The notes beneath the pieces were generated by a model. That model saw nothing but the letters and a program-made list of their open reading frames with translations. It did no database searches and was not told the DNA's origin. Both the position numbers and the translations under genes were made by a program. This document shows, piece after piece, positions 1-64,000 of a stretch of DNA of 64,000 nucleotides. Position 1 is the stretch's first letter; every line of letters starts with the position of its first letter. The stretch covers positions 1-64,000 of the forward strand of contig NZ_JHBW01000064.1 of NCBI RefSeq assembly GCF_001273845.1. The letters are read 5' to 3'. The stretch is from Leucobacter musarum subsp. musarum (GTDB taxonomy: Bacteria; Actinomycetota; Actinomycetes; Actinomycetales; Microbacteriaceae).

Positions 1-1
1 C

Positions 2-1486
2 TTAGTGGTTGCTCGGGAAGCCGAGGTCGATCTTCGACTGGTCAGCGTTCGGCCAGCGCGTGGTGACGACCTTCGAGCGGGTGTAGAAGTTGATCGACTC
101 GGGGCCGTAGATGTGCGAGTCGCCGAAGAGCGAATCCTTCCAGCCGCCGAACGAGAATGCGCCTACCGGCACGGGGATCGGCACGTTGATGCCGACCATG
201 CCGGCCTCGACCTCGAACTCGAACTGACGCGCTGCGCCGCCGTCGCGGGTGAAGATCGCGGTGCCGTTGCCGAACTGGTGCGAGTTGATGAGCTCGACGC
301 CCTCTTCGTAGGTGTTGACGCGCACGATCGCGAGCACCGGCCCGAAGATCTCCTCGAGGTACACCTTGCTGTCGGTCTTGACGTGGTCGATCAGCGAGAC
401 GCCCGTGAAGAAGCCGTTGCCTTCGAACTTCGCCTCGCGGCCGTCGACGACAACTGTCGCACCCTCGGCCTCGGCGCCGGCGACGTAGCCCTCGACGCGC
501 TCCTTGGCCTCGCGAGTGATGAGCGGGCCCATCTCGGAAGCCGGATCGGTGCCGTCACCGATCTTGAGGCCCGCGATGCGGCTGGTGAGCTCGGGGATCA
601 GGCGATCCGCGACATCGCCCACGGCGACGACGACTGAGACGGCCATGCAGCGCTCGCCGGCCGAGCCGTACGCGGCCGAGATGGCGGCGTCGGCGGTGAC
701 GTTGATATCGGCGTCGGGCAGCACCAGCATGTGGTTCTTCGCGCCACCGAGCGCCTGGACGCGCTTGCCATTGGCGGCTGCGCGCTGGTAGATCGAGCGG
801 GCGATCGGGGTCGAGCCGACGAACGAGACGGCCTTGACGTCGGGGCTGTCGAGCAGCGTGTCGACGGCGACCTTGTCGCCGTGCACGACGTTGAGCACGC
901 CGTCGGGCAGGCCGGCCTCACGGAAGAGGTCGGCGATGAACACCGATGCGGAGGGGTCGCGCTCAGAGGGCTTCAGCACGACGGTGTTGCCGCAGGCGAT
1001 TGCGCTCGCGATCATCCACAGCGGCACCATGACCGGGAAGTTGAACGGGGTGATGGCGGCGACGACGCCGACCGGCTGCTTGATCGAGTGCACGTCGACG
1101 CCGGTGGAGACCTGCTCATCGCGCTCACCCTTCAGGAGGTGCAGCAGACCCGACGCGAACTCGACGTTCTCGAGACCGCGAGCGATCTCGCCTGCGGCGT
1201 CAGACAGCACCTTGCCGTGCTCGCTGGTGACGATGGCGGCGAGTTCGGGGGTGCGCTGCTTCAGCAGCTGGCGCAGGTTGAAGAACACGTCGGCACGCTT
1301 GGTGAGGCTCGTCTTCCGCCACTTCGGCAGCGCCGCCTTCGCCGCGGCGATCGCCTGCTCGACGGTCTCGACCGACGCGATGCTCAGCTCGTGCTGGGCC
1401 TCGCCGGTCGCCGGGTTGTACACCGGCTGCGTGCGCTCTGCGGCGTCGATCTTCTCGCCGCCGATGACGTGGGGAATGCGTGACAT
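2..1486 (-). CDS. mmsA: CoA-acylating methylmalonate-semialdehyde dehydrogenase
   Basis: A 494-residue aldehyde dehydrogenase whose predicted reaction is oxidation of methylmalonate or malonate semialdehyde to propionyl- or acetyl-CoA, the last step of valine or myo-inositol breakdown. The nucleophile is Cys280 in GSAGERC. The usual general-base glutamate of ALDHs is absent (ALGGAKNH near 246-253), which is the known signature of the CoA-acylating MmsA/IolA subfamily. I chose the ATG at 1486 because AAGGACAG lies just upstream; a 16-residue upstream extension has no such site. The stop is at the window edge, so the downstream neighbour is unseen. The nearby oxidoreductase and isomerase genes make an IolA-like role possible, but iolB, iolC and iolD are not in the window. 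Confidence 0.93.
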   Translation of the reverse strand: MSRIPHVIGGEKIDAAERTQPVYNPATGEAQHELSIASVETVEQAIAAAKAALPKWRKTSLTKRADVFFNLRQLLKQRTPELAAIVTSEHGKVLSDAAGEIARGLENVEFASGLLHLLKGERDEQVSTGVDVHSIKQPVGVVAAITPFNFPVMVPLWMIASAIACGNTVVLKPSERDPSASVFIADLFREAGLPDGVLNVVHGDKVAVDTLLDSPDVKAVSFVGSTPIARSIYQRAAANGKRVQALGGAKNHMLVLPDADINVTADAAISAAYGSAGERCMAVSVVVAVGDVADRLIPELTSRIAGLKIGDGTDPASEMGPLITREAKERVEGYVAGAEAEGATVVVDGREAKFEGNGFFTGVSLIDHVKTDSKVYLEEIFGPVLAIVRVNTYEEGVELINSHQFGNGTAIFTRDGGAARQFEFEVEAGMVGINVPIPVPVGAFSFGGWKDSLFGDSHIYGPESINFYTRSKVVTTRWPNADQSKIDLGFPSNH

Positions 1487-1812
1487 ATAAGTCTGTCCTT
1501 CATGCTTGACGTGTGAGCGAGTGCGCATGAACATTGCTCATGGCACGCCGCATGGAGCGCTTCTTCACGCTCCTGACTCCATGTTCTCTGACGCTGGAGT
1601 ACCACATGGGACACACTCTGGGAACAAAACTAGCCGGGGATGCATCAGCTGTGTCTGTCTCGGGAGTGAGAACGGTTCATATTCTGAGGTGACGATGATG
1701 TGCTGCGCTCGGAGTCGAGGGCTGAGTGGAGATGAACCAGTATGTTCCCGCAGAGGGAGCCATTGCGGCTCGCGAACCCCGTTCCGCCGATGCTCGACGG
1801 TGAGGAACGCGC
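1487..1812. promoter_or_regulatory. Divergent promoter region, mmsA / GH3-like gene
   Basis: A 326-bp gap between divergent genes with no credible ORF. Bases 1612-1688 are clearly related to 4192-4267, upstream of the next divergent pair. Shared parts are ACACA-TCTGGGAA-AAAA at the left, TGCAT and TGTG in the middle, and a right block (1671-1688) matching 14 of 18 bases of 4250-4267. This looks like a duplicated promoter/operator unit. Confidence 0.55.
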
Positions 1813-2832
1813 ATGAGCCTCATGCGCGACGTGATGGCCATGCTCATGCCCACGATTGACACCCTGAGTGTGCAGCGATGGATGCTGCACGCGAGCGAGG
1901 CTGGCACCGAGATGATGGTGATGGGGATCTCACCCGCCGAACGCCGTGACGGATCCATGACGGAGGACCGCCTGCGGTTTGAAACCGCGGAGCTTTTCCG
2001 GCACGTCACTGGCGAGCTACGCAGTGCATCCCCCAACGGGCTCGGCTTCGCCGTTGAGCACGAACCATGGGGCATTCAGCGTCTGCATCAGCTGGTGCCC
2101 CCGTACGCCCGAGCAGAGGCGAACCAGGGGTTCGAAGCGAACAGTGCAGGAGTGGCGCTGTCGGCCACGCTTCTCGGAATCAATCTGTTTCTCGGTCCGG
2201 TGATTGAGGTGTCGCGAGGACACCACCCCCACCGATTCAGTCGCCGTCTGGACGTCGGGCTCAACGAGATGGGGCCGATCGCTGCTTCGTACATTCGCGG
2301 CACACAGTGCGCTGGGGTGCACGCCGCGGTGAAGTATTTCCCCGGGTCAACGTGTGCCGGCGTCGGCGGAGCCGCTCCGAGCGTCGATGAGCTGAGTGCG
2401 TCCGGAGAGTGGAAGCCGGAACGGCTGCGACCCTTTCTCACCGCGATTAACGCCGGTGTGCACGCCATCGTGCTGGGGTCAGATGTTATCGAGGAGCTCG
2501 ATCCGACACACCCGGCGTCCACCTCACGGCGCACGGTTTCGTTGCTGAGAGACGACCTCAACTTCGACGGTCTGATTCTCAGTGACGAGTTGGCGAGTGC
2601 GTCGATGCGGCAGCACGGAGACATCAGTGACACCGCGACCGCAGCAATTCGGGCGGGGGTCGATTTGCTCTGGGCTCCAGGCGGCGAGCAACTCTCCCAC
2701 ATTGCACGCGGGGTCGCCGCCGCAGCTCGAGCAGACGCGACTCTGCGCGACAGCATTGCGCGCAGCGCGACGCGCGTGCGCAGCTCCCGAGCTCGCACGT
2801 CGACTGACGACCCCGCGATTACGGTGCGTTGA
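1813..2832 (+). CDS. Divergent GH3 (NagZ-like) beta-N-acetylhexosaminidase family protein
   Basis: A 339-residue cytoplasmic TIM-barrel protein of glycoside hydrolase family 3, NagZ branch. It has GINLFLGPVIEV near 120-131, VKYFPG near 175 and the GH3 active-site pattern around LILSDELA, with the candidate nucleophile at Asp258. The His-containing KHFPGHGD/DSH loop that NagZ uses as acid/base is missing (KYFPGSTCAG instead), so activity may be altered or lost. It is a paralogue of the gene at 12665-13684, of exactly the same length. No signal peptide is seen. It converges with the MFS gene and overlaps its end by 14 bp. The start is preceded by GGTGAGGAA. Substrate unknown. Confidence 0.75.
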   Translation: MSLMRDVMAMLMPTIDTLSVQRWMLHASEAGTEMMVMGISPAERRDGSMTEDRLRFETAELFRHVTGELRSASPNGLGFAVEHEPWGIQRLHQLVPPYARAEANQGFEANSAGVALSATLLGINLFLGPVIEVSRGHHPHRFSRRLDVGLNEMGPIAASYIRGTQCAGVHAAVKYFPGSTCAGVGGAAPSVDELSASGEWKPERLRPFLTAINAGVHAIVLGSDVIEELDPTHPASTSRRTVSLLRDDLNFDGLILSDELASASMRQHGDISDTATAAIRAGVDLLWAPGGEQLSHIARGVAAAARADATLRDSIARSATRVRSSRARTSTDDPAITVR

Positions 2833-4036
2833 CCGGCTTCGGTGGCCGCGCGGCGCCGATCGCCAGGGTGCCGAGCAGCACGATGGTGAGCAACGGTACG
2901 AACGCCCAGCGCAGGCCGACGTGCTCGCCGAGGAAGCCGACCAGCACCGGGCCAAGCAGCATGGTCGTGTAGGCAATCGCGGCTACCGTTGCCACATCTC
3001 GCGTGGCCGTCGCGCGATTGTCACCAGCCGCCGAGAGTGCAACGGGGTAGCCGAGCGATGAGCCGATTCCCCAAGCGATGACACCGATGATGGTGACCGC
3101 CGGGATATCCGAGATCATCACGGTGAACACGCCGATTGCGCAGCAGAAGGACGTCACTCGCAGCATCGGTACTCGCCCGAACCGGTAGAGCAGATACGTG
3201 CCGGTCAGTCGACTGAGCGTCATCGCGGCGAAATAGGTGCTCAGCGTGAGTGCCGCGCTTCCCCGACTGAAGCCGTGCTCATCGACCAGCGAGAGGGACA
3301 ACCAGTCGTTCGCGTTGCCTTCCGCAAGGGCGATGCTGGCGGCGAGCAGGCCGAGCAGGAGCACGCGACGCGATTTCCACGGGCGGTAGACTGCCTGCGG
3401 CCGTGCGGTGTCAGCTGAGGGGTCCGGGGTCGATGCATCGGGGTGCGTCTCGCGCGTCTCCTGGGGAATCTGGCGGATCGCGACGGCGCTGAGCGCAATG
3501 ACCAGCACCCCGACAACACCGAGATGCACGGGGAACGCAACAGCGAACCGCTCCGCAATGGAGCAGGTGACGAGCGCGAGCAAGCCGCCGAAACTGAATG
3601 CGGCGTGCAAGACCGGGAGCAGTGGCTTACCGGAGGCGCGCTCCGCATCGTTGCCATTGACGTTGATCGCGACGTCATGCATGCTGAAGCACATCCCGTA
3701 GCACACCATCACGAGACCTGCGGCGATGACGCTGGGGCCGCCGAGCCACAGCAGTGAGGTGGCGGCAATGATCCCGACGGCTTGGATCATGATCCAGAGC
3801 CAGAGTGATCGTCGAATCGAAATCCGATCGATCACGCGCGCGGCGATCGTAAACCCGATCACCGAACCGACCGCAGGGCAGAGCACCAAGAGACTCATCT
3901 GCGAGGTGGACGCTTCGAGGTGGTCGCGAATCGCCGGAAGTCGTCCCAGCCACGAGCTGAACATGAAGCCGGTCAAACCGAAGAACCCACCCAGGCTGAT
4001 CGCCCAGCGTCGCACTTCACGTTTCGTGTACATCAT
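2819..4036 (-). CDS. MFS transporter (YbjJ-like)
   Basis: A 405-residue integral membrane protein with about 12 hydrophobic segments and no signal peptide. The N-terminal half carries the FSSWLGRLPAIRDHL region typical of the YbjJ-type MFS branch, many of whose members are called sugar or drug transporters without direct proof. It lies in a sugar-catabolism context and shares a 543-bp intergenic region with the divergent APC permease. The start could be either of two adjacent ATG codons (4036 or 4033). Its 3' end overlaps the convergent GH3-like gene. Substrate cannot be told from sequence. Confidence 0.82.
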   Translation of the reverse strand: MMYTKREVRRWAISLGGFFGLTGFMFSSWLGRLPAIRDHLEASTSQMSLLVLCPAVGSVIGFTIAARVIDRISIRRSLWLWIMIQAVGIIAATSLLWLGGPSVIAAGLVMVCYGMCFSMHDVAINVNGNDAERASGKPLLPVLHAAFSFGGLLALVTCSIAERFAVAFPVHLGVVGVLVIALSAVAIRQIPQETRETHPDASTPDPSADTARPQAVYRPWKSRRVLLLGLLAASIALAEGNANDWLSLSLVDEHGFSRGSAALTLSTYFAAMTLSRLTGTYLLYRFGRVPMLRVTSFCCAIGVFTVMISDIPAVTIIGVIAWGIGSSLGYPVALSAAGDNRATATRDVATVAAIAYTTMLLGPVLVGFLGEHVGLRWAFVPLLTIVLLGTLAIGAARPPKPVNAP

Positions 4037-4579
4037 CGTCCCTCGATACTCCGCGACGGACCGTGTTCAAGCGACCTCCGTCGTTCGAACCGGCGACCTG
4101 TTCGCTGATTCCTTGCAATCCCGTAACCGACGCTCATGTATTCGGTACGCGCCCCAATACCATAATTTCTCAGGTGAGTGCGAGCTCTCAAACACATTCT
4201 GGGAAGAAAAGTGCTCAGAGTTGCATGACGTGTGCATGCCATCGTGCCACAACCGTTCTTATGCTGATTTCTGCGATCGAATGTGGACGGCGGCGTCCAC
4301 CCCACATCCCGCAGCATTGAACCGCTCGGGTTCGGAGTTCAATCCAGAAATCACACCGAATACGCCCCCGCTGCCGAGGGCCAAGTAGCAATGATGAGTC
4401 ATGCGCACTCCGGAGAGCACTCCATAACTGTCACAACGGATAGCCCGACTCGCGCTGCCGTGCGGCAGCGCTGATCGGTGAGTTGCGCACTTCAGAGCGG
4501 AAGGAACCCTCATGAATTCGAGGATTAACCCCAGCGCGTTCGCCACCTGCGCGAACGCTCGGAACAGGGGAGGCGCACG
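4037..4579. promoter_or_regulatory. Divergent promoter region, MFS / APC permease
   Basis: A 543-bp gap. Bases 4192-4267 repeat the 1612-1688 element. TGTGCATGC at 4231-4239 recurs at 14533-14541 and, inverted, at 14353-14361, so it may be a regulator half-site. The last 70 bases hold a small leader ORF (separate entry). No other ORF here has a convincing ribosome binding site. Confidence 0.5.
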
Positions 4580-4583
4580 ATGA
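4512..4583 (+). CDS. Candidate 23-aa leader peptide coupled to the APC permease
   Basis: A 23-codon ORF (MNSRINPSAFATCANARNRG then GAR) starts at an ATG preceded by GGAAGGAA. It stops with TGA overlapping the ATG of the permease gene (ATGA), the usual layout for translational coupling. The coding strand contains an 8-bp perfect hairpin (4536-4543 pairs with 4551-4558, 7-nt loop) that could affect translation. It may be a regulatory leader peptide or simply an upstream ORF that opens the permease ribosome binding site. The amino-acid content (four Arg, four Asn, four Ala) does not clearly point to one amino acid. Confidence 0.4.
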   Translation: MNSRINPSAFATCANARNRGGAR

Positions 4584-6076
4584 GCGCGAACGCCACCTCT
4601 CAGACTTCGGCCCCGCAGGGTGAACTCCGCGGCAAGATGGGCACCCTACAGCTCGCGCTGACGGTGCTCGCCATGGCTGGCCCTCTGGGAAATGTGATCG
4701 GTGTGCTGCCCCTCGGCATCACGCGCGGAAACGGTATCGGTACGCCCACGATCTATCTGTTCGTCGGGCTGATCTTCTTGCTGTTCGCGGTGGGCTTCAC
4801 CACCATGACACGCAACCTGCCGAAGGCGGGCGCGTTCAACACCTACATCACCGCAGGCCTCGGGCGGCCGCTCGGTCTCGGCGCCGGGTACCTCACCACC
4901 TTCACCTACTTTGTGTTCGTGGTGGGCAGCTACGCCTTCTTTGGCGTCTCGACCGCGAACGCATTCGCGCTGTTCGGGATCACCGGAATTCCGTGGTGGC
5001 TCTTCAGCCTCGCGGAGTGGATGATCATCGCATGCCTCGGCTACTTCAACGTTGAGGTCTCGGGCAAGGTGCTCGCCGGCCTCATGGCCGTCGAAGTCGG
5101 TCTCGTGATGCTCTTCAACATCCCGGTCATGTTCACGGGTGGCCCTGAGGGGTACCAGTTCCAGTCGTTCCAGCCTGAATACGTGCTGTCGGGCGACCTG
5201 GGCGTTGCAACACTGTTTGCGATCGCGTGCTACATCGGCTTCGAGACCACCGTCATCTACCGCGATGAGGTCAAGAACCCGCGCAAGACCATCCCGCGCG
5301 CCATGTACATCGCCATCATCGGCCTGGGCCTCTTCTACTCGCTCTCTGCATGGTGCCTCGTGACCTTCTGGGGACCCGACAATGTGGCTGCGGTCGGCGC
5401 AGACGACCCGACGGTGCTCTTCAACCACGGCTTCCTGCACTACTTCGGGCAGACGTTCACCCAGATCATGACACTGCTGGTGGTCACCAGCGTCTTCGCC
5501 GGCGGTCTCTCGACGCACAATGCGTTCTCGCGGTACCTCTTCATGCTCGGTCGCGACGGCAACCTCCCCCGCTACCTCGGAACCGCGAACCCGCGATTCG
5601 GTTCGCCGTCGAAGGCATCGATCACCGGTACTGTGCTCGCCGTCATCTTCGTGCTGCCCTTCATCCTCGGCGGCATGAACCCGGTCACCATGTACGCCTC
5701 GATGTTTGGCTTCGGTACGTTCAGCCTCATTGTGATGTTCGTGCTGACCTCAGTCGCCGTGCTGCGCTACTTCCGCATCGTGCGGCATTCCGAGTCGGTG
5801 TGGAACACGATCATCGCCCCGGTGCTCGCAGTGTTGGGTATGGGGTTCTTGCTCGTGCTCTCGTCGATCTACTACCCGATGTCGATCGAAGCGCCTGTAC
5901 TCGTGGCCTCGCTTGAGCAACTGCTCCTGCTGCTGATCCTTGCCGCCGGCGTCGTTGTGGCGCTGCGACTGCGTCGCAGCAACCCTGCGGCCTACCGCCG
6001 GATTGGGAACACCGCAGGCGACCACCACGATGAGCGCCAGGCCACCGGCGTGCTTCCCATCGTGCGTCGCCAGTAA
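4580..6076 (+). CDS. APC-superfamily permease
   Basis: A 498-residue permease with about 12 predicted membrane helices and a short charged N-terminus ending in ELRGKMGT. This resembles the APC family of amino-acid/polyamine transporters. It is a clear paralogue of the permease at 11099-12565, sharing LRGKMGT at the N-terminus and related helices throughout. GGGAGG precedes the ATG. It is followed 22 bp later by a Gfo/Idh/MocA oxidoreductase on the same strand, so the two are probably co-transcribed. An APC carrier beside sugar oxidoreductases and GH3-like proteins suggests an amino-sugar, amino-cyclitol or glycosylated amine rather than a plain amino acid; this is inference. Confidence 0.85.
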   Translation: MSANATSQTSAPQGELRGKMGTLQLALTVLAMAGPLGNVIGVLPLGITRGNGIGTPTIYLFVGLIFLLFAVGFTTMTRNLPKAGAFNTYITAGLGRPLGLGAGYLTTFTYFVFVVGSYAFFGVSTANAFALFGITGIPWWLFSLAEWMIIACLGYFNVEVSGKVLAGLMAVEVGLVMLFNIPVMFTGGPEGYQFQSFQPEYVLSGDLGVATLFAIACYIGFETTVIYRDEVKNPRKTIPRAMYIAIIGLGLFYSLSAWCLVTFWGPDNVAAVGADDPTVLFNHGFLHYFGQTFTQIMTLLVVTSVFAGGLSTHNAFSRYLFMLGRDGNLPRYLGTANPRFGSPSKASITGTVLAVIFVLPFILGGMNPVTMYASMFGFGTFSLIVMFVLTSVAVLRYFRIVRHSESVWNTIIAPVLAVLGMGFLLVLSSIYYPMSIEAPVLVASLEQLLLLLILAAGVVVALRLRRSNPAAYRRIGNTAGDHHDERQATGVLPIVRRQ

Positions 6077-6098
6077 TCCACCGAACCGAAGGAGCAAC

Positions 6099-7286
6099 AT
6101 GACTGACCAGCAGGAGACCCCCGTTCGCGTAGGTGTGCTCGGTGCATGCGGGTGGATGGGGCGAGTGCACTCCAACGCCTACCAGAACATCGAGGCCTAC
6201 TACGGCAAGAAGCGCGGCACCGTCGAGGTGGCATGGCTCGTTGACGCCGAGCCCAACGCGCTCGCCGCGCAGGCCGCCAAGTTCCCGACGGCCCGCACCA
6301 CGGCAGACTGGCGCGAGGTGATCGATGATCCGGACGTCGACCTGATTGACATCTGCCTGCCCGACTCGCTGCACTACGAGATTGCCAAGGCTGCGATCCT
6401 GGCCGGCAAGCACGTCTACTGCGAGAAGCCGCTGAGCGACTCCGCCGCAGAGGCTCGCGAGCTCGCCGAGCTCGCGAAGGAGGCCGGTGTCGTCACGCGC
6501 GTGGGGTACTCGTTCATGCGCAACCCCGCACACGACGTCGCTCGCGACATCATCGAGTCGGGTGAGATCGGCGAGATCACCATGGTGAAAGCGTCTCAGC
6601 ACATTGACTCCTTCGGAGATCCGAACGCGCCGTTCATCTGGCGTGCCGACGGCAACCTCGCCCCCACCGGCATCACCGGTGACACGGGTTCGCACGTCTT
6701 CGCGATCCTCGACGGACTCGTCGGGAGCATCGAGTACCTCGTCGCCGACTCACGGATCATCACGCCCCAGCGGCCGATCGTCGAAGGCGCCGGCGCATAC
6801 GGTGCGAACACCGAGCTGACCGGCGATGAGCCGATGGCCGACGTGACCAACGCGGACGCCGTCAACCTCGTGTGCACGTTCTCGAACGGCGCGATGGGGC
6901 TGATCGATTTCAGCCGCACCGCGACCGGGCGCAAGTTCGAGCAGAAGTACGAGATCTACGGCACCCGCGGCAGCCTCGTCTACAACTACGATGAGATCAA
7001 CCGGATTCGCGTCTACTCGAACGACGACCCCCAGGGACGCCGTGGTTTCAAGGCCATCGACGTGGGCACCGAGAACGAAAACTTCGCTGCGTTCCTGAAC
7101 CTGCCGAACACGGGCCTCGGATACAACGAGACGAAAGTGATCGAGGCGAGCGAGGTCATTCGTTCCGTGACGACGGGCGAGTCCATGTGGCCCGATTTCG
7201 AGGCGGGCTTCCGCATCGCGCAGCTCGTTGAGGCCTGCCAGGTCTCCAGCGATCGCCGCGCGTGGGTTGACGTCGCGAGCATCTAG
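6099..7286 (+). CDS. Gfo/Idh/MocA family NAD(P)-dependent oxidoreductase
   Basis: A 395-residue cytoplasmic dehydrogenase. The N-terminal Rossmann fold begins VRVGVLGACGWMGRVH, and the family motif CEKPLS supplies the conserved lysine. The C-terminal alpha/beta domain contains GDTGSHVF, matching the family's G-x-x-x-D/H-x-x region. Members oxidise sugars, inositols or glycosides at a ring carbon. The ATG at 6099 has GAAGGAG 5 nt upstream; the open frame before it overlaps the permease and is not coding. It is probably in an operon with the APC permease, and the TIM-barrel isomerase at 9181 is a typical partner. The exact substrate is not evident. Confidence 0.9.
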   Translation: MTDQQETPVRVGVLGACGWMGRVHSNAYQNIEAYYGKKRGTVEVAWLVDAEPNALAAQAAKFPTARTTADWREVIDDPDVDLIDICLPDSLHYEIAKAAILAGKHVYCEKPLSDSAAEARELAELAKEAGVVTRVGYSFMRNPAHDVARDIIESGEIGEITMVKASQHIDSFGDPNAPFIWRADGNLAPTGITGDTGSHVFAILDGLVGSIEYLVADSRIITPQRPIVEGAGAYGANTELTGDEPMADVTNADAVNLVCTFSNGAMGLIDFSRTATGRKFEQKYEIYGTRGSLVYNYDEINRIRVYSNDDPQGRRGFKAIDVGTENENFAAFLNLPNTGLGYNETKVIEASEVIRSVTTGESMWPDFEAGFRIAQLVEACQVSSDRRAWVDVASI

Positions 7287-7300
7287 CCGAGAATCACTGA

Positions 7301-7349
7301 CACTGCTTCGGCAGTGCAATGGGGCCGGGCATCACTGATGTCCGGCCCC
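7301..7349 (+). terminator. Tandem terminator-like hairpins after the Gfo/Idh gene
   Basis: First hairpin: CACTGC-TTCG-GCAGTG (7301-7316), a perfect 6-bp stem closed by a stable UUCG tetraloop. Second: GGGGCCGG...CCGGCCCC (7321-7349), with a further CAT/ATG pairing inside. No long T tract follows, as is common in actinobacteria. Confidence 0.65.
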
Positions 7350-7768
7350 TGCGGCGTTGTGCGGGCGGAGCTTCGGTACATGCGCATAACTCAGGTGCAC
7401 GGAGTGGGCAGGATGTGTCAAAAACCTGCTCTGAGCGAGACGGGACAGCTGAGCGAGCCTTCAGTAGCGTGGAATGTACGGGTTTCTGGCGCGCTCGCGC
7501 GCGGCCAGAGCTCACCTTGACACTGTCTCCGCGAACGATGTCGCAATCTTTGGCGAGTGGCGCACCGGCTCATGAAAGCGATGTGGTTCATAGCTCAGAA
7601 GTCCCAGAACACCGACAGCTCGTGTACCTCTGACGTGATCCGCTCTATCTCGTAACGCTGCGATCGCGGACGCGTCAACACCGCTGCGTAGTTCCATTGT
7701 CACCTGCACAGCGGCGGTGGTGGTGCGGAACAACGCGGCCTTTCAACGAAGAAACACTTGGAGAGCCA
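7350..7768. other. Non-coding stretch upstream of the second MFS gene
   Basis: About 420 bp with no ORF that has both a ribosome binding site and credible composition. It presumably holds the promoter of the MFS gene at 7769. I see no obvious shared motif with the 1.6-kb and 4.2-kb promoter regions. Confidence 0.4.
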
Positions 7769-9070
7769 ATGACGTCGAACACTTCCGCAATATCGCGACT
7801 CACTCCAGCGCGCCTGCGCGCTGCCCGAATCGCTACATTTTTCTGCTTTTTCCAGCTGGGATCGGCCATCATCATGTGGTCGACCGGCACCTCCGCGCTG
7901 CGCGAACACATGGGCTGGGAAGGCGCTTCGGGTGATGCCAGCTTTGGTGCACTGGCAGCCTCGATCGGCGCCGGAACTGCGCTGGGCTGCGTGATTATTG
8001 GCCCCCTTGTTGACCGATACGGGCCGCGTCGCGTGGCGACCCCGCTGTTGGTGCTCTACCCGCTGTCATACCTGCCGCTCGCGTTCCTGCCCGGTCTCGT
8101 GACGGCAATGGTGGCAGGCGTGCTGATCGGTCTCTTCCGAGGCACGTTCAACACCACCATCAACACGCAGGGTGTTCATCTGGAACGCCACTACGGTCGT
8201 GCGCTGCTGGCCGGTTTCAATGCGCTCTACCCGCTCGGCGGCTTCGTCACGGGCTTCATCGGAAGCTTCTTCGCGCAGCGGTTCACCGACACCCCCGCCG
8301 TGGCCTTCATGTGCATCGGTATCCCGCTCGCCATCATCGGGCTCATCGCGGGTCGGTTCATCCTCGACAAGTCCGAGTTGATCGTGGTCGAGGATCGCCC
8401 GGTCGCCGAAGCTACCGGTGACGCGGCACGCACGGCGACGATGGCCGGGTTCACGCTCGTGCTGGCCCTGCTCGGCTTCTCGGTACTCTTCTTGAGTGGC
8501 GTCTTCTCCGAAAGCGCTCCAATCGACTGGGCGCAGGAGTTCGGCCGTCGCGTCCTTGAGGTGAACCCCGGTACCGCGGGTCTCGCGCTCTCGGTGTTCT
8601 CGGGTACGCAGTTCGTGACTCGCGTGATCGGCGATCGCGTCATCTCCGCACTCGGTGACCGTAAGACGCTGGTCGCCAGCGGTCTGATCGGTGCGCTGGG
8701 CGCGCTCACGGTGACGTTCGCTCCGAACATGGGCGTCGCCTACGTCGGGTTCGGCCTCATGGGTCTCGGCCTCGGTTGCATCCAGCCGATCACGATCTCT
8801 GCCGCGGGTCGCATGGACCCGAAGAACGCCGGTCGCAACATTGGCATCGTGAACGGTGTGGGCCACCTCGGATTCCTCGTGGGCCCCGCACTGCTGTCGG
8901 TGGTGGCGACCTCGGTCGGAATCCAGTGGCTCTTCATGATGCCCGCGATCCTCATGCTGTTCGTCGCGATCGCCGGGCCGCTGCTCATCCGTTTCGCTCC
9001 CGCCCGCACCACCGGTGCGGCTCAGGCTGAGGCGCAGATGGTTGAGGCTCCGGCTGCCGAGCGAGTCTGA
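7769..9070 (+). CDS. MFS transporter
   Basis: A 433-residue major facilitator protein with about 12 hydrophobic segments. The motif LVDRYGPRRVATPL after helix 2 fits the MFS loop signature, and IGDRVISALGDRKTL occurs in the second half. The N-terminus is short and cytoplasmic; the C-terminal 25 residues are Ala/Glu-rich. I chose the ATG at 7769 because TTGGAGAG lies upstream; the 24-residue extension does not look like a transporter N-terminus. It converges with the TIM-barrel isomerase gene. It probably imports or exports a compound of this cluster; substrate unknown. Confidence 0.83.
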   Translation: MTSNTSAISRLTPARLRAARIATFFCFFQLGSAIIMWSTGTSALREHMGWEGASGDASFGALAASIGAGTALGCVIIGPLVDRYGPRRVATPLLVLYPLSYLPLAFLPGLVTAMVAGVLIGLFRGTFNTTINTQGVHLERHYGRALLAGFNALYPLGGFVTGFIGSFFAQRFTDTPAVAFMCIGIPLAIIGLIAGRFILDKSELIVVEDRPVAEATGDAARTATMAGFTLVLALLGFSVLFLSGVFSESAPIDWAQEFGRRVLEVNPGTAGLALSVFSGTQFVTRVIGDRVISALGDRKTLVASGLIGALGALTVTFAPNMGVAYVGFGLMGLGLGCIQPITISAAGRMDPKNAGRNIGIVNGVGHLGFLVGPALLSVVATSVGIQWLFMMPAILMLFVAIAGPLLIRFAPARTTGAAQAEAQMVEAPAAERV

Positions 9071-9099
9071 CACCGTACGACCTCGTTTGCGTCGCTGAC

Positions 9100-9163
9100 G
9101 AAGTGACGCGCGTGCGGTGGGGGAGTATGCCGTAAGGCGCTCCTCCACTGCACGCGTCATTTC
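9100..9163. terminator. Bidirectional terminator hairpin between convergent genes
   Basis: An imperfect long inverted repeat. The left arm near 9100-9122 and right arm near 9143-9163 pair over about 20 positions with a few mismatches (GACGCG pairs with CGCGTC in the core). It lies exactly between two convergent genes. Confidence 0.55.
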
Positions 9164-9180
9164 GGGGCTCCGTGTGAGGG

Positions 9181-10038
9181 TCACACGCGCGCGGGTTGGA
9201 GTACGCGACGCCCGGACTCGAACGATTCACGTACGGCCTGCGCCAGGGACAGCGTGCGGAAGTGATCCGACATCACCTCGATGCCCCAGTGCCCGTCATA
9301 GGCGAGCGCACGCATCGCGTCGATGAAGCTCTCGATACCGAACTCTCCGGCACCGCACTGCAGACGGTGGTCGAAGGTGTCGCCGATGAGCGTGCCGACG
9401 GGTTCGCGAGCCCCGTCGTTGAGCTCGACGGCGAAGATGCGCTGCGGGGTGAGGCGCTCGACCAGTTCCGAGTATGGCTGGCCGCTGCGGAACACGCTCC
9501 AGATGTCGACGATGATGCCACCGGCGGGGTGGTCAGCCGTGTCAACGAACGCGCCCGCGTCAGTCGTGCGTGGAAACATCGAGAACGCGGCCGGTTCGAG
9601 CGCGATACGGGTACCGGCATCGGCAGCGCGCTGTGCGAAGCTGCGGAACCGGTCGACCAGCTGATCGGGGTCGGGGCGCTGGTCCAAGCGCGATCCCGCG
9701 CCGATCTTGATGTGGTGCGCACCGAGTGCTTCTGCAGCGGCGAGCAGATCGTCGATCGTCGATGCGACCTCTCCGTCTTCGGGGCGCCACCAGTGATCGA
9801 CGAACTCGATCTGGAGGCGCGTCATCCCGTTGTCTTCAAGAATGCGCCGCGCCGTGCGGTACCCGATGGTGTTGCGCGCATGACGCAAGTCATCGATACC
9901 GATACCGAAACCGGTGAAGCCGGCAGTGGCCGCAGCCGTCACCCGCGCTTCAAAACTGTGCGGGGAATTCGGGCCGGTCATGCCCGGGCGCACGTTCCCT
10001 GCCGTTGTCCAGCACGAAGCGAGAAGTTCTGTGCTCAT
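9181..10038 (-). CDS. Sugar phosphate isomerase/epimerase family protein (TIM barrel)
   Basis: A 285-residue protein of the xylose-isomerase-like TIM-barrel (AP-endonuclease 2) family. This is the fold of IolE, IolI and many keto-sugar epimerases and 3-keto-glycoside lyases. Seen features are QIEFVDHWW, a GAHHIKIGAG strand and IALEPAAF, whose acidic residues probably bind a divalent metal. The ATG at 10038 follows AAAGGAAC; a 23-residue upstream extension is Arg-rich and unlikely. It lies 80 bp after the SDR gene on the same strand, consistent with an oxidoreductase-isomerase pathway. The reaction is not identifiable from sequence alone. Confidence 0.82.
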   Translation of the reverse strand: MSTELLASCWTTAGNVRPGMTGPNSPHSFEARVTAAATAGFTGFGIGIDDLRHARNTIGYRTARRILEDNGMTRLQIEFVDHWWRPEDGEVASTIDDLLAAAEALGAHHIKIGAGSRLDQRPDPDQLVDRFRSFAQRAADAGTRIALEPAAFSMFPRTTDAGAFVDTADHPAGGIIVDIWSVFRSGQPYSELVERLTPQRIFAVELNDGAREPVGTLIGDTFDHRLQCGAGEFGIESFIDAMRALAYDGHWGIEVMSDHFRTLSLAQAVRESFESGRRVLQPARV

Positions 10039-10118
10039 TGCGAGTTCCTTTCGAGGGGTGGTGGTGCGAAAGCGCGTCCGAAGAAGCGCACCCGCACCAC
10101 CACGCACACTGGGACGGC

Positions 10119-10949
10119 TTAGCGCACCGGCTTGGGGTTCAGCCGGTTCATCAACGAGTGGCCAGCGTCGACCACGATGTTGATGCCCGTGACGTTGCGG
10201 GCGAGATCCGAGTTCAGGTAAATCGCCGTGTCTGCGACGTCGGCACCCTCAAGCAGGCTGACACCCTTGAGCGCGGTGAACTGGTGGCCGAAATCGAGGA
10301 GGTGATCCCGCGTGCCGAGCCCGGGGCCGCCCGCGAGGCGGTCGTACATCTCCTGCGTGTTGTTCATCGGAGTATCGATGAATCCGGGGGAGATCGCGTT
10401 GCAGCGCACGCCGAACGCGGCGGCCTCATACGCGACCTGCTTCATGAGGGCGAGCACGCCGGCCTTGCTGACACCGTAGGCGGTGATCTCTTCCTCGGGG
10501 TCGATGCCGTCGACCGACGAGATCATGACAAACGAGCCAGCCTCGCGCTCGATGAAGTGGGGCATGAACGCCTTGGCGGTCTTCCACGCGCCGGTCAGGT
10601 TCACACGCATCGTCGTATCCCACACCGACTCGGGCATCTCCCAGAAGTGGCCCAGAATGGTGACGCCAGCGTTGACGATGACCGCATCGACCTTGCCGGC
10701 GGCTTCGACCGCGGCCGCGGCCGCGGCGTCGAGCGCCTCCTGCGAGGCGACGTCGGCCTGGAATACGTAGGCGGTGCGGCCAAAGGACTCCACCGCGGCC
10801 ACCGCGCGAGCGTACAGATCGCTGTCTGCGGGCGCGAGATCAAGCAGCACGACGTCTGCCCCCTCGCGTGCTGATGCGAGTGCGTGAGCGTAGCCCTGCC
10901 CGCCGCCGCCGCCGGTGATTGCGACTACCTGGTTCTCGAGCAAACCCAT
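10119..10949 (-). CDS. Short-chain dehydrogenase/reductase
   Basis: A 276-residue Rossmann-fold oxidoreductase. The nucleotide-binding segment is VAITGGGGGQGYAHA, and the catalytic pair is in AYGVSKAG (Tyr-x3-Lys) after MISSVDG. The insert after the cofactor strand and the FIDTPMNNTQEMYD segment recall mycofactocin-coupled SDRs, but the match by eye is weak. The start at 10949 is the ATG of MGLLENQ; the longer open frame is a GC-rich artefact. It precedes the TIM-barrel isomerase on the same strand, so it probably oxidises a sugar or cyclitol intermediate of this cluster. Confidence 0.87.
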   Translation of the reverse strand: MGLLENQVVAITGGGGGQGYAHALASAREGADVVLLDLAPADSDLYARAVAAVESFGRTAYVFQADVASQEALDAAAAAAVEAAGKVDAVIVNAGVTILGHFWEMPESVWDTTMRVNLTGAWKTAKAFMPHFIEREAGSFVMISSVDGIDPEEEITAYGVSKAGVLALMKQVAYEAAAFGVRCNAISPGFIDTPMNNTQEMYDRLAGGPGLGTRDHLLDFGHQFTALKGVSLLEGADVADTAIYLNSDLARNVTGINIVVDAGHSLMNRLNPKPVR

Positions 10950-11058
10950 GATGTATTCCGTTTCTCGCGCGTGTGCGCGTGCATTGCGTGGGACCGCTCG
11001 GACGGTGGTACCGAGCGGGAACCGCACCAGGTGCGGTGGTGCACCGCAGGGGTGCACT

Positions 11059-11087
11059 CCCGGTCTGCCACGACGCAGCAGACCGGG
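11059..11087 (-). terminator. Hairpin after the second APC permease
   Basis: CCCGGTCTGC (11059-11068) pairs perfectly with GCAGACCGGG (11078-11087) over 10 bp, just beyond the permease stop on the minus strand. It may end or attenuate transcription before the SDR gene. Confidence 0.6.
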
Positions 11088-11098
11088 AAGCGGGGAGG

Positions 11099-12565
11099 CT
11101 AGCCCTGATCGCCGACGCGCGCGAAGCGCACGGGATCGCGTCGGCGCAAGCGGAGCCCGACGATGACTCCGGCACCGGCGAAGGCAGCGAGCGATGCGAC
11201 CGTGATGATGGTGCTGACGGCACCGCCACCGACCAGATCGCTGAGGTTCAGCGTCGCGATGACGAACATCACGAGAAACCCGATGCCGGCGAGCCCGGGA
11301 GCGATCGTCGATTGCCAGATCGTGACCTTGCCGTCTTTGACGCGACGGAAGTAGGCGATGATCGCGATACTCGTCGCGGCCCAGATGAAGACCACGCAGT
11401 AGGCGCCGACACCACCGAGGAAGGTGTACGTCTCCACGTCGTTCATGCCGAACATCGGGGGCAGCAGCATGGCGATGACGATGACGACCGAGCTCACGAG
11501 CGCAGCGATCATGGGCGAGCCGTGCTTCGCGTTGACGCGTCCGAGCGCGCGGGGCAGCACGCCGTCGCGAGCCATCGAGTAGAAGTAGCGCGACGACACG
11601 TTCTGGATCGCGAGGTTCGCGGCGAGGGTGCTGCCGATGAGCAAGACCGCGACGACGTCCGAGAAGGTCTGCGAGATGTAGACCGCGATCGACGTTAGCA
11701 CCGAGCCCGTCGGGTCGACCGACTCGGCGAGCGCGACGAGGGGGCTGAAACCGACGATGTAGGAGTAGGCGCTGACGGCGTACATCACACCGATGAGTGC
11801 GATCTCGATGTAGGTCGCCCGGGGCACGGTCTTCTGGTGATCCTTCGTCTCCTCACGGAAGACCTGGAGCGATTCGAAGCCCATGATCGAGAGCGCGGAG
11901 AACATCAGCGCGAGGCCGAACGAGCCATCAAAGAGGTGGGGGAACGGGTTGGTTCCGGCAAACCCTTCGGCGCCACCGGTGGTCAGCACGCGCAGGTTCC
12001 AGATCACGACGATGGCAATCTCGCAGAACATCACAATGGTCAGGATGCGCGACGAGAGCTCAACATTGAAGAGGCTCAGCACGAGGCAGATGGCCCAGCC
12101 AATGATCGCCCACATCAACCAGTTGCCGAAATCGATGCCGAGCACGTTGTTGACGAAGTTCGCGGTCATCACACCGAAGAGCGCAAAGGTGCCCGAGCCG
12201 AGCATGACATAGAGCAGGATCGAGCTGAACCCGCCGGCCAGGCCGGGGAGGCGACCCAAGCCCAGCGAAATGTAGGAGTAGAAGCCGCCGGGGCGCGTCA
12301 TGCGCACCGACATCGCGTTCAGACCGACGGCGAACGTGAGGATCACGAGGGTGAGGATTCCGAAGACGATGGGCGCCCCCAACCCGTTTCCGGCGTTGAT
12401 GACGACGGGCACGTAGCCCGCGAGAATCGCGAGCGGCGCATTGATCGCCAGAGCCGTCATCAGCAGTGAGAACGTGCCCATCTTGCCGCGCAGTTGCGGT
12501 TGGGTCGCGGTGTCACTCGTCTGCCCGCTCGGGGCGGGTGTGGGTCTCACAGCGGTCTCGGTCAT
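11099..12565 (-). CDS. APC-superfamily permease (paralogue of the 4580 gene)
   Basis: A 488-residue membrane protein with about 12 helices, related along its length to the permease at 4580-6076. Both have a Thr/Ala/Pro-rich N-terminal tail ending in LRGKMGT, then similar helices 1-8. GAGGAAATACCC precedes the ATG at 12565. It lies 99 bp downstream of the second GH3-like gene on the same strand, so GH3-like and APC genes are paired here. It is probably expressed with GH3, and by read-through with the SDR and isomerase. Confidence 0.85.
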   Translation of the reverse strand: MTETAVRPTPAPSGQTSDTATQPQLRGKMGTFSLLMTALAINAPLAILAGYVPVVINAGNGLGAPIVFGILTLVILTFAVGLNAMSVRMTRPGGFYSYISLGLGRLPGLAGGFSSILLYVMLGSGTFALFGVMTANFVNNVLGIDFGNWLMWAIIGWAICLVLSLFNVELSSRILTIVMFCEIAIVVIWNLRVLTTGGAEGFAGTNPFPHLFDGSFGLALMFSALSIMGFESLQVFREETKDHQKTVPRATYIEIALIGVMYAVSAYSYIVGFSPLVALAESVDPTGSVLTSIAVYISQTFSDVVAVLLIGSTLAANLAIQNVSSRYFYSMARDGVLPRALGRVNAKHGSPMIAALVSSVVIVIAMLLPPMFGMNDVETYTFLGGVGAYCVVFIWAATSIAIIAYFRRVKDGKVTIWQSTIAPGLAGIGFLVMFVIATLNLSDLVGGGAVSTIITVASLAAFAGAGVIVGLRLRRRDPVRFARVGDQG

Positions 12566-12664
12566 GGGTATTTCCTCTCGTAGTGCACAGCATTGTGGTG
12601 CGGAGTGTGTGAATGGTGGGAGCGAGGTTCCTGAGTGCTCGCGTCGCGGGTCGAGGGCGGATAT

Positions 12665-13684
12665 TTAGTGGCGGATCGCCCACCGTTCGGCGAACGATCG
12701 AACGCGGTGGGCAGTGCGGCTCAACAGAACGCCGAACTCCCCATCGCGTGTGGCTTCGTGCTGCAGCGCGTCAGACACCTCACGGATCTCCTCGCCGCCC
12801 GCGATCAGCAGCAAGTCGGCGCCGGCGCGCACGCTGGCGACCGCGGTGTCACCGATCGACCGACCGCGCATCGTGGAGGCCGCATCGAGGTCGTCCGTGA
12901 TGATGATGCCGGGGAACCCGAGGTGCTGGCGCACGCGCGACATCACGCGCGGTGAGGTGGCCGGAGGCTCTGAGGGGTCCAGGGCGACGACGGTAGCCGG
13001 TCCGAGCATGAGCGCGGGCACATTGCGACGCACCAGGCGGGAGAAAGGGATCTCCTGGCGCTCGAGCTCGTCGAGTGACGTGTGCAGCTCGATGTCGTGC
13101 TGCACCGGGTGCGCGTCAAGGTGGCTGTACCCGGGGTAGTGCTTCACCGTGGCCGCAACCGAAACATCGGCGCAGGCGTTGATGTACGCGCCGGCGATGC
13201 GTTCGACGGTGTCCTGGTCGTGCGACAGCGTGCGGCCGTTCAGCCACTCGTTCGTTCCGGTGATCTCGTCGACCACCGGCGCGAGGAAGAGGTTGATGCC
13301 CAGTCGACGCGCGCCCTCGGCGTACGCCGTGTAGCGCTCCCGCAGTTCGCGATCGGAGAGCTCCAGGGCTTCGACGAGCGGCGGCAGTGCGGGCAGCAGG
13401 TGCGACAGGCGCTGCACGCCGGTCGGCTCGGCATCGACTCCGATGAGCGTGCCGGGGCCGCCGATCTCCCGGAGGTGGGCCGTGGCCGCGGCAACATCCC
13501 ACCAGTGCTCAGACGCAATGCGCTCTGCGCTGACGCGGCGCGCGGCGTACTCCTCGCCCGTGGTGGCGAGCACGACGCTCACGCCGCCCTGCTCCAGGAA
13601 TTCGCGCTCTGCGGCGTCGGGTGCGAGGTCGGCGAGGAGCGGCAACAGTACGGCGTTGGCGTTGTGGGTGTGCAACGTGTGCAT
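12665..13684 (-). CDS. Divergent GH3 (NagZ-like) family protein, second copy
   Basis: A 339-residue cytoplasmic GH3 protein, paralogue of 1813-2832. Shared landmarks are GVQRLSHLLP, RRLGINLFLAPVVDE, VKHYPG and FPGIIITDDLDAA, with the candidate nucleophile Asp264. Unlike the first copy it keeps His in KHYPG and an LDAHP segment that may stand in for the NagZ Asp-His loop, though the canonical GHGD is absent. The start at 13684 has AAAGG upstream; the 91-residue extension before it is Pro/Arg-rich and not believable. Two paralogues of identical length in one cluster suggest divided roles. Confidence 0.8.
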   Translation of the reverse strand: MHTLHTHNANAVLLPLLADLAPDAAEREFLEQGGVSVVLATTGEEYAARRVSAERIASEHWWDVAAATAHLREIGGPGTLIGVDAEPTGVQRLSHLLPALPPLVEALELSDRELRERYTAYAEGARRLGINLFLAPVVDEITGTNEWLNGRTLSHDQDTVERIAGAYINACADVSVAATVKHYPGYSHLDAHPVQHDIELHTSLDELERQEIPFSRLVRRNVPALMLGPATVVALDPSEPPATSPRVMSRVRQHLGFPGIIITDDLDAASTMRGRSIGDTAVASVRAGADLLLIAGGEEIREVSDALQHEATRDGEFGVLLSRTAHRVRSFAERWAIRH

Positions 13685-14738
13685 CGGGGGCCTTTCGTGG
13701 GAAATATGTGAGGTGTCCGGGGCGATCTGTGCGCAGATGGGCCGCGGGATGGGTGAGTCGATGGGGTGACATCGACCTGCAGGATCTGGGTGCGACGGTG
13801 CGTCGGCGGAGGTGGTGAGACGGGACTTCGAATCGTCGGTGTCCCGGCGGGACCGTGGCGAGGAGCCACTCGTCCCCGAGCCGCCGGGTGGGGGAGTCAC
13901 CGGGTCGCCGAGGTGTCTGGGGTCTGCGAGGCGCTCGGGGAGCGCTTTCTGGACCACTCAGACGGAGCCGTGGAGCGCAGCAGAATCTACGTACGCCGAG
14001 GCCAGGCCTCACCAGCGCGGTGGTGCCACGAGTGCGACTGAATCCGATGATCAGATATCGGTTTCTCGATCACTGGTCAATGATCGTGTCGCATCTTCCG
14101 GTCAAGGCCGGAAGCGTGCATCAGTGCGAGATGCACGAGATCGACTGCTGCGGGTGCTGGCTCCCAGGCTCAGCGCAATGCAGACCGCCGATCGGGGAGC
14201 TGTCAGCTGCGATTGTCCTTAGCGGCGCTCGTGATCTGGCGCACGAATAGTGCGGTCAGACCGAACTTCGCTGAGTTCATCGTCATCGACATGGTTCTCC
14301 TTGCATCATTACAGGTTGGACAAGCACTCGCTGCTTGTCGGTGTCACCACAGGCATGCACACTCACTCGAACTCAAGGGTGAGGGCACGTCAGCCGGTTG
14401 ATGCGGTTCGTTTCGCACGTCGCCGACTTCTGCTCCACCGTAGCGATGAACGAAGTGGTGCGCAACGCTGCGATCAATGCCACGGCGTGGCGTGGTCTCG
14501 TGCCTGCGACAGGCCGAACTGCAGGAGCAACCTGTGCATGCGACAGGCACAGCACTGCACAGGCTGCTCTGTCCACATGCCGGCTGCCGCGGGTACATTG
14601 ATCGCCAATCCCACGGGGCACACCGCTCAGGGGTTGGTCTGGGCGACGGAGCTGTCGCCATACGCTGGGGCCTTTCGCTGCATCGTCGCATCGGGGCATC
14701 GAGAGCCGCTCCCCAAGAACACCAAACGAGGATCACCG
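13685..14738. promoter_or_regulatory. 1.05-kb regulatory region between GH3 and sugar ABC genes
   Basis: No normal gene is visible, although the two flanking genes are divergent and need at most a few hundred bases. Structured elements are: an inverted repeat GTGCATC...GATGCAC (14116-14122 / 14130-14136); an inverted repeat GACAAGC...GCTTGTC (14319-14325 / 14333-14339); TGTGCATGC at 14533-14541 and its complement at 14353-14361; and the small minus-strand ORF at 14203-14292. Bases 13690-14090 show nothing recognisable and could be a decayed gene. Confidence 0.5.
14203..14292 (-). CDS. Candidate 29-aa small ORF with strong ribosome binding site
   Basis: A 29-codon ORF (MSMTMNSAKFGLTALFVRQI, then nine more residues ending DNRS). 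AAGGAG lies 4 nt before the ATG at 14292, one of the best Shine-Dalgarno sites in the window. TAATGAT about 15 nt further upstream could be a -10 box, and a perfect 7-bp inverted repeat (GACAAGC/GCTTGTC, 14319-14339) lies just beyond. It reads toward the GH3/APC/SDR genes, about 520 bp ahead of them. It may be a leader peptide or small protein. No family is recognised. Confidence 0.4.
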   Translation of the reverse strand: MSMTMNSAKFGLTALFVRQITSAAKDNRS

Positions 14739-15497
14739 ATGACCTATGTTCTGCAAGCCAAAGGCCTTGCAAAAAAATACGGCCATGTCACCGCGCTCGA
14801 CGGAGCCGACTTCGCGATCAGCCCTGGTGAGATTGTGTCGCTGATCGGCGACAACGGCGCCGGGAAGAGCACGCTCGTGAGGATGCTCTCCGGCAGCGAC
14901 ACTCCTGACAGCGGCGACATCTATTTCGAAGGCAAGCCCGTAAAACTGCAGTCGCCCACCGACAGCCAGAAGCTCGGCATGGAGACGGTGTACCAGGACT
15001 TGTCTCTGGCACCGCATCTTTCGGCCGTGCGCAACATCTTTCTCGGGCGCGAGATCATGCGCAAGGGGGCCCTGGGGTGGTTCGGGTTCATGAACACCGC
15101 AGAGATGAATCGCAAGGGGCGTGAGGCGCTCATCGAGCTCGGTGCGACGGTGCGAAACTTCTCTGGGCCGGTGGGCAGCATGTCGGGTGGCCAGAAGCAG
15201 TCGATCGCGGTGTGCCGCGCGGCAACGTGGGCTCAGAAGGTGATCTTTCTCGATGAGCCGACGGCCGCGCTCGGGGTGGTGCAGACCCAGAACGTGCTCG
15301 ACCTCGTGAAACGTGTGCGCGACACGGGAATCGCCGTGGTGTTTATCAGCCATTCAATGCCCCACGTGATGGAGGTGAGCGACCGCATCGTCGTGATGCG
15401 ACGCGGCAGAGACGTCGCGAACTACACGCCTGAGAACGCGAACATGGAGAAGCTGGTCGGTTCGATGACCGGCGCAATCGAAGTACAGGAGGCGTGA
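14739..15497 (+). CDS. Sugar ABC transporter ATP-binding protein
   Basis: A 252-residue single-domain ABC ATPase of the carbohydrate-uptake CUT2 type. Walker A is GDNGAGKST (about 38-46), the signature is MSGGQKQ and Walker B is VIFLDEPTAAL. CUT2 ATPases are often two fused domains; this single-domain form resembles the FrcA type. The ATG at 14739 gives MTYVLQAKGLAKKYG, the normal domain start. Its stop overlaps or abuts the permease start, so the two are one transcription unit. The matching binding protein is encoded at 18374-19357 beyond the regulator. Confidence 0.9.
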   Translation: MTYVLQAKGLAKKYGHVTALDGADFAISPGEIVSLIGDNGAGKSTLVRMLSGSDTPDSGDIYFEGKPVKLQSPTDSQKLGMETVYQDLSLAPHLSAVRNIFLGREIMRKGALGWFGFMNTAEMNRKGREALIELGATVRNFSGPVGSMSGGQKQSIAVCRAATWAQKVIFLDEPTAALGVVQTQNVLDLVKRVRDTGIAVVFISHSMPHVMEVSDRIVVMRRGRDVANYTPENANMEKLVGSMTGAIEVQEA

Positions 15498-15502
15498 CCG
15501 CC

Positions 15503-16564
15503 ATGGCGACAACGACGGTTGCAGAGCAGACCAATTTGGCCGAAGAGCACCGCAACAGCTCCTGGCTCGTGCGGACTTCGCAGATTCAGGGCTTCCAGGT
15601 GCTGATCTTCTTGACCGCGCTGATCATCCTGTTCACTGTGCTTGCCCCCGCCTCATTCGGCACGGCGAGCAACGCGTGGGCGATCCTCATGAACACCGCG
15701 ATTCTCGCGGTTCTCGGCATCGGCATGACCTTCGTCATCATCACCGCGGGCATCGATCTGTCGATTGGTTCGGTGCTCGTCTTCAGCAGCGTGGTCTCGA
15801 GCAAGGTCATGTCGGCGGTCGGAGGCAACGGGTGGAGTACCGCACTCATCGGAATTGCCGTCGCGTTGCTCGCTGGTGCTGCGTGGGGGCTCATCAACGG
15901 GCTCATCATCACCCGGCTCAACGTGCCCCCGCTGATCGCCACCCTGGGTACGATGGGCGTCGCGCTGGGGCTGTCCCAGGTGATTACGAACGGCGTCGAC
16001 ATTCGCGCCGTGCCTGCGTCGCTGTCTGAAGCCGTGGGGTACGGCAAGATCTTCGGTCAGGTTCCCGTGCTGGTGGTGATCTCTGCGGTGCTCGTGGTCA
16101 TCGGCATCATCCTGCTGCACCAGACGAAGTTCGGGCTGCACACCTTCGCGGTCGGCTCGAACCCCGAGGGCAGTCGACGAGTCGGGATCAAGGTGGATCG
16201 ACACATTGTTCTCGTCTACATGCTCTCCGGTCTCACCGCGGGGATCGCCGGCGTGCTGAGCCTTGCCTACTTCCAGACCACCACGCTCAGCGGTCAGACG
16301 GTGACGAATCTCAACGTCATCGCCGGTGTGGTGATCGGCGGTACCAGCCTCTTCGGCGGCATCGGTGCCATCTTCGGAACTGTGATCGGACTCTTCATCC
16401 CGGCAGTACTGCAGAACGGATTCGTGGTCATCGGCGTGCAAGCCTTCTGGCAGCAGGTGGTGGTGGGTATCGTGCTCGTCATCGCCGTGGCGATCGACCA
16501 ACGCAAGCGATCAGGGAAGGGCGGACTGCTCAAACTGTTCGCGCGGCGTTCGAGCGGTCGCTGA
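15503..16564 (+). CDS. Sugar ABC transporter permease (RbsC-like)
   Basis: A 353-residue membrane protein of the CUT2 permease family. It has about 9-10 helices and the segment VGSNPEGSRRVGIKVDRH, corresponding to the family's GxNxxAAxxxGI cytoplasmic loop. AGGAGG ends 10 nt before the ATG at 15503; a GTG at 15494 overlapping the ATPase stop is an alternative but sits only 1 nt from the same site. Co-transcribed with the ATPase gene. It ends in a short basic tail typical of cytoplasmic termini. Confidence 0.9.
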   Translation: MATTTVAEQTNLAEEHRNSSWLVRTSQIQGFQVLIFLTALIILFTVLAPASFGTASNAWAILMNTAILAVLGIGMTFVIITAGIDLSIGSVLVFSSVVSSKVMSAVGGNGWSTALIGIAVALLAGAAWGLINGLIITRLNVPPLIATLGTMGVALGLSQVITNGVDIRAVPASLSEAVGYGKIFGQVPVLVVISAVLVVIGIILLHQTKFGLHTFAVGSNPEGSRRVGIKVDRHIVLVYMLSGLTAGIAGVLSLAYFQTTTLSGQTVTNLNVIAGVVIGGTSLFGGIGAIFGTVIGLFIPAVLQNGFVVIGVQAFWQQVVVGIVLVIAVAIDQRKRSGKGGLLKLFARRSSGR

Positions 16565-16574
16565 TCTGACCGGG

Positions 16575-16599
16575 GAGTGACCGTTGCGGAACGCCACTC
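16575..16599. terminator. Bidirectional terminator hairpin
   Basis: GGAGTGACCGTT pairs with AACGCCACTC around a GCGG loop with a single-base bulge. It lies in the 42-bp gap between the convergent permease and PucR genes. Confidence 0.5.
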
Positions 16600-16606
16600 G
16601 GGGCGG

Positions 16607-18175
16607 TCACGCCGTGGGGCTGCGCTCGGCGCGGCCCCACCGCTGGTTCCGGTGGGAGCTCGACGAAGCTGATGCCTCGAGGATGTCGAGTCCCTTGAGC
16701 GCCATTTCGAGGCTCTGTCGTTTGGCCGCGTTGTCGAGGTCCGCCCCCACCAGCTCCGTAATACGGTCGAGACGGTTGTACAGGCTTCTGCGGTGGATGA
16801 ACAACTGCGTGGCCGCTTCGGTCTTGCGGCCGTTCGCGCTGAGGTAGACCCGCAATGTCGGCAGCAGCGGCACATTCGCCGCGGCGTCGTGGTCGAGGAT
16901 CCCACCGAGCTCATCCTCGACGAAGTTTGCGAGATCCGGCCCCTCAGCGAGGGGAATGAGGAGGCGCTCAATGCCGAGTTCGTCGAAGTTGACGATCTTC
17001 GGTTCAGGTAAGGAAAGCGCGGTTGCCGCTGCAGACTTCGCCTGCGTAATCGCGGTGCGGATGGACGCGGCGCTTGCAATCTTGCTGCTTCCCCCAGTGA
17101 TATGGCTCTGGCGCCAACGGGAAGCAAATCGGCGCTGCACGCTCTCCGGGTTCGACGTGACGAGAAAGGTCATGTTGTCGATCTCAGCGACCAAGGTGTG
17201 GCCGTTGATCCGCTCCGGCATCAGTGGCTGGTTCGGGTCGGAGGCGTGCGGTCGGTTGAGCAAGATGATCTGCACGCGCTCCTTGTTGAGCTGATATCCG
17301 AACCGGGTCGCGCGGTCGATGAATTCCGGGCCCGTAATGTCGCCCAGAAGTACGCGGGTGATGAGCGCCGTGTTGCGTTGGTCGGCCTTGGCCGTGTCGC
17401 TGCGTTCGGACACCATAGACAGGGCGACACTGGTGGCCCCGCGCTCGACTGCGGCGATGAGCGGCTTCGTGACGTGACTGTCGCGTGAGAGTGCATGCAA
17501 CCAGCCCAGGGTCTGTCCCTGAATGATGACGGGACGCCGCGCGCACCGGGAGTGCTCATCGTGGTGCGAGCGCGGATGCCGTTTCCACTCTTCCAGATCG
17601 AATTCGGCTGCCCCGACTGACCCGAAGGCGAGCACCTGTCGCGACATGTTTTCGAGCACCACGGTGCTGCCCGTCAGTGTGGCGAGCGTCTCGACGATGG
17701 CGTAAGAATCGGCGTTGTCGAGCAGCAGCGTCGAAAACGTTGACTCGAGCTCACGCTCGAACTCGTACTGTTCGAACCGCTGCTGATGCATGAGCTGGTG
17801 CACACGCGCCGACACCTGGGCAAACGATACCTCTCGCTCCAACCCAATGATGGGGAACCGCAAGCGTTTTGCCTCGCGCACGAGGGCGGGTGGTACCCGG
17901 GCGAAGCGGCGGCCGGCGAATTCGATCATCAGCGCGGCCACATCATTCTTCGCAAGGTCTTGCACGAAGTGGCGCAGCGCCGTGTCGGTGGCGGGGAGCC
18001 CGAGGCCCGCCGTCAGCAGGAGCTCACCTCCGGAGAGGAAGCGGGTGATGTCGGGAATCTCGAAGGAGTGCACCCAGCGCACTTCGCGGTTGAGATGTTC
18101 GCTCCCCGAGAGGACCGTCGGAACAGCCTCCGCAATGAAATCGAACTCCAAAATATCGCTGATGGACAGTTCCAT
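16607..18175 (-). CDS. PucR-family transcriptional regulator
   Basis: A 522-residue regulator. The N-terminal PucR domain (about 1-125) begins with SISDILEFDFIAEAVPTVL, and the C-terminal PucR helix-turn-helix reads LRVYLSANGRKTEAATQLFIHRRSLYNRLDRI (about 447-478). A central CdaR/GGDEF-like region joins them. The last 30 residues are Ser/Arg-rich. PucR-type regulators usually activate nearby purine, amino-acid or sugar genes in response to a metabolite. It sits between the two halves of the sugar ABC transporter, so it most likely controls that uptake system. The N-terminal methionine fits the domain start. Confidence 0.88.
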   Translation of the reverse strand: MELSISDILEFDFIAEAVPTVLSGSEHLNREVRWVHSFEIPDITRFLSGGELLLTAGLGLPATDTALRHFVQDLAKNDVAALMIEFAGRRFARVPPALVREAKRLRFPIIGLEREVSFAQVSARVHQLMHQQRFEQYEFERELESTFSTLLLDNADSYAIVETLATLTGSTVVLENMSRQVLAFGSVGAAEFDLEEWKRHPRSHHDEHSRCARRPVIIQGQTLGWLHALSRDSHVTKPLIAAVERGATSVALSMVSERSDTAKADQRNTALITRVLLGDITGPEFIDRATRFGYQLNKERVQIILLNRPHASDPNQPLMPERINGHTLVAEIDNMTFLVTSNPESVQRRFASRWRQSHITGGSSKIASAASIRTAITQAKSAAATALSLPEPKIVNFDELGIERLLIPLAEGPDLANFVEDELGGILDHDAAANVPLLPTLRVYLSANGRKTEAATQLFIHRRSLYNRLDRITELVGADLDNAAKRQSLEMALKGLDILEASASSSSHRNQRWGRAERSPTA

Positions 18176-18307
18176 GCTTCAGGTTCCCATAATTGCGGTG
18201 CGCTGCCAAACTCCCGGATCGGCGTTGGCGTAGGAGTCAGTGCACGCTGTTGCCTCGCATCGACCGCGGTGCGGCATCGCGGTGTGTCCTCGCGATACCC
18301 GCAGCGA

Positions 18308-18356
18308 ACTCGGGCTGGTGCGCCGTTCCGCCTCGGCGGTGCGCACCAGCCCGAGT
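18308..18356 (-). terminator. Strong hairpin after the sugar-binding protein gene
   Basis: A 16-bp perfect stem: ACTCGGGCTGGTGCGC (18308-18323) with its complement at 18341-18356, loop 17 nt. It follows the binding-protein stop on the minus strand and probably separates its high expression from the regulator gene. Confidence 0.75.
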
Positions 18357-18373
18357 GGCTGGATCCTGCAGCG

Positions 18374-19357
18374 TTACTCGCAGTTGGCCCCGTAGACGGC
18401 GGCCTTGCCTTCAGGGGTCTTCAACGATTCGGCGGTGATGATCGTCACCCCGGTTTCGACCAGTGGCGTGGTTTCCTCGCCCTGGATGGCCTTCAGCACC
18501 TGCTCGGCCGACTGTCGCCCCATGCCGGCGAAGTCCTGCGCCACCAGAGCCTGAATCTTGCCCTCCTCAAGCACCTCAATCTGCGCTGGGTCAGCATCAA
18601 CCGACACGATCGTCACCTGGTCGCCGAGGCCCGCCTGCTGCACTGCTGTGCTCGCGCCGAGACCCTCAAGCCAGGAGATCGCGAAGATGCCGACGAGATC
18701 TGGGTCGGCCTGCAGTACCGCTGACGTCAGCTGAGTGGAACGCGTGCTGTCATCCTGGCCGTACTGCTCTTCAATCAGCTCAAACTCGGGATACTTGGCG
18801 GCGGCCTCCTTGAACCCCTGCATGCGCTGCACTCCCGTGGTGATGCCGGGTGAGTTGCTGATGATCCAGAGCTTCCCCCCGTCAGGGTGGGCCTCGCGGA
18901 GGGCCTCGAAGCCGGCTTCGCCGACACCGACGTTATCGGTCGACACGACGGACGATGCAAACGAGTCGTCGTCGACGCCCGTGTCGGTCACGATCACCGG
19001 AATGCCATCTGCGGCGGCGTTCTTCAGCGGCTGTTGGAGCGCCGTCGAGTCGGTCGGCACGACAATGATGCCCGCCGGATGCGTCGCGATCGCCGCGTCG
19101 ACCATCGGCCGCTGCAGCGTGGCGTCCCACTTCGCGGGGGCTTGCGTGTTGAGTTCATAGCCGGCGGCCTCGATCACTTCTTTCGCGGCGCACTCTGCGC
19201 CCGAGTAAGCCGTGTTTGGCAGGGTTCCTGGCAAGTACGCGATGACCTTCGAATCGGAGCCGCCGCCCGACCCGTCTCCGCTCCCAGTGGAGCAGGAGAC
19301 CAGTATCGCCGCCATCAGGACCACCGATGTGGCCGCAACTACCCGTGTTGTCTTCAT
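18374..19357 (-). CDS. Sugar ABC transporter substrate-binding lipoprotein
   Basis: A 327-residue secreted binding protein of the periplasmic-binding-protein type I (ribose/galactose) family. It has a lipoprotein signal peptide with lipobox LVSC at about residues 19-22, followed by a Ser/Gly linker and two alpha/beta lobes. KVIAYLPGTLPNTAYSGAEC opens the mature domain, and GIIVVPTDSTALQQPLKNA is the typical first-lobe strand. GAGGAG precedes the ATG. It supplies the transporter at 14739-16564, although it is transcribed separately and in the opposite direction. Ligand unknown; an aldose or cyclitol would fit the cluster. Confidence 0.9.
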   Translation of the reverse strand: MKTTRVVAATSVVLMAAILVSCSTGSGDGSGGGSDSKVIAYLPGTLPNTAYSGAECAAKEVIEAAGYELNTQAPAKWDATLQRPMVDAAIATHPAGIIVVPTDSTALQQPLKNAAADGIPVIVTDTGVDDDSFASSVVSTDNVGVGEAGFEALREAHPDGGKLWIISNSPGITTGVQRMQGFKEAAAKYPEFELIEEQYGQDDSTRSTQLTSAVLQADPDLVGIFAISWLEGLGASTAVQQAGLGDQVTIVSVDADPAQIEVLEEGKIQALVAQDFAGMGRQSAEQVLKAIQGEETTPLVETGVTIITAESLKTPEGKAAVYGANCE

Positions 19358-19623
19358 TGACGCTCCTCATATCCTGCGGATCTCGCGCTACCTTGCGCGA
19401 TACTCACAGATTGAAGCGACCCTCGGGCCCGTGGGGAATGCTCATCCTGTGCATCGTGCCCGAGCGCCGGTGCACGAATCGTGAGGAGCGGGTCGCTGCG
19501 TGCGGCAGCAAGCGCCGAGCTCGTTACGAACCCGTTACGCAGGGAGGTCGCGGCGCGGTTGTGGGCTGGGCTGGGTGGCAGTGGGGCGGTGCGGCCGGTC
19601 GTGGGTGACAGCGCCCTTCCCGC

Positions 19624-19709
19624 CCCTCTGCGATCGGGGTAACTATGGGTGGGTGCGGAGGCGCAAAATCGCCCAAACACCCACCCATAGTTACCCGGAT
19701 CGCAGAGGG
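19624..19709. repeat. Palindromic repeat element, copy 1
   Basis: 86 bp with 32-bp arms (19624-19655 and 19678-19709) that pair with a single mismatch, around a 22-nt loop containing GGCG-CAAAAT-CGCC. The outer part TGCGATCGGGGTAACT is shared with copies 2 and 3, while the inner stem differs but is compensated in both arms. It lies just past the GntR gene stop (minus strand). The rest of the 19358-19734 gap shows no gene. Confidence 0.85.
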
Positions 19710-19734
19710 CAGCATCGGGCAGCGGCACGCCGCG

Positions 19735-20502
19735 TCAGCTCTGCAGGGCGCGGAGGTACTGGCCGCCGTTCGTCGACCTGGCCGCTGCGCCGACTGCGCC
19801 CGGGGCCGCGAACGTGAAGCGCACGATGTCGCTGCGGTAGAGATCGTCAGAGACTTCGGTGATGCGCCCCGTGGCGTCGCGCGACACGCGATGCAGGCGC
19901 AGGATCGGCGAGCCTTCGACGACCCCGAGCAGTTCGCTGTCGACCGCGTCGGCCGCGATCGCGTCGATCTCGTGCTCGACGCCGCCCTGCAGAAAGCCAT
20001 GGGCGGCGAGCAACTCGGTGATGGAGACGCGGTCGAGGTCGTGCGCGAAGAGCATGGGCCCGACGTCGTCGATGTAGACCAGGCGCTCGAGCATGGTGGG
20101 CTTGCCGTCGAGCAGGCGGAGCCGCAGCACCTCGATGACGGGGTCGCCCTCGGCGATGCCGAATTGCGCAGCCGTGCGGGCGGTGGCTCGCTTGCGCGAG
20201 ATCTCGTGCGTGATGGCTCCGGGCTGGGCGCCCGACTCCTCGGCCCACCGCGTGAACGGCACTTTGACGTCGAGCGTCTGCGTCGAGGCGAAGGCGGCGA
20301 CGCGCGCCGGGCGGCCGCGCCCCGTGTCGATGAGGCCCTCGGCTTTGAGCGCGGCGAGTGCGTTGCGCACGGGGCCGCGAGACGTGCCCCAGATCTCGGC
20401 GAGCTCGGCCTCGGTGGGCACGTCGGCGCCCGGGGCGAGCTGCCCTGACGCGATGCGCTCGCGTAACGACTCGGCGATCCTCATGTAGACAACTTGGCTC
20501 AC
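19735..20502 (-). CDS. GntR-family (HutC/PhnF-type) regulator with UTRA domain
   Basis: A 255-residue regulator. It has an N-terminal GntR winged helix (about 4-68; LRERIASGQLAPGADVPTEA, then VRNALAALKAEGLI) and a C-terminal UTRA ligand domain (about 85-235). Divergent from phnDCE and next to it, it is probably the PhnF-like repressor of phosphonate uptake and breakdown. The start is a GTG with no ribosome binding site, and a 13-bp perfect palindrome ends 3 bp upstream (20505-20517). This suggests a leaderless, autoregulated transcript. An ATG at 20484 would cut into the DNA-binding domain. Confidence 0.88.
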   Translation of the reverse strand: MSQVVYMRIAESLRERIASGQLAPGADVPTEAELAEIWGTSRGPVRNALAALKAEGLIDTGRGRPARVAAFASTQTLDVKVPFTRWAEESGAQPGAITHEISRKRATARTAAQFGIAEGDPVIEVLRLRLLDGKPTMLERLVYIDDVGPMLFAHDLDRVSITELLAAHGFLQGGVEHEIDAIAADAVDSELLGVVEGSPILRLHRVSRDATGRITEVSDDLYRSDIVRFTFAAPGAVGAAARSTNGGQYLRALQS

Positions 20503-20504
20503 AT

Positions 20505-20517
20505 AGGTAGTCTACCT
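20505..20517. promoter_or_regulatory. Palindromic operator in the gntR-phnD intergenic region
   Basis: AGGTAG-T-CTACCT is a perfect palindrome of 6-bp arms immediately before the gntR start. On the minus strand it contains TAGACT, a plausible -10 box 7 nt before the GTG. A second inverted repeat, CTGTTCA (20560-20566) with TGAACAG (20585-20591), lies between it and phnD. Confidence 0.55.
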
Positions 20518-20680
20518 CGGCATCGATCTCGCGGATGCGGGTAAACAACCGGCCACCGGCTGTTCAATTGCGCCGGGTGAACGGTGAACAGGGGCTGAAT
20601 CATCGCGAGATAGGTATATTTCCGGTGCGCATGGGTGCGAGGGTAGTCGCGGCTCGTTTCCACCCCTGTGAAAGGCAATC

Positions 20681-21616
20681 ATGAAGCTTCGTGCCCTCAA
20701 GTCGACCGCTGCGCTCGCGGCCGTCGCATTCCTCGGCCTCGGCCTCGTCTCCTGCGCCAGCTCGGCAGATGCCGCCGGCAGCGACGACAGCAGCGCGAGC
20801 GCGGAGGGCACCTTCGCGGTCGACTCCGACACGCTCGTCTTCGGCGTCGTGCCCGACTCGGTCGACACCGAGACCAACTACCAGCCGCTCATGGACTACA
20901 TCGCGCAAGAGACCGGCAAGACCGTCGAATACCACGAGTCGACCGACTACGCGGCGCTCATCGAGGGTGCGATCGCCGGCAAGATCGACGTTGCCTCGTT
21001 CTCGGGCTTCACCTACGTGACCGCGACCAACAACGGCGCGAAGCTCACCCCGATCTCGTCGATCGTCACCGAGGAGGGCCAGGAACCCGGCTACTACTCG
21101 CAGACCATCGTTCCCGCGGGCAGCGACATCACCTCGATCGACGGCTTCAAGGGCAAGAAGGTCTGCTTTGTCGACCCGTCGTCGACCTCGGGCTACCTCT
21201 TCCCGAGCTACAACCTGCTCAAGGCGGGCATCGACCCGAAGACCGACATCACCCCGGTCTTCGCGGGCAAGCACGACGTCAGCGTGCAGAAGGTCGGCGA
21301 GGGCGTCGAGTGCGAGGCAGGCTTCGCCGAAGACAGCGAGGTCGAGAAGTCGGACAAGGTGAAGGTCATCGGCGAGACGATGGTGCCGGGCGCCCCGATC
21401 GTCATGTCGAGCACCCTGCCTGCCGACCTGCAGACGCAGCTCACCGAGATCCTGGGCGAGGTCAGCATCGACCAGATCATCGAGTCGGGCATCACCAGCG
21501 CCAACAGCGACGCGTTCCGTGCGGCGTTCTTCTCGACCGAGCCGGTCGATGACGCCTACTACGACACGATCCGCGACATCTGCAAGGAGACCAACGCGGA
21601 TCAGTGCCAGGCGTAA
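20681..21616 (+). CDS. phnD: Phosphonate ABC transporter substrate-binding lipoprotein
   Basis: A 311-residue lipoprotein of the PhnD family. The signal peptide has lipobox LVSC (about 23-26) and a Ser/Ala linker. LVFGVVPDSVDTETNYQPLM opens the mature domain, and VCFVDPSSTSGYLFP is the characteristic phosphate-cleft loop of PhnD/PhnX-type binding proteins. AAAGGCAATC precedes the ATG. It is the first gene of the phosphonate operon, divergent from the GntR regulator, and presumably delivers a phosphonate (2-aminoethylphosphonate or a relative) to PhnCE. Confidence 0.92.
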   Translation: MKLRALKSTAALAAVAFLGLGLVSCASSADAAGSDDSSASAEGTFAVDSDTLVFGVVPDSVDTETNYQPLMDYIAQETGKTVEYHESTDYAALIEGAIAGKIDVASFSGFTYVTATNNGAKLTPISSIVTEEGQEPGYYSQTIVPAGSDITSIDGFKGKKVCFVDPSSTSGYLFPSYNLLKAGIDPKTDITPVFAGKHDVSVQKVGEGVECEAGFAEDSEVEKSDKVKVIGETMVPGAPIVMSSTLPADLQTQLTEILGEVSIDQIIESGITSANSDAFRAAFFSTEPVDDAYYDTIRDICKETNADQCQA

Positions 21617-21669
21617 TCGCGCCTGACCGCAGCGTCTGACCCCGTACCCGGATCCGAGAGGCCAGCAAC

Positions 21670-22557
21670 ATGACCGAGAACCCCACCGCACCCGTGCTCC
21701 GCTTGACCGGACTCACGAAGCGCTATGACGAGACCACCGCGCTCGATGCGGTCGACCTGCGGGTCGATCGCGGGGAGATCGTCGTGCTGCTCGGCCTCTC
21801 GGGGTCGGGGAAGTCGACGCTGCTGCGACACATCAACGGGCTCGAGACGCCCACCGCCGGCACCGTCGAGGTGCTCGGCGAGCCGGTGCCGCAGTTGCGC
21901 GGCCGCCGCCTGCGCGAGTTGCGCAGCCGGGTCGGCTTCATCTTCCAGCAGTTCGAGCTGGTCGGTTCGCTCACGGTGCTCGAAAACGTGCTGAGCGGCG
22001 CGCTCGGCACCTTGCGCGGCCCGCGCCTCGGGCTCTTCAGCTACCCGCGCGAGCTCAAGCACCGCGCCCTCGGCCACCTCGACCGCGTGGGCCTGCTCGA
22101 CCGCGCGTACCAGCGGGCCGACACCCTGTCGGGCGGCCAGCAGCAGCGCGTGGCGATCGCCCGTGCGCTCATGCAGAACCCCGAGGTGCTGCTCGCCGAC
22201 GAGCCGGTCGCCTCACTCGATCCCGAGTCGAGCGATCAGGTGATGGCGCTCATTCGCGAGATCGCCGCCGCCGACGGGCTCACCGTGGTGTGCAGCCTGC
22301 ACCAGGTCGATCTCGCGATTTCGTGGGCGGATCGCATCGTCGGTCTGCGCCACGGCGCCCGAGTGCTCGATCTCCCCGCAGAGGGTCTGACCCGCGCCGA
22401 GGTCATGGAGATCTACGGCCGCGTGGCCACCTCCACCGCCGAGCTCGAGGCCGTCTCGCGCGAACTGCGCGAAGCGGGTGCGGAAGCCGCCGCAGACGTC
22501 GCGCGCGCCGCCGCGAAGCGCACCGAGTCCGCCGGCGAGCCGGAGCTCGTGCGATGA
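21670..22557 (+). CDS. phnC: Phosphonate ABC transporter ATP-binding protein
   Basis: A 295-residue ABC ATPase. Walker A is GLSGSGKST, the signature LSGGQQQRVAIARAL, and Walker B VLLADEPVASLDP. The FIFQQFELVGSLTVLENVL segment and the ALGTLRGPRLGLFSYP insert are typical of PhnC. A roughly 45-residue Ala/Glu-rich C-terminal tail is longer than usual. GAGAGGCCAGCAAC precedes the ATG. Its stop overlaps the phnE start (ATGA), so translation is coupled. It powers phosphonate uptake with PhnD and PhnE. Confidence 0.93.
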   Translation: MTENPTAPVLRLTGLTKRYDETTALDAVDLRVDRGEIVVLLGLSGSGKSTLLRHINGLETPTAGTVEVLGEPVPQLRGRRLRELRSRVGFIFQQFELVGSLTVLENVLSGALGTLRGPRLGLFSYPRELKHRALGHLDRVGLLDRAYQRADTLSGGQQQRVAIARALMQNPEVLLADEPVASLDPESSDQVMALIREIAAADGLTVVCSLHQVDLAISWADRIVGLRHGARVLDLPAEGLTRAEVMEIYGRVATSTAELEAVSRELREAGAEAAADVARAAAKRTESAGEPELVR

Positions 22558-24293
22558 CGCTCACGCTTTCGCCGAAGAGCGCCGACCTGCTGGGTCGGGC
22601 TGCTGAACGCAAGCGCGACCCGCAGCGCACGGCCGCGGGCATCGCTCTGGTGATCCTGCTCGTGCTCGCCATCTTCGCCCTGACGCGCGTCAACATCTCC
22701 ATCCCGGGGATGCTCGAGAGCGCGTCGAACGCCGAGCGCTTCTTCGAGCGCGTCGGCTCTCTCAAGTTCCCGGAGCCGATGGAGCTGTTGCAGCTCACCG
22801 TGCTCACGGTCGGCCTCGTGCTCACCGGCACCGTGCTCGCCGCGGTGCTCTCGGTGCCGATCGCCTACCTGGCCGCCGAGAACACGACCCCCGGGCCCGG
22901 CTGGCGCGTGTTCGCGCGTTTCGTCGGCGTCTTCACCCGCGCGATGCCCGACGTGGTGCTCGCGATGGTGTTCGTGCTGCTGTTCTCGCTGGGCGCGCTG
23001 CCCGGCATCCTGGCGATCGGCATCCACTCGATCGGCATGATCTCGAAGATGTTCGCCGACGCGATCGAGCAGATCGACGAGGGCCCGCGCCGCGCCGTGC
23101 GCGCCGCCGGCGGGTCGAAGATGCAGGAGTTCACGGTTGGCATCCTGCCCCAGGTGATGCCTTCATGGGTGGCGACGGTGCTGCACCGCAACGACATCAA
23201 CCTGCGCGGGTCGGTGGTGCTCGGCTACGTCGGCGTCGCGGGCCTCGGCCTGCAGATGTCGTACGCGTTCAAGTCGTTGAACTACGGCCTCGGTCTCGGC
23301 ATCGCGCTCGTCATCTTCATCCTGTGCGTCGTCATGGAGATCATCTCGAGCGCGGTGCGCGTGAGCATGCTCGGCGAGCAGGCCGGTCGCGGTGTCTTCG
23401 TGAAGCTGCTGCGTCGTGCCGGTTCGGGGCCCGCGGGTGCAGGCGGTGCCGGATCGGGCCGCGCCCTCCGCATCTCGGCCCCGAGCCGCCGCTTCATCTC
23501 CGTCGACGCGGCGATGCGCCGCCCCTGGACAGGCACCCGCATCCGAAACACCGCCGCCGCGTGGATCGCGGTCGCGGTCGTCGTCGCCGGCGTGGTCGTC
23601 AGCAACATCAACTGGGGCGACTTCGTCACGTTCTGGGCCAAGGTGCCGCCGGTCGCGGCGTCGTTCTGGCCGCCGAACTTCGGCAACTACGGCTTCGCGA
23701 CGATCTTCGGCGCCATGATCGAGACCGTCGAGATCGCGCTCGCCGCCACGCTGCTGACCTGCATCGCGTCGATCGTGATCGGCTCGCTCGCCGCTCGCAA
23801 CGTCGCGCCGAATGCGGCGACGCGATCCGGATTCCGTTTTCTGCTCGTCGGCATCCGCGGCATCCCCGAGCTGATTCTCGCGATCGTGCTCATCGTCATC
23901 ACCGGCCTCGGCGCGCAGGCGGGCACCATCGCCCTGGCGTTCGGCGGCATCGGGTTGCTCGGCAAGCTCATCGCCGACTCGCTCGAGGAGGTGCCGCGCG
24001 GGCCCGAGCGGGCGCTCATCGCGGGCGGTGCGACGCGCACGCAGATGTACTTCGGGGCGACCGTGCCGCAGGGTGCGCAGGCGCTGATCGGGCACACCTT
24101 CTACCTGCTCGACACGAACATTCGCGCCGCGACGCTGCTCGGCATCGTCGGTGGCGGCGGCGTCGGCTACTACCTGCTGAACGCGGGTCAGGGGTCGAAC
24201 TACCAGCTCGTCGGATCGATCGTGCTCATGATTCTCGTGGTCGTGCTCGTCGTCGAGGGCCTCGCGATGTGGATGCGGAAGGCGCTGCGGTGA
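22554..24293 (+). CDS. phnE: Phosphonate ABC transporter permease, two fused PhnE domains
   Basis: A 579-residue membrane protein made of two PhnE-type permease domains (about 1-285 and 310-579) joined by an Ala/Gly/Arg-rich linker. In many bacteria these are two separate polypeptides. Each half carries its own EAA-like coupling loop: EGPRRAVRAAGGSKMQEFTV in the first and GPERALIAGGATRTQMYFGA in the second. The start ATG overlaps the phnC stop. The stop overlaps the GTG of the next gene, placing uptake and catabolism in one operon. Confidence 0.92.
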   Translation: MTLTLSPKSADLLGRAAERKRDPQRTAAGIALVILLVLAIFALTRVNISIPGMLESASNAERFFERVGSLKFPEPMELLQLTVLTVGLVLTGTVLAAVLSVPIAYLAAENTTPGPGWRVFARFVGVFTRAMPDVVLAMVFVLLFSLGALPGILAIGIHSIGMISKMFADAIEQIDEGPRRAVRAAGGSKMQEFTVGILPQVMPSWVATVLHRNDINLRGSVVLGYVGVAGLGLQMSYAFKSLNYGLGLGIALVIFILCVVMEIISSAVRVSMLGEQAGRGVFVKLLRRAGSGPAGAGGAGSGRALRISAPSRRFISVDAAMRRPWTGTRIRNTAAAWIAVAVVVAGVVVSNINWGDFVTFWAKVPPVAASFWPPNFGNYGFATIFGAMIETVEIALAATLLTCIASIVIGSLAARNVAPNAATRSGFRFLLVGIRGIPELILAIVLIVITGLGAQAGTIALAFGGIGLLGKLIADSLEEVPRGPERALIAGGATRTQMYFGATVPQGAQALIGHTFYLLDTNIRAATLLGIVGGGGVGYYLLNAGQGSNYQLVGSIVLMILVVVLVVEGLAMWMRKALR

Positions 24294-25498
24294 GTTCGGG
24301 TGCTCGTACCGGTGCCGGATCGGTGCCTCGCGGCGGCTTCGATGTCGCCGTGGTCGGTTCGGGCATCGTCGGGCTCGGCGCGGCCTATGCGGCCGTGCGC
24401 CGCGGCTTGAGCGTGGTCGTGATCGACCGCGGCGCACGCATCACCGGCGCAACGATTCGCAACTTCGGGCACCTCTGCATCGGGGCGCAGACGGGGGAGG
24501 CGCGCGGGTACGCCGACGCGGCGCGCGAGCTCTGGCTGCGACTGTCGCGCGATGCCGGTTTCTGGCTGCGCGAATCGGGCACGCTCATTGCGGCCCGGCA
24601 CGCCGACGAGCTCGCGCTCATCGAAGCTGCGGCCGGTGCCGGCGGAGGGATCCGGCTGCTCGACGCCGCCGAGATCGCCGCGGCCGCACCCATCGCTCCC
24701 GGCGTTGCCGTGGGCGGCGGTGTCATCGAGACCGACCTGCAGACGAACCCGCGCATCGCGGCCGACCGCATCGCTGCGCACCTCGCGGGTCTCGGCGTCG
24801 AATTTCGCATGCGCACCGCGGTGACCGCGGTCGCGACCGGCCGTGTCGAGACCACCCGCGGCACGATCTCGGCGGGCACCGTGATCATCGCCGTCGGCCA
24901 CGACATCGACCAGTTGCTGCTCGAACTCGCCGAATCGGCCGAGGTCGAGCGGTGCGCACTCGACATGATGCGGGTGCAGGCCGAGCTCGCCCGGCCGCTC
25001 GACGCCCCGTTGCTCACAGGCTGGTCGCTCGTGCGATACGGGCGGTTCGCGGGGCTCGGCGCCGCGGCGCCCGTGCGCGAGCGTCTGCACCGCGAACGAC
25101 CCGACCTCGCCGCCATTGACCTGAACCAGATGTACACGCAGTTGCCCGACGGCAGTCTGTTGCTCGGCGACACGCACGTGCGCGACACGGTGGCGTCGCC
25201 GTTCCAATCGGAAGATGCGCAGCAGGCGATCCTCGACGAGGCCCAGTCGCTGTTCGGCGTGCCGGCTCCCCGCGTCATCGAACGCTGGCAGGGCGTCTAC
25301 GCGAGCGCCCCGAACGACTTCTTGCGCCGCGAGGTCGAGCCCGGGGTGCACGTCATCGCCGTCACCACCGGCATCGGCATGACCTGCGGCCTCGGGTTCG
25401 CCGAGCACGCGGTCGCCGCCGCGACCGACCAGCCCTTTCCCGCGCTCGACTCCCCGGATACCGGCGCCTTCACCCCCGTAGAACAGGAACACTCATGA
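24290..25498 (+). CDS. FAD-dependent oxidoreductase, phosphonate-associated (TIGR03364-like)
   Basis: A 402-residue DAO-fold flavoenzyme. The FAD-binding motif is VAVVGSGIVGLGAAYAAV near the N-terminus, and TTGIGMTCGLGFAEHA near the C-terminus is a typical FAD-contact segment. It fits the family repeatedly found beside phosphonatase-like hydrolases and proposed to oxidatively deaminate an aminophosphonate, possibly an N-methylated or hydroxylated 2-aminoethylphosphonate. The GTG start overlaps the phnE stop, and its own stop overlaps the next ATG. A transaminase (PhnW) is absent, which supports this enzyme doing the deamination. Family assignment is by context and motifs. Confidence 0.82.
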   Translation: MSSGARTGAGSVPRGGFDVAVVGSGIVGLGAAYAAVRRGLSVVVIDRGARITGATIRNFGHLCIGAQTGEARGYADAARELWLRLSRDAGFWLRESGTLIAARHADELALIEAAAGAGGGIRLLDAAEIAAAAPIAPGVAVGGGVIETDLQTNPRIAADRIAAHLAGLGVEFRMRTAVTAVATGRVETTRGTISAGTVIIAVGHDIDQLLLELAESAEVERCALDMMRVQAELARPLDAPLLTGWSLVRYGRFAGLGAAAPVRERLHRERPDLAAIDLNQMYTQLPDGSLLLGDTHVRDTVASPFQSEDAQQAILDEAQSLFGVPAPRVIERWQGVYASAPNDFLRREVEPGVHVIAVTTGIGMTCGLGFAEHAVAAATDQPFPALDSPDTGAFTPVEQEHS

Positions 25499-26250
25499 CT
25501 GCACTCGACACCCCCGGCGTACCCACTGACGCGAGCGCCGGCCTCGTCGTCGCTCCGATCGAACTCGTCGTGCTCGATATGGCAGGCACGACGGTGCGCG
25601 ATGACGGCGTCGTCGAACGCGCCTTCACCCGTGCGAACGAGCGCACCGGCGTCGCCTCGCGCATGCCGTGGGAGGAAGCGCTCGACTACGTGCGGCGCAC
25701 CATGGGCCAGTCGAAGATCGACGTCTTCACGCACCTCGCCGGCGGTGACGCCGAGCTCGCCGCCGAAGCGAACGCCGCCTTCGAAGCGGCCTACGGCGAA
25801 CTCGTCGAGGCGGAGGGCGTCGAAGAGATTCCGGGCGCCACCGACACGATCGCCGCCCTGCGCGACGCCGGGCTCAAAGTGGCGCTCACCACCGGGTTCG
25901 CCCCGGCGACCCGCGATGCGATTCTCGACGGGCTCGGATGGGACTACCTGGTCGACGTCGCCCTCTCACCGATCGACGCCGGCCGCGGCCGCCCCGCCCC
26001 CGACCTCGTGCTCGCAGCCCTCATGCGCACCGACACCCACTCGGTCGACCGGGTCGCCGTGATCGGTGACACCGCGAGCGACATCGCCTCGGGCCGTCGG
26101 GCGGGTGCCGGGTTCGTCGCCGGCGTACTCAGCGGAGCCCACGACCGCGCGACACTCGAAGCCGCCGGCCCCGACGCCGTGCTCGCCGACCTCACCGGAC
26201 TGCGCGAGACCCGCGTATTCGGTCACGCTGCGGCGGCCCTGGCACGATGA
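25495..26250 (+). CDS. Phosphonatase-like HAD hydrolase
   Basis: A 251-residue HAD-superfamily protein close to phosphonoacetaldehyde hydrolase (PhnX). The nucleophile motif is DMAGTTVRDDG with Asp28. Lys74 in TMGQSKIDVF aligns by eye with the Schiff-base lysine region of PhnX. VIGDTASDIASGRRAG is HAD motif IV. The predicted reaction is C-P bond hydrolysis of phosphonoacetaldehyde or a close analogue, giving an aldehyde and phosphate. Both ends overlap the neighbouring genes by 4 bp. The product aldehyde would be handled by the next gene. Confidence 0.85.
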   Translation: MTALDTPGVPTDASAGLVVAPIELVVLDMAGTTVRDDGVVERAFTRANERTGVASRMPWEEALDYVRRTMGQSKIDVFTHLAGGDAELAAEANAAFEAAYGELVEAEGVEEIPGATDTIAALRDAGLKVALTTGFAPATRDAILDGLGWDYLVDVALSPIDAGRGRPAPDLVLAALMRTDTHSVDRVAVIGDTASDIASGRRAGAGFVAGVLSGAHDRATLEAAGPDAVLADLTGLRETRVFGHAAAALAR

Positions 26251-27509
26251 CCAGCATCGCGGCCGCGCGATCCGGCACCGGGAAGGCGCGCTCGGCAGGG
26301 CGTGCCGCCCGCATCGCCGGGTCTGCGGCTGCGACATCGGCTGGTGCTGCTGGGGCTGCTGCCGCTGGGGGCGGCGCTGCTGCTGAGGCGTCCGCGGATC
26401 CCGAGATTCCCGGTACTCCTGCCGCCTCGGCCATGCTCTTCCACGCTCCGGGTCGCGCGCACGAGCGCCGCGACGTCACGCGGGTCTCGCTTGGCGCCGG
26501 CGACGTGCTCGTGCGCGTGGAGCTCGCCACGGTCTGCGGATCAGACGTGCACACCACCCACGGGCACCGCCAAGAACCCGTGCCCCTCGTGCTCGGCCAC
26601 GAAGCCGTCGGCCGCGTGGAGCGCATCGGCGGAACCGCGCAGTACCTCGACGGCTCAGAGGTGTCGGTCGGCGACCGCATCGTCTGGGAGATCGCGGTGC
26701 ACTGCGGCGAGTGCGACCGCTGCCTACGCGGGCTCACGCAGAAGTGCCGCACGCTGCGCAAGTACGGGCACGCGCGCTTCGGTGCGGCCGGGGCGCTCGG
26801 CACGCGGTGGGAACTGAGCGGCGGGTTCGCGACCCACGTGCACGTGCTCTCGGGCACCGGGCTGGTGCGGGTCGCCGACGACGTGCCGGCCGAGGTGCTC
26901 GCCCCGGTGAGTTGCGGGATCGCCACCGCGTGGGCGGCACTCGCCGCTGCGGCGCGCACCGTGCCGATCGCCGGCGACATCGGCGTGCCGCCGGCGTCGG
27001 TGCTCGTGACGGGCGGCGGGTTGATCGGGCTCGCACTCGCGGCGATGGCGACCGAGCGCGGCGCCTCGGTGACCGTCTCAGACCCCGACCCCGGCCGACG
27101 CGCCTGGGCGCGACGCTTCGGAGCGGCCGAAGTCTGCGCGCCCGCGCGCGATGCGCTCGAACCCGGATCGTTCGATGTCGTCATCGACGCGTCTGGAGCT
27201 CCGGCCGCAGTTGCCGCAGGGCTCGACGCGGTCGCCGTCGGAGGCGCAGCGGTGTGGGTGGGCAGCGTGTTTCCGACCGACCCCGTGCCGGTCGTGCCCG
27301 AGCGCGTCGTGCGCGGGCTCGTCACGATCTCGGGCGTGCACAACTACGCGCCCGCCGACCTCGTCGGGGCGGTCGCGTTCGTGACCGAGCACTGGCGCGA
27401 CTACCCGTTCGCCGAGTTGGTCGGCGCCGAGTTCGCGCTGACCGACCTCGACGCCGCGGTCGCCCGTGCGGCGGAGCAGCGCGAGGTGCGCGTGGCGGTG
27501 CGCCCGTAG
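26247..27509 (+). CDS. Zinc-dependent alcohol dehydrogenase, phosphonate-associated (TIGR03366-like)
   Basis: A 420-residue medium-chain dehydrogenase. VCGSDVHTTHGH and GHEAVGRVE supply catalytic-zinc ligands. HCGECDRCLRGLTQKC gives the structural zinc cysteines. The cofactor site contains SVLVTGGGLIGLALAA. It matches the alcohol dehydrogenases associated with phosphonate catabolism, which may process the aldehyde released by the HAD enzyme. The ATGA-overlapping start adds about 60 Ala/Gly/Ser-rich residues before the fold begins at MLFHAPGR (Met63). That internal ATG (26433) has no ribosome binding site, so the tail may be real. Confidence 0.83.
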   Translation: MTSIAAARSGTGKARSAGRAARIAGSAAATSAGAAGAAAAGGGAAAEASADPEIPGTPAASAMLFHAPGRAHERRDVTRVSLGAGDVLVRVELATVCGSDVHTTHGHRQEPVPLVLGHEAVGRVERIGGTAQYLDGSEVSVGDRIVWEIAVHCGECDRCLRGLTQKCRTLRKYGHARFGAAGALGTRWELSGGFATHVHVLSGTGLVRVADDVPAEVLAPVSCGIATAWAALAAAARTVPIAGDIGVPPASVLVTGGGLIGLALAAMATERGASVTVSDPDPGRRAWARRFGAAEVCAPARDALEPGSFDVVIDASGAPAAVAAGLDAVAVGGAAVWVGSVFPTDPVPVVPERVVRGLVTISGVHNYAPADLVGAVAFVTEHWRDYPFAELVGAEFALTDLDAAVARAAEQREVRVAVRP

Positions 27510-27610
27510 GCTGCCGCGCTGCGCCGCTGCGCCGCTGCGCCGCTCTGCCTTGCCGCTGCGCCGCTGCCGCTACCTCTGCCGCCCCTGTCGTTGCTGCGCT
27601 CAGCACCCTA

Positions 27611-27686
27611 TGCGATTGGGGTAACTTCGGACCAGTATTGCGGCTCAAAACCGAGCTCACACTGGTCCGAAGTTACCCCGATCGCA
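27611..27686. repeat. Palindromic repeat element, copy 2
   Basis: A 76-bp palindrome with 26-bp arms (27611-27636 and 27661-27686). The single non-Watson-Crick position is a G-T pair. The 24-nt loop contains GCTC-AAAACC-GAGC. It lies between the convergent alcohol dehydrogenase and kduI genes. Outer arm TGCGATTGGGGTAACT matches copies 1 and 3. Confidence 0.87.
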
Positions 27687-27748
27687 ATGACGACGGCGCC
27701 AACCGCGACGGCAGCGGCCGATCGCTTCGGCCGCTGCCGAAGCCGACG

Positions 27749-28588
27749 TCAGGCCGCGGCGCCCGCCAACTGCGGCACCGAGATCTGATCCATATCGGCG
27801 AAGGCCTGGTTCTCGCCCGCCATCACCCACAGGAACGAGTAGTTCGTCGTGCCCGCGCCGAAGTGCATCGACCAAGCCGGCGAGATGACGGCGTCGCCGT
27901 TGCGCAGCACGACGTGACGCGTCTGCCCGGGCACGCCCATGAAGTGGAACAGGCGCTCGCCCTCATCGAGATCGAAGTAGACGTAAACCTCGGTGCGGCG
28001 GTCGTGCGTGTGCGGCGGCATGCTGTTCCAGACGTTGCCGGGTTCGGGCGCGGTGATGCCGAGCACGAGCTGGCTGCTGCGCACCCCGTCTTCGTGAATG
28101 TGCTTACGCACGATGCGCCGGTTGGCGTGCTCCTGCTCGCCGGTCTCCGTGGTGAGGGCTTCGGCCGCGGGAATCAGTGTCGTCGGGTAGTCGCTGTGCG
28201 ATACCGCTGACGAGAGGAAGAAGCGGGTGTCGACGACGTCGGCTTCGAACGAGATGTCGCGGGCGCCGCGACCCACGTACAGCACATCCATGCGCGCCAG
28301 CGGGTAGCGGGTGCCGTCGACGACGGCGTGCCCCGATCCGCTCAGTGCCGTGATGGCGAGTTCGCGTCGCTGGCAGAAGTACTCCGCGCGCAGATCGGCG
28401 AAGTTCTCGAGGGCGACAGCGGTGCCCGGGATCGGGCTGACCCCGCCGAGCACCATGCGATCCTCATGACTGTAGACGGCCTTGAGTCGGCCGGGGACGA
28501 AGAGGTCGCTGATCACGAAGCGGGCGCGGATCTGCTCGTCGGTCATGCCGCTGAGCTCGTCGGGATGGGTGGCGTGACGGATTTCCAT
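27749..28588 (-). CDS. kduI: 5-dehydro-4-deoxy-D-glucuronate isomerase
   Basis: A 279-residue cupin-fold isomerase converting 4-deoxy-L-threo-5-hexosulose uronate to 2,5-diketo-3-deoxygluconate, the step after unsaturated uronate release from pectin or glycosaminoglycan-type polymers. The zinc site is visible as His193, His195, Glu200 (HTHDRRTE) and His242 (SMHFG), matching the spacing of the E. coli enzyme. Length is normal. It ends the leftward arm of the KDG island, 57 bp after a hydroxyacid dehydrogenase gene, and feeds KduD encoded on the rightward arm. Confidence 0.95.
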   Translation of the reverse strand: MEIRHATHPDELSGMTDEQIRARFVISDLFVPGRLKAVYSHEDRMVLGGVSPIPGTAVALENFADLRAEYFCQRRELAITALSGSGHAVVDGTRYPLARMDVLYVGRGARDISFEADVVDTRFFLSSAVSHSDYPTTLIPAAEALTTETGEQEHANRRIVRKHIHEDGVRSSQLVLGITAPEPGNVWNSMPPHTHDRRTEVYVYFDLDEGERLFHFMGVPGQTRHVVLRNGDAVISPAWSMHFGAGTTNYSFLWVMAGENQAFADMDQISVPQLAGAAA

Positions 28589-28645
28589 GGGGTGAACTTT
28601 CTCGTAGCGCTGGTGCGCGGTCTGGGGAGGCGGAAGCGAGGCGGG

Positions 28646-29617
28646 TCAGACGTGTGCGCTGCGCACGACGTTGCGCGGAGCGCCGTCGGCGAACGCGACG
28701 ATGTTGCGACCGGCGATGGCGAAAACGTCATCGGCCTCGTCGGTGTGGAAGCCGATGTGGGGGGTGAGCACGAGATTCGGCAGGTCGAGGGGCAGCGAAT
28801 CGAGCTGCGGCGGCTCGGATTCGAAGACGTCGAGCCCGGCGCCGAAGAGCCGCCCCTCGCGGAGCAGTGCGAAGAGCGCATCGCGATCCAGCACCTCATC
28901 GCGTGCGGTGTTGATGACGATCGCGCGCTCGGGGAGCAGCGCGAGCAGCTCGGCCGAGACGATGCCCTCGGTCTCGGGGGTGTGCGTCAGGTGCAGCGAC
29001 ACGGCGTCGCTGCTGCGGAAGAGCTCGTCGAGTGAGACGCGGCGGCCGGGCAGTTCGGCCTCGACATCTGGTCGCTCCGTGCGATTCCAGAACACGACGT
29101 CCATGCCGAGCGCCGCCCCGATGCGAATGACCTCGCGGCCGATCGCCCCGGTGCCGACGACTCCGAGCGTGCGGCCGGCGAGCTTCAGCCCCTGGTGCTT
29201 CGCCCACTCGCCGGCGCGCACGATGCGGTCGCCCTCAGGCACGCGCCTGGCGACAGCGAAGAGCAGCGCGATCGCGTGCTCGGCGACGCTGCGGCTGGCG
29301 AAGTCGGGCACGTTGGTGACCGTGATGCCGAGGCGCTCGGCCTCGGCCACATCGACGAAGCGGTGCGCACCGGTGCCGACGAAGCTCACCAGCTGCAGCC
29401 CGGGCACCCCGGCGAGGAAGCCGGCGGGCAGGGGGCCCTGATCGCCGATGATGTAGACGGCGTCGTAGCCCTGCGCGCGGGCGATGGTCGCCTCGGCGTC
29501 GGCGAAATGCTCCTCGAACCAGTCGAGCTGGTGGCCGGCTTCGGCGAGCGGAGCGATGACATCGCGGCGCACGATGTCGGCGTATTGCGATTCTCCGTCG
29601 ATGCAGACGATTCTCAC
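28646..29617 (-). CDS. D-isomer-specific 2-hydroxyacid dehydrogenase
   Basis: A 323-residue NAD(P)-dependent dehydrogenase. The Rossmann motif is GVVGTGAIGREVIR, and NTARDEVLDRDAL carries the substrate-binding arginine. LTPHIGFHTDEAD contains the catalytic histidine. The family reduces 2-keto acids such as glyoxylate, hydroxypyruvate or phosphonopyruvate-like acids. Within a KDG pathway its role is unclear; it may handle a keto-acid side product or a variant sugar acid. It is separated from the upstream ABC genes by a strong hairpin and shares the arm with kduI. A second, different family member lies at 35283. Confidence 0.88.
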   Translation of the reverse strand: MRIVCIDGESQYADIVRRDVIAPLAEAGHQLDWFEEHFADAEATIARAQGYDAVYIIGDQGPLPAGFLAGVPGLQLVSFVGTGAHRFVDVAEAERLGITVTNVPDFASRSVAEHAIALLFAVARRVPEGDRIVRAGEWAKHQGLKLAGRTLGVVGTGAIGREVIRIGAALGMDVVFWNRTERPDVEAELPGRRVSLDELFRSSDAVSLHLTHTPETEGIVSAELLALLPERAIVINTARDEVLDRDALFALLREGRLFGAGLDVFESEPPQLDSLPLDLPNLVLTPHIGFHTDEADDVFAIAGRNIVAFADGAPRNVVRSAHV

Positions 29618-29648
29618 GGGGTTCCCTTTCGTTCGGGGTGGGGGTGGT

Positions 29649-29690
29649 GCGGGGTTCCGGGCCGCTGGGCGGGTCGGCCCGGAACCCCGC
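29649..29690 (-). terminator. Strong hairpin after the binding-protein gene
   Basis: A 16-bp perfect stem (29649-29664 with 29675-29690, loop 10 nt), very GC-rich, located between the binding-protein stop and the hydroxyacid dehydrogenase start. It probably limits read-through from the transporter genes into the enzyme genes. Confidence 0.75.
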
Positions 29691-29728
29691 GGCTCATTAC
29701 TGCGTGACTGAGGTGCCGTGCACCAGGG

Positions 29729-30841
29729 TCACTGCGCGACCCAGCGGTTGAACTGGTCGGTCAACGCCGCGTTGTTCTCCTTGTAGTAGTCGGCGTCGAG
29801 CGTGATCGCCGTCTTCGTGTTGTCGCCGACCGGCAGGAACGGCTGGATGTCTTCGGGGAAGTCGCTCACGGCGACCCCGGTGCTCGATGCGGGGATCGGC
29901 GTGGGCACCTTCGACGCGAAGGCGATCTGGCCTTCGGTGTTCTCGATGACACTCTTCAGCAGGTGCTGCGCCGCCTCGGGGTTCGGGGCATCCGCGGGAA
30001 TCGCCCACACGCTGTTCGCGTAGCCGGCCTGATCCCAGCTGACCGAGATCGGGAAGCCGTTCTGGCTCGCGGTGAACGCGCGGTTCGCCCACACGATGCC
30101 GAGATCGCACGAGCCGTTCTCGAAGCTCTCGATCGACTGCGCGCCGCTCGACCACCACGTGACGCTGTCTTTGATCGTGCCCAGCTTGTCGAGCGCGCGA
30201 TCGGTGTCGAGCGGGTACAGGTCTTCGGGTGCGACGCCATCGGCGAGCAGCGCCGACTCGAGGGTCCACCCGTACTGCGGGTTGTTGAAGAGGCAGCGCT
30301 GGCCGGGGAACTTCGCCGTGTCGTAGAGATCTTCCCAATTTTCGGGGTGATCGCCGTCGAGCGGCCACGTATCGGTGTTCCAGGCGAGCACCATGCCGAA
30401 CGTGCCGACCTCGATGCCCGTCTTCGAGTAGGTGCCCTCGACCAGCTGATCGACGGGCACGATGCTCGTATCGATGTCGGCGAGGTAGCCCTCGTCGGCG
30501 GCCTGCTGCGCGTCGCTCAGCGAGGGGAGGAAGACGAGGCTCCAGTCGACGGCGCCGTTCTGCGCACCGGCGAAGAACTTGGTCGAGGCCTCGTTGTAGT
30601 CGTCGACGACGGTGACACCGGTCTGCTCGGTGAAGTCGGCGAAGAGTGTGTCGTTGAGGCCCTCCCAGACGTCGCCGCCGCTGGTGTCGTAGAAGAGGAT
30701 CTCGCCCGAGAGTTCTGCGCCGTCAGCGGAGCCCGAGCCCGAATCGGAGCCGGAATCGGCGCCGGCGCAGCTCGTCAGCGCGAGCGCGCCGGCGAGGGTC
30801 AGTGCACCGAGCGAGGCGGTGCGGGTGAGTGTGGAACGCAT
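29729..30841 (-). CDS. Family-1 ABC substrate-binding lipoprotein (PotD-like)
   Basis: A 370-residue lipoprotein with lipobox LTSC at about residues 21-24 and a Ser/Asp/Gly linker. The mature domain begins SGEILFYDTSGGDVWEGLND, resembling the PotD/FbpA (spermidine-putrescine, iron) class of binding proteins. AAGGACC precedes the ATG at 30841. It forms a full import system with the ATPase and fused permease upstream. In a uronate-catabolic island the ligand is more likely a sugar acid than a polyamine; this is inference. Confidence 0.88.
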   Translation of the reverse strand: MRSTLTRTASLGALTLAGALALTSCAGADSGSDSGSGSADGAELSGEILFYDTSGGDVWEGLNDTLFADFTEQTGVTVVDDYNEASTKFFAGAQNGAVDWSLVFLPSLSDAQQAADEGYLADIDTSIVPVDQLVEGTYSKTGIEVGTFGMVLAWNTDTWPLDGDHPENWEDLYDTAKFPGQRCLFNNPQYGWTLESALLADGVAPEDLYPLDTDRALDKLGTIKDSVTWWSSGAQSIESFENGSCDLGIVWANRAFTASQNGFPISVSWDQAGYANSVWAIPADAPNPEAAQHLLKSVIENTEGQIAFASKVPTPIPASSTGVAVSDFPEDIQPFLPVGDNTKTAITLDADYYKENNAALTDQFNRWVAQ

Positions 30842-30890
30842 ATGCAGGTCCTTCCTTGGATGCATGTGTGGTGCGGGGTGGGGGATGGAG

Positions 30891-32003
30891 TTAGGCGGCC
30901 GGCAGGAGTACGGCGCCACCGGCGCGCACACTCATGACGGTGGGGGTGCCGACCTCGGGGATCGCCTCGGCACTGTCGAGGTCCACGAGGTAGGTGCCGT
31001 GGTCGTCAGCCAGACGCACACGGATGGTCTGCCCGAAGAAGCGGGCATCGGTCACGGTGACGCGGGCCACGGCTTCGTAGCCGACGGGCACGTCGGTCTC
31101 GGCGCTCAGACGAATCTGTTCGGGTCGGGCGCTCAGCGTGCAGGCGGTGCCCACGGCGAGCTCGGGGCTCGCTGACGCGGTCAGTACGAAGTCGCCGCTG
31201 CGCACGATCGTGCCCCGTGAGCTCTGCTCGAGCACCTCGGCACGGAACGTGTTGGTCTCGCCGAGGAAGTTCGCGACGAAGTCGCTGTTGGGGGCGCTGT
31301 AGACCTCGCGCGGAGCGCCGACCTGCCGAATATGGCCGGCCTCCATGACGCCCATGCGATCCGACAGGATGTACGCCTCCTCCTGGTCGTGCGTGACGTA
31401 GATCGCCGTGGTCTCCGACTCCTGCTGAATGCGGCGGATCTCCGAACCGAGATCTTGCCGCAGCCGTCGATCGAGCGCGCCGAGCGGCTCGTCGAGCAGC
31501 AGCACGCGCGGACGCTGCGCCAGCGCGCGGCCCAGAGCGACGCGCTGCTGCTGGCCGCCGGAGAGCTGTGCAGGATGGCGATCCCGCAACGCCCCCAGCT
31601 CGGTGAGCTCGAGCATCTCGTCGACGCGCTTCGCGAGCGCAGCGCCCCGGATCTTGCGAATCTTGAGGCCGAACGCGATGTTCTGCGCGACCGTGAGGTG
31701 CGGGAAGAGCGCGTAGTTCTGGAAGACGAATCCGAGGTCGCGCTGCTGCGTCGGCAACTGCGTCACGTCGCTGCCATCGATCGCGATGCGTCCCGACGTG
31801 AAATCGATGAGGCCCGCGATGATGCGCAGCAGTGTGGTCTTGCCCGACCCCGAGGGCCCGAGCAGCGTGAAGAACTCACCGGCCTCGACCGTCAGATCGG
31901 TGGCGTGGAGCACGCGAGTACCGCTGAAATCGCAGGTGATCTGGTCGACGATGACCTCGCCGCGCTTGCCGCCGGGCTGCGCGGGTGCGTGGGTGGCAGA
32001 CAT
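30891..32003 (-). CDS. ABC transporter ATP-binding protein (PotA-like)
   Basis: A 370-residue importer ATPase. Walker A is GPSGSGKTTLLR, the signature LSGGQQQRVALGRAL and Walker B VLLLDEPLGALD. A C-terminal TOBE regulatory domain (about 280-370) is present. I prefer the ATG at 32003 because GAGG lies 6 nt upstream; an ATG at 32015, overlapping the permease stop, is also possible but has no ribosome binding site. It energises the PotD-like system. Confidence 0.92.
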   Translation of the reverse strand: MSATHAPAQPGGKRGEVIVDQITCDFSGTRVLHATDLTVEAGEFFTLLGPSGSGKTTLLRIIAGLIDFTSGRIAIDGSDVTQLPTQQRDLGFVFQNYALFPHLTVAQNIAFGLKIRKIRGAALAKRVDEMLELTELGALRDRHPAQLSGGQQQRVALGRALAQRPRVLLLDEPLGALDRRLRQDLGSEIRRIQQESETTAIYVTHDQEEAYILSDRMGVMEAGHIRQVGAPREVYSAPNSDFVANFLGETNTFRAEVLEQSSRGTIVRSGDFVLTASASPELAVGTACTLSARPEQIRLSAETDVPVGYEAVARVTVTDARFFGQTIRVRLADDHGTYLVDLDSAEAIPEVGTPTVMSVRAGGAVLLPAA

Positions 32004-32011
32004 GCCGGTCC

Positions 32012-33760
32012 TCATTTCTGGTCGGCCGCGACGGCGGCGCGTGCGGCCCGTCGTGACTGGATGATGCGCTGGGAGACGATGATGGCGACGACGAGCAGCG
32101 TCAGCAGTGCCGCGATCGCCGGGACAGTCGGCACGATGCCGCTCTCCAGGTACTGGTAGATGGTGACGGGCAGCGTCTTCACCGGACCGGTCTGCAGGAA
32201 GAGCGCCAGCACGACCTCATCCCATGAGGTGACGAAGGCGAGCCCGAACGCAGAGAGCAGTACCGGGATCATGCCGCGCACCGTCACCGTCCAGAACGCC
32301 GAGATGCGCGACGCCCCCATCGTCCACGCCGCGGTCTCGAGGTCGAGGCCGCGCGACGCGAGCGAGGTGTTCAGGATCGCGAAGGCGAGCGGGAACGAGA
32401 CGAGCGTGTGCGCGAGCACGAGACCGGGAATGGTGCCGGCGAGGTCGAGCCGCAGCTCGACGGCGTAGATGCCGATCGCGAGCAGGATCGCCGGGGTGAT
32501 GATCGGCGCGAACGCAAGACCCGAGACGAGCAGCTTCGTGCGCTCGGACTTCGCGGTCTGCACGACGCGCGCCAGATAGAGCGCCAGCGCCGTCGACGCG
32601 AGGCCGGTGAGCGTCGCGACGAGCAGGCTGCGCACGATCGGGTTGATCCAGGTGCGCGTGGTGACCGCTTCGCCGTACCACTCCAGCGTGAAGCCGCGCG
32701 GCGGGAACACCACCGTCTGCGTCTCGCCCACCGAGAGCGGGAAGACGATGAGCACGGGCACCAGCAGCACCAGCAGCGAGACCAGGGTGAGTGCGCCGGT
32801 GACGATCGTGCCGCCCGACCACCGGAACCGCTGCTCCTGGCTCACGCCCTTCGCCTGGCCCCCGAGACCCGGAGCTGTGAAGCCTCCGCCGATCCGGATC
32901 ACCGCGACGTACAAGATGAGTGTCGCCGCGAGCAGCACGACGCCGAGCGCCGAGGCCACACCCCACTGGAAGAGGTCGATCTGCTGCTGAATGTAGACGG
33001 CGACGGTCTGCTCCTGCGGCCCACCGAGAATCGCGGGCACGATGAAGAAGCTGAGCGCGAGGATGAAGCAGAGCAGTGCACCGCTCAAGATCGACGTGCG
33101 CACGAGCGGCAGGAAGACCTTCACGAAGATCTGGAAGCCCGAAGCCCCCATCGTCTTCGCCGCGAGAATCACGTTGTGGTCGATGCCCGTCATGCCCGAG
33201 TAGAGAATCAAGATCATGTAGGGGAGCAGATACATCACGGTGCCGACGAGCGTGCCGCCCTGCGTGTACAGCAGTGAGAAGCGCTCGCCGCCGAGAGCTT
33301 GGCTCGCTTGGCTGAGGAGACCGTTCGGGCTCAGGATCGAGGTCACCGCGAACAGGCGCACGACGATCGAGACCTGGAACGGGATGAGGATCAGAAGCAG
33401 CACCACGCCTGCCGAGCGCACGGGGAGTCGCGAAATAAAGTACGCGGTGGGGAAGCCGAGCAGCAGCGCCAGCACGGTGGAGTTGACGGCCAGCTTGATC
33501 GTGCGCCACTCGACGAGGTGCAGGTAGTCGTCTTGCAAGATCGTCAGGTAGTGCGCGAACGTGAAGTCGGGAGAGCTCCAGCTCATGACCCCGTCGACGC
33601 TGATGCTGCGCAGCACCACGTCGAGCAGGGGCCAGAAGAAGAAGATCACGAAGAAGCCCGTCGCCGCGAGGGCGAGGGCGATCTTCGGGAGGCGGGCGGG
33701 ATCGAAGAGCGAACGCCGCGGTGGGCGAACGGTCGGTATCCCGGTCGTGCTCAGGGTCAT
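32012..33760 (-). CDS. ABC transporter permease, two fused domains (PotB/PotC- or FbpB-like)
   Basis: A 582-residue membrane protein with two binding-protein-dependent permease domains (about 20-300 and 325-575), each with about 6 helices. The coupling loop of the first half is AAKTMGASGFQIFVKVFLPL; that of the second is ETAAWTMGASRISAFWTVTV. In Pot systems these are two proteins; fusion is more like FbpB-type iron transporters. It lies 27 bp after the cupin gene and overlaps the ATPase reading frame, so it is in one operon. Confidence 0.9.
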   Translation of the reverse strand: MTLSTTGIPTVRPPRRSLFDPARLPKIALALAATGFFVIFFFWPLLDVVLRSISVDGVMSWSSPDFTFAHYLTILQDDYLHLVEWRTIKLAVNSTVLALLLGFPTAYFISRLPVRSAGVVLLLILIPFQVSIVVRLFAVTSILSPNGLLSQASQALGGERFSLLYTQGGTLVGTVMYLLPYMILILYSGMTGIDHNVILAAKTMGASGFQIFVKVFLPLVRTSILSGALLCFILALSFFIVPAILGGPQEQTVAVYIQQQIDLFQWGVASALGVVLLAATLILYVAVIRIGGGFTAPGLGGQAKGVSQEQRFRWSGGTIVTGALTLVSLLVLLVPVLIVFPLSVGETQTVVFPPRGFTLEWYGEAVTTRTWINPIVRSLLVATLTGLASTALALYLARVVQTAKSERTKLLVSGLAFAPIITPAILLAIGIYAVELRLDLAGTIPGLVLAHTLVSFPLAFAILNTSLASRGLDLETAAWTMGASRISAFWTVTVRGMIPVLLSAFGLAFVTSWDEVVLALFLQTGPVKTLPVTIYQYLESGIVPTVPAIAALLTLLVVAIIVSQRIIQSRRAARAAVAADQK

Positions 33761-33786
33761 CGGTGATCCTCGGGGTGCGGGCCTGG

Positions 33787-34152
33787 CTACGCCGGCGTCT
33801 GCGTGATGATGTAGATCTTGCGCGCGGTCTCGTGCACGTCCCAGATGACGTGCGAGCCGTCGGGCAGTGCGACGTAGGTGTCGGGGCCGAAGGCGATGAC
33901 CTCGCCCGACTCGCGAGTGATCGTGCCGGCGCCCGAGAGGAAGTACATGACCTCGGAGACCCCGACCTTGCTCGAGTGGAAGCTGCCGGGCGTGATCTCC
34001 CAGACGCCGATCTCGATCGCTGCGTCTTCGTGCAGGATCTGCTCGGAGGCGTGCGGTTCGCCGCTGATGACGCGGCTCGGATCGGCGCTCTCGCCGAGCA
34101 CGGCCGTGGAGAGGCCCTGGTGGGTGACCGGATCGAAGAGGAAAGCGGTCAT
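33787..34152 (-). CDS. Small cupin-domain protein
   Basis: A 121-residue single-domain cupin, strand-rich. Cupin motif 1 appears as GSFHSSKVGVSEVMYFLSGA and motif 2 as TYVALPDGSHVIWDV. Only some of the usual His/Glu metal ligands are evident, so it may bind a sugar acid rather than catalyse. It is the first gene of the leftward transporter-kduI arm, directly behind the IclR operator region. Such cupins next to uronate genes could act as mutarotases or lyases, but the sequence does not decide this. Confidence 0.82.
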   Translation of the reverse strand: MTAFLFDPVTHQGLSTAVLGESADPSRVISGEPHASEQILHEDAAIEIGVWEITPGSFHSSKVGVSEVMYFLSGAGTITRESGEVIAFGPDTYVALPDGSHVIWDVHETARKIYIITQTPA

Positions 34153-34208
34153 GAGGTATCAGCCCTTTCGCCGCCGACGCTGCGATGCGCCGACTGATGC
34201 TTTAAATT

Positions 34209-34223
34209 TGAAACACTGTCTCA
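34209..34223. promoter_or_regulatory. IclR/KdgR-type operator, divergent promoter
   Basis: TGAAA-CACTG-TCTCA, a 15-bp imperfect palindrome of the KdgR form TGAAA-N5-TTTCA. On the other strand TGTTTCAAATTT is identical to the site at 35242. A partial repeat TGAAATGATG-TCA follows at 34231-34243. Confidence 0.65.
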
Positions 34224-34338
34224 TAAGTGGTGAAATGATGTCAAGGCGGAATGTGTCGATTGATGCAGGTTCGTAAGATAAGCACCGCGGGTGCAGCGCG
34301 AAGACGCGCCGATCCCGACGAACGAGGATGGAGATCTA

Positions 34339-35151
34339 ATGACTGAACGCGTGATTTCAACGGGCGGACTCACCTCCTCCGAGCGCGTGACCGGCACCCA
34401 GAGTCTCGAGAAGGCCGTCGACATCCTCGAATACATCGCGTCGGCGCCGCGGCCCGGCGTGACCCTTGCCGAGTGCACGGGCATTCTCGGGTACAGCAAG
34501 GCGACGACCCAGCGCATGCTGCTCACGCTCACCCGCCGCAACCTGCTGCACTTCGACGCGGAGCTCGGGGTGTACTCGCTCGGCATGCTCACCGCGAAGC
34601 TCGGGTCCGAGTACCTGAGCCGGCTCGATACCCGAAAGGCCGCGCTTCCCGTGCTGCGCGACATCGTGACCGAGACGGGCGAGACCGCCCACCTGGGGGT
34701 GCTCTCGGGCAAGGATGTCGTCTATATCGAGCTGGTCGACAGCCCGCAGCCGATTCGCATCTTTAGTAAGGTGGGCGACTCGGTGCCCGCATACGCCACC
34801 GCCATCGGCAAGTCGATCCTCGCGCAGCTGCCCGGTGACGTTCGGCAGCTCCATCTGCCCGACACGCTCGTGGGTCGCACGCCGAACACTCTCACGACGT
34901 TCGAGGCCCTCTACCGCGATCTCGCGCACACCCGTGAGCGCGGATACGCCATCGACAACGGCGAGAACCGCGATGGGATTCGCGGGTTCGCCGCGCCCAT
35001 CTTCGACTTCTCCGGCAATGTCTGCGCGGGCCTCAGCCTCGCGGGCCCGACGGCACGGGTCGTCGCGGAGGAGGATGAGCAGCGCTTCGGCGAGCTGGTG
35101 ACCCGCGCGGCGCGGCGCGTCTCGCAAGTGCTCGGCGCCCCGGAGGCCTGA
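34339..35151 (+). CDS. IclR-family transcriptional regulator (KdgR-like)
   Basis: A 270-residue regulator. It has an N-terminal winged helix (about 20-75; LAECTGILGYSKATTQRMLL is the helix-turn-helix) and a C-terminal IclR effector domain. GGAG lies 5 nt before the ATG at 34339, so I rejected a 16-residue longer start. It lies between the cupin/transporter/kduI arm and the dehydrogenase/kduD/eda/kdgK arm. It probably represses both in the absence of 2-keto-3-deoxygluconate, as KdgR does in enterobacteria. Operator copies in front of both arms support this. Confidence 0.9.
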   Translation: MTERVISTGGLTSSERVTGTQSLEKAVDILEYIASAPRPGVTLAECTGILGYSKATTQRMLLTLTRRNLLHFDAELGVYSLGMLTAKLGSEYLSRLDTRKAALPVLRDIVTETGETAHLGVLSGKDVVYIELVDSPQPIRIFSKVGDSVPAYATAIGKSILAQLPGDVRQLHLPDTLVGRTPNTLTTFEALYRDLAHTRERGYAIDNGENRDGIRGFAAPIFDFSGNVCAGLSLAGPTARVVAEEDEQRFGELVTRAARRVSQVLGAPEA

Positions 35152-35241
35152 GGGCTGACGATTCGACACCCGACCAGCGTGGTCGAGGTGGGTTTCGCGA
35201 CCGTTTCTGCGGAATGACGGCTTGGCGAAGCTCGCGGTTTA

Positions 35242-35256
35242 TGAAATGATGTTTCA
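35242..35256. promoter_or_regulatory. KdgR-type operator upstream of the rightward KDG operon
   Basis: TGAAA-TGATG-TTTCA, perfect 5-bp arms, followed by AATTTCA. It lies about 25 bp before the start codon of the dehydrogenase gene in a markedly AT-rich patch. It shares TGTTTCAAATTT with the site at 34209. Confidence 0.7.
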
Positions 35257-35282
35257 AATTTCATTCACCGATGGAGGCTTCA

Positions 35283-36302
35283 GTGCAGCAGCAGAGTCGT
35301 CGCGTAGTGATCACCGACTGTGATCACGGCAGTGTCGAAATCGAGCGGGAGGTGGCGCAGCGGTACGGGTATGAACTCGTGCTCGCCGCGTGCACCACGA
35401 GCGCCGATGTGATCGCGGCGTCGGCGGGAGCCGACGCGATCCTGACCCAGTACGCTCCGGTCACCGACGAGGTGCTGACCGCGCTTCCCGACCTCGCGGC
35501 TGTCGGGCGCTACGGCGTGGGCGTCGACACCGTCGATGTCGATGCGGCCACTCGTCGCGGTGTCGCCGTGTGCAACGTGCCCGACTACGGCACCGAAGAC
35601 GTGAGCGACCACGCGATCGCGCACGCCCTCGCCGTGCTGCGCGGACTCCCCGCGCTCCACGCCGGGCTCGCGCGCGGCGAGGCCGATCTTGGCCCGGTGC
35701 GGCCGCTCCACCGATTCTCAGCGACCACCTTCGGTGTCTACGGCCTCGGGCTCATCGGTGAGGCCACCGCGCGGAAGGCGCGCGCGCTCGGCTTTCGCGT
35801 CATCGGCACCGACCCGCGTTTCGCACCCGGCACCGTGAGCCCGTCGGGTACCGACGTGGTATCGCCCGCCGAGCTGCTCGCGCAGGCCGAGCTGCTGTCA
35901 CTGCACCTGCCGCTGATCGCGCAGACCCAGCACCTCATCAATGACGATGCCTTCGCGCAGATGCGCGACGGCGTGAAACTCGTCAACACGTGCCGCGGCG
36001 GCGTGATGGACACCGCGGCGCTCGTGCGCGCGCTCGAATCCGGGCGGGTCGCCGCAGCCGGTCTCGACGTGTTCGAGGAGGAGCCGCTGCCCGTCGAGCA
36101 CCCGCTGCACCGCTTCGAACAGGTGCTGCTCACCCCGCACGCCGCCTGGTACAGCGAAGAATCGTTCGTTGAACTCAAGCGGCGAGCGATGGAGAACATT
36201 CTCGACGTCTGCACCGCGGGCACCAGCGCGAACACGGTGAACGCGGCCGGGCTCGCAGCGCGCTCCGGGGCGGTCGCTGGTGCCGCCGGTCAGGGGGCCT
36301 GA
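35283..36302 (+). CDS. D-isomer-specific 2-hydroxyacid dehydrogenase (SerA-like)
   Basis: A 339-residue NAD-dependent dehydrogenase. The Rossmann motif is FGVYGLGLIGEATARKA, NTCRGGVMDTAAL carries the substrate arginine, and LTPHAAWYSEES has the catalytic histidine. The GTG at 35283 with GGAGG 5 nt upstream is the best start; the ATG at 35271 overlaps that ribosome binding site. It opens the rightward KDG operon, directly behind the operator. Its substrate may be a keto sugar acid or hydroxypyruvate. It is a different subfamily from 28646. Confidence 0.87.
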   Translation: MQQQSRRVVITDCDHGSVEIEREVAQRYGYELVLAACTTSADVIAASAGADAILTQYAPVTDEVLTALPDLAAVGRYGVGVDTVDVDAATRRGVAVCNVPDYGTEDVSDHAIAHALAVLRGLPALHAGLARGEADLGPVRPLHRFSATTFGVYGLGLIGEATARKARALGFRVIGTDPRFAPGTVSPSGTDVVSPAELLAQAELLSLHLPLIAQTQHLINDDAFAQMRDGVKLVNTCRGGVMDTAALVRALESGRVAAAGLDVFEEEPLPVEHPLHRFEQVLLTPHAAWYSEESFVELKRRAMENILDVCTAGTSANTVNAAGLAARSGAVAGAAGQGA

Positions 36303-36303
36303 G

Positions 36304-37059
36304 GTGTTCGATCAGATTCTGACCGGCCGCACGGCCGTCGTCACCGGGGCGTCGCGCGGCATCGGGGAAGCCGTCGCCGCCGGCCTGCTGCGCAGCGGCG
36401 CCGACGTGATCACGCTGCAGCGCAGCGCGCACTCCGATCGGCTCAGCGCGATCGCCGTCGAGACGGGGCGCACGCTGTCGCATCGCACGGTCGATTTCGG
36501 AGACGCCGACTCGATCGCGGCGGCCATCGAGTCCGTCACCGCCGAGGTCGACGCCGTCGACATACTCGTGAACAACGCGGGCACGCAGATTCGCCACGAC
36601 TCTGTCGACTTTCCGCTGGCCGACTTCGAGCGAGTACTCGCCGTGAACCTCAACTCCGTCTTCCAGCTGAGCCAGGGGTTCGGAGCCCGCATGGTGCAGC
36701 GCGGCAGCGGGTCGATCGTGACTCTGGCATCGCTGCTCTCGTTTCAGGGCGGGCTTCGGGTGCCGGCCTATGCCGCGTCGAAAGGTGCTGTGGCGCAGCT
36801 CGTGAAAGCGCTCAGCAACGAATGGGCGGCGCACGGCGTCAACGTCAACGCCGTTGCTCCCGGGTACGTGCAGACCGACATGAACGAGGCGCTCCTCGCC
36901 GACCCCGAGCGCTTTCGGCAGCTCAGTGAGCGCATCCCCGCGGGGCGCTGGGCCGAGCCCGACGACATCGCCAACGCGGTCGTCTACCTGTGCACGCCCT
37001 ACGCCGCGTACATCCACGGCACCGTGCTGCCGGTCGACGGCGGATGGCTCGCGCGATGA
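36304..37059 (+). CDS. kduD: 2-deoxy-D-gluconate 3-dehydrogenase (SDR)
   Basis: A 251-residue SDR. GRTAVVTGASRGIGEAVAAG binds the cofactor, NNAG follows, and YAASKGA gives Tyr-x3-Lys. The N-terminus (VFDQILTGRTAVVTG) matches KduD, and the length is right. KduD reduces 2,5-diketo-3-deoxygluconate to 2-keto-3-deoxygluconate, downstream of KduI. The GTG at 36304 follows the upstream stop by 1 bp; another GTG at 36280 is in frame but overlaps the previous gene. Its stop overlaps the eda start (ATGA). Specific naming relies on context with kduI, kdgK and eda. Confidence 0.85.
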   Translation: MFDQILTGRTAVVTGASRGIGEAVAAGLLRSGADVITLQRSAHSDRLSAIAVETGRTLSHRTVDFGDADSIAAAIESVTAEVDAVDILVNNAGTQIRHDSVDFPLADFERVLAVNLNSVFQLSQGFGARMVQRGSGSIVTLASLLSFQGGLRVPAYAASKGAVAQLVKALSNEWAAHGVNVNAVAPGYVQTDMNEALLADPERFRQLSERIPAGRWAEPDDIANAVVYLCTPYAAYIHGTVLPVDGGWLAR

Positions 37060-37736
37060 GCGGGGGGAGTGGGGCGAGCGGGGTGAATTCTGCGCGACTG
37101 CTCGTGCCCGCGGAGTTGCGGGCGTCACCCGTCATCGCGGTGCTGCGCGCGCCGACCCCGGCCGACTATGCGCCGGTCATCGACGCGCTGCTGCGGGGCG
37201 GCGTCACGCATATCGAGATCACGCTGAGCACTCCCGGCACCCTCGCCGAGCTCCCAGCGCTGCGCGAGCGCTTCGGCGACGACGCGCAGATCGGCGTCGG
37301 CACGGTCACCCGGGTCGACGAGGCGCTCGAGGCCATGGGGGCGGGTGCCCGCTATCTCGTCACCCCGACTACGGTGCCCGAGGTGATCGACGCCGCCGTC
37401 AGCGCGGGGCTCCCCGTGTTTCCCGGCGGCTGCACCCCGACCGAGCTCCACGCCGGATGGTCGCGCGGTGCCACGGCGGTCAAGGTCTTTCCCGCATCGC
37501 ACTGGGGACCGGGGTACCTCGGCGACCTCCGCGGGCCGTTCCCCGAGATCGAGGCGATTCCTTCGGGCGGCGTCGATGCCGAGAGCGCTCTGGCGTGGCT
37601 CGCGGCCGGAGCCTGCGCGGTGAGTGTGGGCGGTCCGCTGCTGCAAGATGCCTTCAGGGGTGGCGATCCTGCCTTACTGACCCGGCGTGCGCAGGAGCTC
37701 GTCACTCGCGCCCGCGACGTGCGGAGCGGATCGTGA
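37056..37736 (+). CDS. eda: 2-dehydro-3-deoxy-6-phosphogluconate aldolase
   Basis: A 226-residue KDPG/KHG aldolase, slightly longer than the usual 205-215 because of a Gly/Ser-rich N-terminus. The Schiff-base lysine is Lys143 in AVKVFPAS, and the catalytic glutamate is Glu54 in HIEITLST. Also conserved are GVGTVT and FPGGCTPTE. It cleaves KDPG to pyruvate and glyceraldehyde 3-phosphate, the last step of this island. The start overlaps the kduD stop, and the stop overlaps the kdgK GTG, so translation is coupled through three genes. Confidence 0.94.
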   Translation: MSGGSGASGVNSARLLVPAELRASPVIAVLRAPTPADYAPVIDALLRGGVTHIEITLSTPGTLAELPALRERFGDDAQIGVGTVTRVDEALEAMGAGARYLVTPTTVPEVIDAAVSAGLPVFPGGCTPTELHAGWSRGATAVKVFPASHWGPGYLGDLRGPFPEIEAIPSGGVDAESALAWLAAGACAVSVGGPLLQDAFRGGDPALLTRRAQELVTRARDVRSGS

Positions 37737-38704
37737 CCGCCGCAGTGGCCGAGCAACCGTACGTGCTCACACTCGGCGAATCGATGGGACTGGTGCGGCA
37801 GGCCGGAGTCGGGCGACTCGCCACCCAGCGAGCGGTCGAGCTCGGGTTCGGCGGCGCGGAATCGAACGTGGCGATCGGAGTGCGACGTCTCGGCATCGAT
37901 GCCGTCTGGTGCGGGCGCCTCGGAGCCGACAGCCTCGGCGATCTGATCGAGCGGGAGCTGCGCGCGGAAGGCGTGCGTGCCGACGTGATTCGCGATCCCG
38001 AATCACCCACCGGCCTCATGCTGAAGGAGCACCCGGCCGCGGGAAGCACGCGCGTCGTCTACTACCGGCGAGCGAGCGCGGGATCACGACTCGCCCCAGA
38101 CGACCTCCCCGACGGGCTCGTCGAGGGCGCCGCACTGCTGCACGTCACCGGCATCACGCCGGCGCTCTCGCCGTCCGCCGACGCCGCGGTCGAGGCGGCG
38201 ATGCGGCGCGCGCGAGCCGCAGGAGTGCCGGTGTCGATCGACCTCAACTATCGTTCGGCCCTGTGGTCGCCGGAGCAGTCGGGTGCTCGGCTGCGCGAAC
38301 TTGTCGCGCTCGCCGACATCGTGTTCGCGGGCGACGACGAAGCTGAGCTGGTGGTGGGCGTTGGCGCTGCGGCTGAGCTCGCTGCGCGGTTGGGTGCGCT
38401 CGGGCCGACCGAGGCCGTGATCAAACTGGGCGCCGACGGGTGCGTGGCGCTCGTGGACGGTGCGCGGTTCGAGGTCGCCGCCGTGCCGGTCGAGGTCGTC
38501 GACACCGTCGGTGCTGGCGACGCGTTCGTTGCGGGGTACCTCGCCGAGCGGGTGCGTGGCCTCTCGCCCGAAGCACGTCTGCGCACCGCAGTCGCCGCCG
38601 GAGCCTCAGCGTGCCTCGCGCCCGGCGACTGGGAGGGCCTGCCGACGCGCGACGACCTGCGGCGACTCGGCGGCGCCGGCGGAGGTGATCCGGTGCAGCG
38701 GTAG
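37733..38704 (+). CDS. kdgK: 2-dehydro-3-deoxygluconokinase (PfkB family)
   Basis: A 323-residue PfkB-family sugar kinase phosphorylating 2-keto-3-deoxygluconate to KDPG. The PfkB signature VDTVGAGDAFVAGYLAE, with its catalytic aspartate, lies about 255-271. LGFGGAESNVAIGVRRLG near the N-terminus is the family's substrate-lid region. The GTG start overlaps the eda stop. It is the last gene of the rightward operon; a palindromic repeat follows 56 bp later. Confidence 0.92.
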   Translation: MTAAVAEQPYVLTLGESMGLVRQAGVGRLATQRAVELGFGGAESNVAIGVRRLGIDAVWCGRLGADSLGDLIERELRAEGVRADVIRDPESPTGLMLKEHPAAGSTRVVYYRRASAGSRLAPDDLPDGLVEGAALLHVTGITPALSPSADAAVEAAMRRARAAGVPVSIDLNYRSALWSPEQSGARLRELVALADIVFAGDDEAELVVGVGAAAELAARLGALGPTEAVIKLGADGCVALVDGARFEVAAVPVEVVDTVGAGDAFVAGYLAERVRGLSPEARLRTAVAAGASACLAPGDWEGLPTRDDLRRLGGAGGGDPVQR

Positions 38705-38760
38705 CGCGGCTGCTGCGCCGTCGCGACTGCCGCTGCCGCTTCGCCGCGCTCAGCGCCCTT

Positions 38761-38836
38761 TGCGATTGGGGCAACTTCGGACCAGTGCGGCGACCCAAAA
38801 CAGCCCTCACACTGGCTCAAAGTTGCCCCGATCGCA
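38761..38836. repeat. Palindromic repeat element, copy 3
   Basis: 76 bp with 26-bp arms (38761-38786 and 38811-38836) and a 24-nt loop, the same size as copy 2. GGGGCAAC in the left arm and GTTGCCCC in the right differ from copy 2 (GGGGTAAC/GTTACCCC) by a compensated base pair. Three inner stem positions do not pair. Located between kdgK and the quinone oxidoreductase gene. Confidence 0.86.
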
Positions 38837-38978
38837 GAGACATCAGCGGCGGCAGATTCGACGGCTGTGCGGCACAGCGGCGGGGATCAGCCGCGGCATT
38901 TCGCGCGGAGCGAATTCGCCGCTGACTTTCATTGCAATCGCATGCAGCGCATGGGCTTCGGCGCGTAGGCTCGGCCGC

Positions 38979-39950
38979 ATGACCACGATTCGCGCTATCA
39001 CCGTTCCCCACGCCGGCGGCTCCGAGCTGCTCGAGTTCACCGAGGTCGAGAGCCCGGTCGCCGGGCCCGGCGAACTGCTGGTGCAGACGCGCGCCGTGGG
39101 CGTGAACTTCATCGAGACGTATCAGCGGTCGGGGCTCTACACGGTCGAGTATCCCTTCACGCCGGGTGGCGAGGGCGCGGGCGTCGTGCTCGAGATCGGC
39201 GAGGGCGTTGAGGGCTACGCGGTCGGAGACCTGGTCACCACAGCGGAGGGGTCGCGCACGTATGCGGAGCGGTTCGTCGTCTCCGCTGAAAAGGCGGTGC
39301 ACGTGCCCGAGGGGATCGCAGCCGATGTGGCCGCGGCGATCCCGCTCCAGGGGCTCACCGCGCACTATCTCGCGACGTCGGCCGCTCAGCCGCAGGCCGG
39401 TGACACGGTGATCGTGCACGCCGGTGCGGGTGGCGTCGGGTTGCTGCTCACGCAGTTGCTTGTCGCGCGTGGCGTGCGCGTGTTCACCACCGTTTCGACG
39501 CCCGAGAAGCGCGAGCTCAGCTTGGCCGCGGGCGCGAGCGAGGTGTTCGACTACGACGATTTCGCAGCGCGGGCGCGCGAGCTCACCGGCGGCGAGGGCG
39601 TCGCCGTGGTCTACGACGGGGTCGGCGCGCGCACGTTCGACGACTCGCTGACAGCGCTGCGTGTGCGCGGCACGCTCGTGCTCTTCGGCGGTGCCAGCGG
39701 CCCAGTGCCTCCGTTCGACCTGCAGCGACTGAACGCTGGGGGATCCCTCACCGTGACGCGCCCGTCAATGGGGCACTTCTTGCTCACTCCCGAGGAGCGC
39801 GCGTGGCGCTACCGCGAGCTCTTCGATGCGATTGCCGCGGGCACGCTCGACTTCCGTATCGGCGCGCGCTTTCCGCTGTCGGAGGCCGGGTACGCGCACG
39901 CCCAGCTCGAGTCGCGTGCGACGACCGGCAAGGTGATTCTCGAGCCGTAG
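38979..39950 (+). CDS. Quinone oxidoreductase / zinc-free medium-chain reductase
   Basis: A 323-residue NADPH-dependent MDR protein of the quinone oxidoreductase (Qor) branch. GVNFIETYQRSGLY and PFTPGGEGAGVV lie in the catalytic domain, with no zinc-ligand set. The nucleotide fold contains VHAGAGGVGLLLTQLL. It probably reduces quinones or enones as a housekeeping detoxification enzyme. The ATG at 38979 gives MTTIRAI, the usual N-terminus. It stands alone, with a palindromic repeat before it and a hairpin after it. Confidence 0.9.
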   Translation: MTTIRAITVPHAGGSELLEFTEVESPVAGPGELLVQTRAVGVNFIETYQRSGLYTVEYPFTPGGEGAGVVLEIGEGVEGYAVGDLVTTAEGSRTYAERFVVSAEKAVHVPEGIAADVAAAIPLQGLTAHYLATSAAQPQAGDTVIVHAGAGGVGLLLTQLLVARGVRVFTTVSTPEKRELSLAAGASEVFDYDDFAARARELTGGEGVAVVYDGVGARTFDDSLTALRVRGTLVLFGGASGPVPPFDLQRLNAGGSLTVTRPSMGHFLLTPEERAWRYRELFDAIAAGTLDFRIGARFPLSEAGYAHAQLESRATTGKVILEP

Positions 39951-39993
39951 GGCTGGGCGGAGGCGCCCGGAGAGTCGGAAAGCGTTGCGCGGA

Positions 39994-40028
39994 GGCGGGC
40001 GAGACCTTCGAATCGAGTCTCACCCGCC
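39994..40028. terminator. Bidirectional terminator hairpin
   Basis: GGCGGGCGAGAC (39994-40005) pairs with GTCTCACCCGCC (40017-40028) with one mismatch, loop 11 nt. It lies between the convergent quinone oxidoreductase and aldehyde dehydrogenase genes. Confidence 0.65.
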
Positions 40029-40073
40029 GCCGAGCCGGAGTCGCCGTCCCCGAGTCGTGCAGTGGCCCCAGTT

Positions 40074-41489
40074 TCAGCTGATGCAGACCACCTTGGGCTG
40101 CGTCATCTCCTCGTAGGCGAATCGCACGCCCTCTCGGCCCATGCTGCCGTACTTCGCGCCGCCGAACGGCATGGCGTCGATGCGGTAATCGGACGAGTCG
40201 TTGATCATGACTCCCCCGGCCTCGATGTCGGCTGCCGCGCGCAGCGCCATCGACAGGTCGCGAGTGAATACGCCCGCGTGCAGCGCGTACTCGACGTCAT
40301 TCGCCCGAGCAATTGCTTCCGAGTAGTTGCTGAAGCGCTCGAGGATCGCAACGGGGGCGAAGACCTCTTCACGGCACAGTTGGTGGTCGGAGGGAACGCG
40401 CTCGACCACGGTCGGGGGGAGGAACGGGCCGTCGGGCACACCTCCGCACAGCACCCGCGCGCCGGCGGCGACGGCAGAGAGCACGGTATCTGCGGCGGCG
40501 CGTGCGGCATCCTCCGAGATCATCGGCCCGACATCGCTGCGCTCGTCACGAGGGTCGCCGGTACGCAATTCACGCGAACGGGAGACGAAGGCTTCGCGAA
40601 ACTCCGAATAGATGTCATCGTGTACGAGGATCCGCTGCGCGCCGACGCAGTTCTGCCCTGCCGCCCAGAACGCGCCCGAGACGATGGCGTCCACGGCCAC
40701 CGGCAGATCGGCGTCGGCGAACACGATCACGGGTGCATTGCCCCCGAGTTCCATGGCCAGGCGTTTGATGCCTGCGGTGCGCGTGATCGCCTCACCGGTG
40801 CGGAAGCCTCCGGTGAACGACACCATGCGTACGTCACGCGCGGCGATCAGGGCCCCAGTGAGGTGACGATCGCCGTGCACGACGGTGACGACCTCTTCGG
40901 GAAGTCCGTGCTCGCGCAGCAGATCGACGAGCAAACGCGCGGAGTACGGTGTCTGCTGCGCCGGCTTCAGAATCACCGCGTTGCCACCCGCGATCGCGGG
41001 GCCGAGCTTGTGCGCAACCAGGTTCAGCGCATCGTTGTATGGAGTGATGGCGAGCACGATGCCGAGCGGCTCGCGCGTGAACCAGCCCTGACGGTCTTCT
41101 CCGCCTGCATACGCGTCGAAAGGAATGACCTCGCCGCCGCCGCGGCGTGCTTCCGCGGCTGAAAGGGATAGCGTCGTGACGGCTCGGCCGACCTCCTTAC
41201 GTGCCTGGCGAATGGTCTTTCCGGCCTCAGCGACGATCTGGTCGGCGAACTGCTCCGCGCGGGCTTCGAGCGCGCGAGATGCGCGATCGAGAACCTCGGC
41301 GCGCGCGTAACGAGACAATCCAGCGGCGACCGGCACCGCGGATCGCGCACGATTCAAGACCGCATCGGCGTCGACCGCCGGGGTGAGCGGGAGGCGTCCG
41401 ATTTCCTCTCCGGTTGCCGGGTTGCGCACGATGAATTCACCGGCGGTCGTTTTTGCAGCCGTCGCTTGGGCCGTGAGGGTGGTGGTCAT
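40074..41489 (-). CDS. NAD(P)-dependent aldehyde dehydrogenase
   Basis: A 471-residue ALDH with both catalytic residues: glutamate in AMELGGNAPV and cysteine in GQNCVGAQRI. The tail EEMTQPKVVC resembles lactaldehyde, sulfoacetaldehyde or phosphonoacetaldehyde dehydrogenases and other small-semialdehyde enzymes. Its start overlaps the homoserine dehydrogenase stop (ATGA), tying the two together. The product of homoserine oxidation, aspartate 4-semialdehyde, is therefore its most likely substrate, yielding aspartate; this is inference from context. Confidence 0.9.
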   Translation of the reverse strand: MTTTLTAQATAAKTTAGEFIVRNPATGEEIGRLPLTPAVDADAVLNRARSAVPVAAGLSRYARAEVLDRASRALEARAEQFADQIVAEAGKTIRQARKEVGRAVTTLSLSAAEARRGGGEVIPFDAYAGGEDRQGWFTREPLGIVLAITPYNDALNLVAHKLGPAIAGGNAVILKPAQQTPYSARLLVDLLREHGLPEEVVTVVHGDRHLTGALIAARDVRMVSFTGGFRTGEAITRTAGIKRLAMELGGNAPVIVFADADLPVAVDAIVSGAFWAAGQNCVGAQRILVHDDIYSEFREAFVSRSRELRTGDPRDERSDVGPMISEDAARAAADTVLSAVAAGARVLCGGVPDGPFLPPTVVERVPSDHQLCREEVFAPVAILERFSNYSEAIARANDVEYALHAGVFTRDLSMALRAAADIEAGGVMINDSSDYRIDAMPFGGAKYGSMGREGVRFAYEEMTQPKVVCIS

Positions 41490-42523
41490 CGTGTCACCGC
41501 CGTGTGGATCGCGACGATATCGGAGAGCAGCGCGAACGCCGTCTCGATGCGACCGGCTCCCGGGCCAGAGATGGTGACTGGCCCGAGCAGTTCGGTATCG
41601 AACGACACCGCGTTCGTGGCTCCGGAGATCGCTGCCAGCGGGTGCGATGCGTCGAGCGCTACGGGTGCAACGCTCGCCGTGATGCTGCCGTCGTCGGATC
41701 GAGCAACGGATCCGATGAGCTTCCAGGTCTTTCCGGTGCGCTCGGCATCTGCAATGTCCGTTTCGCTCAGGCCAGTGATACCGGTGGTCGGAATATCGGC
41801 GGCATCGATGGTGGCGCCAAGCACACGCTGCGCGAGGATGGCGACCTTGAGGCGCACATCCGAACCCCCGATGTCAGCGGTGGGATCGGCCTCCGCGTAG
41901 CCCAGACTCTGTGCCTCGGCGACGGCGGCGTCGAGCGTCAGTCCAGCCGCCAGGCGACCGAGCACGTAGTTGCTCGTGCCGTTCAGGATGCCCTGGACGC
42001 CTCGGATGCGTGAGCCGGCGAGCGGCCCGTTGGCGAGTCGCAGCACCGGGGTTCCGCTCATCACTGCGCCTTCGTACTCGAACCGCAGGCCGACCCGTTC
42101 CGCGAGGGCCGTCAGCTCCGCGCCGCCGATTGCGACCGGTCCCTTGTTCGTGGTGGTGACGTGGCGCCCGTGCTCGAGCGCCCACCGCACATGCGAGACC
42201 GCGGGTTCTCCAGTGGTGGGGTTCGTGAACGTTGCTTCGACGACGATATCCGCGTTGGTCTCAGCGATCACGCGTTCGTTGTTCGCCTCCGCTGAACCGC
42301 CCGGCATGGCAGCGAAGCTCGCGTCTCGCGGCAGTTGCAGCACAGCGTCGAGGTCGATGCCTTCCGATTGCATCAGCGATCCGAAATTCAGGTCGGTGAT
42401 CGCGACCACGCTGAGATCGAAACCCAGTTCGTCGCGCAGGCGCGGTGATGAGTCGCGGATGAGTTCGGCGAGTGCGCGGGCGACGCCGCCGAATCCGATG
42501 AGCGCGAGACGGTAGTGGTGCAT
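41486..42523 (-). CDS. hom: Homoserine dehydrogenase, ACT-less form
   Basis: A 345-residue enzyme. The N-terminal Rossmann fold is LALIGFGGVARALAEL, and the homoserine dehydrogenase catalytic domain contains VTTTNKGPVA and GILNGTSNYVLGRLAAG (a strong family marker) plus YAEADPTADIGGSD. It lacks the C-terminal ACT regulatory domain of biosynthetic actinobacterial enzymes, which are usually about 430 residues. AAGGAGT precedes the ATG. It is not beside thrB/thrC but is coupled to an aldehyde dehydrogenase and divergent from an amino-acid permease, suggesting it runs in the catabolic direction (homoserine to aspartate semialdehyde). Confidence 0.9.
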   Translation of the reverse strand: MHHYRLALIGFGGVARALAELIRDSSPRLRDELGFDLSVVAITDLNFGSLMQSEGIDLDAVLQLPRDASFAAMPGGSAEANNERVIAETNADIVVEATFTNPTTGEPAVSHVRWALEHGRHVTTTNKGPVAIGGAELTALAERVGLRFEYEGAVMSGTPVLRLANGPLAGSRIRGVQGILNGTSNYVLGRLAAGLTLDAAVAEAQSLGYAEADPTADIGGSDVRLKVAILAQRVLGATIDAADIPTTGITGLSETDIADAERTGKTWKLIGSVARSDDGSITASVAPVALDASHPLAAISGATNAVSFDTELLGPVTISGPGAGRIETAFALLSDIVAIHTAVTR

Positions 42524-42796
42524 GGGGACTCCTTCGATGAGTGCGCCGCGGGATCGACCCGAGCGCCAGTGATTCCAGCTTCGAGCGCGGAGGTGTCAGC
42601 CCTCGCTCCCGGAACGCTCGGGAGTACGAGCGAAACGGAGATTGCGCGTGCATTGTGCTCGTGCCGGCGTCAGCGCTCGCGCGTCGCGTCATCGCGAGGT
42701 AGCGTTACCGCGTCGCAAATGCGTGCTACATGTGCAATCATTCATGTAAATAACGCACGTGAGCGATGATCATCATTCGTCTCGAAGGAGAGCCAC
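42524..42796. promoter_or_regulatory. Divergent promoter region, hom-ALDH / permease-racemase
   Basis: A 273-bp, relatively AT-rich gap near 42715-42765. TGTGCAATCATTCATGTAAA followed by TAACGCAC is a loose inverted repeat (GTGC ... GCAC). It resembles the complement of the element before the gamma-lyase gene (47084-47112), so both may be sites for one of the local IclR regulators. Confidence 0.4.
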
Positions 42797-44299
42797 ATGT
42801 CGAAACCAGGGATGGACGTCCCCAATTCGCTCCCGCACACGACCGTGACCCAAGTTCCGCTGCGAAAGATGCAGCGGTCCATGGGCGCGCGCCACCTCGT
42901 TATGATCGCGCTCGGCGGCGTGATTGGATCGGGGCTCTTCCTGAGCTCCGGGTATACGATCTCGCAGGCCGGGCCGCTCGGTGCCGTGATCGCCTACGGC
43001 ATCGGCGCCGTGGTGGTCTGGCTCGTGATGGCCTGTCTCGGGGAGCTCGCCGTCGCGTACCCCGTGTCGGGAGCGTTCCATATCTATGCGGCTCGTTCGA
43101 TCAACCCAGCTACAGGGTTCACGACGGCTTGGTTGTACTGGTTGTGCTGGGTCGTTGCACTCGGTTCGGAGTTCACCGCCGCCGGCATCCTGATGCAACG
43201 CTGGTTCCCTGGGGTCGACGTCTGGATCTGGTGTGTGGTCTTCGCTGCAGTGCTGTTCGGCATCAATGCTTTCTCGGCTCGGGTGTTCGGAGAGACCGAA
43301 TTCTGGTTCTCCATGATTAAAGTCGCAGCGATCGTCGTGCTCATCGTGCTGGGTGGTGCCGCGATCTTCGGCTTCTCCCCGCTGGCCAGCGATCCACAGC
43401 CCCCGGTGTTCTTCTCGAACTTCGTGACGGAAGGTGGTCTCTTCCCGGCCGGTATCAGCGGTGTCGTCGTGACCTCGCTCGCAGTGTTCTACGCGTTCAG
43501 CGGTTCCGAACTCATTGGCGTCGCCGCCGGTGAGACCGAGAACCCTGCCCGCAACATTCCCCGTGCACTCCGTTCGACCGTGCTGCGCCTGGTGCTCTTC
43601 TTCATCGGATCGATCGCCGTCATCGCCGCCATCGTGCCGTACGAGCAGACCGGCGTCACCGATTCGCCGTTCGTGACCGTCTTCGAGTACATCGGTATTC
43701 CGTTTGCCGCCGACCTGATGAACTTTGTCGTCATCACCGCACTGCTGTCGGCGGGCAATTCCGGTCTCTTCTCGTGTGCGCGGATGCTCTTCTCTCTGGC
43801 AGAGGAGGGGCACGCACCGCGGGTGTTCACCCGCCTGACGCGACGGGGCATCCCGCTCATCGCACTGAGCGTCAGCATGATCGGTGGTCTCGCCTCACTG
43901 ATTTCGAGCGTAGTCGCGCCCGAGTCCGTCTACCTGGTGCTCGTTTCGATCGCGGGCTTCGCCGTGGTCGCCGTGTGGATGTCCATCGTCGCGTCACAAT
44001 TCATGCACCGTCGCGCGTTTGTGAAAGCGGGGGGTGACGTCTCCACGCTCGCCTATCGCACACCGTGGTACCCGGTGGTGCCGATCCTTGCGTTCGTTTT
44101 GCTCGCAATTTCACTCGTCGCCGTCGCCTTCGATCCGAATCAGGTTGCGGCCCTGTACTTCGGGGTGCCGTTCGTCGGCGTCTGCTATCTCTACTTCTGG
44201 TGGCGTCATGGTCGCGGCCGAGGTCGTGCCCCGCAGTCGGGGGCCGCGACCTCAGCGGTCACGGACTCGGACTCAGGCAGCATCGAGGCCCGGCGATGA
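42797..44299 (+). CDS. Amino acid permease (APC superfamily, AAT-type)
   Basis: A 500-residue permease with about 12 helices. The N-terminus RSMGARHLVMIALGGVIGSGLF is the classic amino-acid-transporter (AAT) helix-1 motif. FYAFSGSELIGVAAGETENP in helix 6 and the following loop is also diagnostic. GAAGGAGAGCC precedes the ATG. The stop overlaps the racemase start by 4 bp (ATGA). It probably imports the amino acid that feeds the flanking enzymes, for example homoserine, methionine or a D-amino acid. Confidence 0.92.
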   Translation: MSKPGMDVPNSLPHTTVTQVPLRKMQRSMGARHLVMIALGGVIGSGLFLSSGYTISQAGPLGAVIAYGIGAVVVWLVMACLGELAVAYPVSGAFHIYAARSINPATGFTTAWLYWLCWVVALGSEFTAAGILMQRWFPGVDVWIWCVVFAAVLFGINAFSARVFGETEFWFSMIKVAAIVVLIVLGGAAIFGFSPLASDPQPPVFFSNFVTEGGLFPAGISGVVVTSLAVFYAFSGSELIGVAAGETENPARNIPRALRSTVLRLVLFFIGSIAVIAAIVPYEQTGVTDSPFVTVFEYIGIPFAADLMNFVVITALLSAGNSGLFSCARMLFSLAEEGHAPRVFTRLTRRGIPLIALSVSMIGGLASLISSVVAPESVYLVLVSIAGFAVVAVWMSIVASQFMHRRAFVKAGGDVSTLAYRTPWYPVVPILAFVLLAISLVAVAFDPNQVAALYFGVPFVGVCYLYFWWRHGRGRGRAPQSGAATSAVTDSDSGSIEARR

Positions 44300-45438
44300 C
44301 TACGGGGGAGGCGCGTGTCGAGATCGATCCGGCGGCGATTCGACACAACCTCGGGTGCCTCGTCGATGCGCTTTCAGGTGATTCATCACCGGAGATCTGC
44401 GCGGTCGTCAAAGCCGATGCCTACGGGCACGGAATCGAGCACGTGCTTCCCCTCATCGTCGACGCCGGCATACGCAGTGTCGGCATTGCCAGCAACGCGG
44501 AGGCCCGACGCGTGCGCGAGCTCGGATTCTCAGGTCGTATCATCCGTGTGCGCGCCGCGGCCCCCGCTGAAGTCGCCGGTGCGCTCGGGGAGCGCGTCGA
44601 GGAGTGGGTGGGTGGCTTCGCGCACGCTCAGGTGATCGCAGAGATCGCGCTGCAGCACGGCGTTGAGATCCCGGTGCATCTTGCGATCAATGCCCTGGGG
44701 TTCTCGGTCTCCTGCGTCGACCTGAGCTTGAGCGCGGGCCGAAAGGAACTCGCGGCGATGGTTGCGCTGCGCGGTCTCGACGTGCGTGGCGTGTGCGCGC
44801 ACTTTCCGTCGGAGGCGGTAGCCGATGCCCAGCGCGGCGCCGCCCGGTTCGCCGATGAAGCGGAAGAGGTGCTCGGTGTTCTCGGGCAGGAGCGGGCAGC
44901 TGACGTGCAGCGTCACTGCGCGACGTCGTTCGCGGCGCTCACGGTTGCGGAGTCGCGTTTCGATCTCGTGCGCATCGGCGCCGCACTGTACGGTGACTCA
45001 TCGGCGCCGGCTGTGTGGCAGCGGTCGGCGTTGCGTCTCGTCGCTCCGATCACCTCGGTCAACCTGGTGCCGGCCGGGCGACGTATTGGATATGTCGGGG
45101 GGTCGGTGCTCGACGGCGACGCGATCATCGCCGCGGTCCCGGTGGGCTACGGTGATGGACTGCCGCGTGCGCTGGGCAACGGACGAGGATCGGTGCTGGT
45201 GCGAGGACATCGGGCACCCATCGTTGATCGGCTGTCGATGAACGCCCTGGCCGTGGATGTCACGGCCATCCCAGGGGTGCGGCCTGGTGATGATGCGGTC
45301 GTCTTCGGCAGGCAGGGGGCTGGCGAGATTTCCGGTGTTGAGTTTGAGCGAAATTCCGGTGAGATCGCGGCGGCGAGTTATTCCCAGTGGGGGCGTGGGA
45401 TCGCGAGAACGGTTCGATCGGGAGCGGTCGGAGGCTAG
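44296..45438 (+). CDS. Alanine racemase family PLP enzyme
   Basis: A 380-residue fold-type III PLP enzyme. The PLP lysine lies in VVKADAYGHG (about residue 36-40). The probable catalytic tyrosine is in RIGYVGGSV, and VPVGYGDGLPRAL is conserved. The usual MGRLG or MSRNG arginine segment is replaced by NALGFSVSC, so specificity may differ from alanine. Broad-specificity amino-acid racemases of this family act on Met, Lys, Arg or homoserine. It is translationally coupled to the permease, so it likely converts imported D-amino acid to L or the reverse. It is unlikely to be the cell-wall housekeeping enzyme given its location. Confidence 0.85.
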   Translation: MTTGEARVEIDPAAIRHNLGCLVDALSGDSSPEICAVVKADAYGHGIEHVLPLIVDAGIRSVGIASNAEARRVRELGFSGRIIRVRAAAPAEVAGALGERVEEWVGGFAHAQVIAEIALQHGVEIPVHLAINALGFSVSCVDLSLSAGRKELAAMVALRGLDVRGVCAHFPSEAVADAQRGAARFADEAEEVLGVLGQERAADVQRHCATSFAALTVAESRFDLVRIGAALYGDSSAPAVWQRSALRLVAPITSVNLVPAGRRIGYVGGSVLDGDAIIAAVPVGYGDGLPRALGNGRGSVLVRGHRAPIVDRLSMNALAVDVTAIPGVRPGDDAVVFGRQGAGEISGVEFERNSGEIAAASYSQWGRGIARTVRSGAVGG

Positions 45439-45451
45439 TCTGAATCGTGTG

Positions 45452-46213
45452 ATGCAGCCCGCCGATTCTCCCTCAGGAACGTCGTCGTTGATTCAGGGTC
45501 TGACGCTGCTCGACGAAGTGGTCTGGCGGGAGCGCTCAGGCCGCTCAGCTCTGATCGCGTCGCGGATCGCCGATCGCACGGGAATCGAACGGAGCCGCAC
45601 GTCGCGGCTCACGCAGGAATTGATCGACCTCGAATATCTCGAGCGCGGTGAACAAGCGGCGTTCTCCGCGGGCCCTGCGTACTTCGCGCTCGGGCGTTCG
45701 TTGCACGCGCCCTGGTTGCGAGCGGCTCGCGGCGAATTGCGGCGAATCGCGTCGGCATTTCCGGCTGGCGTGCGAGTATCGGCGCCCGTGGGCGATGGCT
45801 TCACCGCGTTGTTGCGCTACGAGTCGGGGCCGGGCGCACCCGAGAGTGCGACGAGCCCCGGCATGGTGACTCCGATCTGGTGCACCGGTGCGGGGCGCGC
45901 GCTGCTGTGGCGGATGGGGCGCGATGAACTCGATGAGATGCTGTCGAGTACGGAGTTCATCGGTGTGGGCGGGCCGTCTGCCGCACGCAGCGTCGATGAG
46001 GTCTGGGCCCTGATGGAGCGCGATCGTGCCGCCGGGTACGTGCGCGCGGCCGAGGAATTCGAATACGAGATTATGGAAATCGGCGTGCCGCTGACCGCTG
46101 ATGGCCGCGTGACCGCAGCCATCAGTGCGGTGTGCCGAACCGAATTCCTGGACGGTGAACTTGCCGCCGAACTGTCGGCTGCGGCGCAGCGTTTGGAACA
46201 GCTGCTGGAGTAA
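45452..46213 (+). CDS. IclR-family transcriptional regulator
   Basis: A 253-residue regulator with a winged-helix domain at about 10-70 (IADRTGIERSRTSRLTQELI helix-turn-helix) and an IclR effector domain. It starts 13 bp after the racemase stop and is probably co-transcribed with permease and racemase. Start choice is between ATG 45452 and GTG 45449; the open frame upstream overlaps the racemase. It converges with a second IclR gene 15 bp away. Likely target: the amino-acid genes on both sides. Confidence 0.85.
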   Translation: MQPADSPSGTSSLIQGLTLLDEVVWRERSGRSALIASRIADRTGIERSRTSRLTQELIDLEYLERGEQAAFSAGPAYFALGRSLHAPWLRAARGELRRIASAFPAGVRVSAPVGDGFTALLRYESGPGAPESATSPGMVTPIWCTGAGRALLWRMGRDELDEMLSSTEFIGVGGPSAARSVDEVWALMERDRAAGYVRAAEEFEYEIMEIGVPLTADGRVTAAISAVCRTEFLDGELAAELSAAAQRLEQLLE

Positions 46214-46228
46214 GCCGGAAAAGCCCGG

Positions 46229-47029
46229 TCAGGCGGTGGTGGGGGCCGACGCAGGCAGCTTATCTCGAACGTCACTCGGTGCACCGAGCGCGCGGCTGAG
46301 CTCGTCGGCTGCGGTGCGACAGGCGAGGCCCAGTGCTTCAACGCGCTCCTCCAGCCGAACGCGCGGGCCGACGATCTGCATGGCGGCGATGACTTCCCCG
46401 CGGAAGTCGTGCACCGGCGCAGCGACTGAGAGGAGGCCGGGCTCGGCTTCCTCGTCCACGATGGAATAGCCGCGAGACCGCGCTTCGCGGATTCGTGCAA
46501 TGAACTCGGTGATGTCGCGTGCGGCGCGCGGGCCCCCCGAAGAGAAGTCGGTGCGCGCGAGCACCGCAGATACTTCGTCGTCTTCGGCGTCCCAGAGCAC
46601 CGCCTGGCCGGCATCGCTGCAGAACGCCGGGTATGCGCGGCCCACCCATGAGGTGATGAGTCGCTGCCCGCGCGGAAGCGCTTCGGCGATGGTCACGGTG
46701 CTGTCGCCGTACAGTTCGCCGAGAAAGCAGGCTTCTCCAGTCGTTGCGCTCAACTGCTCGAGTGCGGTGAGGCCCTCGGTGAGCAGCCGGCGGGCGGTTA
46801 GTGCTTGCGTCGAGGCGTACACCAGCGGTGAGAGTTGATATCCGAGCGAGTCACGCTCGGCGAGCCCGTTCGCCGCGAGCGCGGTGAGTACTCGGGAGGT
46901 CTGGGAGCGTTCACGCCCGGCCGCGAGCGCCACTTCGGTGACCGTGGCTGGAGCGCGGTGATGTTGCGCATGTGTCGCGAGCGCATCGAGCACGGCGAAC
47001 CCGCGCCCCATGCTCGACACCGCACCCAT
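46229..47029 (-). CDS. IclR-family transcriptional regulator
   Basis: A 266-residue regulator. Its helix-turn-helix is VTEVALAAGRERSQTSRVL, and the effector domain includes GRAYPAFCSDAGQAVLW. It is related to, but clearly distinct from, the convergent IclR protein at 45452. It is divergent from the PLP lyase-like gene, with an AT-rich 108-bp promoter region between them holding TGCATT...AATGCA. It probably regulates that gene and itself. Confidence 0.87.
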   Translation of the reverse strand: MGAVSSMGRGFAVLDALATHAQHHRAPATVTEVALAAGRERSQTSRVLTALAANGLAERDSLGYQLSPLVYASTQALTARRLLTEGLTALEQLSATTGEACFLGELYGDSTVTIAEALPRGQRLITSWVGRAYPAFCSDAGQAVLWDAEDDEVSAVLARTDFSSGGPRAARDITEFIARIREARSRGYSIVDEEAEPGLLSVAAPVHDFRGEVIAAMQIVGPRVRLEERVEALGLACRTAADELSRALGAPSDVRDKLPASAPTTA

Positions 47030-47085
47030 GGCTCCAGGGTACTGGCATCCGGGCCGACAACGCGTACGCGATAGTTTGCGGAATA

Positions 47086-47110
47086 TGCATTTCTAATTGA
47101 TAATAATGCA
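47086..47110. promoter_or_regulatory. Inverted repeat in the iclR / gamma-lyase promoter
   Basis: TGCATT (47086-47091) and AATGCA (47105-47110) form a perfect 6-bp inverted repeat with a 13-bp AT-rich spacer containing GATAAT. This is a plausible operator over a -10 region. Confidence 0.5.
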
Positions 47111-47137
47111 CACGCAGTATTGATGTGAGGGAGTTCC

Positions 47138-48373
47138 ATGAGCCGCAACCGCCCCGACCGCACGCAGTGGTCGACACTCGCCGATCAGAGCCTCGCCGTG
47201 CATGCCGGCAACATGATGGATAGCACGCGAGCGCTCCGCACCCCGCTGGTGATGGCGAACTCCTACGAACTCCCGGAAGACCCGAGCGCGATCAGCTGGT
47301 CGGCCACCGAGCCTGGTTTGTACACGCGAAACAGTGGACTCAATCAGGTCGCTCTCGAGCGCAAACTCGCCGCGCTCGACGGCGGCGAGGCGGCAGTGGC
47401 ACTCGCGAGCGGGGTTGCGGCGCTGCACGCCGTGTTTTTCACGCATGTCCGCACTGGCGACCATGTGGTGGTCAGCGACGTCACATACGAGGCGACGTGG
47501 CGATTGTGGACCGAGCTGCTCCCCGACCGCTACGGCATTGAGGCGACGCTGGTCGATGTCTCCGATCCCGACGCGTTGCGCGGGGCGATGCGCCCGAACA
47601 CGCGTCTGGTCTGCATCGAAGCGATCGCGAATCCGACCACGAAAGTCGCTGATGTGCGGGCGATCGCCGAAGTCGCTCACGAGTTCGGTGCGATCCTCAT
47701 GGTCGACTCGACGTTCACGCCGCCGCCGTTCTACCGTCCGCTCGAAGACGGCGCCGACCTCGTCGTCCACTCTCTGACCAAGTACATCAACGGGCACGGA
47801 GATGCCATGGGCGGCGCAGTCGTGGGCAGCGACGCGCTCATCGAGCCGATCAAAGCGGACGCGATGGTCGATGTCGGCGGCATTATCTCGCCCTTCAATG
47901 CATCGCAGATTCAGCGTGGATCGGTGACACTGCCTCTCCGCCTGAAGCAGCACTTCTCCTCCGCCCAGGCGGTGGCGGAGTTGCTCGACGCCGACGACCG
48001 GGTTGCGTTCGTTGCGTATCCGGGCCTGCCGACACATCCGGATCACGAGCTCGCGAAACGCCAGTTCGACGAGCGTGGGTTTGGCGGAACGATTGCGTTT
48101 GCCCTGCACGGCGGCTCCGAAGCGCAGAATGCATTCGTCGCGGCGCTCCGGCTCGTGACCTCCGGGTTCTCGCTCGGGCACGACGACTCGCTCATCGTCC
48201 ACGTCGGCACCGCGGGCGGGCGGGTGGCTTACTACCCCGAACCGTTCCGCACTCTCGGGCATCTACGACTGTCGATCGGCATCGAAGACACGCAGGATCT
48301 GCTCGCGGATGTTGCCGCCGCGCTCGCATCGCTGCCCACTCCCCGCGCATCGCTGAGTCAATCGGCGAGATGA
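47138..48373 (+). CDS. Cys/Met-metabolism PLP enzyme (gamma-lyase/gamma-synthase like)
   Basis: A 411-residue fold-type I PLP enzyme of the transsulfuration family. The Schiff-base lysine is Lys215 in [12 protein letters not shown], with the aspartate in [10 protein letters not shown] and [15 protein letters not shown] upstream. Family members include methionine gamma-lyase, cystathionine gamma-lyase/synthase and homoserine acyl-ester enzymes. GTGAGGGAG precedes the ATG. Its stop overlaps the start of an Lrp regulator. Beside a permease, racemase and homoserine dehydrogenase, a catabolic gamma-elimination (methionine or homoserine to 2-oxobutyrate and ammonia) is plausible but unproven. Confidence 0.87.
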
Positions 48374-48831
48374 CCGTGCGCGATCCTATCGATGAGCGCA
48401 TTCTCGCGGAACTGACGACGAACGCGCGTATTTCGCTGGTGACGCTCGGGGCTCGGGTGAACCTTTCGCGAAACGCGGTGAAGCTGCGGATCGAGCGCCT
48501 GGAGCGTTCGGGCACGATTCAGGGGTACACCTTGGTGCGGGGGAGTGCATCGACAGCGGATCGGGTGTCAGCGGTGCTCATGATCGATCGAGCGGACCGT
48601 ATGCGCGGTGCCGACGTCATCGCGGCACTCGCCAAGATCCCAGAGGTCGTGCGTTGCGATATTTTGGCCGGCGAGTTCGACATTCTGGCGAGAATCGATG
48701 CGAGATCGGTGGAACGAGTGCAAGAGATCTGGGAGCAAGTGAGCGCGATGCCGAGTGTGGTGAATACTGTCACGTCGTTCTCGCTGTCGACGATGATCGA
48801 CCGTGAGAGTCGGGCGTGCCCGGCATTGTAA
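48370..48831 (+). CDS. Lrp/AsnC-family transcriptional regulator
   Basis: A 153-residue regulator of normal length. The N-terminal helix-turn-helix is DERILAELTTNARISLVTLG, then LSRNAVKLRIERLE. The C-terminal RAM/effector domain (about 70-145) contains VRCDILAGEFDILARI. The ATG overlaps the PLP enzyme stop, so it is made together with that enzyme and probably senses the amino acid it degrades. Confidence 0.9.
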   Translation: MTVRDPIDERILAELTTNARISLVTLGARVNLSRNAVKLRIERLERSGTIQGYTLVRGSASTADRVSAVLMIDRADRMRGADVIAALAKIPEVVRCDILAGEFDILARIDARSVERVQEIWEQVSAMPSVVNTVTSFSLSTMIDRESRACPAL

Positions 48832-48840
48832 GCGGCCCGG

Positions 48841-49488
48841 TTATGAGTGTCCTTCGCCGGGGTCGGCATCCGTCGTCAGCTCGGGCGGAAGCAGTGCTGT
48901 CAGCGTGTGCACGACGGTTTCTGCGGGTGCAGGATCGCGATCGCTCAACCACCGCAGCAGTGCGTGCACGGTTCCGGCGCTGACGAATGACGTGGTGATC
49001 GAGATCGTCGCGTCGTCCGCGCCCTGAAATTCGGCTTCAACCGTGCGGCGAGTGAGTGCCTCGAAGCGAGTGACGAGATGCTCGAAGATTTGGGCACGGG
49101 ATCCAATGGTGAATGCGTAATCGAGCAGCGGACGAGCCCGTTCGAGCTCGGCGATGAGACGACGCAACCCGTCGCGGGTGATGAGGTCTCTGCGGGAATG
49201 GACTCCCGTTCGGCGGGCGATGTCGGTTTCGGAGATCTCGGAGAGTGCGTCGGTGATGGCTTCGGCGGCGAGCTCGTCGACGGTCGCGAAGTGCGTGTAG
49301 TAGGTGCTGCGGCCGACGCCGGAGCGTTCGCACAGCCAGGTGGCACTGAGTCGGGGCGTGCGCGCAGCGGCTGCCTCGCGGAACGCGGCGATGAGGCGCG
49401 AGCGGGTCTGCGAAGCCTGATCGTCGCCAGCGGTGCGGAGCTCGGCTCGGCGATTCGCCTGGGGCGTCGGTTCGAAGCCTGGAAGCAT
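48841..49488 (-). CDS. TetR-family transcriptional regulator
   Basis: A 215-residue regulator. An unusually long 30-residue N-terminus precedes the TetR helix-turn-helix (about 33-80), which includes LSATWLCERSGVGRSTYYTH. The C-terminal domain is all-helical and unassigned. GGGAAAGG lies just before the ATG at 49488; the much longer frame upstream is antisense to an alcohol dehydrogenase. A TAGAC-AGT-GTCTA palindrome lies 17 bp upstream of the start, so it probably represses itself and the divergent dehydrogenases. Confidence 0.87.
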   Translation of the reverse strand: MLPGFEPTPQANRRAELRTAGDDQASQTRSRLIAAFREAAAARTPRLSATWLCERSGVGRSTYYTHFATVDELAAEAITDALSEISETDIARRTGVHSRRDLITRDGLRRLIAELERARPLLDYAFTIGSRAQIFEHLVTRFEALTRRTVEAEFQGADDATISITTSFVSAGTVHALLRWLSDRDPAPAETVVHTLTALLPPELTTDADPGEGHS

Positions 49489-49504
49489 GGCCTTTCCCTT
49501 CCTG

Positions 49505-49517
49505 TAGACAGTGTCTA
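49505..49517. promoter_or_regulatory. TetR operator palindrome
   Basis: TAGAC-AGT-GTCTA, perfect 5-bp arms around a 3-bp centre, in the divergent region between the TetR gene and the first alcohol dehydrogenase. Confidence 0.6.
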
Positions 49518-49620
49518 TTCTGGGCGTAACATGAGGCATGCGACCCGTTCCTATTCTGTCGCTCGTCATGTTGCGGCGGGTCGCATGCGGCGGACGGGCA
49601 TCCGAAATGAGGTACACACC

Positions 49621-50565
49621 GTGAAAGCTTGGTTCCTTGACGAGGTGCATGCGCCGTTGCGCGCCGCAGAGATCGACCGGCCGGTGCCCGGCCCTGGGGA
49701 GGTGCTCATGCAGGTGCGTGCTTCGGGTCTGTGTCACAGCGACGTGGGCTATATGGAGGGCGTCATTCCGGTCACGATCCCGTTTCCCGTGGTGCTGGGG
49801 CACGAAGCCTCCGGCGTGATCGCGGAGCTGGGTGACGGCGTTACCGGCTGGGCCGTTGGAGATGCCGTCGCGAGCGCGATTGCTCCCGACGATGCGCCCG
49901 GTGTGTCCCGCGACGGTGCATACGCGGAGTACACCATCGTGAACGCGTCGAAGCTGGTGCGCCTGCCGGCTGGAATGGATTGGGCGCAAGCTGCAGCGGC
50001 TACCGACGCGGGGCTGACGTCGTACACCGGAGTGGTGGTATTCGGCGAAGTGCGCGCGGGCGATCGCGTCGGAATCGTGGGCCTCGGAGGCCTGGGAATG
50101 ACCGGGGCTCAGATCGCCGTCGTTCAGGGTGCCACGGTGTACGGGGTGGAGCCCCGCGAAGCGCTGTGGGAGACGGCGAAAGGGCACGGGGTCGCTGAGG
50201 TCTTCGCAGACGTATCTGAGCTGGAGGGTATGGACCTTGACGTCGTCATCGATTTCGCGGGATTCGGCACGACGACCGCAGGGGCGATCCGCGCGGTGAA
50301 GACGCGGGGTCGCGTGGTGCTTGTCGGTCTGGGCCGTTCGGAGTGGACGATCAACTCCATCGACCTCGTGTCGCGCGCCATCGAACTGCGCGGGGCAACG
50401 GTCGCCGGCGAGCCGGCGCACCTGCAAGCCGTCATCGACCTCATCGCCGCAGGCCGGCTTAGCGTGAAAGCCGAATCGATCACCTTCGATGAGATTCCCG
50501 ACGGGCTGGGTCGTTTGCAGCGGGGTGAAGTGAACGGGCGATTGGTCGCACTGCTGCCCGAGTAG
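49621..50565 (+). CDS. Zinc-type alcohol dehydrogenase lacking the structural-zinc loop
   Basis: A 314-residue medium-chain dehydrogenase. ASGLCHSDVGY (catalytic Cys/Asp) and LGHEASGVI are the catalytic-zinc region, and GIVGLGGLGMTGAQ binds NAD(P). The four-cysteine structural-zinc lobe is missing: the sequence passes from VASAIAPDDAPGVSRDGAYA straight into the fold, explaining the short length. The GTG start (VKAWFLDE) has GAGG upstream. It is followed 49 bp later by a second, complete alcohol dehydrogenase sharing VRASGLCHSD, so the pair may form related enzymes of one pathway under TetR control. Confidence 0.85.
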   Translation: MKAWFLDEVHAPLRAAEIDRPVPGPGEVLMQVRASGLCHSDVGYMEGVIPVTIPFPVVLGHEASGVIAELGDGVTGWAVGDAVASAIAPDDAPGVSRDGAYAEYTIVNASKLVRLPAGMDWAQAAAATDAGLTSYTGVVVFGEVRAGDRVGIVGLGGLGMTGAQIAVVQGATVYGVEPREALWETAKGHGVAEVFADVSELEGMDLDVVIDFAGFGTTTAGAIRAVKTRGRVVLVGLGRSEWTINSIDLVSRAIELRGATVAGEPAHLQAVIDLIAAGRLSVKAESITFDEIPDGLGRLQRGEVNGRLVALLPE

Positions 50566-50614
50566 AGCGCCGAGCCCATCTGAATACCACCAACACTGAA
50601 GAAGGAGCAGCATC

Positions 50615-51709
50615 ATGAAAGCAGCAGTCGTGCGCCAATTCGGCGGCGGATTCCACACGGAAGAGGTCTCCGTGTCTCATCCGGAAGGTCGAGAGGTTCT
50701 CGTCCAAGTGCGAGCGTCGGGCCTCTGCCACAGCGACGAACTCGCAGCGAGCACCAACCTCGGCTATGACGTGCCGGCTGTATTCGGGCACGAGGTGTCG
50801 GGAGTGGTTGAAGCTATCGGGCCGGATGTGACCGAATTTCAGGTCGGCGATCACGTCGTGGGGTGCCTCGTGCAGTTCTGCGGTGCCTGCGACCGCTGTC
50901 TCACCGGCCGGGTGCACCTGTGCCGTCGCCCCGAGTCGACCGTTCGAAGTGAGCGCGGTGAGGCGCGGCTGACGGACACTGAGGGGCAGGCGCTTAGCCA
51001 GGGCATGGCATTGGGAGGATTCGCCGAGTTCGCTCTGATCCACGAGAACCAGTTGGCACGGGTGCCAGACACTGTCCCTTTCCCGCAAGCAGCCCTGCTG
51101 GGTTGCGGTGTCGTCACCGGAGCCGGAGCAGTCATGAACACTGCGAATGTGCAGGCTGGTGAGACCGTCGCCATCGTCGGCGCCGGGGGTGTCGGCCTGA
51201 ACGCGGTCAGTGGTGCGGTCGTCGCTGGAGCATCGCGCATCATCGTGATCGACATCGCCGATGACAAGCTCGACACGGCGAAAAGCTTCGGGGCAACGGT
51301 CGGTATCAACTCGCGCAGCGTCGATCCCGTTGCCGCCGTGCTCGAAGCGACAGACGGCAACGGTGCCGATCACGTCTTCGACTTCGTCGGTGCCGGCGAT
51401 ACCACCGCTCAGGCGCTGCAGATGGTGGGGAAAGGGGGTGGGCTCTATTTGATCGGTGTGCTCGACCCGACGACGTCGGTCAATGTCTCCAACATCGACA
51501 TGCTGATGCGACAGAGCCGTATTCAAGGGGTGTACATGGGGTCAACGAACCCCAAGCGCGATATCCCGATGATCGCGGAACTGTACTTGCAGGGGCGCTA
51601 CGAACTGGACGCGCTGGTGTCGAAGGAGATTTCGATCGATGAAGTCAACGAGGGCTACGCTGCACTGAAAGACCCGACGGTCAATCGCGTCGTGATCACG
51701 TCGTTCTGA
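50615..51709 (+). CDS. Zinc-dependent alcohol dehydrogenase
   Basis: A 364-residue dehydrogenase with both zinc sites. Catalytic: ASGLCHSDELAAS and FGHEVSGVV. Structural: FCGACDRCLTGRVHLC. The NAD fold contains VAIVGAGGVGLNAV. Length and insert pattern are those of the class III-like/aryl-alcohol branch. GAAGGAGCAGC precedes the ATG. It is the partner of the preceding short dehydrogenase. Substrate unknown; the cluster has no transporter or other enzyme to guide a guess. Confidence 0.9.
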   Translation: MKAAVVRQFGGGFHTEEVSVSHPEGREVLVQVRASGLCHSDELAASTNLGYDVPAVFGHEVSGVVEAIGPDVTEFQVGDHVVGCLVQFCGACDRCLTGRVHLCRRPESTVRSERGEARLTDTEGQALSQGMALGGFAEFALIHENQLARVPDTVPFPQAALLGCGVVTGAGAVMNTANVQAGETVAIVGAGGVGLNAVSGAVVAGASRIIVIDIADDKLDTAKSFGATVGINSRSVDPVAAVLEATDGNGADHVFDFVGAGDTTAQALQMVGKGGGLYLIGVLDPTTSVNVSNIDMLMRQSRIQGVYMGSTNPKRDIPMIAELYLQGRYELDALVSKEISIDEVNEGYAALKDPTVNRVVITSF

Positions 51710-51723
51710 CGCCGTCCACGAGT

Positions 51724-51751
51724 GGAGCTCGCGGGGCCGCCCGCGAGCTCC
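51724..51751. terminator. Bidirectional terminator hairpin
   Basis: A 12-bp perfect stem, GGAGCTCGCGGG-GCCG-CCCGCGAGCTCC, with a 4-nt loop, filling the gap between the convergent dehydrogenase and lipoate ligase genes. Confidence 0.8.
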
Positions 51752-52807
51752 CTACGGCACCCGCCGAATCCAGGCCTCGGTGGTGAATTTCTGCTCGACG
51801 AGGCGCTCGGCGGCATCCCATTCGCCCTCGGTGACTTCGCCCTCGGTGCCGCCGTGGCGGCGCTTGAAGACTTCGATCATCTTCTCGATGATCTCTTCGC
51901 GCGGCAGCCCGGTCTGGCTGCGCAGCGGGTCGACCCGCTTTTGTGCGCTGGCGGTGCCTTTGTCCGAGAGCTTCTCACGCCCGATGCGCAGCACCTGGGT
52001 CATGGCTTCGGGATCCATGTCGTAGGCCATCGTGACGTGGTGCAGCACGGCGCCCGAACCGAGGCGCTTCTGCGCGGCCCCGCCGATCTTGCCGTGGGGG
52101 CTCGTGATGTCGTTGAGCGGCTTGTACACGGCGTCGATGCCGAGCGACTTGAGCGCCTCGAGCACCCACTCGTCGAGGTAGGCGTACGAGTCGGCGAAGC
52201 TCATGCCGCGCACGAGCTCGCCCGGAACGTACAGCGCGTACGTGATGCACGCCTCCGGCTCCATATACATGGCCCCGCCGCCCGAGATGCGGCGCACGAT
52301 GCGTGCGTGCCGCGCGGCAGCCTGTTCTTCGTCGACCTCGTTCTTCACCGACTGGAAGCTGCCGATGAACACTGCGGGCTCATTCCACTCCCAGATGCGC
52401 AGGGTCGGCCCGCGCAGCCCTTCGCCCACGGCTGCGGTCAGTACCTCGTCGAGCGCGGCGTTGAGCACGGGAGCGATGGGCGGTTCGTGGATGATCTGCC
52501 AGTCGTAGTCGCGCCAGTGCGCGGCCCCGGTGACGGCGCGGCGGATCGCCACCCCGACCGAGTCGGGCGTGAATCCGAGCAGGTGCACCTCGCTCGGCAG
52601 CTTCGCCGAAATCGCGGTCGAGAACTCCTCGATAGTGCCGTTCGGGTGCAGCCCCTCGATCGCCTCGTTGATGCAGCCGAGCGCGTCGTCGGGCTCTAGA
52701 AAGAAGTCGCCCGAGAGGCGGAAGTCGCGGATGCGGTCGTCGATGACGTCGAAGTCGACGACCACCAGCTTGCCGCCAGGGACCTTGTACTCGCCGTGCA
52801 TGCTCAT
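51752..52807 (-). CDS. lplA: Lipoate-protein ligase, LplB-LplA fusion
   Basis: A 351-residue ligase attaching lipoate to the E2 and GcvH lipoyl domains. The N-terminal 90 or so residues (GEYKVPGGKLVVVDF, then LSGDFFLEPDD) match the LplB/accessory domain. The rest is the catalytic LplA domain, with RRISGGGAMYMEP and GKIGGAAQKR, the lipoyl-AMP binding motifs. Accessory domain first, catalytic domain second is the reverse of E. coli LplA; in some archaea the parts are separate proteins. It stands alone between two terminator-like spacers. Confidence 0.9.
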   Translation of the reverse strand: MSMHGEYKVPGGKLVVVDFDVIDDRIRDFRLSGDFFLEPDDALGCINEAIEGLHPNGTIEEFSTAISAKLPSEVHLLGFTPDSVGVAIRRAVTGAAHWRDYDWQIIHEPPIAPVLNAALDEVLTAAVGEGLRGPTLRIWEWNEPAVFIGSFQSVKNEVDEEQAAARHARIVRRISGGGAMYMEPEACITYALYVPGELVRGMSFADSYAYLDEWVLEALKSLGIDAVYKPLNDITSPHGKIGGAAQKRLGSGAVLHHVTMAYDMDPEAMTQVLRIGREKLSDKGTASAQKRVDPLRSQTGLPREEIIEKMIEVFKRRHGGTEGEVTEGEWDAAERLVEQKFTTEAWIRRVP

Positions 52808-52877
52808 GGTTTCAGGGTACGCCTGTGGGTGCGCCTCCGCCTAGCTCATCTCCGTGCCGCCGACCCGCAACCGCGCC

Positions 52878-53744
52878 TCAGTCGCTGGCGACGCGCTCCT
52901 GAATCCAGGTGGTGACGTCGGCGAAGACCTCGTCGCGGTTGGTCTCGTTCAAGATCTCGTGCCGCGCCCCGGGGTAGATCTTCACGGTGACGTCGCGCAC
53001 GCCCTTCGCCCGGTAGGCGTCGGCGAGCAGCCGGATGCCGTCACCGCGGCTCAAAGGGTCGTCGGCACCGGCGACGAGCAGAATCGGCACCTCGGGGGCG
53101 AGGCCGGCTCCGGGCTTGCCGAAGAGCCGGAGCCCGTCGGCGACACCGAAGAGCTTCAGAATGTCGGCCTCGAAGGTCAACGGATCTTCGGCGAAGGCGG
53201 TGCCCACGGAAGCGTCGCGGCTCAACCATTCGAAGCCGCTTCCGGCGTCTGCGGCCCACTTCGCGTTGAGGTTGCCGCTCTCCATGTGCCGGAACGTGCG
53301 GAAGGCCGACCCCGACAGCACGACCGCATCCCAGGTGCGCGGGTGCTCGTTCATGATGCGCTGCGCCATGAGCGACCCCCACGAGTGTGCGAACAGCACG
53401 AGCGGCAGGTCGGGGTGGCGTTCGCGCGCGATGTCGGCGAACTGCCGCAGCGCGGCTTCGGTGGCGAGCAGCCCACCGGGCCCGAGCTTGCCGAGCTTCG
53501 CGAGCTCACCGCTGTGCTGGCGGCGGCCGGTTTCGCCGTGCCCGCGGTGATCGTCGGCGACAACAGTGAAGCCTGCCGCGGCGAGGTGGCGCGCGAACGG
53601 CTCGTAGCGCAGGGCGTAGTCGCCGATCCCGTGCGCGATCTGCACGACCCCGACCGGGTCTGCCGCCGCCCACTCGTAGCAGTGGATCTCGACTCCGTGC
53701 GCGTCGACGTAGTCGAATTCGGTGCGCTCGCCCTCGGTGCTCAT
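52878..53744 (-). CDS. Alpha/beta hydrolase, monoacylglycerol-lipase-like
   Basis: A 288-residue serine hydrolase. The nucleophile elbow is LFAHSWGSLMAQ (Ala in place of the first Gly of GxSxG). The acid is in VAGADDPLSRGDG and the histidine in YPGARHEILNE. YEWAAADPVGVVQIAHGIGD near the N-terminus is the oxyanion region. No signal peptide is present, so it is probably cytoplasmic. The ATG at 53744 gives MSTEGERTEF. It starts 4 bp after the Lrp-type regulator gene on the same strand, so they form an operon. Confidence 0.88.
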   Translation of the reverse strand: MSTEGERTEFDYVDAHGVEIHCYEWAAADPVGVVQIAHGIGDYALRYEPFARHLAAAGFTVVADDHRGHGETGRRQHSGELAKLGKLGPGGLLATEAALRQFADIARERHPDLPLVLFAHSWGSLMAQRIMNEHPRTWDAVVLSGSAFRTFRHMESGNLNAKWAADAGSGFEWLSRDASVGTAFAEDPLTFEADILKLFGVADGLRLFGKPGAGLAPEVPILLVAGADDPLSRGDGIRLLADAYRAKGVRDVTVKIYPGARHEILNETNRDEVFADVTTWIQERVASD

Positions 53745-53748
53745 TGCC

Positions 53749-54309
53749 CTATTCTGTCGCTTCGCGGGCGGGGGCACCAGGGAGGTCACTCAGGGTGGGC
53801 AGCAACCTATCGGTGCGGGATCGCCCGATGTCGCCGACGCCCCACCCATAGGCGAGTTTGTGCGCCTTCAACACGAAGAACGACTCTGTGCGCACCACGC
53901 CGGGTACCTTCTGCAGGGTGTTGAACATGAGGTCGGTGTAGTGGTCGATATCGCGGCAGACAACCTCGACCATCACGTCGAAGCCGCCGCTCGTCAGTAC
54001 CACATAGCTCGTCTCGGTGAGCTCGGCGAGCGCTTCGCACACGTCAGGCGCAGTGCCCGGCTCACACGTGACACCGACGAGCGCGAGCCGATCGAACCCG
54101 ATATTCAGCGGGTTCGCGATGCCGACGATCTGGAACATGCCGCTGTCTTGCAGCCGCTGCACGCGATATCGCACCGACGACGCCGAGACGCCCAGCTCGT
54201 CGGCGAGCGTGCTGAACGGCGCCCGCCCGTCGATCTGCAGCGCGGCGATGAGCTTGCGATCCAACTCGTCGAGATCGAGGTGCGCCGTTGCGGCGTCGCG
54301 TTCGGTCAT
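53749..54309 (-). CDS. Lrp/AsnC-family transcriptional regulator
   Basis: A 186-residue regulator, about 30 residues longer than usual because of both termini. The helix-turn-helix domain is LDRKLIAALQIDGRAPFSTL and VSASSVRYRVQRLQ. A RAM-type effector domain follows. AGGAGG lies 5 nt before the ATG at 54309. It is co-transcribed with the downstream lipase-like gene (4-bp gap) and may regulate it. Confidence 0.88.
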   Translation of the reverse strand: MTERDAATAHLDLDELDRKLIAALQIDGRAPFSTLADELGVSASSVRYRVQRLQDSGMFQIVGIANPLNIGFDRLALVGVTCEPGTAPDVCEALAELTETSYVVLTSGGFDVMVEVVCRDIDHYTDLMFNTLQKVPGVVRTESFFVLKAHKLAYGWGVGDIGRSRTDRLLPTLSDLPGAPAREATE

Positions 54310-54379
54310 GGAGCCTCCTGGGTTCGGGCGTTCCGACAATCCTATGACGCCGGGTGCGACGCCTCCGAGGGGTGCTGGC

Positions 54380-54673
54380 TCACGCTGCTAAAGTCTTGCG
54401 ACGTGTATCGGGTGCAGGTCGAAACAGGGCCGCCGTGCGCAACTGTGAGATCCCGAAGCCGCCGAGAGCCAGCGCGAACACGCCAATCCAGATTGATGCG
54501 GCCCAGAGCGGCAGACCGTTGCGTCGTCCGCTGACGTGGAAATCAGGATTCCAGTCGGCGTAAACCCATCCAGCGAGAAGTGCGGCGCCGAGCAGCACGC
54601 CGATGCAGAGGCAGATGGTTCCCCGTCTCAGATGACGTCGGCGGATGCCGATGGCGGCTCGCCGATGCATCAT
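54380..54673 (-). CDS. Small two-helix membrane protein of unknown function
   Basis: A 97-residue protein with an Arg-rich cytoplasmic N-terminus and two membrane helices (about 18-39 and 56-76) separated by a short polar loop. Its ATG overlaps the stop of the HEFAH protein gene, so it is the third gene of a coupled operon. No family is recognised. Codon use matches its neighbours and coupling supports it being real. Confidence 0.6.
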   Translation of the reverse strand: MMHRRAAIGIRRRHLRRGTICLCIGVLLGAALLAGWVYADWNPDFHVSGRRNGLPLWAASIWIGVFALALGGFGISQLRTAALFRPAPDTRRKTLAA

Positions 54674-55992
54674 CGCGCCTGCACCCAGGCGATCCAGTTC
54701 TCAGCCGAATAGGCGTCGTCGATTTTCTCGCCCACCGCGGGCAGCGACCCGAGCACCGCGAGCCCGGCATCGTCGCGCTTCGCTGCGACCGCAAGTGCCC
54801 AGGGGTCGCCACCGCTTTCGGCGACGAACTGGTAGTACGAACCGGCTGCGTCGTATGCAGCGAGCGCGTCAGTCGAGTCGAAGTTGGCGTCGGCGAGCGC
54901 TTCCACACCCGACGCGGCAACGAGCTGCTGCACTTCGGGCGTGACGAGACTGCGGTCTTGGGTGCCTGATGCCGTCTCCATGTACCGCGCAAACCCTTCG
55001 AGTACGGCGTGAGACCTGAAGACTCCGCTGTCGGGCACCGCGGAGAAGTGCAGCACGTGCGCGAACTCGTGCACAAAGGTTTGTTTGAGCTGGTCTGCCG
55101 ACCCCGGGCCCATTACGACGTAACTGCCCGAGTTCTCACGCCCCGTGGCGATGGACGGTTCGAGCAGATCGCTCGGCATGGACGGGCGATCGGTGGGACG
55201 TGCGACCGCGGCGGCTTTGACCACGGCAGGCTCCGTCGGGCCGAACGCCCACTCGGTGAACCGTTCGGGATCGCCAGTGATGGCGGTCACAAAGCCGTCT
55301 TGGGGCACCTCGGCGCCGAGCTGCTCTGCGGTGTCGAGCGCGAGTTTCGCCGTGTCTTCGGCGGCGTCGATGTTCGCGTCGATGAGCGCCTGCTCGGATT
55401 CCAGCCCGAAGAGCACGACGTGGTCGCGCTGCTGCACGTAGAGCGCACCCACATCCCAGGGGTTGGCGGCCCCGATCGGAGTGAACGAGGTGATTTTCAG
55501 ATCGGCGCCCTCGCCGGTGGTCTCGATCGCGTATGCGGTGCCGTGCAGCAGCTTTTGGCCGGCATCGGATCGGCCGCTACTGCGCACTGGTGCCGCTGTG
55601 AAGGGCAGCTCGAGCCCGACGAGGGCCTGCTCGACGCCGTCGTCGTCGGTGTAGGGCTGAATGTACCCGTACTCCCAACCGAGCTGCTTCGAATGATCCC
55701 ACCAGTCCGCGAGCTGCGTCGTGGCCTCGCCGTCGGCGTGTGCGAGGAAGGCGTCGCGGTCGCCGGATCGCATCGCGCTGTTCAGCTCCGACCATGCGGT
55801 GTCGTAGAGCGTGAACTCATCGAAGCCGCCGTCAATGCCCCATGGTTCGGTCTCGACGGTGGTCGCGAAGTCGGCAGAGGCGCCCACTTCAGGAGACTTC
55901 GGAAACGCGATGATGACCGCAACGCTCGCGAGCGCGGCGGCAGCGACCACGCTGATCGCGGCGATCAGGAGGCGGAGACCTTTCGTGCTCAT
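54670..55992 (-). CDS. Membrane-anchored HExxH metallopeptidase-like protein
   Basis: A 440-residue protein with an N-terminal membrane anchor or uncleaved signal (about 8-30) and a large extracellular part. Residues 308-312 are HEFAH, and Glu332 in LEGFARYMET follows 20 residues later. This is the arrangement of gluzincin or peptidase-MA-type zinc peptidases. Before that is a roughly 250-residue region with an NTF2-like look (SGDRDAFLAHADGEAT). Both ends overlap neighbours by 4 bp, making a three-gene operon. The enzymatic target is unknown; a role in envelope or secreted-protein processing is plausible. Confidence 0.72.
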   Translation of the reverse strand: MSTKGLRLLIAAISVVAAAALASVAVIIAFPKSPEVGASADFATTVETEPWGIDGGFDEFTLYDTAWSELNSAMRSGDRDAFLAHADGEATTQLADWWDHSKQLGWEYGYIQPYTDDDGVEQALVGLELPFTAAPVRSSGRSDAGQKLLHGTAYAIETTGEGADLKITSFTPIGAANPWDVGALYVQQRDHVVLFGLESEQALIDANIDAAEDTAKLALDTAEQLGAEVPQDGFVTAITGDPERFTEWAFGPTEPAVVKAAAVARPTDRPSMPSDLLEPSIATGRENSGSYVVMGPGSADQLKQTFVHEFAHVLHFSAVPDSGVFRSHAVLEGFARYMETASGTQDRSLVTPEVQQLVAASGVEALADANFDSTDALAAYDAAGSYYQFVAESGGDPWALAVAAKRDDAGLAVLGSLPAVGEKIDDAYSAENWIAWVQAR

Positions 55993-57032
55993 CGTGCGAT
56001 CTCCTTCTGAATGCCGAGAATTCTGAGGTGGTAATCGTCGAAGGTAACCATCGACCCGCCGACGCTCGCCGCCCCGAGGGTGATGATGTACTCGCCGTCT
56101 GAAGTGCTGATCGGGTATTGAGCGAGCAGTGGGTTGCCCTCCATCGGCGTGCGAACCTTGAGTGCGGCCTCGGGAACGTGCGAGCGGTCGAAGAGCGGGA
56201 GCTCTGCGGCGAGCAGCGCGAGATCGACGTTCTCGCCGATGACCGAGGAACCGTCTTCGCGCAACCAGCAGTCGGAGCGCAGCTCGCCGGTGGTGCGCGC
56301 GGAGTCGGAGAGCTGCGCGAAGACGCCGCCCACGCTCGAGCACGCACTGCCGCCGTTTCGTTCCGTGGTCTGGAGCGTCGTGCCGGCGAGCACACGACCG
56401 ATGCCGGGGTTTGCTGCCGAGAACTGGGGCGACGATAGTGCCGTCACTCGCCACGGGCCGATCGCGGAAGGCGTGCGTTCGGGATCTGCCCGATCCGGGG
56501 TGTCGTCACCGTAGTAGAAGGGTCGAGTGAGCCAGAGCTGCTGCGGTACGCCGAAGGTGAAGTCGTAGCCGAACGTCGTGTACGAGTACTTGAGGTCGAT
56601 CATCACCGACGCGGAGTCCGCGTCAGCTTCGTCGACCAGTTTGGCGAGGTCGCTGCTCTGCACGAAGGTCGGTGGCCCGGAGGTCGCCGAGATTTCGACG
56701 TCGAGGGCGGCCATGGTGGCCTCATCAAGTCGCAACGGCGAACGGTCGAGTGTCGAGTTGCGCAGACGGTTGCTCGAGAGCTCGCGCCACGCGTCATCGT
56801 TTGCGGTGGTTGCGGAGGCGATGAACTCATCGGAAAGAGCGGCGACCGTTGCGGCTTCGTCCGAGTGCGATTGCGTGGCGGCCACCACAATGCTCGCAGT
56901 CGCCGCGAGCACGAGCGCCACGCCTCCGGCGAGCACCGCCCAGGTTCCCCCGTTCCAGCGTCGCGACGATGTTCTACCTGTGGGCGCCGCCGTGGTCGAC
57001 GAGACGTGATCCCCATGGTCTGGCGTCGTCAT
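55989..57032 (-). CDS. Single-pass membrane protein of unknown function
   Basis: A 347-residue protein with a 30-residue cytoplasmic tail, one membrane helix (about 31-52) and a roughly 290-residue extracellular domain. Two cysteines (SACSSV and SDCWLRE) could form a disulfide. The domain resembles the region before the HEFAH motif in the next gene only in general style (a helical DDAWRELSSNRLRN segment). GAGGGAGC precedes the ATG at 57032. First gene of the coupled operon. No family recognised. Confidence 0.65.
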   Translation of the reverse strand: MTTPDHGDHVSSTTAAPTGRTSSRRWNGGTWAVLAGGVALVLAATASIVVAATQSHSDEAATVAALSDEFIASATTANDDAWRELSSNRLRNSTLDRSPLRLDEATMAALDVEISATSGPPTFVQSSDLAKLVDEADADSASVMIDLKYSYTTFGYDFTFGVPQQLWLTRPFYYGDDTPDRADPERTPSAIGPWRVTALSSPQFSAANPGIGRVLAGTTLQTTERNGGSACSSVGGVFAQLSDSARTTGELRSDCWLREDGSSVIGENVDLALLAAELPLFDRSHVPEAALKVRTPMEGNPLLAQYPISTSDGEYIITLGAASVGGSMVTFDDYHLRILGIQKEIAR

Positions 57033-57212
57033 GCTCTGCTCCCTCGTGCTGAATCGCAGCGACCGGCAGAACGCCTGCGGGTGCCGCGCTTCATGTTTCC
57101 CCATCAGTACGGTACCGGAAGCAGGCGTTTCGGTCATGGCTCACCCGGTGGATACCGCAGACCCGGGGCAGCCTCGCGAGGCCACCCCGGCTCACCTGCT
57201 GCACCGGGAGCG

Positions 57213-58856
57213 TCACCCTTCCGCGACGGCCGCCTGCCCGTCGACGACGGTCAGCACCGCGGCAGCGCCGAGCAGCAGTTCGGGTGCTTCGACGAGCGGG
57301 TTCACGGCCCAGACGACGAAGTTCGCTCGGTAGCCGGCGGCGATGCGGCCGAGCTCGTGGTCGCGACCGGTGGCGTAGGCGGTGCCCACGGTGAAGGCCT
57401 CGAGCGCCTGCGGCGGCGTGAACACGCGCTCCGGCTGGTAGGGGGCGCGGTCGCGCTCGAGCACCGATTTCGCGGTGAGCGCGATGAACAGGTTGTCGGC
57501 CGCCTCGTGCGGGGCGGTCGGGGCGTCGGTACCGAGGGCGAGGTGCACGCCGCCCTCGCGGAACTTGTGCCACGGGAAACCGGTGACGGCGCGCTCGTCG
57601 CCGAGCACGGCCTGCCAGTTGTCGAGCACGGCGGGGTCGCAGTGCACCGGCTGCATCGATGCGGTCACGCCCAGCTCGGCCATGCGTGCGATCGTGTCGT
57701 CGGCGACGTATTCGAGGTGCTCGACGCGGGGGCGGCGGTTCGGGTTCTCGCCGTTGATGCGCACGGTCTCCGCGATCATGTCGAGTGCGATGGTGCTCGC
57801 CTCGTCGCCGATGGCGTGCAGCGCGAACTGCAGCCCGGCGGCGTCGGCGGCGACCGCGACGGGCAGCGCGAACTCGCGCTCCCAGATCGGCCCGGGCAGC
57901 TCGCCGTTGGCGTAGGGCGCGCGCATGGCGGCGGTGCAGGCATCGATGACGCCGTCGAGAATGAACTTGACGCCCGCAATGCGCAGCCACGTGTCGCCGT
58001 AGGTGGCGGCGATCTCGTCGCGAATGCGCGCGACCTCCGCGATCTCGGCGAGGTCGGTCTCGAGGTCGCCCGATGCGGTGAGCAGCCAGTGCGCGTTCAC
58101 CGGGAACGGCAGGCGCCCGTCGCGGTCGAGGATGCGGCGGTAGGTGGCCAGGTCGGCGTGCCCGAACGACATCTCGGTCGCGCCGGTGACGCCGGTCTCG
58201 AGGTACGCGGCGAACGCGTTCGCGAGAAAGCGGTCGCGGTCGGCGTCGGTCGCGACCGACTCAAGGTACGCCCACGCGTACTTCACGGCGGCGGTCTCGA
58301 GCAAGAACCCGGTCGCCTCGCCCGAGGCGTCGCGCACGATTTCGCCGCCGATGGGATCGGGGGTCTCGCGCGTGATGCCCATGGCGGCAAGGGCCGCGGT
58401 GTTCACCCACACCGAGTGCAGGTCGTTCGCGTCGAGCACGACGGGCACGTCGGCGATCACCGCATCGAGGGCGGCCGCGGTGGGGCGCTCGCCCTCGGCG
58501 AAGATGTCGAAGCGCCAGCTGACGCCGGTGACGATGGAGGCGTCGGGCTGGGCCGCGCGTGCGGCGGCGAGGCGGCGCTGCACCTCGGCGACCGAATCGG
58601 CGTCGCGCAGCTGCACCTTGCCGAGCGCTTCGCCGAGCATGAGCATGTGGGCGTGCCCCTCGGTGATGCCGGGGGTGACGAAGGAACCGGCGAGGTCGAT
58701 CTCAGCCGCACCCGCACCGGCGGCCTCGCGCACCTCAGCGAGGCTGCCGACCGCGAGCACCCGGTCGCCTTGCACGGCAAAGGCCTCTTGGGTGTCGGCG
58801 TCGGCGGGTCCGGTGAAGACGACGGCATTGGTGTAAACGGTGGTGGGGGCCGACAT
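57213..58856 (-). CDS. Amidohydrolase family protein (YtcJ-like)
   Basis: A 547-residue metal-dependent amidohydrolase of the amidohydrolase-3/YtcJ branch. The metal-binding start is VTPGITEGHAHM (His-x-His). LHAIGDEASTIAL and RRPRVEHLEYV supply further ligand histidines, and LGTDAPTAPHEA gives the final aspartate. An N-terminal beta domain (MSAPTTVYTNAVVFTGP) folds back on the barrel. The start at 58856 is chosen by this domain; the huge open frame upstream is antisense to the MFS gene. It follows the MFS gene by 62 bp on the same strand, so the carrier may import its substrate. Confidence 0.88.
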   Translation of the reverse strand: MSAPTTVYTNAVVFTGPADADTQEAFAVQGDRVLAVGSLAEVREAAGAGAAEIDLAGSFVTPGITEGHAHMLMLGEALGKVQLRDADSVAEVQRRLAAARAAQPDASIVTGVSWRFDIFAEGERPTAAALDAVIADVPVVLDANDLHSVWVNTAALAAMGITRETPDPIGGEIVRDASGEATGFLLETAAVKYAWAYLESVATDADRDRFLANAFAAYLETGVTGATEMSFGHADLATYRRILDRDGRLPFPVNAHWLLTASGDLETDLAEIAEVARIRDEIAATYGDTWLRIAGVKFILDGVIDACTAAMRAPYANGELPGPIWEREFALPVAVAADAAGLQFALHAIGDEASTIALDMIAETVRINGENPNRRPRVEHLEYVADDTIARMAELGVTASMQPVHCDPAVLDNWQAVLGDERAVTGFPWHKFREGGVHLALGTDAPTAPHEAADNLFIALTAKSVLERDRAPYQPERVFTPPQALEAFTVGTAYATGRDHELGRIAAGYRANFVVWAVNPLVEAPELLLGAAAVLTVVDGQAAVAEG

Positions 58857-58918
58857 AGAGCTCGCTTTCAATCGGGGTGCTGCGGGGTGGTGCTGTCGTG
58901 GTGCGGTGGTGCGCGCGG

Positions 58919-60133
58919 TCAGGCGTTCGCTGCCTCGCGGGCGGCGGATCGCGCCAGCGCTCGTTCGGCACCCGTCGAGACGCGCGCGACGAGCACGACG
59001 GGAACGATCACCGCGAAGCTGACGATACCGGTGATGAGCGTGAATCCGCCGATGCCGAACCAGGCGATGAAGAGACCGCCGATGAGCGGTGCGAAGCTGG
59101 AGCCGACGAGGTAGGCGCCGAGCAGTGGTCCCGACCACCGTCCGCGCGCGTCGAGGCCCGCGGCGGTCGCGATGAAGAGCGCGAACGCGAACGCGTAGAT
59201 CGAGCTGACGGCGATGATGAGCACGGCGTAGGTGGTGGGGTCGGTGGTGAGCCCGGTCCAGACTTTCAGGGCGCCGCCGATCACGAGGGCGATCGCGAGT
59301 GGCCAGGCGCGGCCGAAGCGGTCGCCGATGATCGCGGCGATCACCATGCCGACGATGCCGCCGCCCGCTGCGAGGCTGAGGGTGAATCCGAGTGACTGCT
59401 CGCCGATGCCGAGGGCGTCGCCCATGACGGGCGCCATGGTCCAGATCGCATCCTCGCTGGTGCCCCAGAGCGGGAAAAGGAAGAGGATCGCGATGCCGGC
59501 GATCGTGATGCGACGCGGCTCGGCGATCTGCAGCGATGAGGTGACGTCGACGGGGGCGGCGTGCTCGGGCGCGTTCGGCAGCCAGGAGGTCAGGGCGAGC
59601 CCGACGAGCGAGATACCCGCGAGGGTGCCGAATACGCTGCCCTGGGTGATCCCGATCAGCGGAATGATGGCGAGAATCACGGTGATGAGGGCACGGTTGA
59701 CGAGCCCGCTCGTCGCCGAGACGCGGTTCGGGTTGCGAAGGGCCGCGATGGCTGCACCTGACGTCGAGATCGCTGCACCGACGCCCGCGCCGCCGACGAT
59801 GAGCCCGGTGATGGCGACGGCGGGGGCGGTGACGAAGGTGGCGAGGCCGAACGCGAGCACCGCGACGACGAGCCCGGCGATGGCGAGCGGGCGGCGCAGG
59901 CGCCCGGAGGCGATGCGACCGGTGCCGAGCCCGACGACGGCCGAGGCGAGCAGCGCCCAGGTGAGGATGTTGCCGGCGGCGACGGCGTCGAAGCCGAGCG
60001 TCATGAGCGCCGTAATGATGAACGGGGCGAGATTCGCCATCATCAGGCTCGCGAGGGCGATGAGGAAGGTCGCGCTCCCGTTGCGGAGGCTCAGCGGGTG
60101 GCGGGGATCGGTGTCGGCCGGTCGGGGCGGCAT
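58919..60133 (-). CDS. MFS transporter
   Basis: A 404-residue major facilitator protein with about 12 hydrophobic segments and no signal peptide. GDRFGRAWPLAIALVIGG is the conserved loop of the second half. The ATG at 60133 has a weak ribosome binding site. An in-frame ATG at 60217 would place the regulator palindrome (60186-60204) inside the gene, so I keep the shorter form. Paired with the amidohydrolase and divergent from a TetR gene, it probably imports the amidohydrolase substrate. Confidence 0.8.
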   Translation of the reverse strand: MPPRPADTDPRHPLSLRNGSATFLIALASLMMANLAPFIITALMTLGFDAVAAGNILTWALLASAVVGLGTGRIASGRLRRPLAIAGLVVAVLAFGLATFVTAPAVAITGLIVGGAGVGAAISTSGAAIAALRNPNRVSATSGLVNRALITVILAIIPLIGITQGSVFGTLAGISLVGLALTSWLPNAPEHAAPVDVTSSLQIAEPRRITIAGIAILFLFPLWGTSEDAIWTMAPVMGDALGIGEQSLGFTLSLAAGGGIVGMVIAAIIGDRFGRAWPLAIALVIGGALKVWTGLTTDPTTYAVLIIAVSSIYAFAFALFIATAAGLDARGRWSGPLLGAYLVGSSFAPLIGGLFIAWFGIGGFTLITGIVSFAVIVPVVLVARVSTGAERALARSAAREAANA

Positions 60134-60185
60134 CGTCTGTGATGACAAGGGAACTCGATTCTTCGGCTGCGTCGCCGGGCTCGTT

Positions 60186-60204
60186 AACCGAATCAGTTTC
60201 GGTT
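60186..60204. promoter_or_regulatory. TetR-type operator between MFS and TetR genes
   Basis: AACCGAA-TCAGT-TTCGGTT, perfect 7-bp arms with a 5-bp spacer, in the 187-bp divergent promoter region. Confidence 0.65.
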
Positions 60205-60320
60205 TTGCTGCGACCATGCTCCTCGCTGTGGGAGGATCTGTCAAGACGGCGGCGATCCTGCACCCGATTTGACGCCTAAAACACCCGTAACACCCGAACC
60301 GCGAACCCAGGAGACACCCC

Positions 60321-60953
60321 GTGGCCCGACCGAAAACCGCGCGCCTCAGCCGCGAGATCATCGGTCGCGCCGCCATCGAGCTGGCGGAGTCGGGTAAAGA
60401 GCTGCAGGTCGTGCCCCTCGCGAAGAAGCTCGGCGTCAGCGTCTCGTCGCTCTACCACCACGTCAACGGGCGCGACGGCGTCATCCGCGCGATGCGCGAG
60501 GTGCTGGTGCCCCGGTATCTGCTTGAGGTGCCCGAGGGGGCGACCTGGGAGCAGCGCATCCGCCTCGAGGTCGAGCGCACCTGGCGCATGTACGCCGACC
60601 ACCCGCGCGTGCTGCAGTACATGGTGACGTCGGTGATCGATGAACCAGATGTGATGCGCTTCTACAACGCGCTCGCCGAAGCCCTCACCGAGGCGGGTCT
60701 GCCGTCGGGCGAGATTCTCTCGACGATCGAGGTCATCGACGCCTTCACCTTCGGTGCGGCGCTCGATACACTCTCGCCCGACACCATTCTCGACCCGGCG
60801 AGCGCGGGCGAGGTGCTGGGTGCATTGATGGCGGATCACCCCACCGGTGCCGCACGAAACCGCCGATTGTTCGACCTCGGTCTCGAATTGTTACTCTCGG
60901 GCATCACGGCCCGTGCCGCATCCCAGCGGAGCTCGCTTACACTGTCCGAGTGA
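60321..60953 (+). CDS. TetR-family transcriptional regulator
   Basis: A 210-residue regulator. The helix-turn-helix includes VVPLAKKLGVSVSSLYHHVNG (about 35-55), of the type often joined to a TetR_C-class ligand domain. The GTG at 60321 has CAGGAG 7 nt upstream. It is divergent from the MFS-amidohydrolase pair with a perfect palindrome between them, and its stop overlaps the GTG of an esterase-like gene. It may sense the amidohydrolase or esterase substrate. Confidence 0.88.
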   Translation: MARPKTARLSREIIGRAAIELAESGKELQVVPLAKKLGVSVSSLYHHVNGRDGVIRAMREVLVPRYLLEVPEGATWEQRIRLEVERTWRMYADHPRVLQYMVTSVIDEPDVMRFYNALAEALTEAGLPSGEILSTIEVIDAFTFGAALDTLSPDTILDPASAGEVLGALMADHPTGAARNRRLFDLGLELLLSGITARAASQRSSLTLSE

Positions 60954-62002
60954 CGCGCCCCTCCGGTCGCCGCTCCGCACCGCGCGGCCGGCTCGTGTCC
61001 CCGCTCCTCGCGGGGATGGCGTTGGTCGCGCTCGCCGCAGCCGTGCCTGTCGCCGTGATCGCTCCCGGGCCCGCGGTTTCCGCTGAGGCCGACCCGCTCG
61101 CCACCCAGGAGGCCCAGCCCGTGAGCATCACTGATCTGACCGTTGCCGGCCCGGCGCGCGGCGCGATTCTTGACTCGCCGAACCGGTTGGGGCTGCCCGC
61201 CGTTCCCGTACGCGCCTACGAGCCGGAGGGCGCCGTATGGGCGACCCTCGTGTGGGCCCACGGTGGATCGTTCGTGCACGGCACCCTCGACGGCCCGGAA
61301 TCCGATTGGGTATCGCGCCGCTTCGCCGAAGCTGGGGTGCGCGTCTACGCGGTGGGCTACGGGGTCGCCTCCGACTCGGTGAAAGCTCCGGCGCCGGCGA
61401 ACGACGTGGCCGCGGTGCTGGCCTGGGTGGCGGATCGCACCGACGGGCCCATCGCGGTCGGTGGGGCGAGCGCCGGCGGGCAGCTCGCGGTGCAGGCTGC
61501 GCTGCAGCAGGCGGATCGCGCGGACGCCGACCCGCTCGGCGTGGTGCGCCGGGCCGACGCCGTGCTGCTCGAGTACCCGACCCTGCATCGCGTGCAGCGG
61601 CACGACGCGGCGATCGCAGCGGCCACGGCCGGCCTCGTCGAGCGGCGCCAGTTCTCGGCCGAGCGGATCGCCGAGATGTACGACTTCTATCTCGGCGGTG
61701 CGGCAGAACCCGCGGACGGCTCAGCGAACGCGAACGTGGTCGGCGAGCTGCCCGCCGCGCGCCTCGCAGCGCTGCCCGCCACCGTCATCGTGAACGCCGA
61801 CCTCGACGACCTGCGCGCGTCGGGCGAGCAGTTCGCGGCGCAGCTGCGCGAGGCCGGGGTGCCGGTCGCCGAGTCGCTGCAGCCCGGCACCGATCACGGG
61901 TACCTCAGCCGGCCGCAGGAGTCGCCCCAGGCCGAAGCCGACGCACGCGAGACCATCGAGCGATTCGTCGCGGGGCTGCGAGAGATCGTCGCCGCGCGCT
62001 GA
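60950..62002 (+). CDS. Exported alpha/beta hydrolase (acetyl-esterase/HSL-like)
   Basis: A 350-residue hydrolase with a signal peptide or anchor (about 15-45, ending near AVSAEA). The oxyanion motif HGGSF is at 104-108 and the nucleophile is Ser174 in GGASAGGQ. The acid is in NADLDDLRASG and the histidine in GTDHGYLS. The HGG plus GxSAGG combination marks the hormone-sensitive-lipase (family IV) carboxylesterases. The GTG start overlaps the TetR stop (GTGA), so it is coupled to the regulator. It may release a compound for the neighbouring MFS carrier. Confidence 0.87.
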   Translation: MTRPSGRRSAPRGRLVSPLLAGMALVALAAAVPVAVIAPGPAVSAEADPLATQEAQPVSITDLTVAGPARGAILDSPNRLGLPAVPVRAYEPEGAVWATLVWAHGGSFVHGTLDGPESDWVSRRFAEAGVRVYAVGYGVASDSVKAPAPANDVAAVLAWVADRTDGPIAVGGASAGGQLAVQAALQQADRADADPLGVVRRADAVLLEYPTLHRVQRHDAAIAAATAGLVERRQFSAERIAEMYDFYLGGAAEPADGSANANVVGELPAARLAALPATVIVNADLDDLRASGEQFAAQLREAGVPVAESLQPGTDHGYLSRPQESPQAEADARETIERFVAGLREIVAAR

Positions 62003-62028
62003 CGTGCGGCGATCCGGCCCTGATTCGT

Positions 62029-62105
62029 CCTCGCGCACCGATTCGACGAAAGGCAGACAGTTTCTCGCCGAAACTGATATCAGTTCGTCGAATCGGTGCG
62101 CGAGG
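62029..62105. repeat. 22-bp perfect inverted repeat with structured loop
   Basis: Arms 62029-62050 and 62084-62105 pair perfectly over 22 bp. The 33-nt loop has its own hairpin CAGTTT-CTCGCCG-AAACTG (62058-62076). It sits between convergent genes and probably ends both. Sequence is unrelated to the three-copy palindrome family. Confidence 0.8.
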
Positions 62106-62134
62106 GCACGTGCTGTGACCCGCGCTTGAGCGCC

Positions 62135-62701
62135 TCAGATCTGGTATTCGAGCTCGTGGTACTTGCCGCGGTAGAACAGCAGCGGCGCGCGATCGGGGTC
62201 GGTCGAGATGCCCGAGACGGCGACCAGGAAGATGAGGTGGTCGCCCGCCTCGATCTCGCGCTCGATCTCGCCCGCGACCCAGCCGGTGCCGCCCGCGAGG
62301 GTCGGTGCGCCGTTGCTCTCGGAGGGGTACCAGTCGACGCCGGCCCACTTGTCGGTGCCGGATCGGGCGAACTGCCCGCTGAGGTGCTGCTGCTCCGCGC
62401 TCAAGAAGTTGACGACGACCTGCCCGTGCTCGCGCACGGCGGCGAGGCTCTTCGAGGTGCGGGCGACCGAGAACGAGATCAGCGGCGGGTCGATCGACAC
62501 GCTGTAGAAGGATTGGCATGTGAAGCCGACGGGGCCGTCGGGGCCGTGGGTGGTGATGATGGTGATGCCCGAGGCGAAGCCGCCCATGGCGTCGCGGTAC
62601 TCGCGCTGGTCGAACGCGGCGACGGGGGCCGCGGCCTCGACGGCCGGCTCGACCGCGGTGGCGGTGTCGGGGAGCTCGATGGTGGTGGTGTCGGTGCTCA
62701 T
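62135..62701 (-). CDS. Flavin reductase-like protein
   Basis: A 188-residue FMN-binding split-barrel flavin reductase. YRDAMGGFASGITIIT and GFTCQSFYSVSIDPPLISFS are the typical FMN-binding segments; HLIFLVAVSGI is near the end. The first 30 residues are Ala/Thr/Glu-rich and probably disordered. It most likely supplies reduced FMN to the monooxygenase starting at 63493. Its start overlaps the FMN reductase stop (ATGA), so both are co-expressed. Confidence 0.9.
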   Translation of the reverse strand: MSTDTTTIELPDTATAVEPAVEAAAPVAAFDQREYRDAMGGFASGITIITTHGPDGPVGFTCQSFYSVSIDPPLISFSVARTSKSLAAVREHGQVVVNFLSAEQQHLSGQFARSGTDKWAGVDWYPSESNGAPTLAGGTGWVAGEIEREIEAGDHLIFLVAVSGISTDPDRAPLLFYRGKYHELEYQI

Positions 62702-63219
62702 GCGGAGGCCTCCGTTCGGTCGAGTGCGGGCAGCAGCAGGCGCCCTTCAGATGCGGTCCACTCGTCGAGAATCTCGTCGCGGCGGTCGAAGCGCGGGGTG
62801 GCGAAGGCCAGGCCTCGGGTGGGCACGCTCGCCCCGAGCTCGACGAGCAGGGGGCGCAGGGTGAATTCGACGGCGAGGGCGTGCTCGTCTGACGCGGTGG
62901 TGAAGACGGGAATCGCGGTGACGCCGTCGAGGCCGCGTGCCGGATAGCGGTCGAGGAATGCCTTCAGCAGACCGGTGTAGCTGGCCTTGTAGGTCGGGGT
63001 CGCGATGATCGCGTAGGTGGAGGATCGCAGCTGCTCGTTCAGCGAGTCGACCGAGGGCGCGGGCCAGGCGAAGAGCTCGGCGGCGTGGTCGATGAGGTCG
63101 ACCGTCGGCAGTACCTCGGCGCCGGTCGTCGCTGCGACGCGCTGTGCGAGGTCTTCGGCGATCTGCCGCGTGCGCGATTGCGGCTTCGGGTTGCCGACGA
63201 TGACGGAGATGGTGGACAA
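62698..63219 (-). CDS. NAD(P)H-dependent FMN reductase (SsuE/MsuE-like)
   Basis: A 173-residue flavodoxin-fold reductase. ISVIVGNPKPQSRTRQIAE opens the fold, and ATPTYKASYTGLLKAFLD is the conserved flavin/active loop. I chose the TTG at 63219 because AAGGGAG lies 4 nt upstream and the fold begins at once; the longer ATG form adds 37 Cys/His/Arg-rich residues with no homology look. It forms a flavin-supply pair with the downstream gene, divergent from the luciferase-like monooxygenase. Confidence 0.87.
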   Translation of the reverse strand: MSTISVIVGNPKPQSRTRQIAEDLAQRVAATTGAEVLPTVDLIDHAAELFAWPAPSVDSLNEQLRSSTYAIIATPTYKASYTGLLKAFLDRYPARGLDGVTAIPVFTTASDEHALAVEFTLRPLLVELGASVPTRGLAFATPRFDRRDEILDEWTASEGRLLLPALDRTEASA

Positions 63220-63492
63220 GACGCTCCCTTCGGGAAAGCAGCTGGGTGCGGCGCCGCGGTCGTGCTCATGAGCGCGCTCGGCGTCGCATGGCTTCATCGG
63301 CTGCATGCGGGCGGTTGGGTCATGATCCACGGTGTGATGTCGCGGAGTCGCCTCGGGATCTCATCCCGGGGAACTGTGCTCCAGTGTATGGCTGACATTC
63401 GCTGCGGTGAAGATTCGGCTGCAACCGGGCGTAACGGTCATGGTTCGTCATCTTTGTTTCACGATCGTGATCGGTTCGCATAAGCTCCACGC

Positions 63493-64000
63493 ATGTCTTC
63501 CATAACGATACCCGCAGCGGGTGCCGCCGTTCCGACGGTCGGAATTGCCCTCGACGGCGCCGGGTGGCACCCGGCGGCCTGGCGCGAGCCCAGTGCTCGG
63601 CCCGATGCGCTCTTCACCGCCGACTACTGGCAGCAGCTCGTCGACACCGCCGAAGCCGCGGGTGCCGATTACGTCACGTTCGAAGACGCGCTGCGTCTGC
63701 AGAGCGCTCCGATGCTCGGCGGAGCGGCCGATGCGACCGCTGATGCGGGCATCGATCCGACCATCGTCGAGGGGCGCCTGGACGCGCTACTCACCGCCAG
63801 CTGGATCGCCCCGCGCACGCGCACCATCGGCCTGATTCCGACGGTCACGACCACGCACACCGAACCGTTCCACGTCGCGACCGCGCTGCAAACACTCGAT
63901 CACGTCTCTGCCGGACGCGCGGGCTGGCAGCTCCGGTTCTCGGCCGAGTCGGTATCGGCCGACGCGTTCGGGCGCCGCGCCGCACCGCAGATCGATGTCG
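63493..64000 (+). CDS. LLM-class flavin-dependent monooxygenase (partial, runs off the window)
   Basis: The first 169 codons of a luciferase-like monooxygenase of the NtaA/SnaA/DszA type. Diagnostic segments are DALFTADYWQQLVDTAE and FHVATALQTLDHVSAGRAGW, the latter being the classic stretch leading into the FMN site. These enzymes oxidise sulfur- or nitrogen-containing compounds using FMNH2 from a separate reductase, which fits the two divergent flavin reductase genes. The reading frame is open to the window edge. Substrate unknown. Confidence 0.88.
   Translation, partial: MSSITIPAAGAAVPTVGIALDGAGWHPAAWREPSARPDALFTADYWQQLVDTAEAAGADYVTFEDALRLQSAPMLGGAADATADAGIDPTIVEGRLDALLTASWIAPRTRTIGLIPTVTTTHTEPFHVATALQTLDHVSAGRAGWQLRFSAESVSADAFGRRAAPQIDV

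Follow-up and report, generated by a model that had tools for sequence, protein, structure and literature searches.

Deglycosylation by a Gfo/Idh dehydrogenase together with a TIM barrel has published precedents, as far as the available portions of two reports go (PMC10628242, PMC10066097). Both the levoglucosan set LgdA-LgdB-LgdC and the A. tumefaciens operon GlycDH/AtOGE/AtHYD/Gfo combine, like the DNA described here, Gfo/Idh with a PF01261 TIM barrel. In the same portions, the levoglucosan loci also resemble it in that uptake systems (MFS or ABC) and PucR regulators are found nearby; GH3, APC, HisD and TPP genes are not named there for either set (PMC10066097; PMC10628242). A second point of reference are the NagZ/GH3 beta-N-acetylglucosaminidases, which share with the GH3 proteins of our locus a single-domain barrel and a nucleophile Asp motif and with one of the two, GH3B, also the Lys-His motif, and whose acid/base dyad is an Asp-x-His motif, according to the accessible part of PMC6987092.

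The window, i.e., the whole 64-kb stretch analysed here, is the opening part of contig C92 of Leucobacter musarum subsp. musarum. We establish its genes, the clade and active-site residues of its two GH3 proteins, the oxidative cluster in which this clade recurs and a counterpart set in the same genome. We see about an even chance that this region belongs to a catabolic island, gained by horizontal transfer, for the oxidative breakdown of a small glycoside or a sugar or cyclitol conjugate. The relevant features are as follows:

2..1534, minus strand: MmsA, CoA-acylating (methyl)malonate-semialdehyde dehydrogenase (TIGR01722 678.5 bits, cut-off 448.5)
1813..2832, plus strand: GH3A, divergent single-domain GH3 protein, 339 aa (PF00933 87.9 bits, cut-off 27)
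2819..4036, minus strand: MFS1 carrier (PF07690)
4580..6076, plus strand: APC-A permease (PF13520 98.3 bits)
6099..7286, plus strand: Gfo/Idh/MocA dehydrogenase, levoglucosan/L-glucose dehydrogenase-like (LevoglcsnDh 299.4 bits, below cut-off 650)
7769..9070, plus strand: MFS2 carrier (PF07690 109.3 bits)
9181..10038, minus strand: xylose-isomerase-like TIM barrel (AP_endonuc_2; PF01261 88.4 bits)
10119..10949, minus strand: SDR oxidoreductase (TIGR03971 230.1 bits, cut-off 300)
11099..12565, minus strand: APC-B permease (PF13520 102.2 bits)
12665..13684, minus strand: GH3B, single-domain GH3 protein, 339 aa (PF00933 105.7 bits, cut-off 27)
14250-15497, plus strand: ABC ATPase of a ribose-type sugar importer, possible island member (PF00005)
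15494-16564, plus strand: ABC permease of a ribose-type sugar importer, possible island member (PF02653)
16607..18175, minus strand: PucR-family regulator that may control the island (PF07905, PF13556)
18374..19357, minus strand: sugar-binding protein of an ABC importer, possible member (PF13407 188.1 bits)

ORF calls placed the GH3, APC, MFS, Gfo/Idh, SDR, TIM-barrel and MmsA genes at these coordinates, and Pfam and NCBIfam matches confirmed what a first-pass annotation had noted: homologous GH3 and APC pairs, both GH3s of 339 aa, among a Gfo/Idh dehydrogenase, an SDR, a TIM barrel, MmsA and two MFS carriers. Both GH3A and GH3B exceed the Pfam gathering score of PF00933 and are members of GH3; the GH3B frame is still open upstream of the 339-aa start, up to a GTG start that gives 430 aa. 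Among the best 25 matches per protein, a curated NCBIfam cut-off was passed by MmsA only, whose gene has its stop codon at the contig edge. The genes lie on both strands and in several transcription units.

The first-pass annotation had also read the two pairs as duplicated modules, a view that did not hold. GH3A and GH3B are 32% identical over 264 aa and APC-A and APC-B 36% over 483 aa (both APCs match PF13520/PF00324), which marks the members of each pair as old homologues. In our tree, GH3A clustered with a third copy from the same genome and with the Arthrobacter GH3, apart from GH3B (AU test of a GH3A/GH3B sister pair, p 0.021, with long branches). Likewise, both APCs resembled Rhodococcus proteins more than they resembled one another, the nearest relatives compared being from R. 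opacus 1CP for APC-A (41%) and R. opacus PD630 for APC-B (43%), and no direct DNA repeat of 30 bases was found. Two APCs at most 8 kb apart are unremarkable, because the genome encodes 26 APC permeases in 3.44 Mb and 1.5 adjacent pairs within 8 kb are expected by chance. The genome has three members of the GH3 clade, and two of them at most 12 kb apart would occur by chance with P about 0.02, at a distance picked after seeing the pair; the GH3 pairing weakly exceeds chance.

Next to these within-genome relationships stand 19 same-clade GH3 loci from other genomes, many of them near copies from Shinella and Rhizobium and hence not independent. The GH3 was accompanied by GMC, TPP or HisD genes at 17 of the 19 loci, by TPP and HisD together at 14 and by a related MFS at 12. 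Two near-identical cases (G1162 and G1125) had no TPP, HisD or GMC around the GH3. The clade recurs with an oxidative gene set comprising TPP, HisD-like, GMC, Gfo/Idh and MFS genes in Pseudomonadota and Actinomycetota. The conserved GH3-APC pairing expected at first pass was not borne out by this comparison, as an APC lay beside the GH3 at 1/19 loci and belonged to another subfamily. No described pathway pairing the two families was found in the titles and abstract starts of the open-access literature, in agreement with the earlier claim.

On the one hand, the same data leave room for a mosaic, in which 1-14 kb would comprise two or three unrelated catabolic sets (mmsA; GH3A/MFS1; APC-A/Gfo; TIM/SDR/APC-B/GH3B) at one insertion-prone site, with GH3s and APCs sharing no substrate. 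Such an origin would fit the alternating transcription directions, the lack of a sister relationship in either pair, an APC pair that the APC gene number predicts and a gene order seen at 0/19 loci. On the other hand, Arthrobacter carries counterparts of Gfo, GH3 and MFS1 in one cluster, the proximity of two clade GH3s is unlikely by chance and paired GH3s recur at two rhizobial loci. We regard the mosaic as possible, though rather unlikely.

The first-pass annotation had proposed a degradation cluster that imports its substrate and processes it by oxidation and isomerisation; such a cluster, in which uptake systems stand with enzymes for oxidising and isomerising sugars, is supported by the family likeness of Gfo and by an Arthrobacter Gfo that adjoins a same-clade GH3. 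This protein of plasmid pStoSoilB3 is the closest plasmid relative of the window Gfo (63-64% identity). By sequence, the window Gfo resembles levoglucosan and L-glucose/scyllo-inositol dehydrogenases (structure matches PDB 4gqa, 255 bits, and PDB 6a3f, 250 bits). Oxidation at C3 would be a guess, because the protein falls far below the levoglucosan-dehydrogenase cut-off (LgdA profile NF052479, 299.4 of 650 bits). A Gfo/Idh plus PF01261 neighbourhood of the oxidation-elimination-hydration-reduction type is present (Gfo 6099-7286, TIM 9181-10038); the two genes do not form one operon, since they are on opposite strands. Compared with LgdA-LgdB-LgdC and GlycDH/AtOGE/AtHYD/Gfo, the window has a Gfo below the LgdA cut-off and one TIM barrel instead of two. 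This TIM barrel has weak relatives only (QuiC, 43.1 bits; PDB 2g0w, i.e., Lmo2234; PDB 5hmq), and the SDR is nearest to mycofactocin-coupled SDRs, yet below the TIGR03971 cut-off (230.1 vs 300 bits). MFS1 shares 34-35% identity with the Arthrobacter-cluster MFS and is related to the MFS accompanying the GH3 clade at other loci.

The end of contig C91 carries counterparts of the Arthrobacter cluster, namely HisD (75%), ThuA (60%), GMC (56%), TPP (40%), MFS (40%, nearer to the Arthrobacter MFS than MFS1 is) and Gfo2 (36%). GH3 clade members and the TPP/HisD set are both in this genome, the latter at a contig end that cannot be joined to the window unambiguously. The last 21 bases of C91 are the 21 bases that open the contig of the window, and C91 is possibly its neighbour. 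Since these 21 bases also terminate contig C99, which has a class-III aminotransferase gene oriented as in an mmsA operon, the C91 set might not be adjacent to the window. On C91, next to the HisD/TPP set, are paralogues of the ABC ATPase (42%) and permease (33%) of the window and a PucR 44% identical to its PucR.

An inositol-like cyclitol pathway could account for some of these genes, with Gfo, TIM, TPP and MmsA as analogues of IolG, IolE/IolI, IolD and IolA, and, as substrate, an amino- or glycosyl-cyclitol that GH3 releases. MmsA and a PF01261 TIM barrel are indeed present, Gfo has iolG as its second-best NCBIfam match (110.6 bits) and iolD scores 313.5 bits with the Arthrobacter TPP and 299.8 bits with the C91 TPP. 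However, both iolG and iolD fall far short of their curated cut-offs (355 and 715), and acetolactate synthase profiles give the TPP enzymes better scores (about 402 bits, again under the cut-off), which makes this pathway improbable.

Judged from the tree and its NagZ-like controls, GH3A and GH3B fall in a GH3 clade distinct from NagZ. Both score far below the cut-off of the NagZ equivalog NF003740 (207 bits; GH3A 66.6, GH3B 92.3). The Asp-x-His pattern on the loop after KH(F/Y)PG, which matches at 25/28 NagZ-like control loci, is absent from GH3A and, in all, from 23 of 24 clade members. The exception is GH3B, with the candidate dyad Asp190-Ala-His192 (DAH) on a loop two residues shorter. The clade further differs from NagZ in an extra N-terminal Glu45/Arg55/Glu59, invariant in the 23/23 members covering that part. 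GH3B retains the NagZ-type Asp84, Arg151, Lys181, His182 and nucleophile Asp264. In GH3A (GH3B numbering), Asp84 is replaced by Glu and His182 by Tyr, so that the -1 sugar contacts are Asp84, Lys181 and His182 in GH3B and Glu, Lys and Tyr in GH3A. The nucleophile, which we take to be the Asp after Ser/Thr in GH3 proteins and placed by alignment, is kept in GH3A, GH3B and 22/24 clade members. It is Cys in the second GH3 of two rhizobial loci (L104 15002-15820 and L061 10551-11582).

These features speak against the NagZ-type release of N-acetylglucosamine proposed at first pass, GH3A having neither the dyad nor, in the Lys-His pair, the His. They also make it very improbable that the GH3s are NagZ enzymes recycling peptidoglycan from imported muropeptides: the fold, the NagZ-like best structure matches and the NagZ residues of GH3B would fit, but the scores, the separate clade and the missing dyad do not, contig C116 of the genome encodes a further NagZ-like protein, dyad included, and the genes around the clade belong to sugar oxidation rather than to the cell wall. 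Quite tentatively, and against considerable doubt, the clade may be a GH3 lineage that is no longer a NagZ hydrolase, keeping the nucleophile and -1 site and swapping Asp-x-His for a subfamily-specific constellation (candidates: Glu45/Arg55/Glu59). Having dropped this acid/base, it would act on good-leaving-group conjugates or on oxidised (keto) glycosides, the latter perhaps produced by neighbouring dehydrogenases. In some lineages it might form a heteromer with a pseudo-enzyme partner, a GH3 that has lost the nucleophile (Asp to Cys) or has an altered sugar site, such as GH3A.

The C91 HisD-like protein has a TIGR00069 domain (448.9 bits, cut-off 243.8). The cluster HisDs read G-[RK]-Y-P-L in 15/15 cases and lack the histidinol motif G-S-A-P-L; by motif, they appear to be a subtype neither of histidinol nor of DHPS type. 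An organosulfonate route, in which this enzyme is the DHPS dehydrogenase HpsN and the imported conjugate therefore a sulfonated glycoside, is scarcely credible: the C91 protein matches sulfopropanediol dehydrogenase structures better than histidinol dehydrogenases (362.9 vs 272.4 bits), but the cluster HisDs lack the sulfonate-binding His and the motif G-R-Y-A/S-H, which the accessible part of PMC11382572 gives as diagnostic of HpsN.

An acquired catabolic island agrees with the distribution of its genes. Among 54 genomes of the genus, the GH3B query matched its own genome only (E <= 1e-25), and it matched 1/249 in a family sample and 1/396 in a phylum sample (E <= 1e-30); in an order sample, the GH3B profile (E <= 1e-50) and Gfo (E <= 1e-110) each matched 1/396. 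The gene cluster was probably acquired. From family and position, uptake would fall to APC-A, APC-B and the MFS carriers, perhaps also to the ribose-type ABC importer. GH3B, with its retaining nucleophile and -1 residues, would cleave the conjugate, and GH3A may be a relative that has diverged towards another substrate or into a partner. The LgdA-like Gfo would oxidise a hydroxyl of the ring to a keto group, and elimination, hydration or isomerisation of the product might then be the task of the TIM barrel, on the pattern of oxidation-elimination-hydration-reduction pathways. Carbon would leave via SDR and MmsA with the HisD-like, GMC, TPP and ThuA proteins of C91, whose presence and relatedness are observed.

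A vague GH3 annotation is thereby turned into a testable group: one clade with an unusual active site and one oxidative gene set in two phyla. Its substrate, once found, would assign a function to the HisD subtype, the TPP enzymes and the GH3 clade together. If the acid/base is truly missing, the clade would be a natural case of how a retaining glycosidase works without one, or of an alternative role.

A literature search (open-access text, titles and abstract starts) found no characterisation of either of the two most similar clusters. The rhizobial one, TPP-HisD-ABC-GMC-GMC-HAD-DeoR-GH3-MFS on Rhizobium/Sinorhizobium/Shinella plasmids, shares with the window a same-clade GH3 (38.7-44.6% identical to GH3B in the listed rhizobial records) and often has an MFS carrier, Gfo/Idh, a TIM barrel and GMC oxidoreductases. 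Unlike the window, it has a sugar ABC importer without an APC match and, in many cases, HAD and DeoR. The rhizobial stretches compared contain no window-type TIM, window-type Gfo or close MmsA, the sole aldehyde-dehydrogenase match to MmsA being one of 32% in L101. The rhizobial and Arthrobacter HAD and DeoR proteins have no homologue in the window at E 1e-8. In Arthrobacter sp. StoSoilB3, a stretch of about 14 kb on pStoSoilB3 contains GH3, APC, ThuA, Gfo, TPP, HisD and MFS. This cluster differs from the window in its single GH3, its annotated HAD and DeoR and an APC that scores, below cut-off, as a urea-carboxylase-type permease. At the E-values used, the window TIM and both APCs have no counterpart in it; clear counterparts are Gfo, the GH3s and MFS1 only (MFS2 30%, SDR 34%). 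What the two share is GH3, MFS and a 63%-identical Gfo, and the ThuA, TPP, HisD and GMC that pStoSoilB3 has in addition find their counterparts on contig C91.

All ten genes of the uptake and degradation cluster proposed in the first-pass annotation were confirmed, with their facts as described, in a source genome of 3.44 Mb split into 124 contigs, the window being the opening 64 kb of contig C92. The cluster and the genes that follow it are, in order:

minus strand, mmsA
1813-2832, plus strand, GH3 protein (GH3A)
minus strand, MFS carrier (MFS1)
4580-6076, plus strand, APC permease (APC-A)
6099-7286, plus strand, Gfo dehydrogenase
plus strand, MFS carrier (MFS2)
9181-10038, minus strand, PF01261 TIM barrel
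minus strand, SDR
11099-12565, minus strand, APC permease (APC-B)
12665-13684, minus strand, GH3 protein (GH3B)
14.3-19.4 kb, ribose-type ABC importer, PucR regulator and sugar-binding protein

The gene for the sugar-binding protein is separated from a GntR gene by a stretch with an inverted repeat at 19624-19709 (32-bp arms, 97% complementary, 22-base gap). Genes for the uptake and catabolism of phosphonate occupy 20681-27509 (a phosphonate-binding protein, plus a PhnX-like hydrolase and a phosphonate-associated alcohol dehydrogenase that exceed the cut-offs of those NCBIfam models), and a third APC permease, of the AA_permease type, is found at 42797-44299 (PF00324, 395 bits).

The point of interest is the GH3 clade to which GH3A and GH3B belong and the oxidative cluster that recurs around it. 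A total of 19 clade loci from other genomes were picked from the top of the similarity list, namely 16 plasmid records (15 of the 20 top-listed among 167 with any match, and one Paracoccus record) and three genome loci from a search with hits in 3 of 297 genomes. TPP together with HisD was present at 14 of these loci, a GMC1-type oxidoreductase of the rhizobial kind at 16, and a related MFS at 12, although several loci are near copies and the counts are therefore not independent events. Rhizobial-type Gfo (7/19) and TIM (6/19) genes were less frequent, followed by a second GH3 (2/19). Approximately 14 kb were compared on each side, less where a record or contig ended (L055, G1134), so that three loci (L034, L035, and L099) could carry TPP or HisD just beyond; at L057 and L059 none of TPP, HisD, or GMC was seen. 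The GMC of the cluster on plasmid pStoSoilB3 of Arthrobacter sp. StoSoilB3 falls beyond stretch L037 but within L065. Sinorhizobium fredii NGR234 also has a related cluster. A GH3-APC pairing was seen at a single one of the 19 loci (Arthrobacter), and on this count the co-occurrence was rejected as a general rule.

A counterpart of the oxidative set is located at the end of another contig of the same genome (C91), which carries MFS, ABC importer genes, SDR, Gfo, PucR, HisD, GMC, TPP, ThuA, an iron alcohol dehydrogenase, a 4HBT-domain protein, and malic enzyme. The best matches in this genome to the Arthrobacter HisD (C91:189826, 75%) and TPP (C91:192703, 40-41%) are found there, and identities to Arthrobacter for the other genes were 60% (ThuA), 56% (GMC), 40% (MFS), and 36-38% (Gfo). 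The 21 bases opening the window (1-21), which are the 3' end of mmsA, are also the last bases of C91 (198384-198404) and of a further contig, C99 (42278-42298), in which a class-III aminotransferase stands directly behind the mmsA stop codon. Either contig may thus precede the window. The assembly forks at the 3' end of mmsA, and two mmsA-like genes may be present in this genome.

The HisD-like protein of C91 (189826-191067) is closer to DHPS dehydrogenases than to histidinol dehydrogenases. Nevertheless, the motifs of both enzymes, as given in the available text of PMC11382572, are absent from the cluster HisDs, and a third motif, G-[RK]-Y-P-L, occurs in 15/15 of them (the C91 copy and 14 other loci), a set outside which lie two further HisD-family proteins of this genome (L114 and L115, 35%) that the motif pattern missed. 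Neither DHPS nor histidinol is therefore supported as substrate, and these proteins possibly represent an uncharacterised HisD subtype.

The GH3 and APC pairs had been taken for duplicated modules, a reading rejected on the basis of the GH3 tree, the AU test, the relatives of the APCs, and the absence of direct repeats. Identity is 32% between the two GH3s and 36% between the two APCs. In a maximum-likelihood tree of 23 of the 24 clade members and five outgroup sequences (L035 was left out as a near copy of L034), GH3A formed a group (support 99/99) with the Arthrobacter GH3 and a third copy from this genome, located at 5.8-6.9 kb of C91, and GH3B was placed apart. Constraining GH3A and GH3B together cost 21 log units (p-AU 0.021); since both are long branches and the p value is exposed to the pull that the model exerts between them, we take this as moderate evidence that they are not a sister pair. 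Among the permeases compared, the closest to APC-A and APC-B were from Rhodococcus opacus 1CP (41%) and PD630 (43%), respectively. No direct repeats of at least 30 bases were detected in window 1-20000. The genome encodes 26 APC permeases, for which simulation gave a chance expectation of 1.5 adjacent pairs within 8 kb.

Uptake and degradation is a reasonable reading of the cluster, while NagZ-type chemistry, like duplication, found no support, and muropeptide recycling was rejected. The 28 NagZ-like loci retrieved by a scan of genome contigs had identities of 25-35%, all below the 38-45% seen in the clade, to which the scan is thus insensitive. In two rhizobial clusters with two GH3s, one copy has its nucleophile Asp replaced by Cys (TCDLDH; L104 15002-15820 and L061 10551-11582), and both such copies form a single branch. 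The L104 case (RCAM05350) is weakened by possible sequence errors or decay, as its TPP, GMC, and MFS matches are in pieces and its GH3s are short (307 and 272 aa); the L061 copy has 343 aa. The Asp-x-His control missed three loci: L006 (DTH, not covered by the pattern), L027 (DPH), and L024 (without the motif).

In searches of 54 genomes from the genus, 249 from the family, and 396 from the phylum, GH3B was retrieved from this genome only. Used as a profile, it was again restricted to this genome among 396 from the order, where Gfo at E <= 1e-110 was likewise confined to one of 396. The samples overlap, and the thresholds were strict. The large searches used one genome per species and scored the best 4-8 candidates per genome; the genus search scored all. 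This distribution suggests that the region was likely acquired horizontally, the plasmid location of its relatives being partly due to the choice of collection.

The best PDB matches of Gfo were 4gqa (255 bits) and levoglucosan dehydrogenase 6a3f (250 bits), followed lower down by scyllo-inositol/L-glucose dehydrogenase 5ya8 (188 bits), and its score was under the LgdA cut-off. A locus of Rhizobium CCGE532 with a similar Gfo (59%) was discarded, GH3 being absent from its incomplete gene table within 14 kb. Relatives of the window APC, TIM, and SDR are located in other catabolic clusters with no annotated GH3. TIM relatives (39%) in R. opacus (L068 11989-22542) and Sinorhizobium (L067 3300-16515) adjoin genes for an intradiol dioxygenase, an NTF2 protein, and an SDR, together with ABC importers and, in R. 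opacus, maleylacetate reductase. These surroundings hint at a route leading from a sugar or cyclitol to an aromatic compound. 'StoSoil' strains originate from santhopine-treated soil; as the available text of PMC8262997 considers the soc genes to be ancestral in this lineage, santhopine counts as a lead only.

Judged by titles and the beginnings of abstracts, no description of a pathway combining these families was found in the open-access literature. According to the available text of PMC10628242 and PMC10066097, Gfo and PF01261 proteins are the core of operons for deglycosylation by oxidation, elimination, hydration, and reduction. The APC of the Arthrobacter cluster scores best as a urea-carboxylase-type permease, under that model's cut-off, and at E 1e-10 shows no similarity to APC-A or APC-B. 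The Gfo of that cluster, adjoined by ThuA, is 63-64% identical to the window Gfo.
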